Positions 1-64,000 of a stretch of DNA of 64,000 bases are shown here, piece after piece. Source of the DNA: Paludibacteraceae bacterium (GTDB lineage: Bacteria; Bacteroidota; Bacteroidia; Bacteroidales; Paludibacteraceae); assembly GCA_017451525.1 (NCBI GenBank), contig JAFTOD010000004.1:149015-213014 (forward strand), written 5' to 3'. Position 1 is the first letter of the stretch. Every line of letters starts with the position of its first letter. Both the position numbers and the translations under genes were made by a program. A model generated the notes under the pieces. The model did not search any database. It had not been told where the DNA came from and worked only from the letters and a program-made list of their open reading frames with translations.

Positions 1-10
1 TACGAGCTAC

Positions 11-35
11 AGTTTAGAGGCTAGAGTTTATGAGA
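11..35. repeat. Heptamer-type repeat fragment over the comEC start
   Basis: The words TACAGTTTAGAG and GAGTTTATGAG match those of the murE-mraY spacer (45483-45532, read on the minus strand) and the ispH-pfkA spacer. The window edge cuts the left side, so full array length is unknown. The comEC start codon falls inside the GTTTATG unit. Confidence 0.5.
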
Positions 36-1436
36 TGGTTGGCGGCACATACGTGGTTGATAGCATTGGTGCCGTTGGTGGTGATAATTCTAATAAGCGG
101 CTATGTCGGTAAGCCGCTTAACTTGTTGAAAGACACCGAAGTAGATTACATAGGAAAAGATACGGTTTTGGCTATGCGCCTACAAAGTGATGGGCAAGAA
201 AGGGCTAAAACCATACGCTATGATGCAGAGATGGAAGACGGGAGCAAAGTGTTGCTCTACCTGCAAAAAGATAGTTTGGCTATGCCACAGATGGGGGATA
301 TCTTGCTGGTAAAAACCCAAGTAGAACGTGGTGGAAGATTAGGGGATTTCGATTATGGTTTGTATTTGCGCAGACAAGGGATTGTAGGCAGTTGTTGGGC
401 ATACAGACGCAACTGGCAAGTGATTGGTCATGAGGAAGATAGAAGCATTAGAGGATATGCACGGAGATGCCAATATCGTTTGCACGAGCAATACAGAAAG
501 ATGGGGATAGATGGCAAGGAATTGGGCATATTATCTGCCCTCACTTTGGGCTATCGCGAAGAACTAGATAAAGACGTACAACGGGCGTTTTCTGCTTCTG
601 GTGCCATGCACGTATTGGCAGTCAGTGGATTGCATACAGGCATAGTCTGGGGTATAGTGATTTGGGTGTTGACCTTAGGCGGCAGGCGCAAGCCACTATA
701 TGAAGAACGATGGAAACGATGGCTACTGAGTACCTTGATTATCACGATATTATGGGGATATGCCTTTATCACAGGACTAAGCCCATCGGTGATGCGAAGT
801 GCATTGATGCTGACATTTGTGGAATGTAGTTTGCTATTCAAGCAACAGACTTCTCGCTGGAATGCCGTTTTAGCCGCAGCAGTGATAATATTGATTATCA
901 ATCCCTTATCATTATGGAGCGTGAGTTTTCAGTTGAGTTTTGCAGCCGTACTGAGCATTATGTTGGTAGGGAGCAAGATGCAACAGAAGGTGGTTTTGCG
1001 AGGAAAGATGTGGCAATATATAGGAGGATTGCTAATCGTTTCGATTGCCGCACAAATAGGCACCATGCCACTCACATTGCATTATTTTGGGCAAACGAGC
1101 AACTACTTTGCACTGACTAATCTAATTGTTATTCCGATGGCAGGTGTGCTTTTGTGGCTGGGTTTCAGCACGTTAGCCATGTCATGGTGCGTAGTAGGTG
1201 AGTGGCTAGGCGTGGCAACCAAATGGTGTACATGGGTACTGCGTGAGGCAGTAGAATGGATAGAGAGTCTCCCCTACTCCACTACCCAACTCAGTCTCTC
1301 GGCTGGGAGTGTGCTAGGGCTGTATGGGGCAATCATTTGCGGCTTGCTCATGCTACGTGGCGGCAAAGTACATTGGTGGTGGCTACTAGGAGTGGTTACC
1401 AGTTTGGCGGTAATTGTGAATTTTGAATTAAGATGA
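30..1436 (+). CDS. comEC: ComEC/Rec2-family competence membrane protein
   Basis: Predicted inner-membrane channel that passes single-stranded DNA into the cytoplasm during natural transformation. The 468 residues show an N-terminal membrane segment (about 8-27), a soluble DUF4131/OB-like part (about 35-135), then the multi-helix ComEC core. That core holds the family signature around residues 194-204 (HVLAVSGLHTG), preceded by a LxLGYREEL segment. The C-terminal metallo-beta-lactamase domain found in longer ComEC proteins is absent, as in many Bacteroidota versions. An in-frame stop lies at 15-17, so ATG at 30 is the first possible start and the gene is complete at its 5' end. The start codon sits inside a short repeat tract (11-35). 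The stop overlaps the xseA start (ATGA), so the two are co-transcribed. Confidence 0.9.
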   Translation: MRWLAAHTWLIALVPLVVIILISGYVGKPLNLLKDTEVDYIGKDTVLAMRLQSDGQERAKTIRYDAEMEDGSKVLLYLQKDSLAMPQMGDILLVKTQVERGGRLGDFDYGLYLRRQGIVGSCWAYRRNWQVIGHEEDRSIRGYARRCQYRLHEQYRKMGIDGKELGILSALTLGYREELDKDVQRAFSASGAMHVLAVSGLHTGIVWGIVIWVLTLGGRRKPLYEERWKRWLLSTLIITILWGYAFITGLSPSVMRSALMLTFVECSLLFKQQTSRWNAVLAAAVIILIINPLSLWSVSFQLSFAAVLSIMLVGSKMQQKVVLRGKMWQYIGGLLIVSIAAQIGTMPLTLHYFGQTSNYFALTNLIVIPMAGVLLWLGFSTLAMSWCVVGEWLGVATKWCTWVLREAVEWIESLPYSTTQLSLSAGSVLGLYGAIICGLLMLRGGKVHWWWLLGVVTSLAVIVNFELR

Positions 1437-2587
1437 AGCAATATAGTTTGTCAGAGTTGTGTAGTTGGATTCAGGAAGCAGTAACAACTGATTTGCCTGA
1501 CCGCTATTGGGTGCGTGCAGAAATCGCTTCGATGAGTGTGCGCGGGCACTGCTATATGGAGTTGGTGGAGAAAGCCGAGAATGGCACTTTGGCAGCCAAA
1601 GTGAGAGCCACTTGTTGGAGCAATGTATATGGTCTATTATCCGCATATTTTCAGCAAGAGACAGGGCAAACCTTACACACGGGTCTGCAGGTCTTGCTAG
1701 AGGTAAGTGTGGAGTTTCATGCCGTATATGGATTGAGTCTGAATATCTGGAATGTGGATCCCACCTACACCATGGGTGACTTGGCCAAACAACGCCAAGC
1801 TACTATCCGACAACTGACCGAAGATGGCGTGATGGAGTTGCAACGTTCGTTGGAGTTGCCTAGTTTGCTGCGCAGAGTGGCAGTAGTGTCGTCTGCAGAT
1901 GCGGCTGGTTATGGCGATTTCTGCGATCAATTGCAGCACAATCGCTTTGGCTTCAAGTTTCATGCTCAGTTGTATCCTGCTGTCATGCAAGGAGATACAG
2001 CAGCCAGAAGCATCGTTCAAGCCCTCGAAGCCATTGCAGCGCAAGAGGAAGAATGGGATGTGGTGGTGATTATTCGAGGAGGAGGTGCAACCACCGATTT
2101 GCAGTGCTTTGATGACTATGTATTGGCTAGCCATTGTGCACAGTTCCCGTTGCCTATTGTGGCAGGAATTGGTCATACGAGGGATGTGAGTGTGGTAGAT
2201 ATGGTGGTACATACGAGTGTGAAGACACCTACTGCAGCAGCCGAATGGTTGATTGAGCGCGTGGCTGAGCAAGTGGAAAGAGTGAACGGGTTGCTGCTAC
2301 GATTGCAACGCGCTACTCAAGTGGCTGTGATGAAAGAGAAGAATAGTCTGTTGCTCTTTCAGCAGCGTATGCACAGTGCTACCCAACGACTGCTATCACA
2401 AGAAAGAAACAAACTCGCTATATGGCAGAAAACTATCGAGTTATACTCCCCAGAACGGATATTTAAGATGGGCTATAGTTTGACTACAGTCAATGGCAAA
2501 GTTGTTCGTAATCAAGAAGATATCAAGTCTGGAGACATCATTGAGACTCACCTCCAAGATGGTGTAGTAGAATCGGTAGTGAAATGA
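1433..2587 (+). CDS. xseA: Exodeoxyribonuclease VII large subunit
   Basis: Large catalytic subunit of exonuclease VII, which degrades single-stranded DNA in repair and recombination. The 384-residue protein has the N-terminal OB-fold (about 1-105) and the Exonuc_VII_L core, with the conserved RGGG motif at about 215-218, the following CFDDYxLA segment and the GIGHTRD motif near 246-252. A C-terminal coiled region spans about 275-345. It is a little shorter than the 400-450 residues common elsewhere. The start overlaps comEC by ATGA and the stop overlaps the next gene the same way. The usual partner xseB is not adjacent; the position where it might be expected holds a helix-hairpin-helix gene instead. 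Confidence 0.93.
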   Translation: MKQYSLSELCSWIQEAVTTDLPDRYWVRAEIASMSVRGHCYMELVEKAENGTLAAKVRATCWSNVYGLLSAYFQQETGQTLHTGLQVLLEVSVEFHAVYGLSLNIWNVDPTYTMGDLAKQRQATIRQLTEDGVMELQRSLELPSLLRRVAVVSSADAAGYGDFCDQLQHNRFGFKFHAQLYPAVMQGDTAARSIVQALEAIAAQEEEWDVVVIIRGGGATTDLQCFDDYVLASHCAQFPLPIVAGIGHTRDVSVVDMVVHTSVKTPTAAAEWLIERVAEQVERVNGLLLRLQRATQVAVMKEKNSLLLFQQRMHSATQRLLSQERNKLAIWQKTIELYSPERIFKMGYSLTTVNGKVVRNQEDIKSGDIIETHLQDGVVESVVK

Positions 2588-3498
2588 AGAAACAAAGAAA
2601 GATATATTTTCTATTGACCGCAGAGCAATGGTTGGGCGTGGCATTGTTGGTGATTCTGGTGGTGGGCACACTGATGGCAGTCAAGCATTTTCAACCTGAG
2701 AAAGAGGAAGATTCTATTTGGGTAAACGACTCCACAATGACACACTTCACTGCTCACCAAGCCCAACAAGACAGCCTCCGCAAGGCACAGTGGAAGAAGA
2801 TATATCCCCGTGATACTATTATTCGTATGCAAGCGTTTGACCCCAATACGGCAGATAGCAGTACGTTGGTGCATTTAGGCTTCAAGCCATGGCAGGCAAA
2901 GAATATGTTGAAATACCGCGCCAAAGGAGGCAAATACCGTAAGCCAGATGACCTGAAAAGGTTGTACGGTATGACGGATAGTATGTATCAAGCATTGACT
3001 CCTTATATACACATCGCGCGCGAGGAGATAGATAGTTTGGTAGATTCTGTGCGAATGGATTCGTTGCCCCAATGGCAGAAGGAAAACAAAGATACTATTA
3101 TTAATTTACGTACAGCAGATACTACAGAATTGAAAATGCTTTATGGTATTGGTTCTTATCGTGCCAGACAGATTGTCCGTTATCGTGAGCAGTTGGGTGG
3201 GTTTGTACGGGTGGAGCAAGTCCTAGAGGCAAAGGGGATGGACGGTGTAAATGCTGACACGCTCTTGCAACATCTTTATATGGATAGTGTGATTGTAGAG
3301 CAGATTCCTATCAATCAAGTGGGTGTACAACGATTGGCACGTCATCCGTATTTACGCTTTGAACAGGCAAAAACTATCTATGAATTGAGAAGGCAGAAAA
3401 TTCGTTTGGATTCTATTCAACAATTGAATGAACTAGATTGTTTATCTACAGAAACAGTTGAGAAAATAGCTCCATATCTTAATTTTGATAAAAATTAG
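2584..3498 (+). CDS. ComEA-like helix-hairpin-helix DNA-binding membrane protein
   Basis: A membrane-anchored protein with three ComEA-type helix-hairpin-helix units: about residues 84-128, 173-220 and 240-295. They follow the N-x-A-xxxxL-xxL-GxxxxxAxxIxxYRxxxGxF pattern of the DNA-binding family. A single membrane helix lies at about 12-32, so the DNA-binding part would face the periplasm. Its place behind comEC and xseA, with a start overlapping the xseA stop, supports a job in DNA uptake. Bacterial ComEA usually has one tandem HhH pair, so this longer triple form (304 residues) is typical of Bacteroidota rather than a classical ComEA. A structural role in DNA metabolism cannot be excluded. 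Confidence 0.82.
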   Translation: MKKQRKIYFLLTAEQWLGVALLVILVVGTLMAVKHFQPEKEEDSIWVNDSTMTHFTAHQAQQDSLRKAQWKKIYPRDTIIRMQAFDPNTADSSTLVHLGFKPWQAKNMLKYRAKGGKYRKPDDLKRLYGMTDSMYQALTPYIHIAREEIDSLVDSVRMDSLPQWQKENKDTIINLRTADTTELKMLYGIGSYRARQIVRYREQLGGFVRVEQVLEAKGMDGVNADTLLQHLYMDSVIVEQIPINQVGVQRLARHPYLRFEQAKTIYELRRQKIRLDSIQQLNELDCLSTETVEKIAPYLNFDKN

Positions 3499-3515
3499 CT
3501 GAAAATAGTTGGGTT

Positions 3516-3531
3516 TGGCACGGTATTTGCA
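3516..3531 (+). promoter_or_regulatory. Sigma-54 type promoter (-24/-12) for the response regulator
   Basis: TGGCAC, five bases, TTGCA: an exact fit to the RpoN consensus, ending about 26 bp before the ATG of the downstream response regulator. No Bacteroidota TANNTTTG promoter is seen here. A sigma-54 activator is encoded at 13840-15033. Whether rpoN exists in this genome cannot be seen in the window. Confidence 0.72.
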
Positions 3532-3557
3532 GTAATGCTGGCGTTAGTAAAACTTAT

Positions 3558-4247
3558 GTGATGAATAAAAGGTCAACCAACATATTGTTAGTAGAAGATG
3601 ATGCTAGTTTGAGCACTGTACTTGCAGATTATTTGCGTAGCAAGGATTATACAGTGGAGACTGCGAATAATGGTAAAGAGGCGTGGGAACTGATAATGAT
3701 TAAGCATTATGACTTGATTATCAGTGATATAATGATGCCTCGTATGAATGGCTATGATTTGCTGAAACAAATCCGTGTGTCTCTGCCGAATATGCCAGTT
3801 ATTATATTAACAGCGAAGACCGATCGTGATGATATTATATATGCATATGAGTTGGGATGTGATGATTACGTGACAAAACCATTCTCAATGGACATTCTGA
3901 TATGTAGGATAGAGGCTGTGATGCGTAGATATCGCCACACACTAGAAGCGGAACAAACGGAATGGCAATTAGGGGATTTGGTATTTGACTCTATGCGACA
4001 GTTACTAGGAGAGCGTCACTTGAGTTCACGTGAGAATGATTTGCTCAAAATACTTTGCCAAAATATGAATGAATTAGTAGATCGTAATCGTATATTGATG
4101 ACTATTTGGGGAGCAGATACCTATTTTAATGCACGTTCTTTAAGTGTGTATATCAATCATTTGCGCAAATATTTAGGCGAAGCAACACCAGTACGAATTA
4201 TGAGTGTACATAGCAAAGGGTATAAGTTGGTTATCATGAATAACTAA
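3558..4247 (+). CDS. OmpR-type response regulator, orphan
   Basis: Two-component transcription factor of 229 residues. It has an N-terminal receiver domain with acidic pocket D14/D15, phospho-acceptor D57 (ISDIMMP), conserved Thr near 85 (ILTAKT) and Lys near 107 (VTKPF). The C-terminal winged helix-turn-helix spans about 135-229. No histidine kinase is encoded next to it, so its partner is unknown. ATG codons at 3558 and 3561 are both possible starts. It stands alone between the competence cluster and porQ and is followed by a strong terminator. The upstream sigma-54 type promoter suggests a stress- or nutrient-linked control of the regulator itself; this is inference. Confidence 0.92.
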   Translation: MMNKRSTNILLVEDDASLSTVLADYLRSKDYTVETANNGKEAWELIMIKHYDLIISDIMMPRMNGYDLLKQIRVSLPNMPVIILTAKTDRDDIIYAYELGCDDYVTKPFSMDILICRIEAVMRRYRHTLEAEQTEWQLGDLVFDSMRQLLGERHLSSRENDLLKILCQNMNELVDRNRILMTIWGADTYFNARSLSVYINHLRKYLGEATPVRIMSVHSKGYKLVIMNN

Positions 4248-4252
4248 TTAAA

Positions 4253-4290
4253 AGAAAAAAACACGATGTTGAGAAGAGGTCGTGTTTTTG
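4253..4290 (+). terminator. Rho-independent terminator after the response regulator
   Basis: Inverted repeat AAAAACACGA / TCGTGTTTTT with a 13-nt loop, flanked by A and T runs. A weaker GAGAG/CTCTC hairpin with a T run follows at about 4313-4345. Confidence 0.8.
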
Positions 4291-4401
4291 TAAATAGTGT
4301 TTTTCATAATATGCGAGAGAGTTCGATGTGATATCGCGCTCTCTTTTTGATGCCACAGCCCCTAAATAATGTATCACTATAATAAAAAAATAACTTGAGA
4401 G

Positions 4402-4432
4402 TTGCATATTTCAAAAAAAAACACTACCTTTG
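4402..4432 (+). promoter_or_regulatory. Bacteroidota promoter for the porQ operon
   Basis: TTG at 4402-4404, 20 bp, TACCTTTG at 4425-4432, about 35 bp before the chosen porQ start. No other promoter is visible before uvrA ends, so porQ-cmk-ispH-pfkA-uvrA may be one transcript. Confidence 0.8.
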
Positions 4433-4466
4433 CGGTCTAAATATTTTGGGTGAGTTTGCGAAAAAA

Positions 4467-5483
4467 ATGAATAAGCAGAAAGTTTTAAGTATTATATTGT
4501 TATTATTTACTATCTTACCATTATCGGTCGCTCAAATAGATGGAGCAGGTAGTGGCGTGTTCCACTTTTTGAATTTACCAGTTTCTTCGCGCTTGAACGC
4601 TTTGGGAGGTGAGAATGTGGCTATAGCTGATGATGATATCAGTATGGCATTTGTGAACCCTGCTCTATTGACCGCACACACAGACAAAGTGCTGCAACTG
4701 AACTACGCGTACTACCTTGCGGGAACTATGTTTGGAAGCGTGATGTATGGACATAATTATAAGGAGAATTACTTCGGTGCTGCAGTGCATTACTTGGATT
4801 ATGGGCAAATGCAGTATGCCGATGAGATGGGCAACCTGCTTGGCACTACATTTACCGCCAAAGACATATGCGTTAATCTCATGTATGCTAGACAGTTAGG
4901 CCCAATGTTTCGCATAGGAGCAACCATCAAACCAATCTTTAGCGTGTATGAGCAATACACTAGTTTTGCACTTGGAGCTGATGTAGGTGGACATTTTCAG
5001 ACTACCGATAGTTTATTTCAAATGGGATTGACATTGCGTAACATAGGTTGGCAACTCAAGGCGTTTTATGAAGAAGATTTTGGTCAACACACTGAGATGC
5101 TTCCGCTAAATTTGGAGTTAGGTATGAGTTTGCGATTGGCCCATGCTCCGATTCGTTTCTCAATGACTGCTCACAACTTACAGCGATGGGATATAGCCCC
5201 ACGCGAGCAAAATGTCAAATGGTATGATATGCTTTTCCGTCACACGATTTGGGCTATAGACATTGTGCCTAAAAGTGAGAAATTTTATCTTACACTCAGT
5301 TATAATCACCGTCGTCAAGCAGAGATGAACTTGACAGATGTCCGCAGTTTAGCGGGATTTGCTTTTGGTGCAGGGGTTAAGATATATAAGTTTCGTCTAG
5401 GTTTTGCGATGAGCCAATACACGAAAAGTAACTTTACTTATCAGGTGTCGCTATCAACTGATATTAATAGTTTTTTGAAATAA
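4467..5483 (+). CDS. porQ: Type IX secretion system protein PorQ
   Basis: Outer-membrane beta-barrel protein of the PorV/PorQ family, a component needed for type IX secretion in Bacteroidota. The protein opens with a signal peptide (about 1-21, ending SVAQ), followed by the diagnostic motif FLNLPVSSRLNALGG and the AIADDDISMAFVNPALL stretch, then alternating beta-strand sequence to the end. ATG at 4467 is preferred over the upstream in-frame ATG at 4395: the earlier one would put 24 residues before the signal peptide and lies upstream of the promoter. The stop is one base from the cmk ATG. The porQ-cmk pairing is common in T9SS-bearing Bacteroidota and supports the call. Confidence 0.9.
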   Translation: MNKQKVLSIILLLFTILPLSVAQIDGAGSGVFHFLNLPVSSRLNALGGENVAIADDDISMAFVNPALLTAHTDKVLQLNYAYYLAGTMFGSVMYGHNYKENYFGAAVHYLDYGQMQYADEMGNLLGTTFTAKDICVNLMYARQLGPMFRIGATIKPIFSVYEQYTSFALGADVGGHFQTTDSLFQMGLTLRNIGWQLKAFYEEDFGQHTEMLPLNLELGMSLRLAHAPIRFSMTAHNLQRWDIAPREQNVKWYDMLFRHTIWAIDIVPKSEKFYLTLSYNHRRQAEMNLTDVRSLAGFAFGAGVKIYKFRLGFAMSQYTKSNFTYQVSLSTDINSFLK

Positions 5484-5484
5484 C

Positions 5485-6159
5485 ATGAAACCAATTATTG
5501 TAGCCATTGATGGCTATTCATCTTGTGGCAAGTCCACAATCGCAAAGGCACTCGCCAAGTATGCAGGTTATACCTATGTCGATACAGGAGCGATGTACCG
5601 CGCTGTGGCGCTGTATGCATTTAGGTTATTAGGCGATGAGGCGATAAGGCGAGAGGCGGTGATTCCTATTTTGACCAACATACATATAGGTTTTATTCAA
5701 GCTGCAGATGGTCAGCATGTGACGCTGAATGGCGAGGATGTAGAGTCGCAGATTCGTACACTGGAGATAGGTAACTTGGCTTCGCAAATCTCTACTATCA
5801 AAGAGGTACGTGCGTTCCTTGTGGCACAGCAACAAGCGATGGGCGAAAAGAAAGGTATTGTGATGGACGGAAGGGATATAGGTACAGTGGTTTTCCCACA
5901 AGCAGAGCTAAAACTCTTTCTCACCGCTTCGCCCGAAGTGCGTGCAGAGCGTCGATTCAAAGAGTTGGAAGCTAAAGGTGAGAAGCCAGTTTTAGAGGAA
6001 GTATTGGCTGATGTGAACGACCGCGACTATCGCGACACACACCGTGCGGAGAGTCCACTACGTCAGGCAGAAGATGCTGTAGTAGTGGATAATAGCGAGA
6101 TGACACGTGAGGAGCAGATGGCGAAAATCGTGGAGATTTTCGATCGCGCTACGCGCTGA
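5485..6159 (+). CDS. cmk: Cytidylate kinase
   Basis: Phosphorylates CMP and dCMP with ATP in the cytoplasm. The 224 residues contain the P-loop at about 10-17 (GYSSCGKST), the VDTGAMYRA segment, the DGRDIGT motif and the C-terminal DRDYRDTHRAESPL region that binds substrate. Full length for the family. The final codons (RATR) are encoded by the mini-hairpin GCGC-TAC-GCGC at 6146-6156, and the TGA follows directly, so the repeat tract between cmk and ispH begins inside the gene. Translationally coupled to porQ (1-nt gap). Confidence 0.96.
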   Translation: MKPIIVAIDGYSSCGKSTIAKALAKYAGYTYVDTGAMYRAVALYAFRLLGDEAIRREAVIPILTNIHIGFIQAADGQHVTLNGEDVESQIRTLEIGNLASQISTIKEVRAFLVAQQQAMGEKKGIVMDGRDIGTVVFPQAELKLFLTASPEVRAERRFKELEAKGEKPVLEEVLADVNDRDYRDTHRAESPLRQAEDAVVVDNSEMTREEQMAKIVEIFDRATR

Positions 6160-6290
6160 TAGATGTTAGACCGCTGCGCTATTGTTTAGGGGACGCTCGC
6201 AGGGCGAGCTATTGGTTAGAGGTTAGAGGTTAAAGGCGAGAGGTTAAAGGTTAAAGGCGAGAGGTTAAAGGTTAAAGGCGAAGGATGAAG
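6146..6290. repeat. Heptamer array with mini-hairpins between cmk and ispH
   Basis: The left part has mini-hairpins GCGC-TAC-GCGC (6146-6156) and GCTCGC-AGG-GCGAGC (about 6194-6208), the second in the context GGAC-hairpin-TATTGG. From 6214 to 6290 there are 11 contiguous 7-bp units: GGTTAGA twice, then GGTTAAA and GGCGAGA in alternation, GGCGAAG and GATGAAG. The last unit contains the ispH start codon. No mobile gene or target duplication is seen. Confidence 0.85.
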
Positions 6291-7181
6291 ATTACGATAG
6301 ATGAGAATTCGGGATTTTGTTTCGGTGTGACGACTGCTATTGAGACTGCCGAACGTGAACTACAGAAGGGGCAACTCTTCTGCCTCGGAGATATTGTACA
6401 CAATGGTCAAGAAGTGGAGCGACTAGACAAACTGGGATTAGAAACCATTGACTATGACGACTTACGCACTTTGCACAATGTACGCGTGTTGCTGCGCGCT
6501 CATGGAGAGCCACCTAGTACCTATCATATCGCCAAACGCAATAATATTGAGATTATTGATGCTTCGTGTCCTGTGGTATTGCACTTGCAAAAGCGTATTC
6601 GTGATACCTATTTGCAGCATCATGGCACAGACGCACAGATTGTCATTTTCGGCAAAAAAGGACACGCCGAGGTGATTGGATTAGAGGGACAAACCAATAA
6701 TACGGCTATCGTGATTGAGAGTATCCACGATTTGGATAAACTGAACTATGAGCACCCAATATACCTCTTCTCACAAACGACTAAGTCGGTAGAGGAGTTT
6801 CATGCGATAGTAGATAAGATTAAGGAGATGAGGCGATTAGGCGAAGAGGCGAAAGGCGAGGAGATTGTATTTGAATATCACGATACGATTTGTAGGAATG
6901 TAGCTAATCGTGTGAAGAAATTGCAGGATTTTGCTCGGAGTAACGATGTGGTGGTGTTTGTAGGAGGAAAGAAGTCATCGAATGCAAAAGTGCTGTACAA
7001 TCATTGTTTGGAAGTGAACTCTAGCACGGTTTTTGTGAGTAGTGAAGCAGACCTTACACCTGAGATACTGCAGCAATGCCACGCGGCAGAACGAGTGGGT
7101 ATCTGCGGAGCGACCTCTACCCCGAAGTGGCTGATGGAGCAGCTTCGCTGCAGTTTAGAGAACGGCGCAAAGCGCCTATAG
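6285..7181 (+). CDS. ispH: 4-hydroxy-3-methylbut-2-enyl diphosphate reductase
   Basis: Last enzyme of the MEP isoprenoid pathway, an iron-sulfur reductase making IPP and DMAPP. The three cluster cysteines are visible at C12 (SGFCFGV), C95 (DASCPVV) and C203 (DTICRN), with the H-N-G-Q-E-V motif near 39-44 and a C-terminal GATSTP. Two odd features are linked to the repeat family. Residues about 183-193 (EMRRLGEEAKG) are coded by GGCGANN units and look inserted. The last nine residues and the stop lie in a heptamer/mini-hairpin tract (7151-7207). The start codon sits in the last unit of the upstream array. Function should be intact because the catalytic residues are all present. Confidence 0.95.
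   Translation: MKITIDENSGFCFGVTTAIETAERELQKGQLFCLGDIVHNGQEVERLDKLGLETIDYDDLRTLHNVRVLLRAHGEPPSTYHIAKRNNIEIIDASCPVVLHLQKRIRDTYLQHHGTDAQIVIFGKKGHAEVIGLEGQTNNTAIVIESIHDLDKLNYEHPIYLFSQTTKSVEEFHAIVDKIKEMRRLGEEAKGEEIVFEYHDTICRNVANRVKKLQDFARSNDVVVFVGGKKSSNAKVLYNHCLEVNSSTVFVSSEADLTPEILQQCHAAERVGICGATSTPKWLMEQLRCSLENGAKRL
6825..6863. repeat. Repeat insertion inside ispH
   Basis: Four GGCGANN units spaced 8, 8 and 7 bp. The words match those of the intergenic array just upstream of the same gene (GGCGAGA, GGCGAAG). It reads through in frame between the substrate-binding part and the third cluster cysteine. Confidence 0.6.
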
Positions 7182-7207
7182 TTTAAAGTTTATAGTTTAA
7201 TGGTAAG
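7151..7207. repeat. Heptamer array with mini-hairpin spanning the ispH stop
   Basis: GTTTAGAGAAC, hairpin GGCGC-AAA-GCGCC (7164-7176), then TATAGTT, TAAAGTT, TATAGTT, TAATGGT in 7-bp register. The ispH TAG (7179-7181) is inside the first TATAGTT unit. The same GTTTAGAGAAC-hairpin-TA(C/T)AGTTTA layout occurs between murE and mraY. Confidence 0.8.
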
Positions 7208-7212
7208 AATAT

Positions 7213-8196
7213 ATGGAATTTAAACCTAAAACAATTGGTGTACTCACCTCTGGAGGCGATGCACCGGGAATGAATGCAGCTTTGCGCGCAGTGACGCGTG
7301 CTGCTATATCAAATGACATTAGAGTGAAAGCTATCTATCGTGGTTATAAGGGACTTATAGATGGCGAAGTCAAAGAGTTTACTACGCAAGATGTGAGTGG
7401 TATTATTCAACGTGGTGGCACGATTATCAAATCCGCTCGTTGCCCAGAATTTACTACCAAAGAGGGGCGTCTGCAGGCTTATGAAACCATCAAGCGTGAA
7501 AACATTGAGGCACTGATTGTGATTGGTGGTGATGGCTCGTTTACAGGCGGCAGATTATTTGCCCAAGAGTTTAATATCCCTGTGATAGGTATTCCTGGTA
7601 CGATTGACAATGATCTATGGGGTACGGATGCCACAATCGGCTATGATACTGCACTGAATACGATTATGAATTGTGTGGATATTCTGCGTGATACGGCCAC
7701 CAGCCACGAGCGCGTATTCTTGGTAGAAGTAATGGGACGTGACGCAGGTTTCCTCACCTTGAATGCAGCTATTGCAGCAGGTGCAGAGGCGGCGATTATC
7801 CCAGAGCGCGCTACGATTATTGAGCAGATTGAGGCTGCTATTGGTCATGGTAGGCGCAAAAGCAAGAACTCTAGTATCGTGCTCGTGCAAGAGCATGCCA
7901 TCGAAGGCGGCGCGCAAGCAGTGGCTAAGATGATGGAAGAAGCGCACCCTGAGTTTAGTTCGCGCGTGACTATTTTGGGTCACTTGCAACGCGGAGGTTC
8001 ACCTTCGGCGAGTGACCGAATTTTGGCATCGCGCATGGGTATAGCTGCCGTACAGGCACTATTGGAAGACCAACGTAATATTATGGTAGGCGTGAAGAAT
8101 GGTGAGATAGACTATGTGCCACTGAGCAAAGCTATCAAGCAAAAGAAAGATATCAATGATGATAAATGGACCGCATTGCAAGTGTTGAGTATTTAA
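7213..8196 (+). CDS. pfkA: ATP-dependent 6-phosphofructokinase
   Basis: Glycolytic enzyme phosphorylating fructose 6-phosphate. The 327 residues hold [14 protein letters not shown] at the N-terminus, GGDGS in the nucleotide site, PGTIDND with the catalytic Asp, and MGRDAG in the sugar-phosphate site. Gly at the second position after GGD and in PGTIDND points to ATP rather than pyrophosphate as phosphate donor (PPi enzymes have GGDD and PKTIDND). Length is normal. It follows ispH by 31 bp filled with heptamer units and precedes uvrA by 15 bp. Confidence 0.96.
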
Positions 8197-8211
8197 TCCG
8201 TTGAGAAATAG

Positions 8212-10866
8212 ATGGTAACTAACGATGATATCGTAGTCACTGGCGCGCGCGTACATAATCTAAAGAATGTAGATGTGCGTATTCCACGAGAAAAACTAGT
8301 GGTGATTACTGGCTTGTCGGGTAGCGGCAAATCATCCCTAGCCTTTGATACCATCTTTGCCGAAGGACAACGCCGATATATGGAGACATTCTCCTCTTAT
8401 GCGCGCGGATACATAGGTACAATGCAACGCCCTGATGTGGATAAGATTACAGGTCTCTCGCCTGTCATCAGCATTGACCAAAAGACCACTTCGCGCAATC
8501 CGCGCTCTACCGTTGGTACAGTCACAGAGGTGTATGATTTTCTGCGTCTTCTCTTCGCTCGTGCTGCGGATGCATACTCCTATGCTTCGGGCGAGAAGAT
8601 GGTGCAATATACCGATGACCAAATTATTGATCTTATTCTCAAAGATTATACGGGTCAGAAGGTGCTCGTACTTGCCCCAATGGTCAATAACCGTAAAGGA
8701 CACTACAAAGAACTCTTTGAGACTATTCGCCGTAAGGGCTATTTATATGTGCGTGTGGATGGCGAAGTACAAGAGATTTACGCAGGCATGAAGCTTGATC
8801 GCTACAAGAACCACACCATTGAAGTAGTCGTAGATCGCCTCAAATTAAAAGGCGAAAGCGAAGAAGATCTCAAACGCCTTCGTGCCACCGTGGACAAAGC
8901 CATGACACAAGGCGATGGCGTGATGGCAATAGCCCTACCATCTAACCGTGTCAGCGGTCTAATTTCTAACAGCGAACAACGTGAGCGGTCTAATATTCGC
9001 TATTTCTCTCGCCACCTCATGTGTCCTACTACGGGCATGAGTTATGCCGAACCAGCGCCACATACCTTCTCTTTTAACTCGCCACAGGGGTGGTGCCCTT
9101 GCTGCCGAGGATTAGGAAAAATCAAATCGGGACTCGGGAATCGGGAATCGGATAATGAGGAATTAGACAACATTATCAAGGATGATGAGAATTGGTACAC
9201 GCGCATGTTGGCATATGTACAACAGGGCGATGATGAAAAAGAGGATAAGGAGGAAGAAATATTGATTACTTGCCCTGTGTGTCAAGGGCAACGTCTCAAT
9301 CGTGAAGCACTTAGTTTCCGCATCGCAGATAAGAATATCGCCGAACTGTCGGCTATGGACATAACTGACCTCAGGGCATGGCTGATGAATGTCCCTGCCT
9401 GCCTAACTAACAAGCAACGCGCTATTGCAGAACCGATTATCAAAGAAATTATCTCTCGTCTGGGATTTATGCTGAGTGTGGGCTTATCTTATCTCTCCCT
9501 CTCTCGCTCATCGGATAGCCTTTCGGGTGGTGAGAACCAACGCATTCGTTTGGCTACACAAGTGGGCAGTAAGTTGGTCAATGTCCTCTATATTCTTGAC
9601 GAACCAAGTATCGGTTTGCATCAACGCGATAATCAACGCCTCATTGATTCGCTCAAGCAACTGCGCGATATGGGTAACTCGGTCATTGTCGTAGAGCATG
9701 ACGAGGACATGATGCGACAAGCAGATTATATCATAGATATTGGTCCTAAAGCGGGTCGATTGGGTGGGCATATCGTCTTTAGTGGCACACCTGCCGAACT
9801 ACTCAAGTCTGACACGCTGACTGCCAAATACCTCAGTGGCGAACTCTCCGCAACTTTGCCAATCACTAATAACCAATCGCCAATTGCCAACGCCCTCGTT
9901 CTTCGAGGCTGCCGCGGTAACAATCTTAAAGGTGTAGATGTCTCTTTCCCTTCGGGAAAGATGATAGCCGTGACGGGTGTGTCGGGTAGTGGTAAATCCA
10001 CTTTGGTAAATCAAACGCTTTATCCAATCTTGAGCCAACATTTTTACCGTAGTTTGCGTGCGCCTTTGGCATATGAGAGTATTGATGGAATTGAGCATAT
10101 TGATAAGGTTATCGCAGTAGATCAGTCGCCTATCGGACGTACACCGCGAAGTAACCCAGCGACTTATACGGGCGTGTTCACGGATATACGCAACCTCTTT
10201 GCCCAGCTACCAGAGAGTAAGATTCGCTCATGGAAAGCGGGTCGTTTCTCGTTTAACAACTCGGGTGGACGATGTGAGGAGTGTAGCGGAAATGGTTACA
10301 AGACTATCCAAATGAATTTCTTGCCGAATGTGTATGTGCCATGCGAAGTATGTGGTGGGAAGCGCTACAACCGTGAGACATTGGAGGCACGCTTCAAAGG
10401 CAAGTCTATTGCCGATGTATTGGACATGACCATCAATCAAGCAGTAGAGTTCTTTGAGAGTCAGCCATATATCTTGAAGAAGATCAAGACTTTGCAAGAT
10501 GTAGGTCTTGGGTATATCAAACTGGGACAATCATCTACTACCTTATCTGGTGGCGAGAGTCAGCGTGTGAAGCTTGCCACAGAATTGGCTCGCCCTAGCA
10601 CTGGAAGAACATTATACATATTAGACGAACCAACCACAGGTTTGCACTTTGAGGATGTACGGGTGTTGATGGGTGTGTTGCGCCAACTGGTGGATAAAGG
10701 CAATACGGTAATCATCATTGAGCACAACCCTGATGTCATTCGTTCGTGCGATTATCTTATTGATATGGGACCAGATGGCGGTCGTGATGGTGGTACCGTA
10801 GTGGCCACAGGCACCATAGATGATATTCGCAACAATCCAAAGAGTATAACTGGAAGATACATTTAA
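8212..10866 (+). CDS. uvrA: Excinuclease ABC subunit A, short form
   Basis: Damage-sensing ATPase of nucleotide excision repair. Both ABC modules are present: Walker [10 protein letters not shown] (about 34-42) with signature LSGGENQR, and GVSGSGKST (about 588) with LSGGESQR. The second zinc finger is intact (CEEC...CEVC). At 884 residues it is shorter than the usual 930-950. The cysteines expected after FARAADAY are missing, and the stretch between GLGKI and CPVCQGQR is reduced and partly made of repeat-coded sequence. This fits the second UvrA class seen in Bacteroidota, so a canonical uvrA may exist elsewhere. Two heptamer tracts lie in it, at 9127-9154 and 9859-9893. The stop overlaps the convergent exosortase gene. 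Confidence 0.93.
9127..9154. repeat. Heptamer array inside uvrA (first)
   Basis: Four exact 7-bp units: TCGGGAC, TCGGGAA, TCGGGAA, TCGGATA. They code for part of a poorly conserved loop between GLGKI and the acidic stretch that follows. Confidence 0.85.
9859..9893. repeat. Heptamer array inside uvrA (second)
   Basis: Five 7-bp units: CCAATCA, CTAATAA, CCAATCG, CCAATTG, CCAACGC. They lie in the linker between the two ATPase halves (protein [14 protein letters not shown]). Confidence 0.85.
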
Positions 10867-11435
10867 TCTTCTTGGTGCAACCCACTAATCTTGTGAGTCC
10901 ACCAAACCCATAAGCAGAATAGCATTCCATAGAATAAGTACTTAAACAAGTATTCATGCAAGAAATCAAACCATTCTGGATGGTGTTCTAATGCTATGGC
11001 AATTAGTGTAATTCGTAGAATGTTGAATACGTAAGCACACATCAGTCCAAGAGGAATAAACCATAGTTTGTGCTTCCAGTTGCCTCGTGCGACTAACATA
11101 ATTATAATCCAAATAAATGATTGCTTAAGTCCTGTGCAACTCCACACAATGCGTGTGCCAGTGCCAGTTTCAAAACGTATTAGGTTCGGTTCGAAGAAAT
11201 GCACGTGTTCATTGGTCTGCGAAATTATCCAATAGACTACGCTGGCAATATGATGTGCCATCCAATCAAATGGGCGGGTGATATCCCACCCAAACCACGT
11301 GACTTGCGTTCCTCCCTCGTCGCCCAGTACGGTGAATTTCCAGAAGTAGTTTGCGACCAATAATGCCACCACAAACAAAATAATGTCTGTGTATGGTCGG
11401 ATAGACTCTCGAATATGTTTAATTTGGTGTAACAT
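10863..11435 (-). CDS. Exosortase/archaeosortase-family membrane protein
   Basis: Small multi-spanning protein (190 residues from the ATG at 11435, or 193 from a GTG at 11444). It has the exosortase active-site pattern: Cys in SCTGLKQ (C103 in the longer numbering), Arg in NILRI (R144) and a downstream His (H163, HEYLFKY), all at membrane edges. Exosortases are transpeptidase-like enzymes that process C-terminal sorting tails. No PEP-CTERM-like substrate is recognisable in the window. The ATG is favoured because AGGTGA lies before it and the GTG directly follows the tsaD stop. Probably co-transcribed with tsaD. The substrate and subfamily are unknown. Confidence 0.82.
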   Translation of the reverse strand: MLHQIKHIRESIRPYTDIILFVVALLVANYFWKFTVLGDEGGTQVTWFGWDITRPFDWMAHHIASVVYWIISQTNEHVHFFEPNLIRFETGTGTRIVWSCTGLKQSFIWIIIMLVARGNWKHKLWFIPLGLMCAYVFNILRITLIAIALEHHPEWFDFLHEYLFKYLFYGMLFCLWVWWTHKISGLHQED

Positions 11436-11444
11436 GCCTCTCAC

Positions 11445-12470
11445 CTAAATCTTTGTCTTTGCATATGGTACTGCATCTATTGGGCAAAATTCGCCATCCA
11501 TATATTTGAAGTATCCCGCCTGACAAACCATAGCCGCGTTGTCGGTGGTATATGAGAAAGGTGGAATATGCACTGTCCAACGGTGACGCCGCCCCAAATC
11601 CAATAGTGCATCGCGTAATCCGCTATTGGCACTCACACCACCAGCTACGGCAATCTCGTTGACTTTTAAGTCTTTAGCTGCACGTTTGAGTTTGTTAATG
11701 AGTATTTCAATAATGGTCTTTTGTAAGGATGCACATAGGTTGGCTTTGTTCTCCTCAATGAAATTAGGATTCTCTTTCAGATGATCGCGCAAGAAGTACA
11801 AAAAAGAGGTCTTGAGTCCCGAAAAAGAATAGTTATATCCAGGAATGTTTGGCTTTGCAAACTGAAATGCCTCTGCATTGCCTTCTTTTGCCAGTCGGTC
11901 GATCCATGGTCCGCCAGGGTAGGGGAGTCCCATTATTTTGGCGCACTTGTCAAATGCCTCTCCTGCGGCATCATCAATGGTTTGTCCGATAATCTCCATC
12001 TCGCGATGTGACTTCACCAGTACAATCTGACTATTACCACCACTCACCAACAAGCAAAGGAATGGGAACTGTGGTTGTGCGGTTGTTCTCCCCTCTGATG
12101 GAGTAATGAAATGTGCGAGAATATGTGCTTGCAAGTGATTCACTTCTACCAACGGAATATTGAGCGACAATGCTAGTCCTTTGGCAAAGCTCACACCTAC
12201 CAACAAACTCCCCAACAATCCAGGACCACGCGTAAAGGCGATAGCTGACAAATCTTTATTCTCTACACTTGCGCGCTTCAATGCTGCATCCACCACGGGC
12301 ACAATATTCAGTTGATGGGCACGGCTCGCCAATTCGGGTACTACGCCACCAAACTCCTCGTGCACTCCTTGCGAAGCAGTCACATTACTCAGCAGTATGC
12401 CATTACGAATAACGGCAGCTGAGGTGTCATCACAACTAGATTCTATCGCGAGAATAACAATATCCTTCAT
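11445..12470 (-). CDS. tsaD: tRNA N6-adenosine threonylcarbamoyltransferase
   Basis: Transfers the threonylcarbamoyl group to A37 of ANN-decoding tRNAs, working with TsaB, TsaC and TsaE. The 341 residues begin with IESSCDDTSAAV, contain the metal-binding His pair in NHLQAHILAHF (about 110-120), and the VSGGNSQ and GGVSANS nucleotide motifs. Full length. Four bases separate it from panB, and the next gene starts at or just after its stop. The trmO gene at 52477, which methylates the same t6A base, is also in the window but far away. Confidence 0.96.
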   Translation of the reverse strand: MKDIVILAIESSCDDTSAAVIRNGILLSNVTASQGVHEEFGGVVPELASRAHQLNIVPVVDAALKRASVENKDLSAIAFTRGPGLLGSLLVGVSFAKGLALSLNIPLVEVNHLQAHILAHFITPSEGRTTAQPQFPFLCLLVSGGNSQIVLVKSHREMEIIGQTIDDAAGEAFDKCAKIMGLPYPGGPWIDRLAKEGNAEAFQFAKPNIPGYNYSFSGLKTSFLYFLRDHLKENPNFIEENKANLCASLQKTIIEILINKLKRAAKDLKVNEIAVAGGVSANSGLRDALLDLGRRHRWTVHIPPFSYTTDNAAMVCQAGYFKYMDGEFCPIDAVPYAKTKI

Positions 12471-12474
12471 ATTT

Positions 12475-13290
12475 TTAATAACTCTCCTCTTGGTTGGGGA
12501 AACTGCTGTCTTTCACTGCTGCAATATAGTTGCTTACTGCATTCTTTACGCCTTCGCCTAACTGTGCAAATTGGCGCAGGAATTTAGGCTTGAAGCCTTC
12601 GTTCAGACCCAACATATCATGCAATACCAGCACCTGACCATCGGTCACGTTGCCTGCACCAATACCTATTGTTGGACAGCTCACCGCCTCTGTCACGCGC
12701 TTTGCCAACTCCGCAGGAATCTTCTCCAGTACAATCGCAAAGCAGCCTGCTTCATCCAGCAACTTGGCATCGTTGAGTAATTTCTCTGCCTCTGCTTCGC
12801 CTTTGCCGCGCAAGCCATAGCCTCCCAGTTGATTCACACTTTGTGGGGTCAATCCCAAGTGTCCCATGACAGGTACACCTGCTTGTACCATATGGCGGAT
12901 TGCAGGCAGAATCTCTTTGCCACCTTCCAATTTTACGGCGTCAGCTCCCGACTCTTTCATCATCTTCAGCGCATTGGTAACTGCCTGCTCTTCACTTACT
13001 TGATAGCTTCCGAATGGCATGTCAATCACTACTAATGCGTGCTCCGCTGCGCGTACTACACCTTTGGTCAAGAATATCATCTCTTCTATTGTGATAGGCA
13101 GTGTATAGCGATTGCCGCACACGATATTCGAGGCGCTATCTCCCACCAAGATCATCTCTATTCCTGCTTCGTCCAGCAGTCGAGTAAGTGTGAAGTCATA
13201 GCTCGTAAGCATAGCTATTTTTTCGCCTTCTTGTTTCATTTTGCGCAGGCGTGTGGTCGTCATACGACTATTTTGAACATGTACTGACAT
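12475..13290 (-). CDS. panB: 3-methyl-2-oxobutanoate hydroxymethyltransferase
   Basis: First committed step of pantothenate synthesis, using methylene-tetrahydrofolate. The 271 residues contain LVGDSASNIVCG (metal-binding Asp), DMPFGSYQ, KLEGG, MGHLGLTPQSVNQLGGY and the C-terminal PTIGIGAG. Length is typical. It lies 52 bp from lptE upstream and 4 bp from tsaD downstream. No promoter is obvious in front of it, so it may be read from the sigma-54 activator promoter. Confidence 0.96.
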   Translation of the reverse strand: MSVHVQNSRMTTTRLRKMKQEGEKIAMLTSYDFTLTRLLDEAGIEMILVGDSASNIVCGNRYTLPITIEEMIFLTKGVVRAAEHALVVIDMPFGSYQVSEEQAVTNALKMMKESGADAVKLEGGKEILPAIRHMVQAGVPVMGHLGLTPQSVNQLGGYGLRGKGEAEAEKLLNDAKLLDEAGCFAIVLEKIPAELAKRVTEAVSCPTIGIGAGNVTDGQVLVLHDMLGLNEGFKPKFLRQFAQLGEGVKNAVSNYIAAVKDSSFPNQEESY

Positions 13291-13342
13291 GAATTAACTA
13301 TGATTTTAATGATTAGACAAATCGTTTTTCTAATGATTTTAC

Positions 13343-13843
13343 CTACCATTTGGCGACGGTGTCGTTGTATATTTGATCAGCTATTTCTGCTATCATCGTA
13401 TTGCACAAATCATCTTGTACGTCGTTGAGCATCTGCGATGAGTCAAATGTCTGATAGGCGGTGTATGTTTTCTCAAAACTCTCTTCAGGTGCAACGTTGT
13501 TGGTAAATCGCACTTTTACGGTAATGGTCAGTTTCGTTTCTGCTGCATAGCTATCTGCCGACACTGCCATTGGAGTGAGTTGGTATCCTGTGATTTCGCC
13601 CTCAATCTCTAAGTTTCCACCGCGTCTTACTTGCTCCAAACGTGTCTGTCGCTGAAATAGGTCTCGAATACCATCCGACAAATTGTTCGACAATGGTGCA
13701 TATACCAGGGGTGCTACGTTAGGGAAGTCGGCTATTGAAATAGTCTTGGTAGTAGAATAGTCAATAGACGCGCCGTTAAACTTATACGAGATTGTGCATG
13801 CATTCAACAGCCCTACACAAAGCAATATGATTATTTTTTTCAT
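13343..13843 (-). CDS. lptE: LptE-like LPS-assembly lipoprotein
   Basis: Outer-membrane lipoprotein predicted to support LptD in placing lipopolysaccharide on the cell surface. A signal peptide ends in the lipobox LLNAC, with lipidated C16. The rest is a small alpha/beta fold with ISYKFNGASIDYSTTKTISI near the start, matching the Bacteroidota LptE family. Its start overlaps the stop of the sigma-54 activator (ATGA), a pairing often seen in Bacteroidota. It has little similarity to the proteobacterial LptE in plain sequence, so the assignment rests on family pattern and context. Confidence 0.8.
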   Translation of the reverse strand: MKKIIILLCVGLLNACTISYKFNGASIDYSTTKTISIADFPNVAPLVYAPLSNNLSDGIRDLFQRQTRLEQVRRGGNLEIEGEITGYQLTPMAVSADSYAAETKLTITVKVRFTNNVAPEESFEKTYTAYQTFDSSQMLNDVQDDLCNTMIAEIADQIYNDTVAKW

Positions 13844-15033
13844 AGTCCGTAGTCTTTTATTTTGCGATATAATGTGCGTTCGCTCAGTCCTAGTTCCACT
13901 GCCGTAGCTTTGCGATTACCATTGTTTTTTGCCAATGCTTTTTGTATGGTGTATCGCTCCATATCGGCTAATTTTAGTTCTGTGCTTTCTTCCACTGCCA
14001 CTTCTGCCACCTCTTCTTCTGTTATTGGTGTAGGGGCTATCAACTGTCCGGGTTGCCAATCCACAATCTGATCTTCCATTTGGGCATGTGGATTTTGATT
14101 ATTGTGCAGTTGCTCCACTTGTTCCTCCAGCATATCGATTTTTCGTTTCATTGCCCCTATCACATTGTATAGCACTTTCATTTCTTCCATAGGTGCTCCT
14201 TGGTGTGTTTGTTGCCCAATCAGTGCCAATCCTTTGTGCATCTGGTGAGCGGGCAGATAGGTCGCTAAGATGTCTGGAGTTATTTCTCGACGTTCTTCTA
14301 TCAGACTAATCTGCTGCGCCACGTTTTTTAGTTGGCGCACGTTGCCTTGCCAGTAATATGACTTGAGCATCTCGTTGGCTTCTTCGGTCAGACGGATAGC
14401 GGGCATGCGATATTTTTCTGCAAAATCCACCACGAACTTACGGAACAGCAGTGGTATATCTTCTTTACGTTCGCGTAGTGCAGGCACTTTGATTTCAATG
14501 GTGTTCAGACGATAGTATAGGTCTTCTCTGAAGCGTCCTTCTTCGATGGCTCGTGGGATATTCAGGTTCGTAGCGGCTACCACGCGTACATTGGTTTTTT
14601 GTACTTTCGAGTCACCTACTCGAATAAACTCGCCCGTTTCCAGCACGCGCAATAATCGTGCTTGTGTCGAGAGTGGTAGTTCGCCCACTTCGTCAAGGAA
14701 CAATGTACCCCCATCTGCAATCTCGAAGTAGCCTTTACGTTCGCTTTTCGCATCGGTGAAGGCGCCTTTCGTATGTCCAAAGAGTTCCGCGTCAATGGTT
14801 CCTTCGGGAATAGCACCGCAGTTGATTGCGAAGTATGGTCCATGCTTACGTGGTGAGTACTGGTGTATGATTTTTGGGAAGTGCTCTTTTCCTACACCGC
14901 TTTCTCCTGTAATGAGTACACTCAGATCGGTAAGTGCCACTTGTACGGCTATTTCTATTCCCCGATTGAGTTGAGCACTATTACCGATAATGCTAAATTG
15001 TTGTTTTATTCGTTGCAAATCTTTCTGTTCCAT
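13840..15033 (-). CDS. Sigma-54-dependent transcriptional activator
   Basis: AAA+ enhancer-binding protein of 397 residues. It has a Walker A motif (GESGVGKE) near 41-48, the sigma-54 contact loop as GAFTDA rather than the usual GAFTGA, a Walker B motif (GGTLFLDEVGEL), an arginine-finger region, and a Fis-type helix-turn-helix at about 365-397 (NRKATAVELGLSERTLYRKI). There is no receiver or sensor domain at the N-terminus, so its activity may be set by level or by unknown partners. It is co-transcribed with lptE. A sigma-54 type promoter exists at 3516-3531 and could be a target; that link is inference. Confidence 0.92.
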   Translation of the reverse strand: MEQKDLQRIKQQFSIIGNSAQLNRGIEIAVQVALTDLSVLITGESGVGKEHFPKIIHQYSPRKHGPYFAINCGAIPEGTIDAELFGHTKGAFTDAKSERKGYFEIADGGTLFLDEVGELPLSTQARLLRVLETGEFIRVGDSKVQKTNVRVVAATNLNIPRAIEEGRFREDLYYRLNTIEIKVPALRERKEDIPLLFRKFVVDFAEKYRMPAIRLTEEANEMLKSYYWQGNVRQLKNVAQQISLIEERREITPDILATYLPAHQMHKGLALIGQQTHQGAPMEEMKVLYNVIGAMKRKIDMLEEQVEQLHNNQNPHAQMEDQIVDWQPGQLIAPTPITEEEVAEVAVEESTELKLADMERYTIQKALAKNNGNRKATAVELGLSERTLYRKIKDYGL

Positions 15034-15102
15034 AGTGGATTAAATGTCTCAAAGTCTTTAGGTTTCAAAGTTTAATAATGCGTAATCTGCCAAAATGGCA
15101 GA
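15034..15102 (-). promoter_or_regulatory. 5' leader of the sigma-54 activator with palindrome
   Basis: The transcribed leader has the palindrome CTGCCA-AAA-TGGCAG (15087-15101) directly after the -7 element. It could be an operator or an RNA hairpin. Repeat-like TTTGAAACCTAAAG and ACTTTGAGAC words follow, resembling those around the murD stop. Confidence 0.5.
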
Positions 15103-15134
15103 CAAAGGTACTACAAAAAATGCACATACGCAAG
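15103..15134 (-). promoter_or_regulatory. Promoter for the sigma-54 activator-lptE operon
   Basis: On the minus strand: TTG, 20 bp, TACCTTTG (plus-strand CAAAGGTA at 15103-15110). Confidence 0.75.
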
Positions 15135-15405
15135 AAAAGCGAGTATTTTTTTCAAAAAAGATATATTTTATCTATCTGTAATACAATCCTATTGTTCAGC
15201 GGAAGTTTATTCACAGATGAACAGTAGGATTGTATTACAAAAGGTGCAAACCGATTTTTGAAAAAATGCGAGCGTTCTTGCGTATTTACCGCATTTTGCG
15301 AACGTACTTTCGAGGTGGGATTGCCCAAAGGCAATGTCGGTGTCCTCGAAGGTACTATTTCTTTTTGACATACGCAAATTTACGAGCACTTTTTTTGAAA
15401 AACAC
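15124..15405. repeat. Nested palindromic non-coding element
   Basis: Two strong hairpins. Arms 15177-15198 and 15218-15239 are 22 nt each, 21 matched plus one G:U pair, with a 19-nt loop. Arms 15304-15315 and 15344-15355 are 12 nt with one G:U, enclosing an inner ATTGCC-CAAA-GGCAAT hairpin. Around them is a 35-bp AT-rich word (ATACGCAA...CGAG...TTTTTTT) in three copies: direct at about 15124-15160, inverted at about 15250-15290, direct at about 15368-15405. No protein gene is credible here. It could be a MITE-like relic or a source of structured RNA. Confidence 0.6.
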
Positions 15406-15474
15406 CATTATCCCATAGCCCTCGTAGTGTCCCCATAGACCTCAGGGCGTCCATTAAGTATTCCTTTATCATTT

Positions 15475-15518
15475 ACGTAGGATATACGTAACATATACGT
15501 AGGATATACGTAGGATAA
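15475..15518. repeat. Undecamer array (11-bp period)
   Basis: Four clear units: ACGTAGGATAT, ACGTAACATAT, ACGTAGGATAT, ACGTAGGATAA. The same word recurs in the array before trmO (52405-52459). Pyrimidine-rich sequence continues to about 15665 with a weaker hint of 11-bp spacing (CCCTATCTTCC, TCCTATCTTCT). Confidence 0.85.
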
Positions 15519-15735
15519 TCGGGTTGTTAACCTGAGAATACCCTATCTTCCTCCTATCTTCTATGTACTTCTTTCCCGCTATCTTTCCCGAAACCATCTC
15601 GTTATCACTCTGATACCACTCCATTGCCATCCAGTACTTTCCCCGTACCTTGCTACTTATCCTCCGCTCGACTGCGTTAATTCGCCGAGTATCCCCGCCT
15701 CTACACCCTACACTTTTCACTTTTCTCCTCAAAAA

Positions 15736-15767
15736 TTTGCACACCTGCAAATTTTTCACTACCTTTG
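15736..15767 (+). promoter_or_regulatory. Promoter of the structured RNA
   Basis: TTTG 15736-15739, exactly 20 bp, TACCTTTG 15760-15767. Transcription should begin near 15773. Confidence 0.82.
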
Positions 15768-15772
15768 CAACC

Positions 15773-16090
15773 GAATCCTACGCTGGAGGGAAATATGTCC
15801 TGCGAAAAGCGTTTCGCAAAGGGTCTTTCTTATGGGTAGGTTTTGACATATTTAAATAGCGTTTATTGACGCTTTGCGTTTGACAAATCGAAAACTTAGC
15901 AACTTTTCTTATTTGGGTCAAAATCAAAGTAACAGTAAATGCCTATGGGTATGATTATATCCATGCTACATCTCATTTAGGTGTAGTGTGTTTTCATACC
16001 AGCGTAGGTTTCCTGTTGTTTATTTGACCCAAAAGGCAATGCTAAGGCCTCGATTTGTGAATAAGCAACTCGAGGTCTACGCTTTTTTTT
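15773..16090 (+). ncRNA. Structured RNA, unidentified (6S/Bacteroidales-1-like or leader)
   Basis: A promoter-to-terminator transcript of about 318 nt. A perfect 10-bp stem joins CCTACGCTGG (15777-15786) and CCAGCGTAGG (15999-16008). A second perfect 10-bp pairing, TTGGGTCAAA (15913-15922) with TTTGACCCAA (16023-16032), crosses it and would make a pseudoknot. Inner hairpins include TGCGAAA-AGCG-TTTCGCA (15801-15818), AGCGT/ACGCT (15858-15873) and CTACA/TGTAG. The segment AGCGTAG (16001-16007) can instead pair with CTACGCT (16077-16083), which runs into eight T, making a terminator. It could be a stand-alone RNA such as the Bacteroidales-1/6S group, or a switching leader of the LRR gene 88 bp further on. 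No conserved RNase P, SRP or tmRNA signature was found. Confidence 0.6.
16048..16090 (+). terminator. Terminator region of the structured RNA
   Basis: Hairpin CCTCGA/TCGAGG (16048-16075), then CTACGCT and a run of eight T. CTACGCT can pair with AGCGTAG at 16001-16007. Confidence 0.65.
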
Positions 16091-16177
16091 GTGTGTACAA
16101 ACATGCAAAAAAATGAAAACAACAATAATAATATCAAAAACCGATGGGCCAATGGGATATAACTGGCAAAGAGAATC

Positions 16178-16984
16178 ATGAAAAAAATTTTACTATCGCT
16201 ACTTAGTACAGTTATAATGCTATCAGTAGCAACGAGTATTCAAGCACAAGAAACCTTTGAGGTTGATGGAATTAAGTATGAAATAACGGACGCAAGTGCA
16301 CAGACTGTAAAAATCATCGACAATTGGTACACCTCAAAAGACTATGTGCTTGTAAGTTCTGTTACGCATAATGATATTACTTATAAGGTGACAGAAATCG
16401 GTGATTATGCTTTTGCATCATGTTATATCACAGGCGTTGTTATACCAGAAGGAATCGAAGTAATTGGTAAACAAGCATTTTATAATTCTAGTTTTACATC
16501 TTTAGAGCTTCCTTCAACCGTAAAAAGCATAGGCGTAAATGCATTTAGAGATTGTAAATATCTCAAAGATTTAGTATTAAATGAAGGCCTAACTACTATT
16601 GACAATGCTGCTTTCTACATGTGTGTAAGTTTGACTGAGATTACGCTTCCTTCCACACTTACGTCTATGAATAATGCATTCATGGGATCTGCATTTATTA
16701 CGACGGTTGTTTCTAAAATTCAAGCACCTATGACGATCACATACGATACGTTCCACCCTGACGTATATAGCAAGGCTGTTCTCCAAGTTCCAGCAGGAAC
16801 AAAAGAAGCGTACGAGGCCGTTGATTGTTGGAGACGTTTTCAAACTATTACCGAAACAGGTACTCCAACAGCACTGCACAACACTATTATTAATGAAGAA
16901 ATACAAAAGAAGATTCTAAACGGTCAACTCCTCATCCTCCGCGATGGTAAGACCTATAATGTGATGGGTGCAGAAGTCAAATAA
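16178..16984 (+). CDS. Secreted BspA-type leucine-rich repeat protein
   Basis: A secreted protein of 268 residues with a signal peptide (about 1-24, ending IQAQ) and four to five LRR_5/BspA repeats (pattern ITxIGxxAFxxCxxLxxVxLPxxVxxI) at about 60-185. These repeats mediate adhesion in oral and gut Bacteroidota. The C-terminus reads LNGQLLILRDGKTYNVMGAEVK, a tail shared with the starch-binding protein at 61155-62600 and plausibly a secretion or sorting signal. It lies downstream of the structured RNA and is followed by a terminator, so it is probably monocistronic. The ligand is unknown. Confidence 0.85.
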   Translation: MKKILLSLLSTVIMLSVATSIQAQETFEVDGIKYEITDASAQTVKIIDNWYTSKDYVLVSSVTHNDITYKVTEIGDYAFASCYITGVVIPEGIEVIGKQAFYNSSFTSLELPSTVKSIGVNAFRDCKYLKDLVLNEGLTTIDNAAFYMCVSLTEITLPSTLTSMNNAFMGSAFITTVVSKIQAPMTITYDTFHPDVYSKAVLQVPAGTKEAYEAVDCWRRFQTITETGTPTALHNTIINEEIQKKILNGQLLILRDGKTYNVMGAEVK

Positions 16985-17010
16985 TTGCAGTACCACATAC
17001 CAACCCCAAA

Positions 17011-17036
17011 CCGAGCGGCATCACCGCTCGGTTTTT
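17011..17036 (+). terminator. Terminator after the LRR gene
   Basis: Perfect 8-bp stem CCGAGCGG / CCGCTCGG, 5-nt loop, then five T. Confidence 0.9.
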
Positions 17037-17049
17037 CATTACCCCTTAT

Positions 17050-17135
17050 CCCTTACCCAATAGCCCAACGGGCGTCCTATAGCTTCGCGTCCTTTACCCA
17101 ATAGCCCAACGGGCGTCCCATAGCTTCGCGTCCAT
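17050..17135. repeat. Mini-hairpin repeat, two copies of a 41-bp unit
   Basis: Each unit contains CCAATAG, the hairpin GCCC-AAC-GGGC, GTCC and a small GC-AAGC element; the two units begin at 17054 and 17095 with few mismatches. Read on the minus strand it gives GGAC-hairpin-TATTGG, the same grammar as the insertion in murG (40416-40477) and the cmk-ispH spacer. Confidence 0.85.
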
Positions 17136-17167
17136 TATCCTGAAAATTGCGAAAAATTTGCTATTTT

Positions 17168-17199
17168 CTTGCATACCTGCAAATAATTTTGTACCTTTG
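17168..17199 (+). promoter_or_regulatory. Promoter for the pRiA4b-ORF3-like gene and miaA
   Basis: TTG, 20 bp, TACCTTTG at 17192-17199. Confidence 0.78.
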
Positions 17200-17206
17200 C
17201 GCCAAA

Positions 17207-17241
17207 TTGTAAACTATCAACTGTCAATAGTAAACAAATAT
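17207..17241. repeat. Heptamer array in the leader of the 17240 gene
   Basis: Units TTGTAAA, CTATCAA, CTGTCAA, TAGTAAA and CAAATAT, ending at the ATG. CTGTCAA is also the core word of the insertion in trmO. Confidence 0.7.
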
Positions 17242-17791
17242 GATATACAAGATTACTTTTTCTTGCGACGATGCAGATGATTTTCGTCGCGTATTTGAAG
17301 CCGATAGTGATGCTACATTTTTGGAGTTGCATCAAGCTATTCTCAAGAGCGCTGGTTATCCAGATGACCAAATGACTTCGTTCTTTATGTGCAACGATCG
17401 TTGGGAGAAAGAGCAAGAGGTCACTCTCGTAGAGATGGGTAGCAACTTCGAGTATGACAACATGATTATGGAGTCAACGCGCCTCAGCGACCTTATGGAA
17501 GAACGCGGACAACGACTCATCTACGTCTTCGATCCAATGTACGAACGCTATTTCTTCGGCAATCTAACAGAGATTATGCCTGGGTATTGCAACGGCGTAG
17601 CATGTACCGAGTCGCGCGGAGATGCGCCTAAGCAGTTGCAAACTGAGGATATGGCGGAGGCTGCGCGTGCGAAGGATGCCAAGGATTGGGGTTTGGACGA
17701 CGACCTCTTTGGTGATAGTCAATTCGACATGGATGACTTGGATGCTGACGGCTTCCAAGACTTGAGCTTCGACGACGGCTCCATGTTCTAA
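17240..17791 (+). CDS. pRiA4b ORF-3-like protein
   Basis: A 183-residue cytoplasmic protein of the plasmid pRiA4b ORF-3 family (also called IS1096 TnpR-like). The fold is in the first 125 residues: MIYKITFSCDDADDFRRVFEAD, then TFLELHQAIL and FEYDNMI, then LIYVFDPMYERYFFGNLTEI. The tail from about 150 is strongly acidic (DLFGDSQFDMDDLDADGFQDL). The molecular function of the family is not known; despite the names, nothing here indicates mobility. Its stop and the miaA start share a base (TAATG), so the two are translated together. This pairing is common in Bacteroidales. Confidence 0.75.
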   Translation: MIYKITFSCDDADDFRRVFEADSDATFLELHQAILKSAGYPDDQMTSFFMCNDRWEKEQEVTLVEMGSNFEYDNMIMESTRLSDLMEERGQRLIYVFDPMYERYFFGNLTEIMPGYCNGVACTESRGDAPKQLQTEDMAEAARAKDAKDWGLDDDLFGDSQFDMDDLDADGFQDLSFDDGSMF

Positions 17792-18681
17792 TGCCTACGC
17801 TGGTTGTTATATTAGGTCCTACGGGCGTAGGCAAAACCGAACTCAGTCTCCGCTTGGCAGAAGAGTACGGTTGCCCCATTGTGAGTGCCGATTCGCGCCA
17901 AATATATAGCGACTTGCCTATCGGTACGGCAGCGCCTACAATGGATGAACAAGCGCGAGTGAAGCATTATTTTGTAGGCTGCAAGGAACTATACGAAACC
18001 TACAACGCGGGGCAATATGCACGCGATTGCAGGGTATTGCTGAGCGAACTATTCCAGACACACGAACGTGTGGTGATGGTGGGAGGCAGTATGATGTATA
18101 TTGATGCAGTATGCAACGGTTTGGATGATATTCCCGATGTACCAGCGGCTATTCGTCAGGAAGTGCGCAAGGCGTACGACCAATACGGATTAGAGTGGTT
18201 GCAGACAGAAGTACAGCACTTAGACCCTGCCTATTGGGCAGAGGTGGATCAGCACAATCCACAACGATTGATGCATTGCGTGGAGATATGTCGAGTGACA
18301 GGGAAACCCTATTCCTGTTTGAGAAAGAATGGCGCAACCGCTGCGGAACGAGAATTTGATGTCGAATATCGTGTGGTAGCCCGTCCGCGTGAAGAATTGT
18401 ACGAACGTATCAACCAGCGCGTACACCAGATGATTGAGGCAGGATTGCTGGATGAAGCACGAGCTGCGTTAGAGAAAGTGGGAGCGATGGAGAATGGCGT
18501 GCTCAAAGATGATGTTGAACTGCCTAATAGCCTCAACACAGTGGGATACAAAGAACTATTACCCTTTTTCAGAGGAGAATATACGCTCGAAAGAGCCATT
18601 GAATTGATACAGCAAAATAGCCGCCATTACGCCAAACGCCAAATGACGTGGTGGAGGTCAAAAGGATTTAATTTTGAATAA
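17791..18681 (+). CDS. miaA: tRNA dimethylallyltransferase
   Basis: Adds the dimethylallyl group to N6 of A37 in tRNAs that read UNN codons, using DMAPP from the IspH pathway. The 296 residues contain the P-loop GPTGVGKTEL (about 8-17), SADSRQIY, GTAAPT, GGSMMYIDAV and the C-terminal NTVGYKEL segment with QNSRHYAKRQMTWWR. Full length. Start ATG overlaps the upstream stop by one base. Confidence 0.96.
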   Translation: MPTLVVILGPTGVGKTELSLRLAEEYGCPIVSADSRQIYSDLPIGTAAPTMDEQARVKHYFVGCKELYETYNAGQYARDCRVLLSELFQTHERVVMVGGSMMYIDAVCNGLDDIPDVPAAIRQEVRKAYDQYGLEWLQTEVQHLDPAYWAEVDQHNPQRLMHCVEICRVTGKPYSCLRKNGATAAEREFDVEYRVVARPREELYERINQRVHQMIEAGLLDEARAALEKVGAMENGVLKDDVELPNSLNTVGYKELLPFFRGEYTLERAIELIQQNSRHYAKRQMTWWRSKGFNFE

Positions 18682-18705
18682 TCAACATCTTGATTTCAAA
18701 GAAGT

Positions 18706-19752
18706 ATGAAGCAAATAGTAACTATATTTTGTGCGCTAGCATTGCTGGTTGGCTGCAAAAAAGTGACAGTAGATTTTACATACTCACCTACAGCACCCAA
18801 GGCAGGAGAAACTATCAAGTTTACCAACAATAGTAGCGCAGGCGAGAGTTGGGCATGGACCTTTGGCGATAATACAACCAGTGTGACCAAAAATCCGAGC
18901 AAAGTGTATAAAAAACCAGGTGAGTATTTGGTAACACTGATGGTGGATAGTGCCAAATATCAGACACGTAGCCAACTAATCACTGTTTACGACACGATAC
19001 CTACTTTTGTAGTATCGTCCGATTCTATCCTACACTACCATGATGTCACTTTGAAGGCGAATGTATATAATCCCTTTAAGTACGAGCTGACTTATCAGTG
19101 GACTTTACCCGATAATGCAATCATTGTGGCAGGCAACTTGAATAGCGCATCGGTGGAAGTGTACTTCACTACTGCTGGAGCCGCAGAAGTTGGGTTGACG
19201 ATTCTCCAAAAGGACAAGCAGTATGATATTGAGCGTACACTCACCATTCATCCTGCCAAGGCACCTGCTATCGTCATGCGCAAAACGGACAAGACAGTGG
19301 CGCGTCAGCGCATAATCAACGACCGTTTAGAGCAACCTGCCAATGCCACTAGCCAAGATGTACATCTCATTGAGCAAGCATGCGATACAGCAATCACTTT
19401 CAATGGCACTACTTTCACAGCAAGTCAATTGCCTGCGCAGGTGGCAGGTCTTGCTGGTATGCAGGTGGAGCATCTGCAAATAGATGCTATGCAAATGAAG
19501 TGGTATATCACCACGCCTAATGGATTATTTGTCGCCTCCTTTGATGGTAGCAATATCACTCCTATTGATGCAGAAGCTACAGGAGCTATCTTTGTGGACG
19601 ATACGCGCAGCCGTATCTATTGGGCGACCCTATCGGGAGTGTTTGCCATGCCATTAGTCAAGAGCAAAAACAATCAGTTCACTACTACGCCTCAGCAATA
19701 TAATGAACTCAATAACATTGACCTAATCATAGTCAATAACACGCCTCAATAA
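18706..19752 (+). CDS. PKD-domain lipoprotein
   Basis: A predicted outer-membrane or surface lipoprotein of 348 residues. The signal peptide ends in the lipobox LLVGC with C17. A PKD domain follows (about 22-100, with the WTFGDNTTS motif and a typical TVYDT end), then a second beta-sandwich (about 103-185). The C-terminal part (about 190-345) has a YWTD-like IYWATLSGVFAMPL stretch that suggests part of a beta-propeller. Function is unknown; PKD domains serve protein-protein or carbohydrate contact. Its stop codon starts a 7-bp repeat array that runs to the glycogen synthase ATG, which suggests a shared transcript. Confidence 0.78.
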   Translation: MKQIVTIFCALALLVGCKKVTVDFTYSPTAPKAGETIKFTNNSSAGESWAWTFGDNTTSVTKNPSKVYKKPGEYLVTLMVDSAKYQTRSQLITVYDTIPTFVVSSDSILHYHDVTLKANVYNPFKYELTYQWTLPDNAIIVAGNLNSASVEVYFTTAGAAEVGLTILQKDKQYDIERTLTIHPAKAPAIVMRKTDKTVARQRIINDRLEQPANATSQDVHLIEQACDTAITFNGTTFTASQLPAQVAGLAGMQVEHLQIDAMQMKWYITTPNGLFVASFDGSNITPIDAEATGAIFVDDTRSRIYWATLSGVFAMPLVKSKNNQFTTTPQQYNELNNIDLIIVNNTPQ

Positions 19753-19793
19753 CTCATCACTTATAACTCATAGTTCATCACTCACTACACATG
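19745..19793. repeat. Heptamer array filling the PKD lipoprotein-glycogen synthase gap
   Basis: Seven consecutive 7-bp units: CTCAATA, ACTCATC, ACTTATA, ACTCATA, GTTCATC, ACTCACT, ACACATG. The TAA of the upstream gene lies across units 1 and 2, and the downstream ATG is the end of unit 7. Confidence 0.88.
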
Positions 19794-21302
19794 CAACCAG
19801 AATACATTTTCGAAACTAGTTGGGAAGTGTGCAATCGTGTAGGCGGCATTTATGCCGTTCTCTCTACGCGTGCCGCTTCTATGCAAGCAGAATACAAAGA
19901 TAAAGTTATTTTCTTCGGTCCCGATTTCGGTGACCACTCCAATCTCACCTTCAAGGAGAGCAAGACCCTCCTCAAAGGCTGGCGCCCTAAAAGTGTGCGC
20001 GTAGGTCGTTGGCAAGTGCCAGGCAACCCTATTGCCGTACTCCTCAAATGGGACGAACTGTGGGCAAAAAAAGACCAAATCTTCGGTCATATGTGGGAGA
20101 AGTTTGGCATCCAAAGCCATGCTGCTTATGGCGATTATGATGAGAGTTGCCTCTTCGCTTATGCCGTCGGACAAGTAGCTGAGAGTTTGTATCGTCATTT
20201 GGATATGCCTACCACCGTGATGCATTGCAACGAGTGGCAAACGGCATTCACTATCCTTTACTTGCGCGAACATTGTCCCGCTATCGGTACGCTCTTTACC
20301 ACCCATGCCACCAGCATTGGTCGCAGTATCGCAGGCAATGGAAAGCCGCTATACGATTGCTTTGATGGCTTCCATGGCGATCAGATGGCGCAGGAACTGA
20401 ATATGGTCAGCAAGCACTCTGCCGAGAAGAAAGCAGCGCACTATGCCGACTGCTTCACTACTGTGAGCAACATCACTGCTCGCGAGTGTAAACAACTGCT
20501 TGACAAACCAGTGGATATTGTTACCCCAAATGGCTTTGAACAGGGCTTCGTACCACATGGCAAGGACTTTGATGCCGCGCGCAAGCGTGCACGCAATACC
20601 TTAATATCCCTCGCACGCGCGAAGGGCATTGACGCGCAAGGCACCGATATGCTGATTGGTACGGCAGGTCGCTTCGAATGGAAGAACAAAGGCATTGATG
20701 TGTTTCTGGAGGCAATGAGGCAATTAGGCGAAGCTAATCTACTATCTACAGGCGCAGCCGATCTACAGCCCGTAGGGCGATCTACAGCGCAGCGATCTAT
20801 CATCGCTTTTGTCATGATCCCTTACCTCGACCGCCAAGACTTCACCGTCGGCAATGTGCATGTCATCTTCGTACCTACTTATCTCAACGGAAACGATGGT
20901 GTGCTAAACTTGCCTTATTACGACCTACTCATCGGTCTAGACTTGACTGTCTTCCCAAGTTATTACGAGCCATGGGGATATACGCCACTAGAGAGTATGG
21001 CGTTCCATGTGCCTACCATCACAACCAGCTTGAGTGGCTATGGCGTTTGGTGCGAGGAACAAGGCTGTACTACGATTGACAAGGGTGTCGCGGTTATCTA
21101 TCGCAACGACAGCAATACCGACGATGTAATTAATCATATTGTCAATACGATTGAGTATTACCTTACGCTCTCGCCACAGAAGACGGCTGCTATCCGCAAA
21201 TCGGCTGTTCGATTGGCATTGCAAGCCGAGTGGAAGAACTTTTTCACCTACTACCGCGATGCCTATAGTATTGCTCTGAAGAAAGCGTTTGCTCGACAAT
21301 AA
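19791..21302 (+). CDS. Glycogen synthase, GT3 (eukaryote-like) type
   Basis: Builds alpha-1,4-glucan from a nucleotide-glucose donor. The N-terminus YIFETSWEVCNRVGGIYAVLSTRA is the signature of the GT3/GYS-like synthases of Bacteroidota, distinct from GlgA (GT5). Further landmarks are the HCNEWQT and FTTHATSIGR segments, NGFEQGF, and PSYYEPWGYTPLES in the C-terminal lobe. At 503 residues it is slightly shorter than the usual 550. A repeat-coded segment (about residues 318-335, STGAADLQPVGRSTAQR) looks inserted next to a beta strand of the second lobe. The gene ends at a strong terminator. It complements the amylase locus: glucose imported from starch can be stored. Confidence 0.9.
   Translation: MQPEYIFETSWEVCNRVGGIYAVLSTRAASMQAEYKDKVIFFGPDFGDHSNLTFKESKTLLKGWRPKSVRVGRWQVPGNPIAVLLKWDELWAKKDQIFGHMWEKFGIQSHAAYGDYDESCLFAYAVGQVAESLYRHLDMPTTVMHCNEWQTAFTILYLREHCPAIGTLFTTHATSIGRSIAGNGKPLYDCFDGFHGDQMAQELNMVSKHSAEKKAAHYADCFTTVSNITARECKQLLDKPVDIVTPNGFEQGFVPHGKDFDAARKRARNTLISLARAKGIDAQGTDMLIGTAGRFEWKNKGIDVFLEAMRQLGEANLLSTGAADLQPVGRSTAQRSIIAFVMIPYLDRQDFTVGNVHVIFVPTYLNGNDGVLNLPYYDLLIGLDLTVFPSYYEPWGYTPLESMAFHVPTITTSLSGYGVWCEEQGCTTIDKGVAVIYRNDSNTDDVINHIVNTIEYYLTLSPQKTAAIRKSAVRLALQAEWKNFFTYYRDAYSIALKKAFARQ
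20739..20808. repeat. Repeat insertion inside glycogen synthase
   Basis: Three ATCTACAG words (20744, 20761, 20780) alternate with GC-rich elements, the clearest being GCCC-GTA-GGGC (about 20768-20778). Same word-plus-mini-hairpin layout as in murG, with different words. Confidence 0.7.
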
Positions 21303-21327
21303 TTTATTGAGGGGCTCTACACTCAAC

Positions 21328-21366
21328 AAAAGACCATTTGTGTGCGAAACACAAATGGTCTTTTAT
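21328..21366. terminator. Terminator, probably bidirectional
   Basis: AAAAGACCATTTGTGT / ACACAAATGGTCTTTT with a 5-nt loop. It closes the glycogen synthase transcript and could also serve pepD from the other side. Confidence 0.9.
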
Positions 21367-21446
21367 TTTTAAGATTGCCATTCTCTTTACCATCCCCCAT
21401 TCCACCGAGCGACAACCAAGAGAAGAGCGAGCCAATTACTAGGCGA

Positions 21447-22916
21447 TTACAGCGTTTCGAGTACGCGTTGGAGCCATTGCCAGCATTTGCCAGTAGAACT
21501 GATGCTCAGGCGCTCTTGAGGTGAGTGGACACCGAACATTTGAGGACCGATAGACACCATATCCAAATATGGATACTTCTCCAAGAACAAACCGCACTCC
21601 AAGCCCGCATGGATAGCCAATACCTTTGGCTCCGCAGCAAACAAGTCTTGGTATGCTTTCTTCGTCACTTCCAACAATGGCGATTGTGGGTTAGGTGCCC
21701 AACCTGGATAGCCGTCGCCATGAGTCACCTCATCACAAGCCAATGCCAAAGCACATTCTACCATCTGCTTCAGGTCGTGTTTCTTGCTCTCAATAGAAGA
21801 ACGTTGGCTGGTGTTCACCTCGATATATGCGCCCTTATCATCCTCGCGCATCTTCACGCTGGCGAGGTTGGTGCTGGTCTCTACCAAACCCGGCATGGTC
21901 TTCGACATAGCCATCATACCATGAGGGCAAGCGTAGAGGGCTTGCAAGAGGCGTTTGGCCTCTGCCTCAGGGATAAACAACTCAGGCATATCGGTGGTCT
22001 CGAGGGACATGAAGAAATCCTTCTCCACATCGCCGATCTCCGCTTCAATAGTAGCGATATAGTGATTTAGCATCACGCGGATATCCTCTTTGTAAGCCAT
22101 AGGAATAGCGATGACTGCCTCCGCCTCGCGAGCAATAGCATTGCGGAGGTTACCGCCGTTGATAGTAGCGAGTTGCATATCAGTTGCTTGCATTACTTGA
22201 TAGAGGAAACGTACGAGAATCTTGTTGGCATTGCCACGACCTTTGTTGATGTCATCGCCCGAGTGGCCGCCCATCAGTCCGCCGACTTTGAGGTGGATGG
22301 CGAGATGAGAGGTTAAAGGTGAAAGGTTAGAGGAGAGAGGCGAGTAGTGCATCTTGGCGAGGGTGTCGATACCGCCTGCGCAGCCGATGAAGACTTGACC
22401 GTCGTCCTCGGAGTCGAGGTTGATGAGTTGTTTGCCTTGCAGGCAACCGTCTTGCAGACGGAAAGCACCTGTGAGGCCAGTCTCCTCATCCACAGTGAAA
22501 AGGCACTCCAATGCTGGGTGCTTCAAAGTGTCGGAAGTGATAGCCGCCAACATCAATGCCATACCGATGCCGTTATCTGCGCCAAGGGTAGTGCCCTGAG
22601 CTTTGATGAAATCGCCATCGATATAGGTGTGGATAGGGTCATTGTCGAAATCGTGTGCGGTGTCGTTGTTCTTCTCGCATACCATATCCATATGCGCTTG
22701 GAGGATTACGCCTGGTTTATCTTCGTAGCCAGGAGTAGCAGGTTTGCGCATGATAATATTGCCTGCTTCGTCCACAGTGTGTTCTAGGTTATGCTTTACG
22801 GCAAACGCCTTGAGCCATTCGATAATCTTGCCTTCGCGCTTCGATGGGCGAGGCACTTGGGTAATCTCATGGAAGATAGAGAAAACCTCTTTGGGTTGTA
22901 ATTCTTGTATATTCAT
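21447..22916 (-). CDS. pepD: Aminoacyl-histidine dipeptidase (M20 family)
   Basis: Zinc dipeptidase that releases amino acids from dipeptides such as Xaa-His. The 489 residues carry the metal-binding motifs of M20: QAHMDMVCEK (about 80), GADNGIG (about 119), DEETGLTGA with the catalytic Glu (about 148), DSEDDG, and a C-terminal HAGLECG. Length matches the family. Residues around 196-210 (YSPLSSNLSPLTSHL) are coded by a heptamer array and look inserted before the GGHSGDDI motif. It is 43 bp downstream of the C69 dipeptidase gene, suggesting a peptide-use operon. Confidence 0.94.
   Translation of the reverse strand: MNIQELQPKEVFSIFHEITQVPRPSKREGKIIEWLKAFAVKHNLEHTVDEAGNIIMRKPATPGYEDKPGVILQAHMDMVCEKNNDTAHDFDNDPIHTYIDGDFIKAQGTTLGADNGIGMALMLAAITSDTLKHPALECLFTVDEETGLTGAFRLQDGCLQGKQLINLDSEDDGQVFIGCAGGIDTLAKMHYSPLSSNLSPLTSHLAIHLKVGGLMGGHSGDDINKGRGNANKILVRFLYQVMQATDMQLATINGGNLRNAIAREAEAVIAIPMAYKEDIRVMLNHYIATIEAEIGDVEKDFFMSLETTDMPELFIPEAEAKRLLQALYACPHGMMAMSKTMPGLVETSTNLASVKMREDDKGAYIEVNTSQRSSIESKKHDLKQMVECALALACDEVTHGDGYPGWAPNPQSPLLEVTKKAYQDLFAAEPKVLAIHAGLECGLFLEKYPYLDMVSIGPQMFGVHSPQERLSISSTGKCWQWLQRVLETL
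22304..22345. repeat. Heptamer array inside pepD
   Basis: Six 7-bp units: GATGAGA, GGTTAAA, GGTGAAA, GGTTAGA, GGAGAGA, GGCGAGT (plus-strand reading). 42 bp is a whole number of codons. GGTTAAA and GGTTAGA are the same words as in the cmk-ispH spacer, here in a gene read from the other strand. Confidence 0.88.
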
Positions 22917-22959
22917 ATTTCCTTGTCTTTAAACGTTAAACTATAATCTTTCAACTTTT

Positions 22960-24591
22960 TTACTCGTGAGCAATGTGCTCGTGTATATTCTCAAGGAATG
23001 ATCTTGGGTAAGGTGTGCGGTTCGGACCTTCTGGTTCGCCATAAGGATTACGCAGGAACTGTCCGTCCTTCTCCTTGCGCTCTTGACCGTCAAGATACTT
23101 GACAAACAAGTATATACCCAATTCTTTCCATGCTGCGGTGGACTCTTGTGCTTGAGCACAAGAATACTTTGTCAAGAACTCGGTAGCCTTCTCTTTATCC
23201 ATTACTGCCACTTGAGCATCAATTGCCTCTACTTGCGCATTGAACTTATCCTCCCAAGCCGATTGCACTTTCTGAATGTCAGGGAGCATCGCTGAATATT
23301 TACTATATGCCCAGTTGGCTACGATATTGTAGGTCCACCATGCTGATGTAGGCGAATAGGTGTACATGTCGCCATTGCTCTCAGCAAAACACTCTGGCAC
23401 CTCTGTGATGGTGCTATACATAGGCACATAGAGCGAAGTAGCTGCGTCGTCCACACCAAACCAGAGGATTCCGCCCGCATGAGCACCCTCGTAGCCACGC
23501 ATCTGTGCTACCATTGACCAGCCTGTTTGTTGGGTAGCGATAGGACGCTCAAACCAATATTGTACGGAGTCGTATTGGAAGCCAAGTGAGCCATAGCGCA
23601 GTTTGCTATTCCAAGGACCTGCATCTGGACCTTGGGTGATGTCGAGAGGCGTGCCTTCGTATTGATCACGCATGCAGTCTTTGAGTTCTTGGGCGCTGAC
23701 TTTGTGATTAGGTTTGATATAGAGTGGCATACGCTCACCTGCGTACTTACCGCCTGTCTCAACGAAAGTCTTGCCCGACGCAAAGTCAAAATACTTATCC
23801 ATATCATCGGAGAACTTACGGAAGAATGACCATACGCGTGCTTCGCATACGTACAAACCCGAGAAATCGTATGGCGCATATGCTTCTTGGAAATTGAAGT
23901 CTTTGTCCTTGCCCTCGAAGTAGCCCTGTTTGCGTGCAAAAGATACGACATCTTTGCTCCACATCCAATTGTCTTTGTCCTTGAAGTTGATGGTGGTAAC
24001 ACGTGCTTGGTTGGCGTGTGCAGCGATACAGTCGTCAGGTACACGGGTGGCTACCCATACGGCACCTTTCTCCACTTTGCCTTTGCCGATGAGTTCCATC
24101 AGCCATACCTCGTTAGGGTCGGCGATAGAGAAAGTCTCACCGCTGCTGGCATAGCCATACTCAGCCACGAGGTCGGTCATGCACTTGATGGCTTCGCGGG
24201 CAGTCTTGCAACGCTCCAGTGCAATGTAAATCAGTGATCCATAGTCGATTCCTTCGCCACATTCCAGTTCTGGACGTCCGCCCCAAGTGGTCTCGCCAAT
24301 AGCGAGTTGGTGCTCGTTCATATTGCCTACCACGTTGTAGGTATGTGGCACTTGTGGGATGGTGCAAAGGGGTTTGCCTGTATCCCAATCTTTCACTTCG
24401 CGCACAGCACCTTCTGCATGGTCAGCTGCGGGAACAAAGTGCAGAAAACCATAGAGGGCATAACTATCGGCAGCATACGAAATCATCGTACTGCCATCCA
24501 CAGAGGCATCTTTGCCTACTAAGAAATTGGTGCAGGCCATTCCTGCCACCCATGCACTACAAAGTGCGAGTATCAAATAAAATCGTTTCAT
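22960..24591 (-). CDS. Secreted C69-family dipeptidase
   Basis: An N-terminal-nucleophile peptidase of the C69/U34 family acting on dipeptides, probably in the periplasm. The signal peptide runs to about residue 19, and the expected nucleophile Cys (C20 in MACTNFLVGKDASVDGS) follows at the processing point. Conserved GETTWGG and the EVWLME region are present. The start is placed at 24591 (MKRFYLI) since the six extra upstream residues overlap the previous stop and spoil the signal peptide; the gap to the upstream gene is then 4 bp. The length (543 residues) is normal. It sits between a 5'-nucleotidase-type lipoprotein and pepD. Confidence 0.9.
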   Translation of the reverse strand: MKRFYLILALCSAWVAGMACTNFLVGKDASVDGSTMISYAADSYALYGFLHFVPAADHAEGAVREVKDWDTGKPLCTIPQVPHTYNVVGNMNEHQLAIGETTWGGRPELECGEGIDYGSLIYIALERCKTAREAIKCMTDLVAEYGYASSGETFSIADPNEVWLMELIGKGKVEKGAVWVATRVPDDCIAAHANQARVTTINFKDKDNWMWSKDVVSFARKQGYFEGKDKDFNFQEAYAPYDFSGLYVCEARVWSFFRKFSDDMDKYFDFASGKTFVETGGKYAGERMPLYIKPNHKVSAQELKDCMRDQYEGTPLDITQGPDAGPWNSKLRYGSLGFQYDSVQYWFERPIATQQTGWSMVAQMRGYEGAHAGGILWFGVDDAATSLYVPMYSTITEVPECFAESNGDMYTYSPTSAWWTYNIVANWAYSKYSAMLPDIQKVQSAWEDKFNAQVEAIDAQVAVMDKEKATEFLTKYSCAQAQESTAAWKELGIYLFVKYLDGQERKEKDGQFLRNPYGEPEGPNRTPYPRSFLENIHEHIAHE

Positions 24592-24595
24592 ATTC

Positions 24596-25345
24596 TTATT
24601 TTGCAACATTCATTCGTCCATCCACTTTCGCTTGTACTACTTTCACCTGCTTGATATATTCGATGTATAGGTCACGGATTTTCTCTTCGGAGTTCCAACA
24701 TTTGATATAGTTTTTCAGTGGCAGCATACCATCGTTGCCTTGACTGAGATAATCGCTCGTGGCAACAGTGTATGTCTTATCCATTTCGAGAGGTTTGCCA
24801 TTGATGGTGACAAGGGCTTCTTGTTGCATTACTCTGTCGCCAATGGCTTTGATTCGCATACCTGCTATGCCTTGTCCGTTTTCATAGGCGAACATCTCGC
24901 AGAGTTGTTGCAGGTCGCTACCTTTTAGGGTGAGCACCACCAGCATATTGTCGAAAGGCATGAGTTCGAATACGTGTCGGAAAGTGATATCTCCTGCTGG
25001 CCATTCGCATCGCATACCACCAATATTTACCACGGCTACATCTACGGGATCTGGGCATTTCTGTCTAGCCATAGCTAGTAGCGCATCGCTAGCCCAGTTG
25101 AGCATAGTGCATTCAGGTTGGTGCACTTCGAGTGCTACAGGGGCATAACCAATAGGAACTTCTAACTTAGCTTCCAGATCGGCCTTAATAGGTGCTAATG
25201 CTTGCAGATAATTACTATCTTGTAGTGCATCGAAAGCACTATCAATAAGGATTGTTTCCCCTGTAATGTGAACTACCTTGTGTGGTTGATGTCCGCAGGA
25301 GATCAATCCTAACAGTAGAATGATAATGTAAATTTCCTTTTTCAT
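24596..25345 (-). CDS. 5'-nucleotidase C-terminal-domain lipoprotein
   Basis: Lipoprotein of 249 residues with lipobox LISC (C17) and one domain, the 5'-nucleotidase C-terminal substrate-binding domain (NIGGMRCEWPAGDITFRHVFELMPFDNMLVVLTLKGSDL and the TVATSDYLSQGNDG segment). The metallophosphoesterase domain that carries catalysis in full-length 5'-nucleotidases is absent, and no gene for it lies next door. Many Bacteroidota encode the two halves as separate neighbouring genes; here the partner is missing. By itself it could bind nucleotides or UDP-sugars but should not hydrolyse them. Promoter at 25367-25397. Confidence 0.85.
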   Translation of the reverse strand: MKKEIYIIILLLGLISCGHQPHKVVHITGETILIDSAFDALQDSNYLQALAPIKADLEAKLEVPIGYAPVALEVHQPECTMLNWASDALLAMARQKCPDPVDVAVVNIGGMRCEWPAGDITFRHVFELMPFDNMLVVLTLKGSDLQQLCEMFAYENGQGIAGMRIKAIGDRVMQQEALVTINGKPLEMDKTYTVATSDYLSQGNDGMLPLKNYIKCWNSEEKIRDLYIEYIKQVKVVQAKVDGRMNVAK

Positions 25346-25366
25346 TGTGATTTAACTTTACGCTGC

Positions 25367-25397
25367 AAAGTTACTATTTTTTTTTTACATATGCAAA
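25367..25397 (-). promoter_or_regulatory. Promoter for nucleotidase-like/C69/pepD operon
   Basis: Minus strand TTTG, 19 bp, TAACTTTG. Confidence 0.75.
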
Positions 25398-25402
25398 TCT
25401 AT

Positions 25403-25448
25403 CTATAAAATAGGCGAGCCAACTATAGAGCAGGCTCGCCTATTTTAT
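25403..25448 (-). terminator. Terminator after the SGNH hydrolase gene
   Basis: AAAATAGGCGAGCC / GGCTCGCCTATTTT with a 12-nt loop, just downstream of the SGNH hydrolase stop. Confidence 0.85.
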
Positions 25449-25463
25449 ATCAATATCTTTTGT

Positions 25464-26153
25464 TTAGATGGCGCTTAAAATGGATTTTGCAATAAGGAAT
25501 TGGCCTTTATTATTGGGGTGAATACCATCTTCGCATAAATAATCTTTTTGTCGAAGTAATGCTGAATTGACATCAATCAAACGCGTGTTGGTGGCTGTGG
25601 CAACACGTTTTACGACATCGTTGTATAATTCATGTCCAGCCCAAATAGTGTCAATATTACCTTTTAGCCATTTGAGCACATTTTTCTTTTGTCCTTCATC
25701 AAAGTGTTGTGTGAAATGTTCAAAATATTGCTGTGCGTTTATTGGAGGAAGCGTAAGAACGAGTGGGGTATATCCCATTTCCTTGACCTTATTTATCACA
25801 CGCACGTAGGTCTTTTCGAAGATGCTTAATGGAGTTTTTGGGTGGTGTTCGGCTTCTGGGCAATTGGCAATGGCTTTCCAGTTGTAGTCACTATCATTGC
25901 CCCCATAGCACATTAGTACGTAATTGGCACCATCTAGGCGTTCTGTACTGCGTGACAAAATGCGTTCTCCATTCTCAATGGTGCATCCCATCTTACCCAA
26001 ATTTATAGCTTCGCAATGCAACTGGTCAGCTACGTAATCTACCATATTATGATCTGATAGGGCATAATGCCATCGTCCGTTTTCTTCTTGACTAAATAGT
26101 ACTCCTTTTACAATAGAGTCGCCTAATGCTACTAATTTCATCATCAAATCCAT
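25464..26153 (-). CDS. SGNH/GDSL-family hydrolase
   Basis: Esterase or lipase-like enzyme of 229 residues with the four SGNH blocks: GDS (Ser13), a Gly in the second block, GGND near 82-85 and the Asp-His pair in DGIHPNNKGQ near 213-216. No signal peptide is seen, so it is likely cytoplasmic. The start could be any of the Met at residues 1, 4 or 5; MKLVALGDS is the tidiest. Substrate is unknown. Transcribed alone between its own promoter and terminator. Confidence 0.88.
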   Translation of the reverse strand: MDLMMKLVALGDSIVKGVLFSQEENGRWHYALSDHNMVDYVADQLHCEAINLGKMGCTIENGERILSRSTERLDGANYVLMCYGGNDSDYNWKAIANCPEAEHHPKTPLSIFEKTYVRVINKVKEMGYTPLVLTLPPINAQQYFEHFTQHFDEGQKKNVLKWLKGNIDTIWAGHELYNDVVKRVATATNTRLIDVNSALLRQKDYLCEDGIHPNNKGQFLIAKSILSAI

Positions 26154-26196
26154 AAGTTTATTGTTGTTAGTTTGTGATATGTTTCAAATTTCGCTG

Positions 26197-26228
26197 CAAA
26201 GGTACTGCCATTTTTTCAGTTGATGAAA
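26197..26228 (-). promoter_or_regulatory. Promoter for the SGNH hydrolase gene
   Basis: TACCTTTG on the minus strand (CAAAGGTA at 26197-26204). The upstream element is a poor match (TTTC). Confidence 0.6.
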
Positions 26229-26285
26229 TTTCTGTGATGTTACGGCATAGTTTTTGTACAAAATCAAAATACAGTGACTAAATTG

Positions 26286-26335
26286 GTATATTTGTGACAA
26301 AATAGAGCGACACATTATTTCGTCACACTAAATAA
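26286..26335 (+). promoter_or_regulatory. Putative promoter and LytTR sites
   Basis: TATATTTG at 26288-26295 fits the -7 motif. TTTGTGAC and CGTCACAC around it form an imperfect inverted pair that might serve as an operator for the LytTR protein encoded next. Confidence 0.4.
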
Positions 26336-26347
26336 AATGACTAAAAT

Positions 26348-27148
26348 ATGAGTAAATTACCTACTATTTTCACTTCATTGCGCAGCAATTTATCTTTTCT
26401 GTTGGTGCTGCCTATTTTTTGGCTTTGTTTTGTATTGCTCTATCAGCCGTCTCGATTGGTAGAGTTACTCAATATGGGCGATAGCATGCTCAATTTCAAT
26501 ACGACGATTATTATGTGCATCTTATTGGGTGTAATGATGATTTCACGCACTGTGCTCATGGCAATTCATCATACGCTACAGATGAATTGGTTTAAATTTA
26601 TGCTATGGGAAGTAGCAGAATTGATAGCGATGAGTATGTTCTCTTCACTGTATATTACGCTGATGTACCATGGCGAGTTTAATTATTTCTATATGACAGG
26701 GCAATGCTTATACCATCTATTGTTGATATTGCTCTTCCCTTATGTGATTTTTGATTTGGCTTTTGCATACGTAGGTGTGCTTGAGCAGGATACGATATAC
26801 GATGATAGTTTGATGCGTTTTGTTGATAATACTCAAAAACTTAAACTCATGATAGCTTCATCCGCAGTTTTGTATATTGAGGCAGATGAAAATTATGTAC
26901 ACGTACGTTATATGGAGGGTGACCGCTCAAAAGATTATCCTTTACGTACGTCTATGAAGTCTCTTGAAGAACTGATGCATAAGCATGGTTTGATTCGCTG
27001 TCAGCGTAGTTATTATATTAATCCGCAACATATTAAGGTATTGCGTCGTGATAAAGAGGGTATGATTTCTGCAGAGTTGGATGTTCCAAATCAGAAGTCC
27101 ATTCCTGTATCTCCCAAATATTACGATTCGCTTGCTAAATGGCTCTAA
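26348..27148 (+). CDS. Membrane-anchored LytTR transcriptional regulator
   Basis: DNA-binding protein with a four-helix membrane domain (helices near 17-33, 50-72, 83-106 and 119-145) and a C-terminal LytTR domain (about 165-266: VLYIEADENYVHVRY, LRTSMKSLEELM, RCQRSYYINPQHI). This is a one-component arrangement: no receiver domain and no partner kinase. The target is unknown; LytTR proteins often control their own gene. It ends 161 bp before rpsO, which has a separate promoter. Confidence 0.85.
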   Translation: MSKLPTIFTSLRSNLSFLLVLPIFWLCFVLLYQPSRLVELLNMGDSMLNFNTTIIMCILLGVMMISRTVLMAIHHTLQMNWFKFMLWEVAELIAMSMFSSLYITLMYHGEFNYFYMTGQCLYHLLLILLFPYVIFDLAFAYVGVLEQDTIYDDSLMRFVDNTQKLKLMIASSAVLYIEADENYVHVRYMEGDRSKDYPLRTSMKSLEELMHKHGLIRCQRSYYINPQHIKVLRRDKEGMISAELDVPNQKSIPVSPKYYDSLAKWL

Positions 27149-27181
27149 TTGGAAGAAAATCTAAACTTTTTTATTATTTTG

Positions 27182-27213
27182 CTTGCATATATGCATTTTT
27201 TGTAGTACCTTTG
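27182..27213 (+). promoter_or_regulatory. rpsO promoter
   Basis: TTG, 20 bp, TACCTTTG at 27206-27213. The leader to the ATG is about 90 nt and has small inverted repeats (GATGTGACATC) that could serve S15 autoregulation. Confidence 0.78.
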
Positions 27214-27309
27214 CACGCTTTTTTGAGAAAAGCACATAGATGTGACATCGTTTGGATCATAGCATCATGCGAGGTCATTATTGTTTAACTTATTAAATCT
27301 CAATTACAA

Positions 27310-27579
27310 ATGTATTTGACATCTGAGAAAAAAGCAGAACTCTTTGCTAAGTATGGCAATGACGCTAAGAACACTGGTTCTGCAGAGAGCCAAATCGCTC
27401 TGTTCACTTTCCGTATCAACCACCTTACAGAGCACCTCAAGAAGAACCACAAGGACTTCGGTACTGAGCGCGCTTTGACTATGTTGGTAGGTAAGCGTCG
27501 TCGTTTGCTTGACTACTTGAAGGCAAAAGACATTGAGCGTTATCGTGCTATCATCAAGGAGTTGGGTATCCGTAAGTAA
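27310..27579 (+). CDS. rpsO: 30S ribosomal protein S15
   Basis: Binds 16S rRNA in the platform of the small subunit. The 89 residues match the family throughout: NTGSAESQIALFTFRINHLTEHLKKN, then LVGKRRRLLDYLK. Standard length. Flanked by its own promoter and a strong terminator, so monocistronic. Confidence 0.98.
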   Translation: MYLTSEKKAELFAKYGNDAKNTGSAESQIALFTFRINHLTEHLKKNHKDFGTERALTMLVGKRRRLLDYLKAKDIERYRAIIKELGIRK

Positions 27580-27603
27580 TTACCTGCTACTCAATCTAAC
27601 AAG

Positions 27604-27637
27604 AGACGTTGCATCAACGATGCAACGTCTTTCTTTT
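27604..27637 (+). terminator. rpsO terminator
   Basis: AGACGTTGCATC-AAC-GATGCAACGTCT followed by TTTCTTTTT. Confidence 0.92.
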
Positions 27638-27691
27638 TGTGCTTATATTCATTGTTCATTTATTGAGGTATATGCCATGCATAATTAACAA

Positions 27692-27726
27692 CGCTACCCT
27701 TGCGCATAAGTTGCGCAAGGGTAGCG
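27692..27726. terminator. Perfect 15-bp hairpin at the end of the giant gene
   Basis: CGCTACCCTTGCGCA-TAAGT-TGCGCAAGGGTAGCG, 34 bp beyond the protease stop. T-run is weak on both sides, so it is either a terminator or an RNA-stabilising 3' hairpin. Confidence 0.65.
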
Positions 27727-27759
27727 AATGTGAAATGCTAATAATTAGCGAATATTGCT

Positions 27760-30700
27760 TTATTCCACGCGAACTTTTTTCACGCCGCTGCTGGTACGTA
27801 TTAGATACAAACCAGCACTTGGTACTGTGAATGAAGCGATACGTGTGTGTGGCTGTTGTTCGATCAAGTGACCTACTAAGTCATATAGAGCAATATCTTG
27901 CGCTTGAGTAGCCTCCACGGTTATTGTCCACTGTTCAACCAAAATAGTGATACCATCGTAGATATTTTCTACGCCCACTTGATTTGGTATGAATGTAGGC
28001 ATTACCGTATAGTCTTTGTCCATGACAAGTACGAGTACAGAGTCGGTGTTTACCTCATCGTTAACAACCCACTGATCAAATAGGTAGTCAGTGTCTGCAA
28101 TAGGTAATAAGGTGACTTCTTCGCCTTCTTGATAAGTGTAAGTACCTGCTTCCATATTTGCTTTACCATATTCACCTGGCAAGATGGTTAGCGTGTAGGT
28201 AGGAATTGGCTTGCTCACACATACTGGATATACGCTATAATCTTGTGTCATCACGAGCGTGAGCGTTTCAGTTGTGTTCTCGATACCATTCACTACCCAG
28301 TGGTCAAATACATATCCATCGTATGGAAGTGGAGTAATAGTTACCTCTTCATTCTCTTTATAGGTATAAGAGCCTGCAGCCATGCTTGCAAGACCATTTT
28401 CACCTTCAGAGATGGTCAGCGTGTAGGTAGGAATGCGACTGAAACTAGCTGTGAGATAGTAGTCTTGGTTCATAACCAATGTGCGTTTAGCATTGGTGTC
28501 GCCATCATCCCACATCTTGAATCGGTATCCATTCTTAGGTGTAGCAACGATTTCTACAGTCTCACCATCTACGTAATCACCATTGACTTCTTCGTTTACA
28601 GTACCAGCATTTTCATTCTCTGTGGAAATAAATAATGAGTATTTCATTACTAAAGTTACTGTTTTAGAATCTTCAATACCAATCTGTTGATCGGAGGCAT
28701 TCAATGGCTTGATTGTTACGGTGTATGTTCCTAACTTCTTAGCAGTATATTTATACACTTTACTGTCATCAGTAATATCCACTTTCTCGCTGTGCTCAAC
28801 TTCATTATTGCGATCGGTGATTACTACTTCGAAGCGTGTAGCAATACTCTCCCATTTAGCAGTAATTCGTTTGTTGCTGCTAGTAACGCTCAGGTTCGTA
28901 ATGTCATAGTTAGATGCGATACGTTTGAATGTAGCATGTAACTCTACATTTTGTGTCATTGTAATGTCACGTACACTATTCTTATCGCCATCGCTCCAAC
29001 TTACGAACTCAAATCCTTCATTTGCTTGTGCAGTGATAGTAACTACAGAACCAGCAGCATATGATGGTTGATCTGGTGTCTTAGTTACAGTACCACCTTC
29101 ACCAGCTGTAAGGGTCAGCGTGAATTGCTCTTTTTGTTCTTCAACAAATGTAGCGTGCAATACCATATCTTGGGTCATCGTAATACTGCGTACATTTTCA
29201 GTATTTCCGTCGCTCCATTGTACGAACTTGTAGCCTTCATTTGCGTTTGCAAAGATAGTTACTGTAGAGTTCTCCTCGTAGTATTCATAGTTTGGATTTT
29301 TACCTACCGTACCACCTTCATTGCATGTAAGAGTCAGTGTATAGTTGTTAGTAGGAATGCTTGTACTGCGGAATGTTGCAGTCAAGTTGTAATCCTTATC
29401 CATCACGATAGTACGTTGTGCCGATGTATTACCATCGCTCCAAGTAACAAATTCATAGCCGTCATTAGCAATTGCTGCAATAACTACTGATGTGCCATCT
29501 TCGTATGATGGTTGATCAGGTGTCTTAGTTACAGTACCACCTTCACCAGCTGTAAGGGTCAGCGTGAATTGCTCTTTCTGTTCTTCAACAAATGTAGCGT
29601 GCAATACCATATCTTGAGTAATTGTAATACTACGTACGTTTTCAGTATTTCCATCGCTCCAACGCACAAACTTGTATCCTTCATTTGCATTAGCAAATAT
29701 TAATACAGTAGCATTTTCTTCGTAGTAATCTTGTTCTGGAGCACGTCCTACAGTACCGCCTTCGTCGTACGTGAGCGTGAGCGTGTAGTTATTAGCAGGA
29801 ATAGTTGTGCTACGGAAAGTAGCAGTCAAGCTATAGTTCTTATCCATCACAATAGTACGTTGCGCGGAGGTATTGCCATCGCTCCAAGTAACAAATTCAT
29901 AACCTTCGTTAGGTGTAGCAGTAACAATTACTTGTGTACCCGCCTCATATTGCTCTGCTTGTGGTGAAACATCTACACTACCGCCCTCTGTTGCATCAAC
30001 CATGAGTGTGTAGTAAACGATAGGTTGTTCTTCCACCTCGAAGTAAGCTCGCAATTCATAATCTTGTGTCATAACAACGATTCGTTGTGCAGAAGTATCG
30101 CCATCGCTCCAACTTACGAATTTATAACCAGTATGCGCTACTGCGGTCACTGCAACTTCTGTGCCTTCATCATAACAATCATAAGAAGGATTTGCATATG
30201 CATAACCACCTTCTTCCGCGGTTACAATCAGTGTATAGCATTCGGATGTAGAAACACATTCTGTTGGGTATATGCTATATTTATTATTCCAATCAGATTC
30301 ATCTATATCACCAATCATCAAACAAATGTCACCGACAACACCCTCATAATCTACGGTTTGTTGGCTACCAACCCAATCGTTGATAGTAACATCTGTATTA
30401 ACTGCCAAACAGTTGATTGTACTTTCTGTTGTAATAATAGTTGCTGTATACCAACCCTCATCATCTATGGTTGTACCTGCTAGTCCGTATTCATACACAT
30501 CATCTGTCCACCACCAAATATACAATCCATTGGATATATCCATAGTACTATTCTCATCCTTCTTTACACGAATGGTGAAAGAATATTCTTCTGTAGAAGT
30601 ACTTGTGAATTCAGCAGTAAGAGAGAGGTCTTCTGTCATAACTATTGTGCGAGGGTTATCTGTGCTACCATCGCTCCATTGAGAGAACTGATAGCCATCA

Positions 30701-33700
30701 TAAGCCTCTGCAGTTAGAGCAACTTCTGTGCCTTCATCATAGCAATCTGCCTCTGGAGACACAAGCACATAACCTCCATCATTTGCAGTAACATTCAATG
30801 AGTAGCAAGGAGTTTCTGGAATAGTAATGGCAATATTCAAATAGTATGCAGGTGAGGTATAGTACATCGTATCCGCATCTACAGAACGTATTTGGAATTG
30901 ATATAAGCCAGTTTCGGTGAGTGTATCGCAATAGTGATTGGTGTTGATAAATTCACTATTCAATAATTCACCAGAATTATCATACATCCAAACTCGATAT
31001 AGAGGAGCTTCACTTACCCATGTAACATTTACGATAGAATCGTTGGTTGTGGAGTATGTCAAGTCATAAATCTCAGGATCTACACATCCTTCTAAACTGA
31101 TTGTAAATGTTTGTTGTACAGCATCACCAGCGTAATCGCCTTCGGCGGTTGAATACATCGGAATAACTTGCCAAATATATTCACCTGCATCCAAAGGATC
31201 TACATTGCTACAGTTCTTGTTAAAGTCAATTATTCCATATACTACAGTTTCCCCATTGGAGTTGAATACAGAAACCTCATAATATGGTGCATCTGATGTC
31301 CACGAAACGTGTGCAAAGCCACAGTCTGTGGTTATGACCAAATCAGAAACAGGATACGTCAATCTACTAAACTGAGCAGTAAGGGTTGTGTATTCTGTGA
31401 TTGTCAAAACACGTGGGTTTTCTGTGCTACCATCGCTCCATTGAGTGAATTGATATCCTTCATAAGCCTCTGCAGTTAGAGTAACTTCTGTGCCTTCCTC
31501 ATAGCAATCAGCCTCTGGAGAAATATTCACATGACCACCCTCTGTAGCATCAACAACTAATGTATAGCATGGAGTAGGAGCGTCAGTGCCTTCTGGATAG
31601 TGTTGATAGATGTATCCCTTAATCTCTGGCGTTGTACCAAGATAGTTTTGCAAATTACCATATACTACTACATTATCACCCAATGCTATTTCATGACCAG
31701 TAGTAAAGTCTGAATTGTTCAACCACTTGGTGTTGTAGCAATAGAATTGGTTGTTGGTGGTACCATCATCAGAAATATCGAAGCGTGCTCGTGTGTATAG
31801 CACAATCTCTTCAGGAGTATTTCTCATATGTGAAATTACTCCAGATACGAAGTATGGTATTGTTGTCATATCCGTATGCTCAAGACTTTGTGTCAATTCT
31901 AACGCTTCTGCCGCAGTCAATGCAGTTACACCTATACCAGAGAAATCTTCATTATTGTACGAAGTTAACAATTCTGAAGATATAGTACAAATATTAGCGT
32001 ACGTTTTACCTGTACCGTCAGTGATATCAAAACTGAATACATAATTATCCTCATTATCGCGCATTACCGTTACCACACCACTGACAAATGAATCTGAAGT
32101 AATACCGTTGTAACTGATATTTGAATATTCTATAGAACAATCACCAGGATTGTAGGATGCTTGTACGATATATGTACCTAAGATAGAATTATCATAATCA
32201 GAATACAAATCTAATCTCAAATGGGTTTTTCCATCTTGAGAGAAGAGATGGATTTCTTTATTATTGGCACCATATCCAAGTACATAACCATTCGTAAAGT
32301 TCAAATCATACTCCCAATTGCTATACACAATGTCAAATGATATATTTTGCCATGATGAGAATTGCGTTTGATCCTCGTTGTATCCTAGAACATAAAAACT
32401 ATATCTACCCATTTCTGGAAGAGTATAAGAGTAACTATTGGTATTGATATACTCATCTGCAATGAGATTATTTTGATAGTCATACAATTGCACGTGATAT
32501 ACATACGCTTCGCTATTCCAAGTCAAATTCACTGTTGTGTCATCTGTGATAGTATAGCTGAGGTCGTGTATCTCAATATCTACGCAGTTGTCAGCACTAA
32601 TCGTGAATGGCGCTTGTACAGCTTCACCTGCATAATCGCCTTCTGAATTTGAATACATTGGGCGAACTTGGCAATAATAATCACCTTCTTCATATGGATT
32701 AGAATTGCTAACACCGTCTTTGTAATGGTTTGGTACAAGGTCATAAAGGACAACTGTTCCATCTATACTATACATAGTTAGTTCGTAATATGGCGCATCA
32801 CCTTCCCATGAAGCATATGCTTTTCCGCAGTTGGTAGTCACTACCAAATTGGTTACAGGATAGGTCAATATTGTAAACTCTGCGGTAAGTGCAATATCCT
32901 CGGTGAGTGTCAAGATGCGTGGATTGTCGGTGTTACCATCGCTCCATTGAGTAAATACATAGCGCTCTTCTGGATATGCCTCAATAGTCACGGTATTGGT
33001 TGCGCAATCCGATGCGGTAATCTGTGCATAACCACCTTCGGTAGTTGACAGTGTAACGGTGTAGTTGCTACCTTGCAGATTCAGATCTTGCCATACAGAG
33101 GTTGCCAAGTATGTATCAAGTGCTGTACATGGCACGAAGATTGTTGCTTCGGATTTGAATGTAGAGCTTGAAATCGTAGGTGGCGTTGTTCCTTCCATAA
33201 CGATAGTAGGACAGTAATAGAACGCCCAACTTCCGATTTCTGTTACGCTTGCAGGAATTGTGACGGATGTCATTGCATAGCAGTACTCAAATGCGCTACC
33301 ATGGATAGTTGTTATACCATCGCCTAAATCTACAGAAGATAAATTATCACAGTATGCAAAAGCAGAATATCCAATAGATGTTACGCTATTAGGTATGGCA
33401 ATAGTTGTTAATCCTTCGCAACCGTAGAATGCTTTATCTCCGATAGTTGTTACTGTTTCGGGGATAATCGTGGATTGGCAACCAGCAATAAGAGTATTGC
33501 TTGCTGTTTCGATGATAGCATTGCAGTTGTTGCGGCTATCGTAAGCGGTATTGCCACTCTCCACTACAATCGAATTCAGCGAGTTGCAACTTACAAAAGT
33601 TGAATATCCAATGTAACTTACGCTGGCTGGGATTGTAACTGATGATAGTGAACTACAATCAGCAAATGCATAACTGTCTATAGTAGTTACGTTATTACCG

Positions 33701-36700
33701 AAGGCTACAGCGGATAAGTTGTAGCAATATCCGAACGCATAATTTCCAACATACGTTACATTATTAGGAATAGTAATTGATGTTAAACTTTCGCAGTCAT
33801 AGAAAGTACGATCTTCAATACTTGATATATTCTCCGAGAGTGTAACGGATTCGAGTGATCGGCAATAGGCAAATGCCATACGTCCTATGCTTGTCACGCT
33901 ATTTGGAATGGTCACTGACGTCAAATATCCACATTCCTTGAATGCGTTTTCACTAATAGATGTCACGGTATAGGTTGTGCCATTATACGTCACTACAGTC
34001 GGAATGGATACGTTTCCAGAATAATCGGTTGCGCATTTTACTACTGTAGCTGTACCATCCTCATTGAGTACATAAGTAAGAGGATATTCGGTGGTGTTCA
34101 ATGGTGTGGTAATCGCCATGTTGTCCACTGCGATAGGCATTTCGCCAATAGAGCCATCGTTATACCATCTCAAGCAGAGGTTGTATTCACCATCTACACC
34201 TGCTATAGCGCTGAAATATTGCCAATCGGTTTGTCCGCTCAAGTATTCGCCCAATTGGATTGCACTATTTGGGATATAGGTGCTACCAGCAATAGGAGTG
34301 CATCCTTTAGGGAATAAATATACTTGTAAATCATCACAATAAGATTCCCCTTCACCTTTCCAATAGAATGTGATGGAATCTATTGCGGTTACTGTGACTG
34401 GTATATATGCCCAAGAGGTAGAGCTTGCATTGTTATTATAGGTGTAGTTGTTTCCGTCCGAAGTGATGTACAACGCGTTGCTACCGCTGTCCATTGAACC
34501 TGCGGCAGAGCCTATGGTCCAATAGTTGGTTTGACCATTTTGTACGAAACGCCATTGTGCATTAGCCTCTGTATCCTCAAAGTCATGCTCCGTAGTATAT
34601 TCCATTGGACTGCAAGGAATCTCGTATAGATTGTAATTGTAGTTATAGATCCAATCCTTTGCACCAATTGCTAAGCAGACATCACCCGTGATGTTAGTAT
34701 AGTCTATAGTTTGCTGCCCTGTCCAATCATTAGTATTTACGGCTAAACAGTTGATAGAGCTTGCAGTAGAAGTAATGGTTGTAGTGTACCAACCATCATC
34801 TCCTAAGGTCATATTCGCTAATTGTCCTGCTTGGTCATTATACCACCACCACAAGTACAATCCATTGGAGAGATCCATATCGCTAACATCATCTTTCTTC
34901 ACGCGAATGGTGTAGTCATTTTCTACACTTTCTGCTCCTTCTACCGTGAATTCATAACGAGCATAACCATTGTTATTGACATACAGATAGAGGTATGCTT
35001 TGTTTCCTACCACTTCTACTGCAACTGGTGCTGTACGGCAACCGTTACCTGCGCTACCCATACCATTTGCAGGTAAATACCATAGAGGTTCCATACCGCT
35101 GAATGCGCGGTCCGCATCAGCGAACTTGTAGAGTGCGAAAGAAGAAGGAACGGATGAATTAGTATAACCTGCAGCCATCAAAAGGAAGTACTCATTGCCT
35201 ACTTGGAACTCAACGAGACCATTGTGACCAGTGTTCATATTGAGTATTTCTCCTTCTGCATTATTAACTGATGTACCATATGGACAATTAATGAAGTCCT
35301 CTATTAAACGACCATCTTCATCAAACAACATTGGCAAAGTGTTGTATCCATCCACATAGAAGCGTTCTCCTTTCTCATCTAATGGGAAAATATGAGATGC
35401 TGTGTAGAAACCACTTTGAGCCCAAAACAATGTGTGGTCTGAGTCAATGTCAATAGAGCAGTCTATCTGCTCACCCTCTTGAACCACACCATCTACAATC
35501 AACCAGCGATATACTAACCAATTGCCATAAGTAGCATCAGCAGCCATGATTACACCATCCGTGGTAATATCACCAGCTACACCAAATGCATCGAAGCGGC
35601 AAGAAATATCTGCGTAGTCAGGGTTATCAGCCAAGCGTTCGCTAAAGAGTAAATCTGCCTCACCAGTCTCAATATCTACTACATAAATCATGAAGTGTTC
35701 ATTAGGACTAGTGATTAGAGCACCTACCAAGCAGTGACCTTCTTGGTCAAATTTGATGTCGTTGAACGGGAAAGTAACCGCACTACTCCATGTGCCGTCT
35801 TCGTTTTCTTTTTCGAACAAATGCTCGCCAGTAATCTTAATAGAAGCCAGCATTTCGCCTGTTTCACCATCTACCACCACGATGGATTGTGTCTCGCGGT
35901 TAATGAAATACATCTTACCATCTTTTGCCGCCATACCGCGAACGTAGCCTTCAGAACCAGGCATATTATCCGCGAAATTACCCTCTATATTGGAGATGAC
36001 CCAATTGTTCGTTAAAGTGTATTTTCCATCATAACGAGCAGGATATTCATATTGGTCTTTTTTTGCAGTACTTACCTTTTCAATGCCAGCTACATCACCA
36101 ACGAATTCAAATGTACCATTGTGTAAAGAAGCTACGGCAGTAATAGACACTTTTGTACCTACAGGGAATGTTGATTGGTCTGGCATCATATAGTAGCCCT
36201 GCACTTTGTTCGCTCCATCTATATCAGCAATAAATATATCACCATAAGAGTCGTATTCAGCGACATAAACACCCAGCACTGACACGCGTTGACCGAAGTA
36301 TTTTAATGGGTCAGCAAGCAATTCTGCCAATGTAGAAACTATCGGAGTGGCAAATTCTGCTGATTCTGCAGATTCAATCACAGCCCCCGATAATGTAGGT
36401 TTTCCATACAATGAACCACGTGTACCCTTGGCAACAATCTTGGTGCCAACTTCAGGCTTTGTTCCGCTGCAAGATAGATGGAATCCTCCAGTAGCATCTT
36501 GAATAAACACATCAGTACCGCGTACCCAGTTGACTACACCAGAAATCTTAGTTTCTACGCCATCTTCCATTGCCCAAACCTCAGCAATCGTTGGGATGTA
36601 CTCTACCCATTTTGCGTAAAGCGTGCCAGTGGTTTCTGCATTTACGGTAGTCACTTTCTCGCCAGAGAAGTCAGCAGTTGCATACCAACCATCAAACGTA

Positions 36701-39700
36701 TAACCCTCTTTGTAAGGAGCATTGAGTACCCACTCGCCAGTTGGCTCGGTTGGGTTAGCATAAGCATGTTTCCATGTTGGGATATATGCCGCATCTTGTC
36801 CTGCTTGTGAAAAATCAGCAGAATATGGCCAACTTGTGTGTTGAGTTTCTACGAAGAAAGCAGCCAAAGCATAACGCCATGTCGCACCTGCAGCACCTTC
36901 AGTAAGAGCAGGAACTGTACCAGCACCTACAGTTTCTCCTACTTGTGGATTTTGGACATCCATAATGTATTTCTCCAGCCAATCCCATTTTGCATTGTCA
37001 AGGATAGCTTGGCATTGAGAAGTTCCAAGAGGAGTACAAATAGCAGAAAGAGGGTTTGCATTTGCTTTTACCTCATCAAGAGTACCCAAAGTGATACCCG
37101 CGTCAGCGCAGAAAGCTGTCCACATGTCACCTTTGCCCAACCAATTATCGTCATTGGTCACACCACCATTGATTTCGTAGGTGATACCTCCTGTAGGAGG
37201 TAATACGTCTTCACATAGGGTGTATTTTCCATTTGAATAATCAATAGTGATTGTAGTTTGCTCATCAAGAACAATATCTGAATTGTCCACCCACACGATT
37301 GAGCCATCATCACTTACATATGGTAATTGAATCTGGTTGCTCCAATCAGTATCAGTAGTTGCTTTAAATTTAAACGAACCACCCTCGTTATCTGTAAAAA
37401 TGTAGGAATACGACCCGTCGGATTGTAACCACATTGCTACGCCCTCGCTCCAGTCATTAAAGCTACCAATGATGGCTGGTTCATACCCACCGCAAGAAGG
37501 TGCAATTAAGTTAACCGTATATTCGTGACTCACAACATGACATGGTGAGTTATGATTTTTGAAATAGAGAGATTTCAAGATAACTGGTTCAGCGGAACTC
37601 CAGTATCTTAAATCAGATTCACCACTATAACCAGCTGTGATATCAACAGAACCTGAAATAAGTTCCCAAGAATTTACATCACCAGTTTGGTAATCCCAAG
37701 AGAAAGAACCATCGTTAGCGAGTTGGGCTGGTTTACCATCGTTAACTTCAACACCTTCCTCGTTAACAGTAACAGGAATAACAGCTACATACCAGCCATC
37801 GAAGCCTTCGAGTGCCTCAAATTTAACCATAGATGCAGGATCAGTAGTAGCCCAACTATTGTAAGAACCAGCAAAAACTATATCGTTGCAGACCTCGCCT
37901 TGGAAGTTGATACATGCAACGAAGTAGCCATCTTGCTCGTATTCCGCCAAATCTTCAGCAGTAGGAACTGTACTAACTTCAGGGATAAATTCTTCTTCGC
38001 ATGATGTCTCATAGATGTCATAGTAGTAATATTCATCTGGAGCACCAATCTCTAAACAAATATCACCCGTGATGTCGGTGTAGTCAATGGTTTGTTGGTG
38101 TCCTCCCCAACCATTATTAACTACATCAGTGTTTACTACTAAACAGTTGATAGAACTTGCAGTAGAAGTGATTGTTGTTGTGTACCATCCGTCAGCATTC
38201 AATGTCAAATTCGCCAATTGTCCATCTTGATTAGTTACCCACCACCAAAGGTATAAACCGTCGGAAGTATACATGTCGCATGAAGCACCTTTCTTCACGC
38301 GAATAGTGAATTCATTCAGTTCTACCTCTTCGCCGAAATAAGCGGTGTTGCCACTCACGCTAAATGCTACGCGAGGCAATTCACCTAGACCAGCTACCCA
38401 AATAGGGAAGATATTGCCGTTAGCATCATGATAGCAGACCTCTAATTGGTACTCTCCATTTGCCATTGAACTTGGAAGTGTCTCAGCTAAAGTAAGGGCA
38501 TTGGTATAGTAATAATTAGGAGCCAATCCTATCTCCATAACAGGCAAACTATGTTGGAGCTGGTTGCTGCTATTGTAAATATCATAGTAGATAGAACCAT
38601 CTGCTGCGACCAAACCGTTGTTCATCAACGTAGTCAAACGATAATTTACATTACTTGCACCGAGTGTCAAGGTGTTGCCAGAAGTACGAGTGTATGAGTC
38701 GCAGGTGATATAGCTAACTGCTGCACCACCTTCATCAGGCTTGATATTAGAATAAACAACTACTAATTGCGTAAATGCAGAGTTGTCGCTACTTCCACCT
38801 GTACCTTGATCTTCAGGGTTGAGAGCAGAAAGTGCAAAATAGCCATCGCTATAGCCGTCCCAACCCCAGTTGATATGCAGATAACCATCTTGTCTTATAC
38901 CATCGCATACGAAAGCATGTCCTTCGTCGTTTACTGTTGAGCCACTGATATATACAGGACGTCCTAATTGCAAATCATTTGAGATAGCGGTTAAGATTTC
39001 CGCTTCTGGCATCACATCTTTAGACATCGGGTTGATAGCCTTGTCATAATCAAAGTATTCAGTCATGTTATACAATGATTCGCCTGAATAGGCTCCACTC
39101 CCATCTACACCATAATCCATATTGGATGATACGCCTACGTGATACAATAGTGTAGCAACGGCTGACACTTGAGCATCGGTGTAATTCTCTGGATAGTACC
39201 AGTCATAATATGGCAACATATTGTTCCAATCGTATGTGGTGCTTCCAAAATTCACAGAACTTGTAATATTGTTCGTTTCACTAGTATAACTATGTGAATC
39301 AGTACCTTTAGCTGGGTGCTTGTGCGCATACATGATTTGGCTGATAGCAGTTGCTACACAACCAGTTACAGCATGATCGCTACCGATAGTTGGACACATC
39401 TCATTGTATGGCCAACTTTGTCCCCATGTACAATCCAAAATTGGACTTACTGCAGTATAGGTGCTTGTTGCCGCTTTTGCACTGACGCTGCGTGTAGCTG
39501 TCTTATCCACGCTTGCCAATTCGTCTGCATACATCTGCAACCAAAACTGCATGTTCTTTGGAATGTTGTTCTTGTCAAAACGACCATTGTCATTATAGCC
39601 TAAAACTTCGCGGCTATTGTCAATGGCAGATACCAATACAAAACCTCCGTCAGTGTGATTAAATACATACACTGCGTTGTCGTTTGCTTTAGTAACTTGG

Positions 39701-39894
39701 ATATACTCCAAACTGACTGTGGATTGAGCGACTCCAGTGCTTTTCGCCCGTTGGACGCGTTGCACTACACTCGCATCCGTACCCTTTTGGCTCATAAAGC
39801 CACTTGCTATTGCAGCAGCTTCTTCTGGTGTACGAGCCCATACGCTACTTGCGATAAGTAGCATACTCACGATAAGTGTTGTGATTCGTTTCAT
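27760..39894 (-). CDS. Giant secreted C10-family cysteine protease with modular surface domains
   Basis: A 4044-residue protein. Order: signal peptide (1-20); propeptide and peptidase C10 (streptopain) domain to about 395, with Cys179 in TGCVATA and His326 in EGHAF, 147 apart as in SpeB; a carbohydrate-binding-like module containing LYLWWW (about 529-620; further copies near 1655-1749 and around 3100); SusE/starch-binding-like beta domains (about 630-855); an InlB/Flg_new-type repeat (about 1070-1099); an OB-fold DUF5689-like domain (1099-1272); a beta-propeller-like part (1286-1655); a MAM-like sandwich (1762-1932); BspA LRRs (1945-2275); FN3-like pairs; twelve divergent InlB B-repeats with a WSDG core; and a type IX-like C-terminal tail (about 3975-4044). 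It should be a surface or secreted adhesin-protease. The role of the added modules is inference. It has its own promoter. Confidence 0.88.
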   Translation of the reverse strand: MKRITTLIVSMLLIASSVWARTPEEAAAIASGFMSQKGTDASVVQRVQRAKSTGVAQSTVSLEYIQVTKANDNAVYVFNHTDGGFVLVSAIDNSREVLGYNDNGRFDKNNIPKNMQFWLQMYADELASVDKTATRSVSAKAATSTYTAVSPILDCTWGQSWPYNEMCPTIGSDHAVTGCVATAISQIMYAHKHPAKGTDSHSYTSETNNITSSVNFGSTTYDWNNMLPYYDWYYPENYTDAQVSAVATLLYHVGVSSNMDYGVDGSGAYSGESLYNMTEYFDYDKAINPMSKDVMPEAEILTAISNDLQLGRPVYISGSTVNDEGHAFVCDGIRQDGYLHINWGWDGYSDGYFALSALNPEDQGTGGSSDNSAFTQLVVVYSNIKPDEGGAAVSYITCDSYTRTSGNTLTLGASNVNYRLTTLMNNGLVAADGSIYYDIYNSSNQLQHSLPVMEIGLAPNYYYTNALTLAETLPSSMANGEYQLEVCYHDANGNIFPIWVAGLGELPRVAFSVSGNTAYFGEEVELNEFTIRVKKGASCDMYTSDGLYLWWWVTNQDGQLANLTLNADGWYTTTITSTASSINCLVVNTDVVNNGWGGHQQTIDYTDITGDICLEIGAPDEYYYYDIYETSCEEEFIPEVSTVPTAEDLAEYEQDGYFVACINFQGEVCNDIVFAGSYNSWATTDPASMVKFEALEGFDGWYVAVIPVTVNEEGVEVNDGKPAQLANDGSFSWDYQTGDVNSWELISGSVDITAGYSGESDLRYWSSAEPVILKSLYFKNHNSPCHVVSHEYTVNLIAPSCGGYEPAIIGSFNDWSEGVAMWLQSDGSYSYIFTDNEGGSFKFKATTDTDWSNQIQLPYVSDDGSIVWVDNSDIVLDEQTTITIDYSNGKYTLCEDVLPPTGGITYEINGGVTNDDNWLGKGDMWTAFCADAGITLGTLDEVKANANPLSAICTPLGTSQCQAILDNAKWDWLEKYIMDVQNPQVGETVGAGTVPALTEGAAGATWRYALAAFFVETQHTSWPYSADFSQAGQDAAYIPTWKHAYANPTEPTGEWVLNAPYKEGYTFDGWYATADFSGEKVTTVNAETTGTLYAKWVEYIPTIAEVWAMEDGVETKISGVVNWVRGTDVFIQDATGGFHLSCSGTKPEVGTKIVAKGTRGSLYGKPTLSGAVIESAESAEFATPIVSTLAELLADPLKYFGQRVSVLGVYVAEYDSYGDIFIADIDGANKVQGYYMMPDQSTFPVGTKVSITAVASLHNGTFEFVGDVAGIEKVSTAKKDQYEYPARYDGKYTLTNNWVISNIEGNFADNMPGSEGYVRGMAAKDGKMYFINRETQSIVVVDGETGEMLASIKITGEHLFEKENEDGTWSSAVTFPFNDIKFDQEGHCLVGALITSPNEHFMIYVVDIETGEADLLFSERLADNPDYADISCRFDAFGVAGDITTDGVIMAADATYGNWLVYRWLIVDGVVQEGEQIDCSIDIDSDHTLFWAQSGFYTASHIFPLDEKGERFYVDGYNTLPMLFDEDGRLIEDFINCPYGTSVNNAEGEILNMNTGHNGLVEFQVGNEYFLLMAAGYTNSSVPSSFALYKFADADRAFSGMEPLWYLPANGMGSAGNGCRTAPVAVEVVGNKAYLYLYVNNNGYARYEFTVEGAESVENDYTIRVKKDDVSDMDLSNGLYLWWWYNDQAGQLANMTLGDDGWYTTTITSTASSINCLAVNTNDWTGQQTIDYTNITGDVCLAIGAKDWIYNYNYNLYEIPCSPMEYTTEHDFEDTEANAQWRFVQNGQTNYWTIGSAAGSMDSGSNALYITSDGNNYTYNNNASSTSWAYIPVTVTAIDSITFYWKGEGESYCDDLQVYLFPKGCTPIAGSTYIPNSAIQLGEYLSGQTDWQYFSAIAGVDGEYNLCLRWYNDGSIGEMPIAVDNMAITTPLNTTEYPLTYVLNEDGTATVVKCATDYSGNVSIPTVVTYNGTTYTVTSISENAFKECGYLTSVTIPNSVTSIGRMAFAYCRSLESVTLSENISSIEDRTFYDCESLTSITIPNNVTYVGNYAFGYCYNLSAVAFGNNVTTIDSYAFADCSSLSSVTIPASVSYIGYSTFVSCNSLNSIVVESGNTAYDSRNNCNAIIETASNTLIAGCQSTIIPETVTTIGDKAFYGCEGLTTIAIPNSVTSIGYSAFAYCDNLSSVDLGDGITTIHGSAFEYCYAMTSVTIPASVTEIGSWAFYYCPTIVMEGTTPPTISSSTFKSEATIFVPCTALDTYLATSVWQDLNLQGSNYTVTLSTTEGGYAQITASDCATNTVTIEAYPEERYVFTQWSDGNTDNPRILTLTEDIALTAEFTILTYPVTNLVVTTNCGKAYASWEGDAPYYELTMYSIDGTVVLYDLVPNHYKDGVSNSNPYEEGDYYCQVRPMYSNSEGDYAGEAVQAPFTISADNCVDIEIHDLSYTITDDTTVNLTWNSEAYVYHVQLYDYQNNLIADEYINTNSYSYTLPEMGRYSFYVLGYNEDQTQFSSWQNISFDIVYSNWEYDLNFTNGYVLGYGANNKEIHLFSQDGKTHLRLDLYSDYDNSILGTYIVQASYNPGDCSIEYSNISYNGITSDSFVSGVVTVMRDNEDNYVFSFDITDGTGKTYANICTISSELLTSYNNEDFSGIGVTALTAAEALELTQSLEHTDMTTIPYFVSGVISHMRNTPEEIVLYTRARFDISDDGTTNNQFYCYNTKWLNNSDFTTGHEIALGDNVVVYGNLQNYLGTTPEIKGYIYQHYPEGTDAPTPCYTLVVDATEGGHVNISPEADCYEEGTEVTLTAEAYEGYQFTQWSDGSTENPRVLTITEYTTLTAQFSRLTYPVSDLVITTDCGFAHVSWTSDAPYYEVSVFNSNGETVVYGIIDFNKNCSNVDPLDAGEYIWQVIPMYSTAEGDYAGDAVQQTFTISLEGCVDPEIYDLTYSTTNDSIVNVTWVSEAPLYRVWMYDNSGELLNSEFINTNHYCDTLTETGLYQFQIRSVDADTMYYTSPAYYLNIAITIPETPCYSLNVTANDGGYVLVSPEADCYDEGTEVALTAEAYDGYQFSQWSDGSTDNPRTIVMTEDLSLTAEFTSTSTEEYSFTIRVKKDENSTMDISNGLYIWWWTDDVYEYGLAGTTIDDEGWYTATIITTESTINCLAVNTDVTINDWVGSQQTVDYEGVVGDICLMIGDIDESDWNNKYSIYPTECVSTSECYTLIVTAEEGGYAYANPSYDCYDEGTEVAVTAVAHTGYKFVSWSDGDTSAQRIVVMTQDYELRAYFEVEEQPIVYYTLMVDATEGGSVDVSPQAEQYEAGTQVIVTATPNEGYEFVTWSDGNTSAQRTIVMDKNYSLTATFRSTTIPANNYTLTLTYDEGGTVGRAPEQDYYEENATVLIFANANEGYKFVRWSDGNTENVRSITITQDMVLHATFVEEQKEQFTLTLTAGEGGTVTKTPDQPSYEDGTSVVIAAIANDGYEFVTWSDGNTSAQRTIVMDKDYNLTATFRSTSIPTNNYTLTLTCNEGGTVGKNPNYEYYEENSTVTIFANANEGYKFVQWSDGNTENVRSITMTQDMVLHATFVEEQKEQFTLTLTAGEGGTVTKTPDQPSYAAGSVVTITAQANEGFEFVSWSDGDKNSVRDITMTQNVELHATFKRIASNYDITNLSVTSSNKRITAKWESIATRFEVVITDRNNEVEHSEKVDITDDSKVYKYTAKKLGTYTVTIKPLNASDQQIGIEDSKTVTLVMKYSLFISTENENAGTVNEEVNGDYVDGETVEIVATPKNGYRFKMWDDGDTNAKRTLVMNQDYYLTASFSRIPTYTLTISEGENGLASMAAGSYTYKENEEVTITPLPYDGYVFDHWVVNGIENTTETLTLVMTQDYSVYPVCVSKPIPTYTLTILPGEYGKANMEAGTYTYQEGEEVTLLPIADTDYLFDQWVVNDEVNTDSVLVLVMDKDYTVMPTFIPNQVGVENIYDGITILVEQWTITVEATQAQDIALYDLVGHLIEQQPHTRIASFTVPSAGLYLIRTSSGVKKVRVE
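29050..29960. repeat. Near-identical tandem B-repeats in the giant gene
   Basis: Repeat units of about 222 bp. The stretch beginning at 29061 recurs at 29505 (444 bp apart, two units) with very few differences over about 115 bp, while other units differ much more. This points to recent duplication or gene conversion. Confidence 0.85.
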
Positions 39895-39941
39895 AATTAT
39901 TGTGATTTTGTTGTTTTTTTAACTTATTAAAAATTAGCACG

Positions 39942-39973
39942 CAAAGTTACAAATTTATTTTAATATATGCAAA
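39942..39973 (-). promoter_or_regulatory. Promoter of the giant protease gene
   Basis: Minus strand TTTG, exactly 20 bp, TAACTTTG. Confidence 0.82.
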
Positions 39974-39978
39974 TAAAA

Positions 39979-40014
39979 ATCGCCCTTTATGTTGCAGAAC
40001 ATAAAAGGCGATAA
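39979..40014. terminator. Bidirectional terminator after murG
   Basis: ATCGCC(C)TTTATGTT / AACATAAAAGGCGAT with A and T tracts at both sides, 18 bp past the murG stop. It also insulates the giant gene promoter. Confidence 0.85.
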
Positions 40015-40031
40015 AAAACTATGTTTTTTCT

Positions 40032-41201
40032 TTACTTCTTGGCAAGTTTCATCACCTCCTGTGCAATATGTTTAGCAGAGTCGGGTAGGGATAGTTTGAG
40101 GATATTCTTGTGTAGTGATTCCAGTTGCTTATCATCCTTTATCAATGGCAGCGCAGTAGCTATCAATGCGTCCTTGGCATCTGCATCTTTTACCAAAACA
40201 GCCGCATCTTTCTTGACCAACGCTATAGCGTTGTGCGTTTGATGATCTTCGGCTACGTTAGGCGATGGCACCAAGATAGATGGCTTGCCCAACAGACAGA
40301 GTTCGGATATTGATGACGCGCCTGCACGCGAAATCACTAAGTCCGCCAGCGCATATGCTAGTGGCATCTGACTAACGAAGTCGGTGCAGATGATTGCAGG
40401 TAACTGGCAATCATCGGACGCCCCTATTGGGCTATTGGACGGCGTTCCGCCTATTGGACGCGCGAGTGCGCTATTGGTAAGTGCTGCTTTGCAGTCCGCA
40501 AAGTAGTTCTTTCCCGTTTGCCAAATCACTTGTATTCCGCTTTCTATCAGTTCGTTGAGGTGCGCAATGATGCTTTGGTTGATGGTGCGCGCACCTAGAC
40601 TACCGCCTATGATGAGTAGCGTCTTCTTCTCTGTGGTGAAGTTCACACCAAACTCCTCGTTGAAGTATTTTATAGCTTCCTCTTTTGTGCCTGAAGTCAA
40701 GTTCTGGCGCACAGGGTTACCTGTGAGGATGATTTTATCCTTTGGGAAGAAACGCTCCATACCTTCGTATGCCACGCAAATCTTCTTGGCATCATCTTTC
40801 AGCAGTTTGTTGGTCACTCCTGCAAAGCCATTTTGCTCTTGCAATAGGATGGGTACTCCCATTTTCGCTGCCACTTTCATGGCTGCACCACTGGCATAGC
40901 CACCCACACCTATTCCCACATCTGGACGGAAATCGCGCACAATCTTACGCGCTTGTATCATTGAGCGTATTAGGTCAATCACTACGAGGATATTCTTCCA
41001 TGGGCGACTACGGTCAAATCCTTTGACAGGCAGACCGATAATCTTATATCCAGCTTGTGGTACGCGCTCCATTTCCATACGTCCGAGTGCTCCCACAAAT
41101 AGTATTTCGCAATTAGGGTCAGCTTCGCGCAATGCGTTTGCTATGCTTACGGCAGGGAAGATATGCCCTCCTGTTCCGCCACCAGAGATTAGGTACTTCA
41201 T
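40032..41201 (-). CDS. murG: UDP-GlcNAc:lipid I GlcNAc transferase
   Basis: Membrane-associated GT28 enzyme making lipid II. The 389 residues contain the N-terminal SGGGTGGHIFPA loop, GVGGYASG, LLQEQNGFAGVTN, GGSLGA, and the C-terminal SRAGASSISEL and PSPNVAEDHQ donor site. Between GKNYFADCKA and VTDF-like ICTDFVSQM there is a repeat-coded insertion of about 25 residues (LTNSALARPIGGTPSNSPIGASDDCQ). It lies at a surface loop, so activity is probably kept. It has its own promoter and is separated from ftsW by 350 bp; the usual downstream murC and ftsQ-A-Z genes are not here. Confidence 0.94.
   Translation of the reverse strand: MKYLISGGGTGGHIFPAVSIANALREADPNCEILFVGALGRMEMERVPQAGYKIIGLPVKGFDRSRPWKNILVVIDLIRSMIQARKIVRDFRPDVGIGVGGYASGAAMKVAAKMGVPILLQEQNGFAGVTNKLLKDDAKKICVAYEGMERFFPKDKIILTGNPVRQNLTSGTKEEAIKYFNEEFGVNFTTEKKTLLIIGGSLGARTINQSIIAHLNELIESGIQVIWQTGKNYFADCKAALTNSALARPIGGTPSNSPIGASDDCQLPAIICTDFVSQMPLAYALADLVISRAGASSISELCLLGKPSILVPSPNVAEDHQTHNAIALVKKDAAVLVKDADAKDALIATALPLIKDDKQLESLHKNILKLSLPDSAKHIAQEVMKLAKK
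40416..40477. repeat. Mini-hairpin/CTATTGG insertion inside murG
   Basis: Three units, each GGAC, mini-hairpin, CTATT: hairpins GCCC-CTATT-GGGC, GGCG-TTC-CGCC, GCGC-GAGT-GCGC. The hairpin stems differ but pair in each case, so pairing and not sequence is kept. The same layout is found between genes at 17050-17135 and 6190-6216. Confidence 0.85.
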
Positions 41202-41224
41202 GAGTGTTTGAATATTTTATGGTG

Positions 41225-41256
41225 CAAAGGTACAGAAAAATTTGCGGATGTGCAAA
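41225..41256 (-). promoter_or_regulatory. murG promoter
   Basis: Minus strand TTTG, 20 bp, TACCTTTG. Confidence 0.82.
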
Positions 41257-41421
41257 TTTTGAGTAGAAAAAGTTTTAGGAGTGTTTAAGGTTTTTAAGGG
41301 GAATAGGGTGTTTTTGGTTTAGAGGATAGGCAACTATTTCAGGAAAGGAGTCAACCTTTTTTAGGACTTTAGTCAACTCTTTTAGACGGCAATCTTAACA
41401 AAACGCACTTTTTGAGTTTGG

Positions 41422-41465
41422 GAGTTCTTAGGTTCATCATTGGTTCATCCTTGGTTCGTCCTTGG
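41422..41465. repeat. Undecamer array upstream of murG
   Basis: Four 11-bp units sharing the end TAGG/TTGG: GAGTTCTTAGG, TTCATCATTGG, TTCATCCTTGG, TTCGTCCTTGG. Confidence 0.78.
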
Positions 41466-41514
41466 TCTTTTACACGAGAAAAACAAGGAAGGTACAAGGG
41501 AGATAAATCTTAAT

Positions 41515-41549
41515 AAAACGCCTTTTTGCTCAAATACAAAAGGCGTTTA
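41515..41549 (-). terminator. Terminator after ftsW
   Basis: AAACGCCTTTT / AAAAGGCGTTT with an 11-12-nt loop, a few bases past the ftsW stop. Confidence 0.82.
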
Positions 41550-41552
41550 TGG

Positions 41553-42812
41553 TTACTCTATATGTATCTCAGGCACTTCTTCTTCGCTGGCTGCCATGGC
41601 AGATTGCTGGCGAGCATGCAGCTCGTTTTGTTCGCGAGCGACACACATAATAATACCAAAATAGATACTGGTAATCAGCGCACTCGTACCACCTCGACTG
41701 ATCATCGGCAGCGGTTGTCCCGTGACAGGACCAATACCTACCGACACCATCATACTAACCAATGCTTGACACGTGAGCATCAACGCCAAGCCCATCACCA
41801 TCAGCATAGCGGAATAGTCAGCATACTTGCTACTACTGAGGCACGAACGGAACAAAATAGCCAAATAGAGCAACATCAAGAAAAGTGCCCCTATGATACC
41901 CGACTCCTCCACAATAATAGCAAAAATATAGTCTGCAAACGCCTGCGGCAAGAAATCGCGCTCTTGGCTATTACCTGGCAACACACCCAATGGCGAAGCA
42001 CCACCGCGTGCAATAGCTACCTTAGCAATCGAGCGTTGGTAGTTGTCATCGGTGAGGCGGAACTCTTGGTCAGGAGTCTTCCATTCGGCAATCATATCAT
42101 CGATACGCCCCACCCAAGTAGTGGCACGTTTCATCACACCTTCCACCCTGCGATTAGGTTCGATATATACTTTCTCGACGAAGAAATAGCCCGCAATAAG
42201 CAAGAAAACAGCAATCAACAACGTCGTTCCCCAGTACTTAATATGTACGCGTGCAAGAAAGAAAAGCAGGAAAACGATTCCGCCCAACAGAATAGCAGTT
42301 GAGAGGTTACCCACCAGAATCAAGCCACAAACCACTACTGTGAGTGCAAGCACAATGAAGAAGTATTTCTTCTCGTCGTGCTCATTTCTGATTCGGCTCA
42401 GCAAATCGCTAACTACCAGAATAAGAGTGAGTTTTGCCAATTCGGACGGCTGAAAAGTGATGCCAAAAATACGCAGCCAACGCTTGGCACCATTGATCTC
42501 CACACCCATACCCGTGAAGGTCAGTAAGAGAAAAACAATCGATATAGCCAACCCTAAATAACTAGCAATACGAATGAACTTGCTTGGCACAAACTGCAAT
42601 CCAAATGCGAGCACCACACCTGCCGCAATAAAGAGCATCTGCTCCATGATTGGCCCCAGAGTGGAACTATTCTTCTCAAACGCAAGCGTACTACTTGCAG
42701 AAAACAATGCCAGTATGGCAACAATTATCAATATGCCAAACAATACCCAGTACACCTTGTCGATGTAGTTGCGCTGTTGCAAAAGGCGAGATTTATAGTC
42801 AGTTATGTTCAT
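41553..42812 (-). CDS. ftsW: Septal peptidoglycan polymerase FtsW
   Basis: SEDS-family glycosyltransferase that polymerises lipid II at the septum with FtsI. The 419 residues show about ten membrane helices, the NGAKRWL segment after helix 3, the PSELAKL motif and the GVLPG...DFLPQAFADYIFA region, and a C-terminal PMISRGGTS loop typical of the family. The gene follows murD over a 47-bp spacer carrying a mini-hairpin, and ends at a terminator that separates it from murG. Confidence 0.94.
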   Translation of the reverse strand: MNITDYKSRLLQQRNYIDKVYWVLFGILIIVAILALFSASSTLAFEKNSSTLGPIMEQMLFIAAGVVLAFGLQFVPSKFIRIASYLGLAISIVFLLLTFTGMGVEINGAKRWLRIFGITFQPSELAKLTLILVVSDLLSRIRNEHDEKKYFFIVLALTVVVCGLILVGNLSTAILLGGIVFLLFFLARVHIKYWGTTLLIAVFLLIAGYFFVEKVYIEPNRRVEGVMKRATTWVGRIDDMIAEWKTPDQEFRLTDDNYQRSIAKVAIARGGASPLGVLPGNSQERDFLPQAFADYIFAIIVEESGIIGALFLMLLYLAILFRSCLSSSKYADYSAMLMVMGLALMLTCQALVSMMVSVGIGPVTGQPLPMISRGGTSALITSIYFGIIMCVAREQNELHARQQSAMAASEEEVPEIHIE

Positions 42813-42862
42813 TTTGAGGTTTCAAAGTTTCACGCGCCAGAGGCGCTTGTTTCAAAGTATCA
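42813..42862. repeat. Mini-hairpin spacer murD-ftsW
   Basis: Hairpin GCGCC-AGA-GGCGC (42834-42846) flanked by TTTCAAAG words. The murD stop (42860-42862) lies inside the CTTTGATA word. Confidence 0.75.
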
Positions 42863-44194
42863 AAGGGTTCGTACTGCTTGCATGAATTGTTCTCCACGGT
42901 CTTCATAACTCTTGAAGAGGTCAAAGCTTGCGCAGCAGGGCGACAGCAATACGGTATCTCCTTCGTTGGCTACCTCGTATGCCGATTGTACAGCATCAGC
43001 AAGGTTGTCGGTAGAGATGTACGTCACGCCCAATGCGTCAAAGTGCTGAATCAGTTTGCGATTGTCCTTACCCATGAAAATCAGTGTGTGGCATTTTTCA
43101 CGGACCAACTCATCGATTTCGCTATAGTCGTTGCCTTTGTCGGTTCCACCGAGAATGAGCACGGTAGGAGTGGTCATACTCTCAAGCGCGTACCAACAAG
43201 AGTTCACATTCGTGGCTTTGGAGTCATTCACATAGCGCACCCCTTTCACCGTAGCCACATATTGCAGACGATGGTCCACGCCTGCAAACTGCTGCAAGCT
43301 CTCACGAATAACATCGTTGTGGATATGCAATATCTGTGCTGCCAAACCTGCAGCCATCGAGTTGAGTTGGTTGTGCTTGCCTTTCAGACTCAGTTCTTCG
43401 AGCGGCACACGCAATGGTGCCACATCTGGTTTGACACTCACTACCAAGTGACTGCCATCGGTATATGCCACGTTCTGCTCATTGCTGCCGAATGGATACA
43501 ATGTTGCCTGTGGTTGAATACGTGCAATCTCGCGATTGATGACTGGGTCTTCGCTCCAGTAGATGAACGCATCCTTGCTCGTTTGGTTGCGCGTGATACG
43601 GAACTTCGCATCCACATAATTCTGGAACTGATGGTCGTATCTATCCAAGTGGTCAGGCGTGATATTGAGCAAAATAGCAATATCCGCCTTAAAGTCGTAG
43701 CAGTTGTCCAATTGGAATGACGAGAGCTCAATCACATAGTACGCATGGTCCTCTTGCGCCACTTGCAATGCCAACGAATTGCCGATATTACCTGCCAAAC
43801 CCACGTCCAATCCCGCACGGCGGAGCATGTCAAAAATCAGCGAAGTAGTCGTGGTCTTGCCATTCGAACCCGTGATACAAATCATCTTGGCGTTGGTGTA
43901 ACGTGCAGCGAACTCAATCTCCGAGAGGATTGGCGTGCCTTGTGCTATGAGTTGCTTCACCAGCGGTGCCGTGAGTGGAATACCTGGCGACTTAATCACC
44001 TCGTCAGCATTGAGAATGAGTTCGGGCGTGTGTTTGCCCGACTCCCAAGCAATGTGGTGCTGGTCAAGCAGGGCTTGGTACATGGGAGCAATCTCTCCCA
44101 TATCGCTCACAAACACTTCCATACCTTTGGCTTTCGCCAGTATGGCAGCTCCTGTGCCCGATTCGCCTGCACCTAAAACAACAATTCTTTTCAT
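42860..44194 (-). CDS. murD: UDP-N-acetylmuramoylalanine-D-glutamate ligase
   Basis: Adds D-glutamate to UDP-MurNAc-L-Ala in the cytoplasm. The 444 residues contain GAGESGTG at the N-terminus, the ATP loop TGSNGKTTTTSL (about 112-123), the ITPDHLDRY metal site, YVNDSKATN and the C-terminal SPCCASFDLFKSYEDRGEQF motif. Full length. Lies 7 bp downstream of mraY. Confidence 0.96.
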   Translation of the reverse strand: MKRIVVLGAGESGTGAAILAKAKGMEVFVSDMGEIAPMYQALLDQHHIAWESGKHTPELILNADEVIKSPGIPLTAPLVKQLIAQGTPILSEIEFAARYTNAKMICITGSNGKTTTTSLIFDMLRRAGLDVGLAGNIGNSLALQVAQEDHAYYVIELSSFQLDNCYDFKADIAILLNITPDHLDRYDHQFQNYVDAKFRITRNQTSKDAFIYWSEDPVINREIARIQPQATLYPFGSNEQNVAYTDGSHLVVSVKPDVAPLRVPLEELSLKGKHNQLNSMAAGLAAQILHIHNDVIRESLQQFAGVDHRLQYVATVKGVRYVNDSKATNVNSCWYALESMTTPTVLILGGTDKGNDYSEIDELVREKCHTLIFMGKDNRKLIQHFDALGVTYISTDNLADAVQSAYEVANEGDTVLLSPCCASFDLFKSYEDRGEQFMQAVRTL

Positions 44195-44201
44195 AATTAG
44201 G

Positions 44202-45473
44202 TTAACGTATTTTAAGGGTTAATATAGCCAATGCCGCTAAAATCAAAGTCACGATACAGAAGCGCAACACAATCTTGCTCTCATGTTGCAACGGACCTTT
44301 GCCTTGGAACAACACTTTGCACGTAGGGTCGTTGCGGAGCACTTGTTCCATAGAGGTGCGGTAGTGGTCATGCAGCGGAGTACGCTTCCACACACGCAAG
44401 TGCATGCCTTTCTTCTTGGCAAACTTATATACTTGCGTCTGAACGATCACGCTCACGCTCTCCATGAGGAAGATACCGCACAAGATAGGTAAAAGCAACT
44501 CCTTGTGGATAATCACAGCGCACACACCGATAATACCTCCGATAGTCAGACTACCTGTGTCGCCCATGAATACTTGCGCAGGAAAACCATTCCACCAAAG
44601 GAAGCCAATCAGTGCGCCTACAAACGATGCCATAAACACCACAAGTTCTTCGCTACCAGGGATATACATCACATCAAAATAGTCGGAGAATACCACGTTG
44701 CCACTGATGTATGCCAGCACAATCAACGCCACGCCAATGATGGCAGAGTTGCCTGCACACATACCATCCATACCATCATTGAGGTTGGCACCATTGCTCA
44801 CCGCAGCCACTACCAAGATAGTCAGTATCACAAAGAATATCCAACCTGCCTTGTATTTATTCGTTTCGCCCAAGAAGGAGAACATATCCGCGTAGTTGAA
44901 GTTATGCTCTTTTACAAACGGAATAGTGGTGCGGGTGGACTTCACTTCAGGCGTCTTTTCAAACACGGTGATGTTATTCTCAATATGCGATGTAACGCGC
45001 TCGTGCATAGTGGCTTCTGGGCTATAGCGAAGTGTCAGTCCTACTATCAAACCCAATGTGATTTGCCCTGCAATCTTCACCCAACCATTCAGTCCCTCTT
45101 TGTTGCCTCGGAAAGTCTTGATATAGTCATCGGCAAAACCCAAGGTGCCTAAAATCAGCGTAGTGATGAGCATCAAAATCATATACACATTGCTCAGTTT
45201 ACCCATCAATAGACATGGAATCAGCATGGCAGCAATAATCACCACGCCACCCATCGTAGGCACCCCTTTCTTTGCTACATTGAATGGGTCAATCTTCTCA
45301 TCGCGCTGTGTTTCGGATATGTTTTTGCGTTTGAGCAACTGGATAAACCAATTACCCACCCAAATACTTATACACAAACCCATCACACCTGCCACTATCG
45401 CGCGAAACGAGATGTAGGTCATCAATCGTGCCCCTGGCACATCACCTAATAACTGAAACAATTCGTATATCAT
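44202..45473 (-). CDS. mraY: Phospho-MurNAc-pentapeptide translocase
   Basis: Integral membrane enzyme making lipid I on undecaprenyl phosphate. The 423 residues contain about ten helices, PTMGG near 73, FADDYIKT with the metal-binding Asp pair, NDGMDGMCAG and the GDTGSL and PLHDHYR motifs. It is longer than many orthologues (about 360) because of an extra cytoplasmic or periplasmic segment around 155-200 (TSHIENNITVFEKTPEVKS), typical for Bacteroidota. Confidence 0.96.
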   Translation of the reverse strand: MIYELFQLLGDVPGARLMTYISFRAIVAGVMGLCISIWVGNWFIQLLKRKNISETQRDEKIDPFNVAKKGVPTMGGVVIIAAMLIPCLLMGKLSNVYMILMLITTLILGTLGFADDYIKTFRGNKEGLNGWVKIAGQITLGLIVGLTLRYSPEATMHERVTSHIENNITVFEKTPEVKSTRTTIPFVKEHNFNYADMFSFLGETNKYKAGWIFFVILTILVVAAVSNGANLNDGMDGMCAGNSAIIGVALIVLAYISGNVVFSDYFDVMYIPGSEELVVFMASFVGALIGFLWWNGFPAQVFMGDTGSLTIGGIIGVCAVIIHKELLLPILCGIFLMESVSVIVQTQVYKFAKKKGMHLRVWKRTPLHDHYRTSMEQVLRNDPTCKVLFQGKGPLQHESKIVLRFCIVTLILAALAILTLKIR

Positions 45474-45482
45474 AATTCCTGC

Positions 45483-45532
45483 CTTTAAACTCTAAACTGT
45501 AGCCGCTTTGCGGCGTTCTCTAAACTATAAAC
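45483..45532. repeat. Heptamer/mini-hairpin spacer between murE and mraY
   Basis: On the minus strand: TTTATAG, TTTAGAG, AAC, hairpin GCCGC-AAA-GCGGC, TACAGTTTAGAG, TTTAAAG. The murE stop TAG (45525-45527) is the end of the first unit. Nearly the same arrangement closes ispH on the other strand at 7151-7207. Confidence 0.82.
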
Positions 45533-47009
45533 ATCCCTTCACCACTTCATGGTCATCAAAGTGGTGCTTCACACCTTTAACTATCTGATAATCTTCGTGT
45601 CCTTTGCCTGCCACCAGTATCACATCGCCTTGTCTAGCCAACGTGCAAGCCGTCTTGATAGCCGACTCTCGATCTTCTATAATCAGCGTATGGCGCAATT
45701 CCTCGTTGGTCAACCCTGCAGCCATATCTTTCAGAATATCAGCAGGTTCTTCATCGCGAGGATTATCAGATGTCAAAATCAGTTGCGTACTCAATTGATA
45801 TGCACTCTTCGCCATAATCGGACGTTTACCTTTATCTCTATTGCCACCGCAACCCACCACTGTGATCACTTGTGCGGGGGCAGACTGTTTCCCTACATTC
45901 GCCGCCACAATCTCGTTGATAGTCTTCAGCACATTCTCCACCGCATCGGGGGTGTGCGCATAGTCTATCACTGCTGTCCAGCCCTTTGGCGAGCGGATAG
46001 TCTCAAAGCGACCATTCACAGGTTGCAACCCACTCAAGATACGCAGCACTTCCATCGCATCTTCACCCAATGCCACCGTAGCACCATAGATCAACAGCAA
46101 GTTGCTCACATTGAACCGACCTACCAGCGGCACAAACACTTCCGTATTCACCGCACCCAACGTACTCTGTACGCGCAGCAGCATACCATCGAAGCCCTCC
46201 TCCAGTATCTTGCCACGGAAATCCGCCATGCTATGGGTGGAATAAGTCAGCACGCGACCGCGACAGTTTTGCGTCATCACGAGTCCATTCCTATCATCAA
46301 TATTCGTTATTGCAAACGCCTCTTTGCCCAATCGGTCAAATAGCACTTTCTTCGTATCGCGGTAGTTATCAAACGTCTTGTGATAATCCAAATGGTCGCG
46401 TGTCAGATTCGTGAACAACGCGCCTGCATACTCCAACCCTGCAATACGCTCTTGAGCGATGGCGTGGCTACTCACTTCCATAAACGCATGCGTACAACCT
46501 GCTGCTACCATCTTGGCTAGCAATGCATTCAGTTCCAATGCATTAGGCGTCGTATGCGTCGCAGCCACTGCCTCATCATCCACATAGTTCACCACCGTCG
46601 AAAGCAATCCTGCCTTGTAGCCCAATGCTTTGAAAAGTTTGTATAGCAATGTTGCGGTAGTCGTTTTGCCATTCGTACCTGTCACGCCCACCAATTTCAG
46701 TTTCTTGCTAGGTTCACCATACCAATAGTGCGCCATCTTGCCCAACGCCTCATCGCTGTTTTTGACCAGGATATAGCATACGCCATCATCCTTGATATAT
46801 TCCTCTTTCTCCAGTACCACGGCTACTGCACCTTTCGCCACACATTGCTCAATATACGCGTGTCCATCGGCTGCTGTACCCACTTGCGCCACAAACAAAC
46901 AACCCTCACCCACACGGCGCGAATCAAACTGAATATCAGTCACTTCCACGTTCGTATCGCCTACAACTCGCAATACTTCAATATCAGCCAACAAATCTTG
47001 TATTCTCAT
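45525..47009 (-). CDS. murE: UDP-MurNAc-tripeptide synthetase (diaminopimelate-adding)
   Basis: Adds the third residue of the stem peptide. The 494 residues (from ATG at 47009) contain the ATP loop GTNGKTTTATL, the THTTPNALEL segment and the DNPRDEEP motif, which marks meso-diaminopimelate as substrate. The start is set at 47009 (MRIQDLL), right after a 7-bp repeat array; a GTG four codons upstream would lie inside the array. The stop lies in another array. Position in the cell-division cluster is standard, between ftsI and mraY. Confidence 0.95.
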   Translation of the reverse strand: MRIQDLLADIEVLRVVGDTNVEVTDIQFDSRRVGEGCLFVAQVGTAADGHAYIEQCVAKGAVAVVLEKEEYIKDDGVCYILVKNSDEALGKMAHYWYGEPSKKLKLVGVTGTNGKTTTATLLYKLFKALGYKAGLLSTVVNYVDDEAVAATHTTPNALELNALLAKMVAAGCTHAFMEVSSHAIAQERIAGLEYAGALFTNLTRDHLDYHKTFDNYRDTKKVLFDRLGKEAFAITNIDDRNGLVMTQNCRGRVLTYSTHSMADFRGKILEEGFDGMLLRVQSTLGAVNTEVFVPLVGRFNVSNLLLIYGATVALGEDAMEVLRILSGLQPVNGRFETIRSPKGWTAVIDYAHTPDAVENVLKTINEIVAANVGKQSAPAQVITVVGCGGNRDKGKRPIMAKSAYQLSTQLILTSDNPRDEEPADILKDMAAGLTNEELRHTLIIEDRESAIKTACTLARQGDVILVAGKGHEDYQIVKGVKHHFDDHEVVKGCL

Positions 47010-47051
47010 ATCTCTAAACACTAAACTCTAAACACTAAACACTAAACACTA
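47007..47051. repeat. Heptamer array filling the ftsI-murE gap
   Basis: Minus strand, in exact 7-bp register: TAGTGTT three times, TAGAGTT, TAGTGTT, TAGAGAT, then ATG. The first TAG is the ftsI stop and the murE start codon follows the sixth unit directly. Confidence 0.9.
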
Positions 47052-48851
47052 TTCCCTCACCTTCATCACCAATTGCCCGTCATCAATCACATACTCTCCC
47101 GCATACGCCATGGTCTTTTCCGCAATATGCCGCACCACGCTACCACAGTCCATACCCGCATCGTATGGCCATTGCGGACCATGAATCACGCAAATGCACG
47201 TGTACTGAGGTTCTTCCTCTGGGAAATATCCTACAAACGACATACGGTGACGGCGATTGTTATAGCCTTTTTCCAAAATTTGTGCCGTACCCGTCTTACC
47301 TGCAATAGCCACCAAATCACTCTGCGCTTTGCGTGTACCCCAAGGATTGACTGACGCAGTACCCAAAGTATCATTCCAAACCACATCGTGCAGACATTCG
47401 CGTATGCCTTTAAGCGTAGATGCACTACACATGCTGCTCTTTACCACACTACTCTCAAACTCCTCAATCAGCTTACCATTCTTGCGTATCTCCTTGACCA
47501 TCAACGGAGTCATCATCTTTCCATCATTGGCAATACCATTATAGAACATCAGCATCTGCAGTGGACTCAACTCCACCGAATAGCCATATGCCATCTTCGA
47601 GATTGTCACTGTGTCGTTCGGCACATTGATCAACGCTTGTTTCGCACCAGGGATAGTATAGTCCACGCTATCACATAATCCCATGTTTTTCAGCTTCTTA
47701 ACAAACTTCTTCGCACTACCATCATACCCTTCCGTCACAATCTTAGCTAGAGCAATATTGCTACTCACTGCCAACGCCTGACGAATATCATACACGGTAT
47801 CTGCTGGGTGCGCGTCGGTATGTTTTGAGCCGTGATACGTCCAACCTTTTTCATATACGCGAATCGTATCTTCCATATCCACTTTACCATCATCCAACGC
47901 CGCCATCAGCGAAATAGTCTTAAACGTTGAACCTGGCTCCATACGTATAACGGCGTGATTAGCAACCTCATAGTATTGTTCATCCTCTCCGCGATCCAAG
48001 TTACTCATCGCTTTGATCTCACCCGTTTGTACATCCATCAATACCACACAACCCCAATCCGCCTTCGTATGTTCTAGTCGTTTGCGCAGTGCCGTTTCGC
48101 AAATATCCATCAGGTTGGCATCAAAAGTGGTGTGCACATCACAACCATTCTCCGCCTCACGAATAGGCACATTCTGCCAACCGCCTGCAATTTTCTGCCT
48201 TACACTCATACCATCTTCGCCTCGCAGATACGAGTCATATCGCATCTCCAAGCCCGATTTGGCTTCTCCACTGGCAGCATAGATATTGCCTATCGTTCTG
48301 CTGCCCAGACTGTTAAAGGGTTTTACGCGCAAGTTCAAGTCTTCTGCATAAAAACCACTCTTATATACTCCACGACGAATCAATGGCAACTCTTTGATTT
48401 CTTTCAACTGAGTATAAGATATGCGCTTGCTACTCAGTCGGATATTCCTTTCCTTCCTCGATTTGCTGCGATAGGCATTCACCATTCGCGCGCGGTATTC
48501 TTCTTTCGTTTGGTCGCCCACAATCCTGCTCAATCCCTCTGCAATACTATCCACATGCGACCAAAACAGTTCGCCATTATTCATATGCAGCGCCTCCACA
48601 CGAGTATCCATATGAATGCTATATTGAGGCACACTACTTGCCAGCAGCCTTCCCTCGCAATCAAAGATATTGCCTCGTATTGCCCTGATTGTTTTATAAT
48701 TAGACTCGCGCTGATCCACCAGACTCTCCCACTGCTCACGTTGAGCGGTTTGAATCACAACAATGCGAATAAACACTACTACAAACAGCAGAGCTATCAT
48801 CACAAACACGATAGCAAAACGCAAAATAGTATGTTTCAGATTTTCGCTCAT
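47049..48851 (-). CDS. ftsI: Septal transpeptidase FtsI (PBP3-type)
   Basis: Class B penicillin-binding protein cross-linking septal peptidoglycan. The 600 residues begin with one membrane helix (about 10-32), then the pedestal domain and the transpeptidase domain with S308 in STFK, the SxN motif at 363-365 (SSN) and K519 in KTGT. No PASTA domains are seen at the C-terminus, unlike SpoVD-type proteins. The start overlaps the ftsL stop (ATGA); the stop is the first triplet of a heptamer array. Confidence 0.95.
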   Translation of the reverse strand: MSENLKHTILRFAIVFVMIALLFVVVFIRIVVIQTAQREQWESLVDQRESNYKTIRAIRGNIFDCEGRLLASSVPQYSIHMDTRVEALHMNNGELFWSHVDSIAEGLSRIVGDQTKEEYRARMVNAYRSKSRKERNIRLSSKRISYTQLKEIKELPLIRRGVYKSGFYAEDLNLRVKPFNSLGSRTIGNIYAASGEAKSGLEMRYDSYLRGEDGMSVRQKIAGGWQNVPIREAENGCDVHTTFDANLMDICETALRKRLEHTKADWGCVVLMDVQTGEIKAMSNLDRGEDEQYYEVANHAVIRMEPGSTFKTISLMAALDDGKVDMEDTIRVYEKGWTYHGSKHTDAHPADTVYDIRQALAVSSNIALAKIVTEGYDGSAKKFVKKLKNMGLCDSVDYTIPGAKQALINVPNDTVTISKMAYGYSVELSPLQMLMFYNGIANDGKMMTPLMVKEIRKNGKLIEEFESSVVKSSMCSASTLKGIRECLHDVVWNDTLGTASVNPWGTRKAQSDLVAIAGKTGTAQILEKGYNNRRHRMSFVGYFPEEEPQYTCICVIHGPQWPYDAGMDCGSVVRHIAEKTMAYAGEYVIDDGQLVMKVRE

Positions 48852-49159
48852 TGTATTCGAATAGCAGGTTTATTACTCTCGGTCACTTTGCTGCCTTTCT
48901 CTTTCAGCATTTTCGAGATAGACGACTGACGGCTCTTGTTCATCAGTTCCGAGTTTACGGTCAGCTGGGTCATCTGCACATCTTGCAACTCTTTTTGCAG
49001 ATCGCTCAACATGCGTTGTTGGCGTTGCGATTGATAGCCGCTATAGATATAGAAGAATATCAGTCCGCTTATCAGTAGGAGCAATTTATATTGTTGCTTA
49101 AACCACCCGTGGCTTAGCACATTTCCGCTCAATATTTCTTTAATCGATAGTTTTGCCAT
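48848..49159 (-). CDS. ftsL: FtsL-like cell division protein
   Basis: Small bitopic division protein of 103 residues: a cytoplasmic N-terminus, one membrane helix (about 26-42), then a coiled coil (about 45-80) typical of FtsL, which with FtsB and FtsQ activates FtsW/FtsI. Sequence is poorly conserved in the family, so the call rests on size, topology and its place between rsmH and ftsI. The stop overlaps the ftsI start. Confidence 0.82.
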   Translation of the reverse strand: MAKLSIKEILSGNVLSHGWFKQQYKLLLLISGLIFFYIYSGYQSQRQQRMLSDLQKELQDVQMTQLTVNSELMNKSRQSSISKMLKEKGSKVTESNKPAIRIQ

Positions 49160-49170
49160 AATTCATCATT

Positions 49171-50121
49171 CTAAACTATCTTCTCCGCCACTCTCAGTTT
49201 TGCACTTCTGGCTCTCGGATTGCGTTCTACTTCTTCTTCGCTAGCAGTTAGTCCCTTCTCAATCACCTTAAACGGACTCAGTATGTTGCCATAAAAATCT
49301 TTCTCTATCTTCCCTTCCAAGTTCCCCGAACGCAGAAAGTTCTTCACCATTCTATCTTCCAACGAATGATAGGTCAGTATCACTATCCTACCTCCGGGTT
49401 TCAGCAAGTCTTTGGCTGCCAGCAACATCTCTCTCAGTGCCCCCATCTCATCATTCACCTCTATACGTAGTGCTTGAAACAATCTCGCCAAATCTTTCTT
49501 CGCTCCAGCAGGAATGTCTAACTCCTGCCCATCTTTTCCCCCTTGAAGGGGGACCGAGGGGGTCTTCCCCATTACCACTTCCACCAACTCCTCCGTCCTT
49601 TCTATCGCTTTCTGCCCTCTTGCTTTCACAATCTTCTTCGCAATCTGCCGCGAGTTTTTCAGCTCACCATATATATATAGTACGCGCGCGAGGTCTTCTT
49701 CGCTGTATGTATTTAGAATATCCGCCGCCGTCTTACCTCCCGTCTGATTCATTCGCATATCCAATGGAGCAGAGAAACGAAAACTAAATCCTCTTTCTGG
49801 ACAATCAAAATGGTGGAACGACACTCCCAAGTCTGCCAACAAACCATCTATCTGCTTCACGCCGTAGTAGTCCATAAAATTCCGCAAATAACGGAAATTG
49901 CTGTGCACAAACTGCCAGTTGTCTTGGTGCATTACATTTTGCAAGGTATCTAAATCTTGATCGAAAGAATACAACTTGCCTTGTTCGCTAAGTTGATCCA
50001 AAATTGCACGCGAATGTCCACCTCCACCGAAGGTCACGTCCACATACAATCCATCGGGTTGAATATTCAACCCTTGGATTGTCTCTCTCAGCATCGCGGG
50101 AATGTGATAAATCTCATTCAT
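49171..50121 (-). CDS. rsmH: 16S rRNA (cytosine-1402-N4) methyltransferase
   Basis: Methylates C1402 in the ribosomal P-site using SAM. The 316 residues contain HIPAMLRET at the N-terminus, DVTFGGGGHS (SAM loop), DQD, the LADLGVSFHHFD motif, ERGFSFR and the C-terminal ILTYHSLEDRMVKNF. A segment around residues 182-205 (MGKTPSVPLQGGKDGQELDIP) is coded by DNA with a CCCCCTT-G-AAGGGGG hairpin (49538-49552) and looks inserted. Catalytic motifs are intact. Confidence 0.95.
   Translation of the reverse strand: MNEIYHIPAMLRETIQGLNIQPDGLYVDVTFGGGGHSRAILDQLSEQGKLYSFDQDLDTLQNVMHQDNWQFVHSNFRYLRNFMDYYGVKQIDGLLADLGVSFHHFDCPERGFSFRFSAPLDMRMNQTGGKTAADILNTYSEEDLARVLYIYGELKNSRQIAKKIVKARGQKAIERTEELVEVVMGKTPSVPLQGGKDGQELDIPAGAKKDLARLFQALRIEVNDEMGALREMLLAAKDLLKPGGRIVILTYHSLEDRMVKNFLRSGNLEGKIEKDFYGNILSPFKVIEKGLTASEEEVERNPRARSAKLRVAEKIV
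49525..49575. repeat. Hairpin insertion inside rsmH
   Basis: CCCCCTT-G-AAGGGGG followed by ACCGAGGGGGTC. It codes PSVPLQGG within a loop that is shorter in the RsmH proteins I know. Possibly a dispersed element of this genome. Confidence 0.6.
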
Positions 50122-50261
50122 AGTTGGTTAGGTTTAATGGTTCTTAAAGAATTCTAAATTCATAATCTATATTCTTTATTGTTAATTTTTTTCCATCCGC
50201 AAGCCTCGTGGGCTTGAGGATAAAGGAAGAAGGACGGCGACCACAACAAACAAAGTGAGTT

Positions 50262-50750
50262 CTATGTCGTAAGCTCCTTCTGACGCGGCTGGGATTTCGA
50301 TTTCATGCGTATTCTGATGCGCTCGGCCAAGTCTTTTTGTGGCATTTGCTTCTCTGCGAACACGGTTGGGTTCCATATCGCAAAGCGATCCAGCATGCCT
50401 ACAAACAGTATATCTTGCTCTGCACCAATCATTTCCAAAGTTCTCTTTTGCAGCAGTACACGTCCTTGGCTATCCATATCCAACATCTCTGCCTCCGACA
50501 TAAACTGCATCAATATCATCTGGTCTTCTGGGTCCCATTCATCCAACGCTTCGCGCAGTTCGCTCACTTTCGCGTGCCAAACATGTTCGGGATAGAAGAC
50601 AACACACTCATTATCAGTATCTCTACGCATCACAATTTGCGTAGAACCCATCTCTGCAAGTATTTTTCTGTAGCTTGCAGGAACAAACACGCGACCTTTT
50701 CCGTCCAACCGTGCTTCTATGTTTCCAATAAATGTGTTCATAATTTTCAA
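50262..50750 (-). CDS. mraZ: Transcriptional regulator MraZ
   Basis: Ring-forming DNA-binding repressor of the division cluster. The 162 residues contain two SpoVT/AbrB-like MraZ motifs: LDGKGRVFVPASYR (about 13-26) and MDSQGRVLLQKRTLE (about 90-105). Standard length, first gene of the cluster. Its promoter region has a pair of TGGGG boxes with 10-bp spacing, the sort of site MraZ binds. A 140-bp gap with a hairpin (AAGCCC/GGGCTT, about 50199-50213) separates it from rsmH. Confidence 0.95.
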   Translation of the reverse strand: MKIMNTFIGNIEARLDGKGRVFVPASYRKILAEMGSTQIVMRRDTDNECVVFYPEHVWHAKVSELREALDEWDPEDQMILMQFMSEAEMLDMDSQGRVLLQKRTLEMIGAEQDILFVGMLDRFAIWNPTVFAEKQMPQKDLAERIRIRMKSKSQPRQKELTT

Positions 50751-50759
50751 TTTTAATTT

Positions 50760-50825
50760 CTAACAGCCAAAGGCGGTCTAACAACGTAGTGGTCCGACTT
50801 CTGACAGCCTTCAGGCGGTCTTTCT
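50760..50825. repeat. Mini-hairpins in the mraZ leader
   Basis: GCC-AAA-GGC (50766-50774) and GCCT-TC-AGGC (50807-50816), each followed by GGTC and preceded by A(C)A. This matches the TTAGACC-hairpin grammar of the cmk-ispH spacer and places a repeat in the 5' UTR of the division operon. Confidence 0.65.
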
Positions 50826-50838
50826 CTGAATTCCGCTG

Positions 50839-50879
50839 CAAAGTTACAAAAAATATTTCATATTCCCCACATTTCCCCA
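50839..50879 (-). promoter_or_regulatory. mraZ promoter with MraZ-like boxes
   Basis: -7 element TAACTTTG (CAAAGTTA at 50839-50846). Two TGGGG boxes on the minus strand (50865-50869, 50875-50879), 10 bp apart, take the place of the missing -33 TTTG. Confidence 0.65.
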
Positions 50880-50978
50880 CAATTTTTTTTTAAACAATGT
50901 TTTTAGTATGTTTTCAAAAATTTTATCAACAGGTTAAGTGCTTGGAAAACAGATTGATATGGACTTTATTGTGTTTGG

Positions 50979-50993
50979 TGGGGAAAAGTGGGG
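50979..50993 (+). promoter_or_regulatory. Second MraZ-like box pair, upstream of trxB
   Basis: TGGGG at 50979-50983 and 50989-50993 on the plus strand, 10 bp apart, some 45 bp upstream of the trxB -33 element. Confidence 0.45.
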
Positions 50994-51038
50994 TATTTTT
51001 GCTTTGTTTTGAGTGTAATACAAATTGTATATCGCAAA

Positions 51039-51070
51039 TTTGGTAAATTGTAAATATTTTTGTACCTTTG
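51039..51070 (+). promoter_or_regulatory. trxB promoter
   Basis: TTTG, exactly 20 bp, TACCTTTG at 51063-51070. Confidence 0.83.
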
Positions 51071-51096
51071 TAGCCTAAAACGTCAAATCTAAATAT

Positions 51097-52023
51097 ATGA
51101 AGTGTCTTATTATTGGCTCTGGTCCTGCTGGCTATACTGCCGCTATTTATGCCTCACGTGCTAATCTCCAGCCTGTGCTTATAGAGGGTATGCAAGTTGG
51201 TGGACAATTGATGATTACCACAGAAGTGGAGAATTTCCCTGGCTATCCAGATGGCGTAGAGCCTTATCAAATGATGGATGATATGCGTCGTCAAGCCGAA
51301 CGCTTCGGCGCAGAGTTTGTATCAGGAATGGTTACTAAAGTGGATTTTTCCACTTCTCCAAAGAAGGTGTGGGTGGAGGATGACCAACTTTATGAGGCTG
51401 ATACTGTGATTATTGCTACAGGCGCAAGTGCTAAGTTCTTGGGTATCCAGTCGGAGGAAGACTATAAGGGTCGTGGTGTTTCCGCATGTGCTACTTGCGA
51501 TGGTTTCTTTTATCGTAAGAAGACTGTAGCTGTTGTTGGTGGTGGCGATACTGCTTGCGAAGAGGCAAACTATTTGGCTGGCTTGTGCGAGAAGGTCTAT
51601 ATGATTGTGCGCAAACCTTATCTCCGTGCGTCCGAAATCATGCAACAGCGTGTAAAGAATAATCCGAAGATTGAGATTCTCTTCGAACATAATACGCTGA
51701 AACTCACTGGTGAAACCAAGGTAGAGGGAGCTGATCTAATCTATAAAAAAGGTACTCCAGAGGAGGAGGTGCGCCATATTGCTATTGATGGATTTTTCTT
51801 GGCAATCGGGCATAAACCCAATACCGATCTCTTTGCCGACTACCTCAATCGTGATGCAGAGGGGTATATCGTGGTGGACGGAGATAGTCCGCGTACTAAT
51901 GTGGCTGGTGTTTTTGCTGCTGGTGATTGTGCCGACCCGCATTATCGCCAAGCTATCGTAGCGGCTGCTAGTGGTTGTAAGGCTGCTATGGAGGCGGAGA
52001 AGTTCCTTGCAGCATTGATTTAG
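51097..52023 (+). CDS. trxB: Thioredoxin-disulfide reductase
   Basis: FAD/NADPH flavoenzyme that keeps thioredoxin reduced. The 308 residues contain the FAD motif GSGPAGYTAAIYASR, the redox pair C131/C134 in CATCDG, the NADPH motif VGGGDTACEEA, and the C-terminal GVFAAGDCAD FAD site. Full length. It has its own promoter and a strong terminator, so it is monocistronic. Confidence 0.97.
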   Translation: MKCLIIGSGPAGYTAAIYASRANLQPVLIEGMQVGGQLMITTEVENFPGYPDGVEPYQMMDDMRRQAERFGAEFVSGMVTKVDFSTSPKKVWVEDDQLYEADTVIIATGASAKFLGIQSEEDYKGRGVSACATCDGFFYRKKTVAVVGGGDTACEEANYLAGLCEKVYMIVRKPYLRASEIMQQRVKNNPKIEILFEHNTLKLTGETKVEGADLIYKKGTPEEEVRHIAIDGFFLAIGHKPNTDLFADYLNRDAEGYIVVDGDSPRTNVAGVFAAGDCADPHYRQAIVAAASGCKAAMEAEKFLAALI

Positions 52024-52033
52024 TGCTATAAAC

Positions 52034-52065
52034 AAAAAAGACTTCGAATTTTCGAAGTCTTTTTT
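52034..52065. terminator. trxB terminator, bidirectional with tRNA-Phe
   Basis: AAAAAAGACTTCGAA / TTCGAAGTCTTTTTT. It lies between trxB and the 3' end of the convergent tRNA gene and can serve both. Confidence 0.92.
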
Positions 52066-52066
52066 G

Positions 52067-52139
52067 TGGTGCCACCAGGAATCGAACCGGGGACACAAGG
52101 ATTTTCAGTCCTTTGCTCTACCAACTGAGCTATGGCACC
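52067..52139 (-). tRNA. tRNA-Phe (GAA)
   Basis: A complete 73-nt cloverleaf on the minus strand: acceptor stem GGTGCCA/TGGCACC, D-arm AGCTCAGTTGGTAGAGC, anticodon loop CTGAAAA with anticodon GAA, T-arm with GGTTCGATTCC, discriminator A. The CCA end is not encoded. Confidence 0.96.
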
Positions 52140-52163
52140 CCTCTTTCTTTGCGAAAGCGGGTG

Positions 52164-52195
52164 CAAAGGTACTGCTTTTTTTTGGATTGACCAAA
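52164..52195 (-). promoter_or_regulatory. tRNA-Phe promoter, stable-RNA type
   Basis: Minus strand TTTGGTCAATCC, A-run, GCAG, TACCTTTG with a 20-bp spacer. The spacer is almost the same as in both rRNA promoters. Confidence 0.88.
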
Positions 52196-52305
52196 TATTT
52201 CAGCGTTTTTTTTCTAAAAAATGAATATTTGCTTGCAAAAATCGCTAAAATACTAGAAAGAAATGCTACCATCACTCCAAAATATACAGCCGAAACGAAT
52301 AATTA

Positions 52306-52459
52306 CTCCACAATACCACCACAATACCACCATAATAATTCCATAGTAATTCCATAATAACTTCATATTAACTTCATATTAACCCTTTATCAATCCCTTA
52401 TCAATTACGTACCATATACGTAGGATATACGTAAGATATACGTAGGATAAACGTAGGAT
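52306..52459. repeat. Undecamer array between tRNA-Phe and trmO
   Basis: Fourteen consecutive 11-bp units, drifting in sequence: CTCCACAATAC, CACCACAATAC, CACCATAATAA, TTCCATAGTAA, TTCCATAATAA, CTTCATATTAA twice, CCCTTTATCAA, TCCCTTATCAA, TTACGTACCAT, ATACGTAGGAT, ATACGTAAGAT, ATACGTAGGAT, AAACGTAGGAT. It ends 17 bp before the trmO start. Nothing else is seen in the 280 bp between the tRNA promoter and trmO. Confidence 0.9.
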
Positions 52460-52476
52460 ATAGCAGTTAAAAAGCA

Positions 52477-53202
52477 ATGAAGCTCGATATTATAGCATAC
52501 GCACGAAATGGCTTTTCGCAGAAGTTTGGCATCCCTCGACAAAGTAGGGAGGATTCTTGTCTTGAGACACATATAATATTTACGCGCGCGTATCGCGTAC
52601 GCGAAGCTTTGCGAGGAATAGAGGATTACTCACATCTGTGGCTGCTCTGGGGTTTTTCCGCGAATACAAAAGAAAAACCTGCCACCTGTCAACTGTCACC
52701 TGTCAACTGTCAACAGCCATGGTCTCCCACGGTGCGTCCGCCTCGTTTGGGTGGCAATAAGCGCATGGGAGTATTTGCCACGCGCTCTCCTTTCCGTCCT
52801 AATCCCATAGGATTGACCAGTGTGAAGCTGCTGCGCATTGAGGAAACCGCGAATGATGGTCTTGTCCTCGTTGTTTCGGGGGCGGACTTGCTGGATGGTA
52901 CACCGATATACGACATCAAGCCATACTTGGCATTTTCTGATAGCCATCCCGATGCAAAAAGTGGTTTTGCGGAAGCTACGCAAGATTATTTTTTGGAAGT
53001 GCAGATTGATGAGGGCTTGTTGAAAAATGCGCGTGCGCAGTCATGCCCATGGGAAGCGTTGAAAGAAATCTTGAGTCAAGACCCGCGCCCTGCTTATCAG
53101 ACTGATTCAGAGCGAGTTTATCACCTTGATTATGCTGAATGGCAAGTAGATTTTCAAGTTGAAAATGCAACCGTTTGCATAAAAAACTTGCGCAAAAAAT
53201 AG
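52477..53202 (+). CDS. trmO: tRNA (t6A37) N6-methyltransferase
   Basis: SAM-dependent enzyme of the TrmO/TsaA (YaeB) family that methylates t6A37 of tRNA-Thr, downstream of TsaD chemistry. The 241 residues show PRQSRE, IEDYSHLWLLW, PRLGGNKRMGVFATRSPFRPNPIG (the family signature), DLLDGTPIYDIKPY and a C-terminal HxxD-like end. Between KEKPA and WSPTVRPPR there is a repeat-coded insert (TCQLSPVNCQQP) made by five heptamers. No typical promoter is seen; the upstream region is an undecamer array. Confidence 0.92.
   Translation: MKLDIIAYARNGFSQKFGIPRQSREDSCLETHIIFTRAYRVREALRGIEDYSHLWLLWGFSANTKEKPATCQLSPVNCQQPWSPTVRPPRLGGNKRMGVFATRSPFRPNPIGLTSVKLLRIEETANDGLVLVVSGADLLDGTPIYDIKPYLAFSDSHPDAKSGFAEATQDYFLEVQIDEGLLKNARAQSCPWEALKEILSQDPRPAYQTDSERVYHLDYAEWQVDFQVENATVCIKNLRKK
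52679..52713. repeat. Heptamer array inside trmO
   Basis: Five exact units: CTGCCAC, CTGTCAA, CTGTCAC, CTGTCAA, CTGTCAA. CTGTCAA also occurs in the array before the 17240 gene. Confidence 0.88.
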
Positions 53203-53219
53203 GGCGTTTTTCAATTTTA

Positions 53220-53251
53220 CTTGTCTATGTCAAAAAAAAATAGTACCTTTG
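53220..53251 (+). promoter_or_regulatory. Promoter of the amylase locus
   Basis: TTG, 20 bp, TACCTTTG at 53244-53251; leader of about 50 nt. Confidence 0.8.
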
Positions 53252-53307
53252 CAGGCTTGATATGGCTTAATGTGGACTTATAAAACGAATAATAAACTAA
53301 ATTTAAT

Positions 53308-56300
53308 ATGATGAAAAAGTTCTACTTCTTTTTGTTAGCAGGTTTGCTATGTGGCAGCATTTCCGTATATGCTGAACCTTATGGGTTGTTAATTAATGGC
53401 ACTACTAAGTTGGAAGCAACTTCTGTAGCCGAAAAAGATGCTCAAGGTCGTGACCAGTATCTTGTTTCTTGTGTTGCGTTGAATCAAGGTGATAAAGTGC
53501 AACTATACGATTTTTCAAATGATGCCTCATGGATGTGCGCTATTGATCCATACGGTGAGTATCAAAAGTTTACTAAGAATGCGGACCACTTGATTTGCAA
53601 TGCTGCAGGTTCGTATGATTTCTACATCAAACTCAAATATGAGGACGATATACTTTATATTGGTCCTGGACAAAATTGTGGTACTCCTCCTACTCCGGAC
53701 CCTAATGCTGCATACTATGTGACTGGTTCTGAAGAACTTGTGGGTGCAGCCGTTGCTTGGAGCGCAACAGCTATCAAAATGACCAAAAATGCTGACAACA
53801 CCTTCTCTTACACATTCAAAGATTTGGCAGCAGGTACCATATATCGTATGAAGATTACCAATGGTACTTGGGACCAAAACTGGGGCTTCTCTGCTGTGCA
53901 AAACGCTCCAAAGGGGGTCGCAGGTGATAGCGATGGCAACGTGGTCTTTAAGTTGGCTACAAAGGGTAATGTGGATGTCGCTTTCAATGGCGCAAGCATT
54001 ACTGTTAAGGGCAATTTTACAGACGAGAAACCTATCAATGCTAACTCCGTTCCTTCAGAGTGCGAGGACGTGATGTTGCAAGCATTCTACTACGACTCCT
54101 ACCGTGACGGTGCTCCTGGTGATGTACTTATTAACGGAAAACAATTAGGCAATACCAAATGGAATGTCCTGCTCAGCCAATCAGGTGAGATTGGTACTTA
54201 TTTCGACCTCGTATGGTTGCCACCATCAGGCAAATCAGAGGGTGGTACTGGCTATCACCAAACTGTTTATAGTAACCAAAACTCCGATTGGGGTAGTCAA
54301 AAAGAGTTGATTGAATTCATCAACCGTATGCACGCTGTTAACACCAAGGTGGTTGCAGATATCGTCATCAACCATGCAGGTGGTAAGTCGTGGTGCGAAT
54401 TCTTCCCACAAAACTTTGGTGAGTATGGTACTTTTGAACCAGATGCTTCTTGGATTGCTAAATCCGATGAAGTTAACTCCAATCCTGAAGCAGGAGATTG
54501 CAAGGGCAAGGCTACTGGACCAGAAGATGGAGGCTATAATGGGCAAGACAACTATGGATCTGCGCGCGACTGGGCACACGCAAAACCCGAAGTGCAAGAG
54601 ATGATGAAAGCGTACCTCAAATGGATGAAGAATGTCATTGGCTTCGATGGCTGGCGCTATGACTATGCACAGGGCTTCAAAGGCAAATACATTGATATGT
54701 ACAACAGTGCTTCAGAGAACTACTTTTCGGTAGTGGAGTTCTGGAATGGGGATATGAACAACATCAAGAGTTACCTCAATGATGTAAACTGGAATACATT
54801 AGCGTTTGACTTTAGCACTAAATATTCCGCTATTCAAGGTATTGCAGATGGAAAATATGAACAATGCAGGGGATCGGGTCTTTTAGGTGCTGGCTTAAGC
54901 AAGTATGCTGTCACATTTGTGGATAGCCACGACACCTATTTCGGTTGCAAGGGCGGTCGCGATAATAACGACGAGATTGGCGGCTGCGGTAAATCTATGG
55001 AAGACTACAACAAAGACCGCGTGCTTGGTGCCAATGCCTTTATTCTTTCTATGCCTGGTGTACCATGTGTGTTCTATCCTCATTGGGTAAAATACAAAGA
55101 TGCTATCGGTAAGATGGTATTGGCGCGTAAGGCTGCGGGCGTACACTCTGAATCCCAAGTGAACGATGAGGCTGGTAGTGGCTATTACAAATCAACCATC
55201 ACGGGTAAACGTGGTTCAATCCGCCTCTTGCTCGGTCCTAATAGTGGCTTCAACACAACGCCAGCGGGATATACGTTGGCATACAAGGGCGGAAATTTTG
55301 CAATGTACTACACTACAACAGAGAAAGAAGTGCCTGTCTTGAGTATCACTCCTACCACAACCTATAAGACGGAGACTCTTACAGTGGAAATGAGTGCTGT
55401 TGCTTTGAGCGGAACTCCAACTATTTATTATACGGTAGATGGCTCTGACCCTACCACTTCTGCCACTAAGAAAACCTACACCCAGACATTCTCTGTACAG
55501 GGAACGGTGACCGTGAAAGCTTATGCAGAACTCAATGGTGTGAAATCAGCAGTACAAGAGGCTACATATACCTACCAACCACCACAAACCACCCCTCTCA
55601 CCGTGAAATTTATGCCTCCTGCTACATGGGAGAATGTGTACCTCTATGCTTGGGATGGTGCTAACTTAGGTGCATGGCCAGGTATGGAGTGGAAAACCAA
55701 GGATGCAGAAGGCTGGTTGTACCATGTGTTCCCAGGCGATGTACGCGAGGTTAATATCATCTTTAGTAACGGCGCTGGAGAGCAATCAAGTGACATTCTC
55801 CTCGATCAAGATGCTTGCTACGAGTGGAATGGCATGGAGGTATTGAGTCAGAATTGTTCGCTCTCTGATATTCCATTCCAACTCATGGTTGCGCCAGAAG
55901 GAAAAGTGTTTAAGACTGAATCATTGGAAATCACAATGAGCACTGTGGGTGAAGAAGGTACACCAGCGATTTACTATACATTGGATAATTCAGATCCTAA
56001 GACATCTTCTACCAAAAAGCAATATACTGCTCCAGTTGTTATCACTAAGACGACCACGCTAAAGGCATATGCTGTAGATGGTGCAAAAGAAACAGAGGTA
56101 CAAACTCATACCTATACTTATCAAGCACCACAAACGACGGCGTTGGTAGTGAAATTCTTCCCTCCAGAATCATGGGCAAGCGTATATCTCTACGCATGGG
56201 ATATGGCTTCTACCCCTCTCTTGGGCGAATGGCCTGGTACAGAGTGGACAAATAAGGATACCAATGGCTGGTTATACTACACTTTCCCAGAGGCAATGCG

Positions 56301-56568
56301 TGAAGTCAATGTGATCTTTAATAATGGCGAAGGAGTACAAACAGCCGACTTGTACGTAGATGAAGATGTATGTTATATTTGGAACGAAGATGAACAAAAG
56401 GCTGAAATCGATCCAGAGTGTTCGGGTTCAGATGTTGAAAATATCAAAACGGAAAAAGATGCTCCTGCCTTGGATATAAACCAGCCAATGTACAATGTCC
56501 TTGGTCAACCAGTGAGTGCAGATTATCAAGGCGTCGTAATCCAAAACGGATATAAATACATTCGTTAA
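53308..56568 (+). CDS. Secreted multidomain GH13 alpha-amylase (1086 aa)
   Basis: Starch-degrading enzyme exported to the cell surface or medium. Order: signal peptide (about 1-22); N-terminal beta domain; SusE/F-like starch-binding module (about 131-235, YYVTGS...MKITNGTWDQNWGF); GH13 barrel with nucleophile D452 (GWRYDYAQGF), acid/base E477 (VVEFWNGD) and D542 (VDSHDT); then two sets of a chitobiase-C/FN3-like domain (IYYTVDGSDP) and a CBM26-like starch-binding module (VYLYAWD...WPG); a tail MYNVLGQPVSADYQGVVIQNGYKYIR-type at the end. The tail matches that of the next amylase and is likely a sorting signal. 26 bp separate it from the next gene. Confidence 0.92.
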   Translation: MMKKFYFFLLAGLLCGSISVYAEPYGLLINGTTKLEATSVAEKDAQGRDQYLVSCVALNQGDKVQLYDFSNDASWMCAIDPYGEYQKFTKNADHLICNAAGSYDFYIKLKYEDDILYIGPGQNCGTPPTPDPNAAYYVTGSEELVGAAVAWSATAIKMTKNADNTFSYTFKDLAAGTIYRMKITNGTWDQNWGFSAVQNAPKGVAGDSDGNVVFKLATKGNVDVAFNGASITVKGNFTDEKPINANSVPSECEDVMLQAFYYDSYRDGAPGDVLINGKQLGNTKWNVLLSQSGEIGTYFDLVWLPPSGKSEGGTGYHQTVYSNQNSDWGSQKELIEFINRMHAVNTKVVADIVINHAGGKSWCEFFPQNFGEYGTFEPDASWIAKSDEVNSNPEAGDCKGKATGPEDGGYNGQDNYGSARDWAHAKPEVQEMMKAYLKWMKNVIGFDGWRYDYAQGFKGKYIDMYNSASENYFSVVEFWNGDMNNIKSYLNDVNWNTLAFDFSTKYSAIQGIADGKYEQCRGSGLLGAGLSKYAVTFVDSHDTYFGCKGGRDNNDEIGGCGKSMEDYNKDRVLGANAFILSMPGVPCVFYPHWVKYKDAIGKMVLARKAAGVHSESQVNDEAGSGYYKSTITGKRGSIRLLLGPNSGFNTTPAGYTLAYKGGNFAMYYTTTEKEVPVLSITPTTTYKTETLTVEMSAVALSGTPTIYYTVDGSDPTTSATKKTYTQTFSVQGTVTVKAYAELNGVKSAVQEATYTYQPPQTTPLTVKFMPPATWENVYLYAWDGANLGAWPGMEWKTKDAEGWLYHVFPGDVREVNIIFSNGAGEQSSDILLDQDACYEWNGMEVLSQNCSLSDIPFQLMVAPEGKVFKTESLEITMSTVGEEGTPAIYYTLDNSDPKTSSTKKQYTAPVVITKTTTLKAYAVDGAKETEVQTHTYTYQAPQTTALVVKFFPPESWASVYLYAWDMASTPLLGEWPGTEWTNKDTNGWLYYTFPEAMREVNVIFNNGEGVQTADLYVDEDVCYIWNEDEQKAEIDPECSGSDVENIKTEKDAPALDINQPMYNVLGQPVSADYQGVVIQNGYKYIR

Positions 56569-56603
56569 TAAGATATAGACTCCGTTTGTAAAGATTGAGG
56601 TTC

Positions 56604-59600
56604 GTGAAGAAGATTCTCGCTATATTTACTATAATCTTGCTGACCATGAATGCGTGGTCAGCAACGATTACTAGTGATGGATCAGCTCGTTTGTATTTTA
56701 ACATGAGTGCAGTTAATTGGTGGATTGCTGGCACAAATGGCAATGGAAACTTTGCATATTTCTATAATTCTAATGGCAAATATGCTTGGTCTGCACATTC
56801 TGTTAAATATTCAGGTAGTCAATACTATGTGGTTATTCCTTCTGGAACATGGAACGGAGTTATTCTTACTCGTAACAATACCTCTACTGCTCCATCATGG
56901 GATAATAAATGGAACCAAACGGGTGATATTACTCTTTCTTCAACGAGCAACTACATCTCACAGTTTAGTGAGGGTTCTACATCTGTGACTTGGGGTACAG
57001 CTGTGAAACATGAATCTACGGGAAAGTTGACAGCTTCTTCCACCAATGTGTTTACTGATGTCAATATCACATTGACACCATCTTTGAGTTCTAACACAGA
57101 TTTAAATGCGATAAAATCAACCTCGTATAGTATTAGCCCAAGTGCTAATGCGAAAATTTCTGGGAATACTTTCAGCGCATCAGCAGAAGGTACATATACT
57201 ATAACTGCAACGATAACCTATCATCCTAAAGGTTATACAGACCTTACTTCGACAACTGCCGCAAGTGCGACGGTAACGGTAAAGGTTCCAGCGGAAGAAA
57301 CACATAATGTAACCATTTCGTATAAATGTAATGGTGAGGATGTACAAGATAATGTGACCACGTCAGTGGGCGTTAAAACTGTGAGCGATATTACAGCGCC
57401 TGATATCAAAGGGCATTCTTTTGCCTTTTGGACATTAGGCAATGGCATCACCTTACAGTCAGGATCTACAACATCTCCAACTATCGGTATCACTACCAAA
57501 TCAACTGGTGCTTATACGCTTACTGCAAACTACGAACAACAATCTGTCTATTTTGTAAATACGGCGAGATGGCAGACGGTTAATGTATATGCTTGGGTTG
57601 ATGAAAACAATAACAATGCAAGTTGGCCAGGCGAAGTATTAACACCTACAGGGGAACAGATTGGTGGATATGACATCTATAAGTTTACGTCTGGTGTTGG
57701 TTATGGGAATGTGATTTTCAACAGCGGTGCAGCTGAACAAACTCCTGATTTGGCATGGACAACAGGCAAGTATTATGTTTATAATAGTGAGGGTACTATT
57801 GATATTGATGATTGGTATGATAAGAACGAGGTCGCGGATCTATTGCCAGATTTTGTCATCAGCCTTGCAGGTTCAATGAATGGTTGGAATACTGAGCTCT
57901 CTCGTTTGGTGAAATCAGATGATGGATTGACAGCATCGGTCACAGTATTATTAGAGGCTGACACTTACACGTTTAAAATGGTGGTGAACGATAAGTGGCT
58001 TGGAAGTCAGGAGACTATGACCCGAACTAATTGTTCGGATTGGTCGCTTGAGCAAGGCGATGGTTCGGATCGTTATAATTGCCAGATTATAGCCGATCAG
58101 ATGGGTGAATACAAGTTTGTATGGACATATGCGACTAATACTTTGTCTGTGGTCTATCCTGTAAAGGGAGAGGTTTACGAACCAGAACCCGCACCAGATG
58201 GTTATCGAACTATTTATTTGAATACGAAGAACCTGTGGCATTCGGATAATGCTAAGTTTTATGTTCATTCTTGGGGAAACACTGTAGAACAGGATATAGC
58301 TATGTCCTTGCATGTGGGATATGTATATAAGGTATATGTACCCGATAATAACGACAAGATTATCTTCATACGTATGGCACCTGCTGCCACGAGTTTTTCT
58401 TGGGAAAGTGAATACTTGTGGAATCAAACAGCTGATTTAGTAATTCCTTTAGATAAAGACTGTTATACCATTCAAGGCTGGGGAGCAAATCAGGGGAAAT
58501 GGACGACCTATGGAGTGGATCACAATCAAGACCCACTATATAGCTCGTCTGTGCCATCTGCATGCCCAGATGTGATGCTACAAGGTTTCTATTGGGATTC
58601 CAACCAAGATAAATATTACGGCTGTACACGTTGGTATAACTTGCAGCAACAGGCTGCTGAAATATCCTCGTATTTTGATCTTATTTGGTTGCCACCTTCT
58701 GCAATGTCTTCTGGTGGTGTGGGGTATCACCCTAAACAATATAGCAATCAAAATAGTGATTGGGGCACTCGTGCTGAGTTGGAAACTTTGATACAACTGC
58801 TTCATGATGGTGGCACCAAAGTGATTGCAGATATGGTCGTAAACCATATCGACACAAAAGAGGGGTGGTGTACTTTCTATGAGCAAGATTTTGGCGAATA
58901 TGGAAAATTCCAAATAGATGGAAGTTATATCAGTCAGAATGATGAAATGAATTCTGATTCAGGTGCGGGTAGTTGTCAAGGTGCAGCTACTGGTGCTTGG
59001 GAAGATGGATATGGTGGTGAGTCGAATTATGGTTCAGCTCGTGATTTGGCACATGGCGATGAAAAAGTGCGTCAGATGTGTCGTGCTTATGCGCAATGGA
59101 TGATTAATGAGATGAAATATGATGGTTTCCGCTATGACTATTGCAAAGGTTTCCATATGTCGCATGTGGATGATTATAATGCTACTGCGGGAGCGTACTT
59201 TTCAATGATAGAGTATTGGGATGGTGATGCCAATGTACTTTGGGATCGTATTGTAGATGCTGGAGAGAATACTCTTGCACTTGATTTTGGTACTAAATAT
59301 AGTGCTATAAATGACGGTATAGCCAAAGGGGATTATTCGAAATGTTTAGGTTCAGGTTTACTTGGTAAAGGTAAGGGAAAGTGGGCTGTAACATTTATTG
59401 ATAATCACGATACATTCGAACGTAATGATAGTGAGTTTGGTGGAAACTTCCAATCTATGTCGGACAATATGAGTTACCACTTGTTGGAAGCAAACGCCTT
59501 TATCCTTTCTATGCCAGGTGTGCCATGTATATTCTATCCTCATTGGAAAAAGTATGGCAATGAAATCAAAAAGATGATTCTTGCTCGTAAGGCAGTAGGT

Positions 59601-61085
59601 GTTCACTCGGAAAGTGCCGTGCAAGACGAAGGAGATTATAATGGGTATCGTGCCACGGTTACAGGTGCTAATGGTACTTTGATTTTGGAATTAGGCAACC
59701 GTAAGTCATCTCATGCTGGTTATACGGAAGTGGCTTCTGGTGCTGGTTATTCTATGTGGGTAAAACCAAATTCTCCGCTTACTCCAGAGTTGACGATTAC
59801 TCCAAAATCTACCACTTATCGAACCTCTTCGATGTCGGTGACAATGCGTGCTTTGGGTAAATTGGGTGAGTCAACCACTATTTATTACACCGTGGATGGT
59901 TCTGACCCAATGTCTTCTAACACCAAACGAACTTATACTGGTGCCATCACCATAGAAGGTACTATGACCTTGAAGGCTTATGCTGAGTCGATATATGGTA
60001 AATCTGCAGTGCAAACACATGTTTATACCTACGATCCTCCACAAGAATTACCGATTACGATTGCATTTAAAAAACCAGATAGCTGGTCGGATGTATATTT
60101 GTATAGTTGGGATAGCAATGAAGAAAAATTGACAGGAAACTGGCCAGGCACACAGTTAACTCAAACAAATGTAGGGGGACTTTACTACTACCGCTTTAGC
60201 GACGGACAACCAAGAGAGATTAATTTTATCTTTAATAATAATGCAGGTACTCAATCTGCGGACTTGCTTACTTATGAGGATGTATGCTATGGTTGGGAAA
60301 ACAATGCGGCAAAGTTAATCAATTGTGCTGATGGTGCAAGTTCAACTATCTATCACTATGGTACTGCAAACCAAGGTGATGGTGTCTATGAAATAAAGGA
60401 TGAGTATGTGGGAGCGCTTATATATAAGCGTGTCTTTACTCCGGGTAAATGGGAAACGCTCTATTTGCCTTTCGAAGTGGAGAAAGTGACTGTGGAGGAT
60501 GATGGAGAATATAAACTCTCGCCATGGCAACTATCAAATGGAGGAAACTATTATTTGGCTGAACCAGTGGGTGTGCAAAATGGTGAGCTCTATTTTGACT
60601 TCACAACGACCTTAGAAGCCAATAAACCCTATATTATTCAATTCCCCGAAAAGAATGGGTATTATAATGATCGTGTGGTAACGTTCCACGGAACAAGAAA
60701 ATGGAATGAACTATCCACTTCATTCGAACCATTGACACCTACTACTCAAATGGCAATACAGGGTAATAATACACTTCTACGACAGACGTTGCAAGAGAAT
60801 GTGTATGTCTTGCGTGCAACGAATGATTTCGTGCTCCAACGCTCTGCTACTACATTGCAACCATTCGAGTGTTATGTCTTGCCTCAACAAGCCACTGCTG
60901 CTTCTGCTGCACCAAGAATGAGAGTCCGTTTACGCGGACAAGATGATGATATTACGACATCTCTTGATACGCTTCTTCAACCAACCTTAGATCCCGCTCA
61001 GCCATTCTACAATATCTTGGGACAGCAAGTAGATGCTAACTATCACGGAGTTGTAATTCAAAATGGACATAAATTTATAAAATAA
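56604..61085 (+). CDS. Secreted multidomain GH13 alpha-amylase (about 1494 aa)
   Basis: Second, larger starch-degrading enzyme. No ATG starts the frame; GTG at 56604 (VKKILAIFTIILL) gives a clean signal peptide, TTG at 56595 is the alternative. Domains: signal peptide (about 1-20); beta domains and an InlB-like repeat (to about 310); CBM26-like module (about 315-390); SusE-like modules (about 415-640); GH13 barrel with nucleophile D845 (GFRYDYCKGF), acid/base E870 (IEYWDGD) and D936 (DNHDT), counted from the GTG; chitobiase-C/FN3-like and CBM26-like modules; a C-terminal beta domain; tail FYNILGQ...NGHKFIK. Spacing of the catalytic residues equals that of the upstream amylase within one residue, so the two are paralogues. 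Confidence 0.9.
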   Translation: MKKILAIFTIILLTMNAWSATITSDGSARLYFNMSAVNWWIAGTNGNGNFAYFYNSNGKYAWSAHSVKYSGSQYYVVIPSGTWNGVILTRNNTSTAPSWDNKWNQTGDITLSSTSNYISQFSEGSTSVTWGTAVKHESTGKLTASSTNVFTDVNITLTPSLSSNTDLNAIKSTSYSISPSANAKISGNTFSASAEGTYTITATITYHPKGYTDLTSTTAASATVTVKVPAEETHNVTISYKCNGEDVQDNVTTSVGVKTVSDITAPDIKGHSFAFWTLGNGITLQSGSTTSPTIGITTKSTGAYTLTANYEQQSVYFVNTARWQTVNVYAWVDENNNNASWPGEVLTPTGEQIGGYDIYKFTSGVGYGNVIFNSGAAEQTPDLAWTTGKYYVYNSEGTIDIDDWYDKNEVADLLPDFVISLAGSMNGWNTELSRLVKSDDGLTASVTVLLEADTYTFKMVVNDKWLGSQETMTRTNCSDWSLEQGDGSDRYNCQIIADQMGEYKFVWTYATNTLSVVYPVKGEVYEPEPAPDGYRTIYLNTKNLWHSDNAKFYVHSWGNTVEQDIAMSLHVGYVYKVYVPDNNDKIIFIRMAPAATSFSWESEYLWNQTADLVIPLDKDCYTIQGWGANQGKWTTYGVDHNQDPLYSSSVPSACPDVMLQGFYWDSNQDKYYGCTRWYNLQQQAAEISSYFDLIWLPPSAMSSGGVGYHPKQYSNQNSDWGTRAELETLIQLLHDGGTKVIADMVVNHIDTKEGWCTFYEQDFGEYGKFQIDGSYISQNDEMNSDSGAGSCQGAATGAWEDGYGGESNYGSARDLAHGDEKVRQMCRAYAQWMINEMKYDGFRYDYCKGFHMSHVDDYNATAGAYFSMIEYWDGDANVLWDRIVDAGENTLALDFGTKYSAINDGIAKGDYSKCLGSGLLGKGKGKWAVTFIDNHDTFERNDSEFGGNFQSMSDNMSYHLLEANAFILSMPGVPCIFYPHWKKYGNEIKKMILARKAVGVHSESAVQDEGDYNGYRATVTGANGTLILELGNRKSSHAGYTEVASGAGYSMWVKPNSPLTPELTITPKSTTYRTSSMSVTMRALGKLGESTTIYYTVDGSDPMSSNTKRTYTGAITIEGTMTLKAYAESIYGKSAVQTHVYTYDPPQELPITIAFKKPDSWSDVYLYSWDSNEEKLTGNWPGTQLTQTNVGGLYYYRFSDGQPREINFIFNNNAGTQSADLLTYEDVCYGWENNAAKLINCADGASSTIYHYGTANQGDGVYEIKDEYVGALIYKRVFTPGKWETLYLPFEVEKVTVEDDGEYKLSPWQLSNGGNYYLAEPVGVQNGELYFDFTTTLEANKPYIIQFPEKNGYYNDRVVTFHGTRKWNELSTSFEPLTPTTQMAIQGNNTLLRQTLQENVYVLRATNDFVLQRSATTLQPFECYVLPQQATAASAAPRMRVRLRGQDDDITTSLDTLLQPTLDPAQPFYNILGQQVDANYHGVVIQNGHKFIK

Positions 61086-61154
61086 ACAAAATAATTTTTA
61101 ATTTATTAACTTATTTAATTAACTTTTATTTATTAACTATTAATTCATTTTATT

Positions 61155-62600
61155 ATGAAAAAAATCTTTACATTATTTGCAGCATTGACAATGGTAATGT
61201 CAATGTTTGCAGCACAAGAAACCGTTTACTTCGTAAACGCAGAAGATTGGACTGGTGATATCACAGTTCATGGTTGGGGAGGTTCTGCATCTGATACGCA
61301 ATGGCCAGGAGTCGCAGCAACTAAAGAGTCAGAACAAATTGCAGGTAAGGATGTTTGGTCTTTTACAGCAGATGCTGGTGCTTATGCTAACATAATTTTT
61401 ACAAACAAGAAGAATGGTGATAAGCAAACAGGTAACTTGAAATGGACTGCTGGTAAATATTACGTTAAAAATGGTTGGTATACAAAGGAAGAGGCAGCTA
61501 CTGCAGTAGGTGTTCCAACGCCAACATATGATTATTATGTAGCAGGTTCATTTAATGGTTGGGTCAACCCTGATCCTAGTTGTGGTATGGCTCTCGTAGG
61601 CGATGTTTATAAAGCAACTTTAAGTCTTGATGCTGGTGAGCACCAAATGAAAGTTACCAATGGAACATGGGATAATGCCAAGGGATATGATGCTGTAGGT
61701 GCTAAATATGAAGAGGTTTCTAGAGCTCCAGGTAACGATGGAAATATTCTTGTTAAGCTTACTGCTGGAAAAGAGGTAGTAGTGGTTTATAATAAGAATA
61801 CTGACAAGATTACTTTTGAGGGCTTAACAGAAACAGGAGAAACTCCTGATCCTACTCCTTCGGCATATTATGTAACAGGTTCTTTCAATGGTTGGACTAA
61901 TCCAGACGATGCTTATGCAATGGCAGGTGAAGGTAATATCTATAAAAAAGATGTAATCCTTCATGCTGGTGCTAACGAAATAAAAGTTACCAATGGAACT
62001 TGGGATGATGGTTGCAGTTGGGGATTTAGTGATTTACAAGGTGCATATGCTGAAGTAACTGGCGGAGATAATAATAATATTGTAATAACATTGTCAAAAG
62101 AAGAAACAACAGTAACAGTATTATTTGATGCCGAGAGTAAAAAAATCTCATTGGAAGGTTTGACAGGAGAAGAAGTGTCAATTTCATACGTCTTGATGGG
62201 TGTAAAGGGCGATTGGGCAAATGGTATTGCTATGACCAAGAATGAAAGTGCAGAGAGTGAAGAGTACATGCTCATTGGTCAAACAATTGCAGAAGGCGAT
62301 TCAGTAAAGGTTGTACGTCTTGAGAATGGAACTGCTAAACATTGGTGCGGTAATGTGAAAGATGGTTGCAAAGAGCTTGTGTTAGAAAATACTGTAAATG
62401 ACAATATTGTTCTTGCTCCAGGTGTATATGACTTCTATTATGATGTGGTAGCAGATCAGATTTGGATAGCTACTTCCGTACACTCTGCTATCGACAATGT
62501 GGTCGTAGAGAATAAGGCTGTTAAAGTCATTCGCAATGGTCAAATGTATATCTTGCGCGATGGTGTGATGTACAATGCTCTTGGTCAAATGGCAGAGTAA
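61155..62600 (+). CDS. Secreted starch-binding protein (SusE/F-like)
   Basis: Non-catalytic 481-residue protein made of starch-binding modules: signal peptide (about 1-19); CBM26-like module (about 20-112, TVYFVNAEDW...WPG); two SusE/F-like modules starting YYVAGSFNGW and YYVTGSFNGW (about 126-220 and 235-335); a third, more divergent one (about 340-440); tail VIRNGQMYILRDGVMYNALGQMAE, the second tail type, also found in the LRR protein at 16178. It probably binds starch at the surface and hands it to the two amylases encoded upstream. No SusC or SusD gene is in the window. Confidence 0.85.
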   Translation: MKKIFTLFAALTMVMSMFAAQETVYFVNAEDWTGDITVHGWGGSASDTQWPGVAATKESEQIAGKDVWSFTADAGAYANIIFTNKKNGDKQTGNLKWTAGKYYVKNGWYTKEEAATAVGVPTPTYDYYVAGSFNGWVNPDPSCGMALVGDVYKATLSLDAGEHQMKVTNGTWDNAKGYDAVGAKYEEVSRAPGNDGNILVKLTAGKEVVVVYNKNTDKITFEGLTETGETPDPTPSAYYVTGSFNGWTNPDDAYAMAGEGNIYKKDVILHAGANEIKVTNGTWDDGCSWGFSDLQGAYAEVTGGDNNNIVITLSKEETTVTVLFDAESKKISLEGLTGEEVSISYVLMGVKGDWANGIAMTKNESAESEEYMLIGQTIAEGDSVKVVRLENGTAKHWCGNVKDGCKELVLENTVNDNIVLAPGVYDFYYDVVADQIWIATSVHSAIDNVVVENKAVKVIRNGQMYILRDGVMYNALGQMAE

Positions 62601-62635
62601 TCAATATAAGTCTTAAACACATATTAAGATAAACG

Positions 62636-62672
62636 AAGAAGGCGTATCTACCATCGATACGCCTTCTTTTTT
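62636..62672 (+). terminator. Terminator of the starch locus
   Basis: AAGAAGGCGTATC / GATACGCCTTCTT, 7-nt loop, then a T run. Confidence 0.93.
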
Positions 62673-62712
62673 ATTTGAATACAGGTGTCAAATAAATGTT
62701 TTGCAATTATAA

Positions 62713-62744
62713 TTTGCATATGTCAAAAAAAAACACTACCTTTG
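62713..62744 (+). promoter_or_regulatory. ssrA promoter
   Basis: TTTG, exactly 20 bp, TACCTTTG at 62737-62744. Precursor begins near 62750. Confidence 0.85.
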
Positions 62745-62777
62745 CAGCGCAATCTGTTTATGCAAATCGAATAACGA

Positions 62778-63166
62778 GGGGATATTTGGTTTTGACAGCA
62801 GGTAGAACAGGTATGTAAGCACGCCGAGCATGAACACCGCTCGTTAATCGGGTTCGCCATTATAACTGGCAACAATACTGTAGCTCTCGCTGCGTAATCG
62901 AAGCATAGTAGATTCGCCTAGTTTCGGCACAAGGTGCTGAACCGAGACATCGCTCCAAGCCAACGCCCAGAGGCTGATAGGATCAAGCGGTGCGGAAATA
63001 TCAGGGCTGGTTTCTGTAGGCTGCGATGCAGAAATGAGATTTTAGCAGATAAGGCAATGGTTGGTGGCTTGGGTCTTGCCATTGCTCGAAAATAAAGGCC
63101 AAGATAAACGTGTAGAAAGCATATTGGTTCCTTGTTTGGACGCGGGTTCGAATCCCGCTATCTCCA
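62778..63166 (+). ncRNA. ssrA: tmRNA
   Basis: Rescues stalled ribosomes by trans-translation. The 389-nt RNA begins GGGGATATTTGGTTTTGAC and ends with the T-arm GCGGGTTCGAATCCCGC and acceptor TATCTCC plus A; the two ends pair through seven base pairs including one G:T. The tag frame at 62868-62897 reads GNNTVALAA then TAA, similar in length and end to the GENNYALAA-type tags of other Bacteroidales. CCA is not encoded. One-piece form. Confidence 0.95.
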
Positions 63167-63167
63167 C

Positions 63168-63197
63168 AACGGCACACATGATGTGTGCCGTTTCTCT
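63168..63197 (+). terminator. ssrA terminator
   Basis: Perfect 11-bp stem AACGGCACACA / TGTGTGCCGTT with a TGA loop, then TTTCT. Confidence 0.88.
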
Positions 63198-63381
63198 ATT
63201 TCATGCGCGCGCATATGCGCGTACGCACAATACTATAATTATATATATGATGCACACACGAATATAAATGTACTTTTTGTTATATAATAATTGCACCTAA
63301 GACCATAGATTTTTAGCTATTATTGATAATCAGTGGTTTATAAAGAAAATGATGTTTTTCGACATTTTTTATGCTAAAATA

Positions 63382-63413
63382 TTTGGTCAGTTCACAAAAA
63401 AGCAGTACCTTTG
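63382..63413 (+). promoter_or_regulatory. rRNA promoter P1
   Basis: TTTG, 20 bp, TACCTTTG; spacer GTCAGTTC, A-run, GCAG. Followed by a start-site region GCAGCCG and TTTCGCGCT. Confidence 0.9.
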
Positions 63414-63538
63414 CAGCCGTTTTCGCGCTTACTGCAAGTGAGCAGAAAAATGGAGCGAAAATGCTAAAATATTGTAATGCTGAAAATCAGCCACTTACGA
63501 AAAAAGTGCAAAGAAAGTTGAAAAAAGTTGCTTAAAAA

Positions 63539-63570
63539 TTTGGTCAGTCCGAAAAAAAGCAGTACCTTTG
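63539..63570 (+). promoter_or_regulatory. rRNA promoter P2
   Basis: TTTG, 20 bp, TACCTTTG, 157 bp after P1 and nearly identical over about 45 bp, including the TTTCGCGCT downstream. Confidence 0.9.
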
Positions 63571-63761
63571 CAGCCGATTTCGCGCTAAACGAAAATGAGG
63601 CGCAAAATCACAGTGATCTTTGAGAGATTGAAGCAATAGATGTAGTACAAGTGAGTAGAAATACTCAAATTGGGAGAACAATGTAAATTGTAACAAAGTT
63701 CCCGTTAATAAAGTACACAATAGATTTAAGGTTATTCTGAGCTAAAAATTAATTTCTTTTT

Positions 63762-64000
63762 ACAACGAAGAGTTTGATCCTGGCTCAGGATGAACGCTAG
63801 CGACAGGCCTAACACATGCAAGTCGAGGGGCAGCACGGAGTAAGCTTGCTTACTTTGGTGGCGACCGGCGCACGGGTGCGTAACAGGTGTGCAATCTGTC
63901 CATAATCGGGGAATAGCCCAGCGAAAGTTGGATTAATGCTCCATGTGAGTAGAGGAGGCATCTCTTTTATTTGAAACGTAAGGATTATGGGTGAGCACGC
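63762..64000 (+). rRNA. rrs: 16S ribosomal RNA, 5' part
   Basis: Begins at about 63762 with the conserved AGAGTTTGATCCTGGCTCAG and GATGAACGCTAGCGACAGGC, followed by ACACATGCAAGTCGAGGGGC, all typical of Bacteroidales. The gene runs off the right edge after about 240 nt. The leader from P2 (about 190 nt) holds no protein gene. Confidence 0.98.

What the first reader, a model, noticed from the sequence alone, without database searches (positions are those of the whole stretch)
6146..6290. Heptamer arrays join genes: stop and start codons lie in the repeat units
Between cmk and ispH, 11 contiguous 7-bp units run to the ispH ATG, and the cmk stop follows a GCGC mini-hairpin. The same pattern holds in four further junctions: ftsI-murE (47007-47051), PKD lipoprotein-glycogen synthase (19745-19793), murE-mraY (45483-45532) and ispH-pfkA (7151-7207). 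In ftsI-murE and the PKD case the array runs from the stop codon of one gene to the start codon of the next with no other DNA. A 7-bp period is not a codon multiple and has no obvious coding use. Cyanobacterial STRR heptamers are the nearest known analogue; I know of no description of such codon-flush arrays in Bacteroidales.
Basis: partly seen in the sequence, partly recalled or inferred. Interest (0 to 1): 0.87.

Follow-up and report, generated by a model that had tools for sequence, protein, structure and literature searches.

The report
Hairpin-and-heptamer repeats between and inside genes
A gut bacterium carries short repeats made of 7-letter units and tiny DNA hairpins that fill gaps between genes and also sit, in frame, inside working genes; each half resembles repeats already known in other bacteria, but the mixture looks new.

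Summary
The heptamer arrays are real and far beyond chance: 38 period-7 arrays in a 664-kb sample of the genome against 0.4 in shuffles, and seen in other genomes of the genus. Heptamer repeats beside or overlapping start and stop codons are already in print, including a set near a start codon in Paludibacter, a Bacteroidales genus.

Many arrays also carry a hairpin unit, GRAC-[stem, mostly 3-nt loop, stem]-TAY, with constant tags and many stems (54 cores among 80 units). Hairpins and heptamers mostly join in whole units: 77 of 81 spacings are 1 modulo 7, 64 of them direct abutments. Units or heptamers also sit in frame in MurG, LigA, RecQ, an aldehyde dehydrogenase and TrmO. At one LigA linker, related genomes carry different hairpins or none.

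Best reading: REP/Rickettsia-palindrome-like hairpin units plus slippage-type heptamers, tolerated at gene junctions and protein linkers; flush codons are a by-product. The mobilising enzyme is unknown; no Y1_Tnp was found in this genome or in G014, which has the most units. Novelty lies in the hybrid.

The parts
6146..6156 (+). GCGC-TAC-GCGC mini-hairpin at the 3' end of cmk, directly before its TGA
   Evidence: sequence
6173..6179 (+). minimal hairpin GC-TGC-GC followed by TATTG, after the cmk stop
   Evidence: sequence
6191..6212 (+). beta hairpin unit GGACGCTCGCAGGGCGAGCTAT (6-bp stem, 3-nt loop)
6214..6284 (+). heptamer array GGTTAGA/GGTTAAA/GGCGAGA, ten units plus G, up to the ispH ATG
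   Evidence: TRF; lag-7 test
7160..7179 (+). alpha hairpin unit GAACGGCGCAAAGCGCCTAT across the 3' end of ispH; the ispH stop TAG (7179-7181) begins in its 3' tag
7177..7207 (+). about three heptamers TATAGTT/TAAAGTT before pfkA
   Evidence: 2 of 2000 shuffles (0.008 over all lags)
9127..9151 (+). heptamers (A)ATCGGG read in frame inside a uvrA-like gene
   Evidence: Pfam only, not aligned to homologues
15413..15453 (-). two degenerate beta units next to an 11-bp array
   Evidence: flank matches without intact stems
17058..17137 (-). four beta hairpin units, same strand, between tandem genes
19753..19790 (+). heptamers filling the whole PKD protein-glycogen synthase gap
   Evidence: not found by TRF or by the detector
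40416..40477 (+). three beta units, antisense and in frame inside murG (residues 243-263 of 389)
45483..45532 (-). alpha hairpin unit (45499-45518) with heptamers on both sides, murE-mraY gap
47014..47051 (-). TGTTTAG heptamers filling the ftsI-murE gap, stop codon inside
52677..52714 (+). CTGTCAA heptamers read in frame inside trmO, giving residues absent from the solved homologue HI0510 (1xqb)

Best explanation
These are hybrid, non-autonomous repeat arrays made of two kinds of unit that mostly join in whole pieces: plain heptamers and hairpin units (constant tags GRAC and TAY around a GC-rich palindrome, usually with a 3-nt loop). Shown: the units, their whole-unit joining, their enrichment in gene gaps, their in-frame presence in core genes, their presence, absence or replacement at the same site between related genomes, and reuse of the same stems at different loci. 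Inferred: hairpin units spread as REP- or Rickettsia-palindrome-like elements that copy from site to site, by an enzyme or replication process not identified; heptamers grow and shrink by replication slippage; both survive where they do little harm, that is, just after stop codons, up to start codons, and in protein linkers. Stop and start codons lie in the units because the units have replaced the old spacer and themselves contain TAG or TAA. No regulatory role is needed to explain the pattern.
For: Tag-defined cores (stem not required, only outer G and C fixed) still pair: inner pairs 85% (core length 11, 13 unique), 90% (12, 7 unique), 95% (13, 14 unique), 71% (14, 6 unique), 95% (15, 8 unique) against 55, 65, 52, 42 and 50% when partners are shuffled; lengths 7 and 9 (4 unique each) do not vary in the stem and say nothing; 79 of 106 matches have odd length, the mark of a triloop. 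67 units with stem of 3 or more against 7 with reversed tags in 664 kb. The pattern is rich in own (113 against 15 control), G014 (208/22), G041 (156/16), G043 (93/16), G042 (49/14), marginal in G044 (37/31), and below its control in the other 23 same-genus genomes. 44 of 80 units lie in gaps that make up about 10.5% of the sample (nominal p 1e-22, units are clustered). Junction units in six genomes: 46 tandem, 13 convergent, 1 divergent. Spacing 1 mod 7 in 77 of 81 unit pairs, 13 of the 17 not directly abutted; one of the 13 is a degenerate hairpin unit, a coincidence. Extra residues at unit sites against solved homologues: LigA, RecQ, aldehyde dehydrogenase, TrmO (heptamers); MurG has 58 residues where 3s2u has 37 and the genus loop varies. 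LigA linker in 20 genomes: own three beta units; G041 and G043 one alpha unit; G014 the same alpha unit with 14 extra in-frame residues from a nested palindrome in its loop; G042 another tag family; G044 a long insert of another kind; G002, G004, G007 other GC hairpins by eye; 11 a short linker. Slippage: alignment gaps of 21 and 14 bp in one heptamer array of own against G041 and of 7 bp against G044.
Against: No mobilising enzyme shown: no Y1_Tnp in own (84% complete), G014 (98%), G042 or G044; one hit just over the cut-off in each of G041 and G043, but hits over the cut-off also in G008 and G019, which lack the units. The slippage case is thin: the own/G041 array differs by 36 bp in all (21+14+1), and other array differences are not multiples of 7 (about 107 and 24 bp, 9 bp). 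Where kept, intact units change less than neighbouring DNA (7 of 325 against 813 of 10271 positions, p 2e-5), which neutral drift does not predict unless copies are young or converted; one changed loop was aligned as a gap and degenerate units were left out, so the contrast is somewhat overstated. Three arrays compared between own and G041 are nearly identical, so the arrays are not hypermutable. The frame is not always kept: the G041 recQ match breaks at the unit site. One event only hints at a target duplication, imperfect and judged by eye.
Confidence: 0.6

Rival explanations
1. Functional RNA elements: the hairpins and unstructured heptamers are kept because they end or stabilise transcripts and space out translation of adjacent genes, with in-gene copies as accidents.
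For: Enriched in gaps, 46 tandem and 13 convergent against 1 divergent junction units; stems kept by different base pairs; intact units more conserved than neighbouring DNA; alpha units in genes mostly sense, 11 of 12.
Against: 36 of 80 units lie within ORFs, 27 of them antisense (ORFs mechanical); beta units in tandem gaps are 17 sense and 19 antisense; the cmk-ispH and ispH-pfkA junctions of relatives have other arrays or almost none; triloops are not the usual stable RNA loop (general knowledge).
Confidence: 0.18
2. Purely local birth by replication error: heptamers arise by slippage and hairpins by template switching at each site, with no unit moving between sites.
For: Heptamer words vary widely among arrays and species; gaps of 7, 14 and 21 bp between relatives; palindromes are expected from strand switching (general knowledge).
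Against: Identical cores with the same tags recur at unlinked loci and in several genomes, e.g. GGCGTTCCGCC five times in the own sample; the four stem differences between orthologous units are all one-sided, none a double change; a palindrome of a second family sits inside a unit's loop in G014 and also elsewhere.
Confidence: 0.16
3. Phase-variation switches: array length changes turn adjacent genes on and off.
For: Array lengths differ between relatives, arrays abut start codons, and the recQ match of G041 is out of one frame at the unit site, with single stops in the matches of G042, G043, G017 and G012.
Against: Neighbouring genes are housekeeping (cmk, ispH, pfkA, murE, mraY); in-gene copies hold the frame in own LigA, MurG, RecQ and TrmO; three arrays are nearly identical between own and G041.
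Confidence: 0.06

Closest known systems
GTAG- and CGTC-tagged REPs (Di Nocera et al. 2013, PMC3733652; abstract, passages and sections 5, 8, 15 read)
   Same: Short palindromes with constant tags and alternative complementary stems, high copy, in tandem and convergent gaps, termini supplying TAG stop codons, copies inside genes including a DNA ligase; CGTC type reported in Bacteroidetes and without a dedicated transposase.
   Different: Here units ending CTAC read GTAG at one end and CGTC at the other on the complementary strand; stems 2-6 bp rather than mostly 6-13 or 8-9; mostly triloops; head-to-tail arrays are common; units are mixed with heptamers.
Rickettsia palindromic elements (review PMC10969869, passages read)
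   Same: In-frame insertions of palindromic DNA in unrelated core genes.
   Different: RPEs are about 150 bp with a conserved peptide; these units are 15-23 bp and build arrays.
Heptameric repeats: TAACTGA repeats (MacGregor 2015, PMC4679880; abstract and sections 3, 10, 15 read), GGGAATC/GGGGAYT repeats (Rehm 2015, PMC4692102; passages read), cyanobacterial STRR (recalled)
   Same: Seven-bp tandem units between genes, near start or stop codons, stop codons inside units, length differences between relatives.
   Different: Many different words in one genome, and hairpin units built into the same arrays.
BrickBuilt of Porphyromonas gingivalis (PMC4596501, abstract and outline read)
   Same: Bacteroidales tandem repeat with inverted-repeat ends.
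   Different: 23-nt unit, always intergenic, 19 copies in ATCC 33277 with leader and tail.

Membership tests
GTAG/CGTC-tagged REPs | palindrome with GTAG or CGTC tag at one end | tested here: met
   GRAC-G reads CGTC (or CGTT) on the complementary strand; GTAG only in units ending CTAC, the rest read ATAG
GTAG/CGTC-tagged REPs | stem mostly 6-13 bp (GTAG; one family 5) or 8-9 bp with A/T first pairs (CGTC) | tested here: not met
   stems 2-6 bp, outer pair G-C by the search definition; family values
GTAG/CGTC-tagged REPs | intergenic, tandem or convergent, rarely divergent | tested here: met
   46 tandem, 13 convergent, 1 divergent among 60 junction units; 55 of 115 lie in ORFs
GTAG/CGTC-tagged REPs | RAYT transposase in the genome (GTAG type) | tested here: not met
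   no PF01797 match in 4 of 6 unit-bearing genomes (own, G014, G042, G044); one just over the cut-off in G041 and in G043, not examined for flanking units
GTAG/CGTC-tagged REPs | head-to-tail pairs rare | tested here: not met
   81 distinct same-strand neighbouring pairs, 64 directly abutted; opposite-strand pairs were not counted
Rickettsia palindromic elements | in-frame insertion in core genes | tested here: met
   LigA, RecQ, MurG, aldehyde dehydrogenase
Rickettsia palindromic elements | about 150 bp with a conserved peptide | tested here: not met
   units 15-23 bp; peptides vary by frame and strand
Bacterial heptamer simple repeats (LSSR/STRR) | tandem 7-bp units far above chance | tested here: met
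   38 against 0.4
Bacterial heptamer simple repeats (LSSR/STRR) | copy number differs by whole units between relatives | tested here: inconclusive
   gaps of 21, 14 and 1 bp in one array, 7 bp in another; other differences not multiples of 7
TAACTGA repeats | one fixed word, TAACTGA | tested here: not met
   the 12 commonest own words printed are all different and none is TAACTGA; the rest were not printed
BrickBuilt | 23-nt unit, always intergenic | tested here: not met
   units of 7 and 15-23 bp, many inside ORFs

The most novel reading that the evidence does not exclude
Heptamer and hairpin unit are two states of one repeat: removing 'C + palindrome' from GGAC-[hairpin]-TATN leaves GGATATN, one of the commonest heptamers found right after a hairpin. 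If so, one lineage-specific copying process with a 7-nt step builds the array and also inserts or loses variable palindromes inside its units, and the same process writes new linkers into essential proteins. The second family (constant CACCCCA...TCGGGGACCCC shell, five different 6-bp stems in seven cores) would be another product of it.
Probability: 0.2. Interest if true: 0.8.

Novelty: new variant of a known kind. Interest (0 to 1): 0.62.

Why it matters
It ties two kinds of bacterial repeat that have been studied apart, REP-type palindromes and heptamer repeats, into one array system, and it shows the same DNA making both gene spacers and protein linkers in core enzymes. Because related genomes differ at the same linker, the question how REP-like units without an evident RAYT move, and how they stay in frame, becomes testable. 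For annotation it warns that C-termini, start sites and odd loops in this clade are partly repeat DNA.

Tried and rejected
Mobilisation by a resident RAYT: looked for Y1_Tnp (PF01797) in own and 15 relatives; 5 of the 15 match at E 0.001 (G007, G008, G019, G041, G043), 4 over the cut-off; absent in own and in G014, which has the most units, so not supported.

One mobile heptamer word: rejected, words vary within and between genomes, although 28 words recur in two or more of the 12 sets.

A general excess of GC triloop hairpins: not seen, loop length 3 is not special among all stems of 5 or more; the triloop rule holds inside the tagged family.

Compensatory change in action at orthologous units: not seen; all four stem differences are one-sided. 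Stops inside words as proof of function: dropped, since words such as GTTTAGA carry stops on both strands.

Synteny-wide comparison of the window with G041: broken after pfkA, so only patches could be aligned. G044 was treated with care: some of its stretches are 91-95% identical to own or G041 while its ispH is 83% identical to own's, so it may be a mixed bin.

Paper searches: searches returned none; some searches gave the papers cited among others seen only as listings. No paper that I saw describes mixed hairpin-heptamer arrays; the library lacks most subscription journals and one search was left unused, so this is weak evidence of absence. Mrazek 2007 is known to me only through PMC4679880 and PMC4692102.

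Mended on checking: I first had the own/G041 array difference as 35 bp = 5x7; recounting gave 36 bp in gaps of 21, 14 and 1, for which I lowered the main confidence from 0.62 to 0.6 and raised two rivals by 0.01.

Full report
The observation. The ftsI-murE and PKD-glycogen synthase gaps are filled by heptamers alone; the ispH-pfkA and murE-mraY gaps hold two or three heptamers beside a hairpin. Over 664 kb of the genome (36%, partly chosen for hairpin hits) a simple detector finds 38 period-7 arrays against 0.4 in shuffles, 32 at period 11 against 0.2, smaller excesses at 8, 9, 10 and 14, and none at 4, 5, 12 and 13. Own, G041-G044 and the five further same-genus genomes sampled (G014, G011, G017, G002, G015) have 5-27 period-7 arrays per 100 kb, Prevotella stretches 6.2, Bacteroides 2.4, and Dysgonomonas, G039, G031, G026 and the 13-kb Paludibacter stretch L005 none. 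Array words vary, though 28 recur in two or more of 12 sets.

Searching for the tags of the hairpin beside the ispH array shows a family: GGACG-N(5-20)-CTATNGG occurs 113 times in this genome against 15 for the reversed pattern, 208/22 in G014, 156/16 in G041, 93/16 in G043, 49/14 in G042 and 37/31 in G044; the other 23 same-genus genomes have 4-23 hits, each below its control; 16 genomes of other families have 1-15 hits, only G028 (5/4) and G040 (8/3) above control. Between the tags lies a palindrome. Defined by tags only, 79 of 106 matches in six genomes have odd core length, and inner pairs match in 85-95% of unique cores of length 11, 13 and 15 against 50-55% when partners are shuffled; lengths 12 and 14 give 90 and 71% against 65 and 42%. 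In the own sample 80 units have 54 different cores and 62 triloops; reversed tags gave 7 with stem 3 or more against 67, so a few of the 80 are chance. Some cores recur at many loci and in several genomes. Two contexts exist: alpha, next to GTTTAGA-type heptamers, and beta, ending CTATNGG. On the complementary strand units ending CTAC read GTAG-palindrome-CGTC.

How the two kinds of unit fit. Neighbouring hairpin units on one strand are spaced by 1+7k bases in 77 of 81 distinct pairs, 64 of them directly abutted; of the other 17, 13 fit. Eleven of these hold one extra 7-mer, such as GGATATT, GGATATA or GGATAAT; one (22 bases) is a degenerate hairpin unit and fits by coincidence; the 27- and 30-base spacers that do not fit hold an imperfect hairpin unit as well as a heptamer. 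So the two units mostly join in whole pieces. GGATATN is also what remains if C plus the palindrome is taken out of GGAC-palindrome-TATN; I offer this as the novel case, not as shown.

Where the units sit. 44 of 80 units lie in gaps, which are about 10.5% of the sample (units are clustered, so the p value is nominal). Among 60 junction units in six genomes 46 are in tandem gaps, 13 convergent and 1 divergent. Within ORFs beta units are 32 antisense to 5 sense and alpha units 11 sense to 1 antisense, a bias that may simply reflect which reading frames lack stops. In-gene copies are extra sequence where I checked: MurG has three beta units in a stretch of 58 residues where the solved homologue has 37, G014 lacks them, and the loop varies across the genus; RecQ and an aldehyde dehydrogenase have extra residues at the unit sites compared with solved homologues; LigA has heptamers at one site and hairpins at another; TrmO in the window has heptamers giving extra residues. 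An EPSP synthase family protein carries two triple arrays, not aligned to homologues.

History at single sites. At the second LigA linker the own genome has three antisense beta units, G041 and G043 one sense alpha unit, G014 that same alpha unit with 14 extra in-frame residues from a palindrome in its loop, G042 hairpins with other tags, G044 a long insert of another kind, G002, G004 and G007 other GC hairpins (by eye), and 11 of 20 a short linker. The nested palindrome belongs to a second family with a constant shell and variable stem, seven unique cores, all with perfect 6-bp stems of five kinds; a looser shell also caught one match without a stem in G008. At cmk-ispH the sister G041 has four tandem hairpin units (one imperfect) and about four heptamers where the own genome has one clear tagged unit and ten heptamers; L003 and L002 have short versions and L004 almost none. 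One heptamer array is 36 bp longer in own than in G041, aligned as gaps of 21, 14 and 1; another differs by 7 bp from G044, while a 9-bp and a 24-bp difference do not fit the step. A stretch of about 107 bp with heptamers, a hairpin and inverted heptamers is present in G041 where own has two ORFs that overlap by four bases. Against hypermutability, three arrays are nearly identical between own and G041, and intact retained units differ at 7 of 325 positions against 813 of 10271 beside them; one changed loop fell in a gap and was not counted. All four stem differences are one-sided. The frame is not always kept: the G041 recQ match parts at the unit site, and single stops lie in four others.

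Mechanism. I favour copying of REP-like hairpin units plus slippage of heptamers, both tolerated in gaps and protein linkers. Copying is inferred from recurring cores and from site differences between relatives; the enzyme is unknown, and a RAYT is not supported, being absent from own and G014 and present near the cut-off in two unit-rich and two unit-poor genomes. The slippage evidence is thin. The conservation of retained units leaves room for an RNA role. Stop codons inside units follow from the sequence of the units.

Known kinds. Heptamer repeats near start and stop codons are known in Beggiatoaceae, cyanobacteria and Bacteroidetes including Paludibacter and in Xanthomonas and Nostoc. GTAG- and CGTC-tagged REPs are the nearest relatives of the hairpin unit, including stop codons from REP termini and copies inside repair genes, but stem length, head-to-tail order and lack of a consistent RAYT do not fit their definition, so I do not file the unit there. 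Rickettsia palindromic elements are the nearest behavioural match for the in-gene copies. The hybrid is a new variant of known kinds.

Noticed in passing
window 15474-15517, 41431-41466, 52299-52462: 11-bp tandem arrays (TACGTAGGATA and others); 32 such arrays in the 664-kb own sample, 27 intergenic, against 0.2 in shuffles.
   Followed up: partly
L231, L265, L286, L167, L101, L329: Second palindrome family with constant shell CACCCCA...TCGGGGACCCC and variable 6-bp stems; two copies in the G014 ligA gene.
   Followed up: partly
G041:C21:51471-53344 (L292, L303): recQ match of G041 falls in two open frames that part at the hairpin site of the own gene; matches in G042, G043, G017 and G012 hold one stop. 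Described only.
   Followed up: no
L313-L317 (G044): Stretches of G044 are 91-95% identical to own or G041 although its ispH is 83% identical to own's: mixed bin or gene transfer.
   Followed up: partly
window 5621-5652; own stretches L143, L144, L158 and others: Eight period-8 arrays (several AGGCGATG-like), all in mechanical ORFs, none in gaps.
   Followed up: no
window 27760-39894, repeat 29060-29912: ORF of 4044 aa with a 444-bp tandem repeat.
   Followed up: no
window after 8198: Gene order shared with the G041 contig ends after pfkA.
   Followed up: no
L317 against G041 C3 stretch: One site holds three beta units in G044 and a quite different hairpin-rich stretch in G041, with matching flanks.
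   Followed up: no
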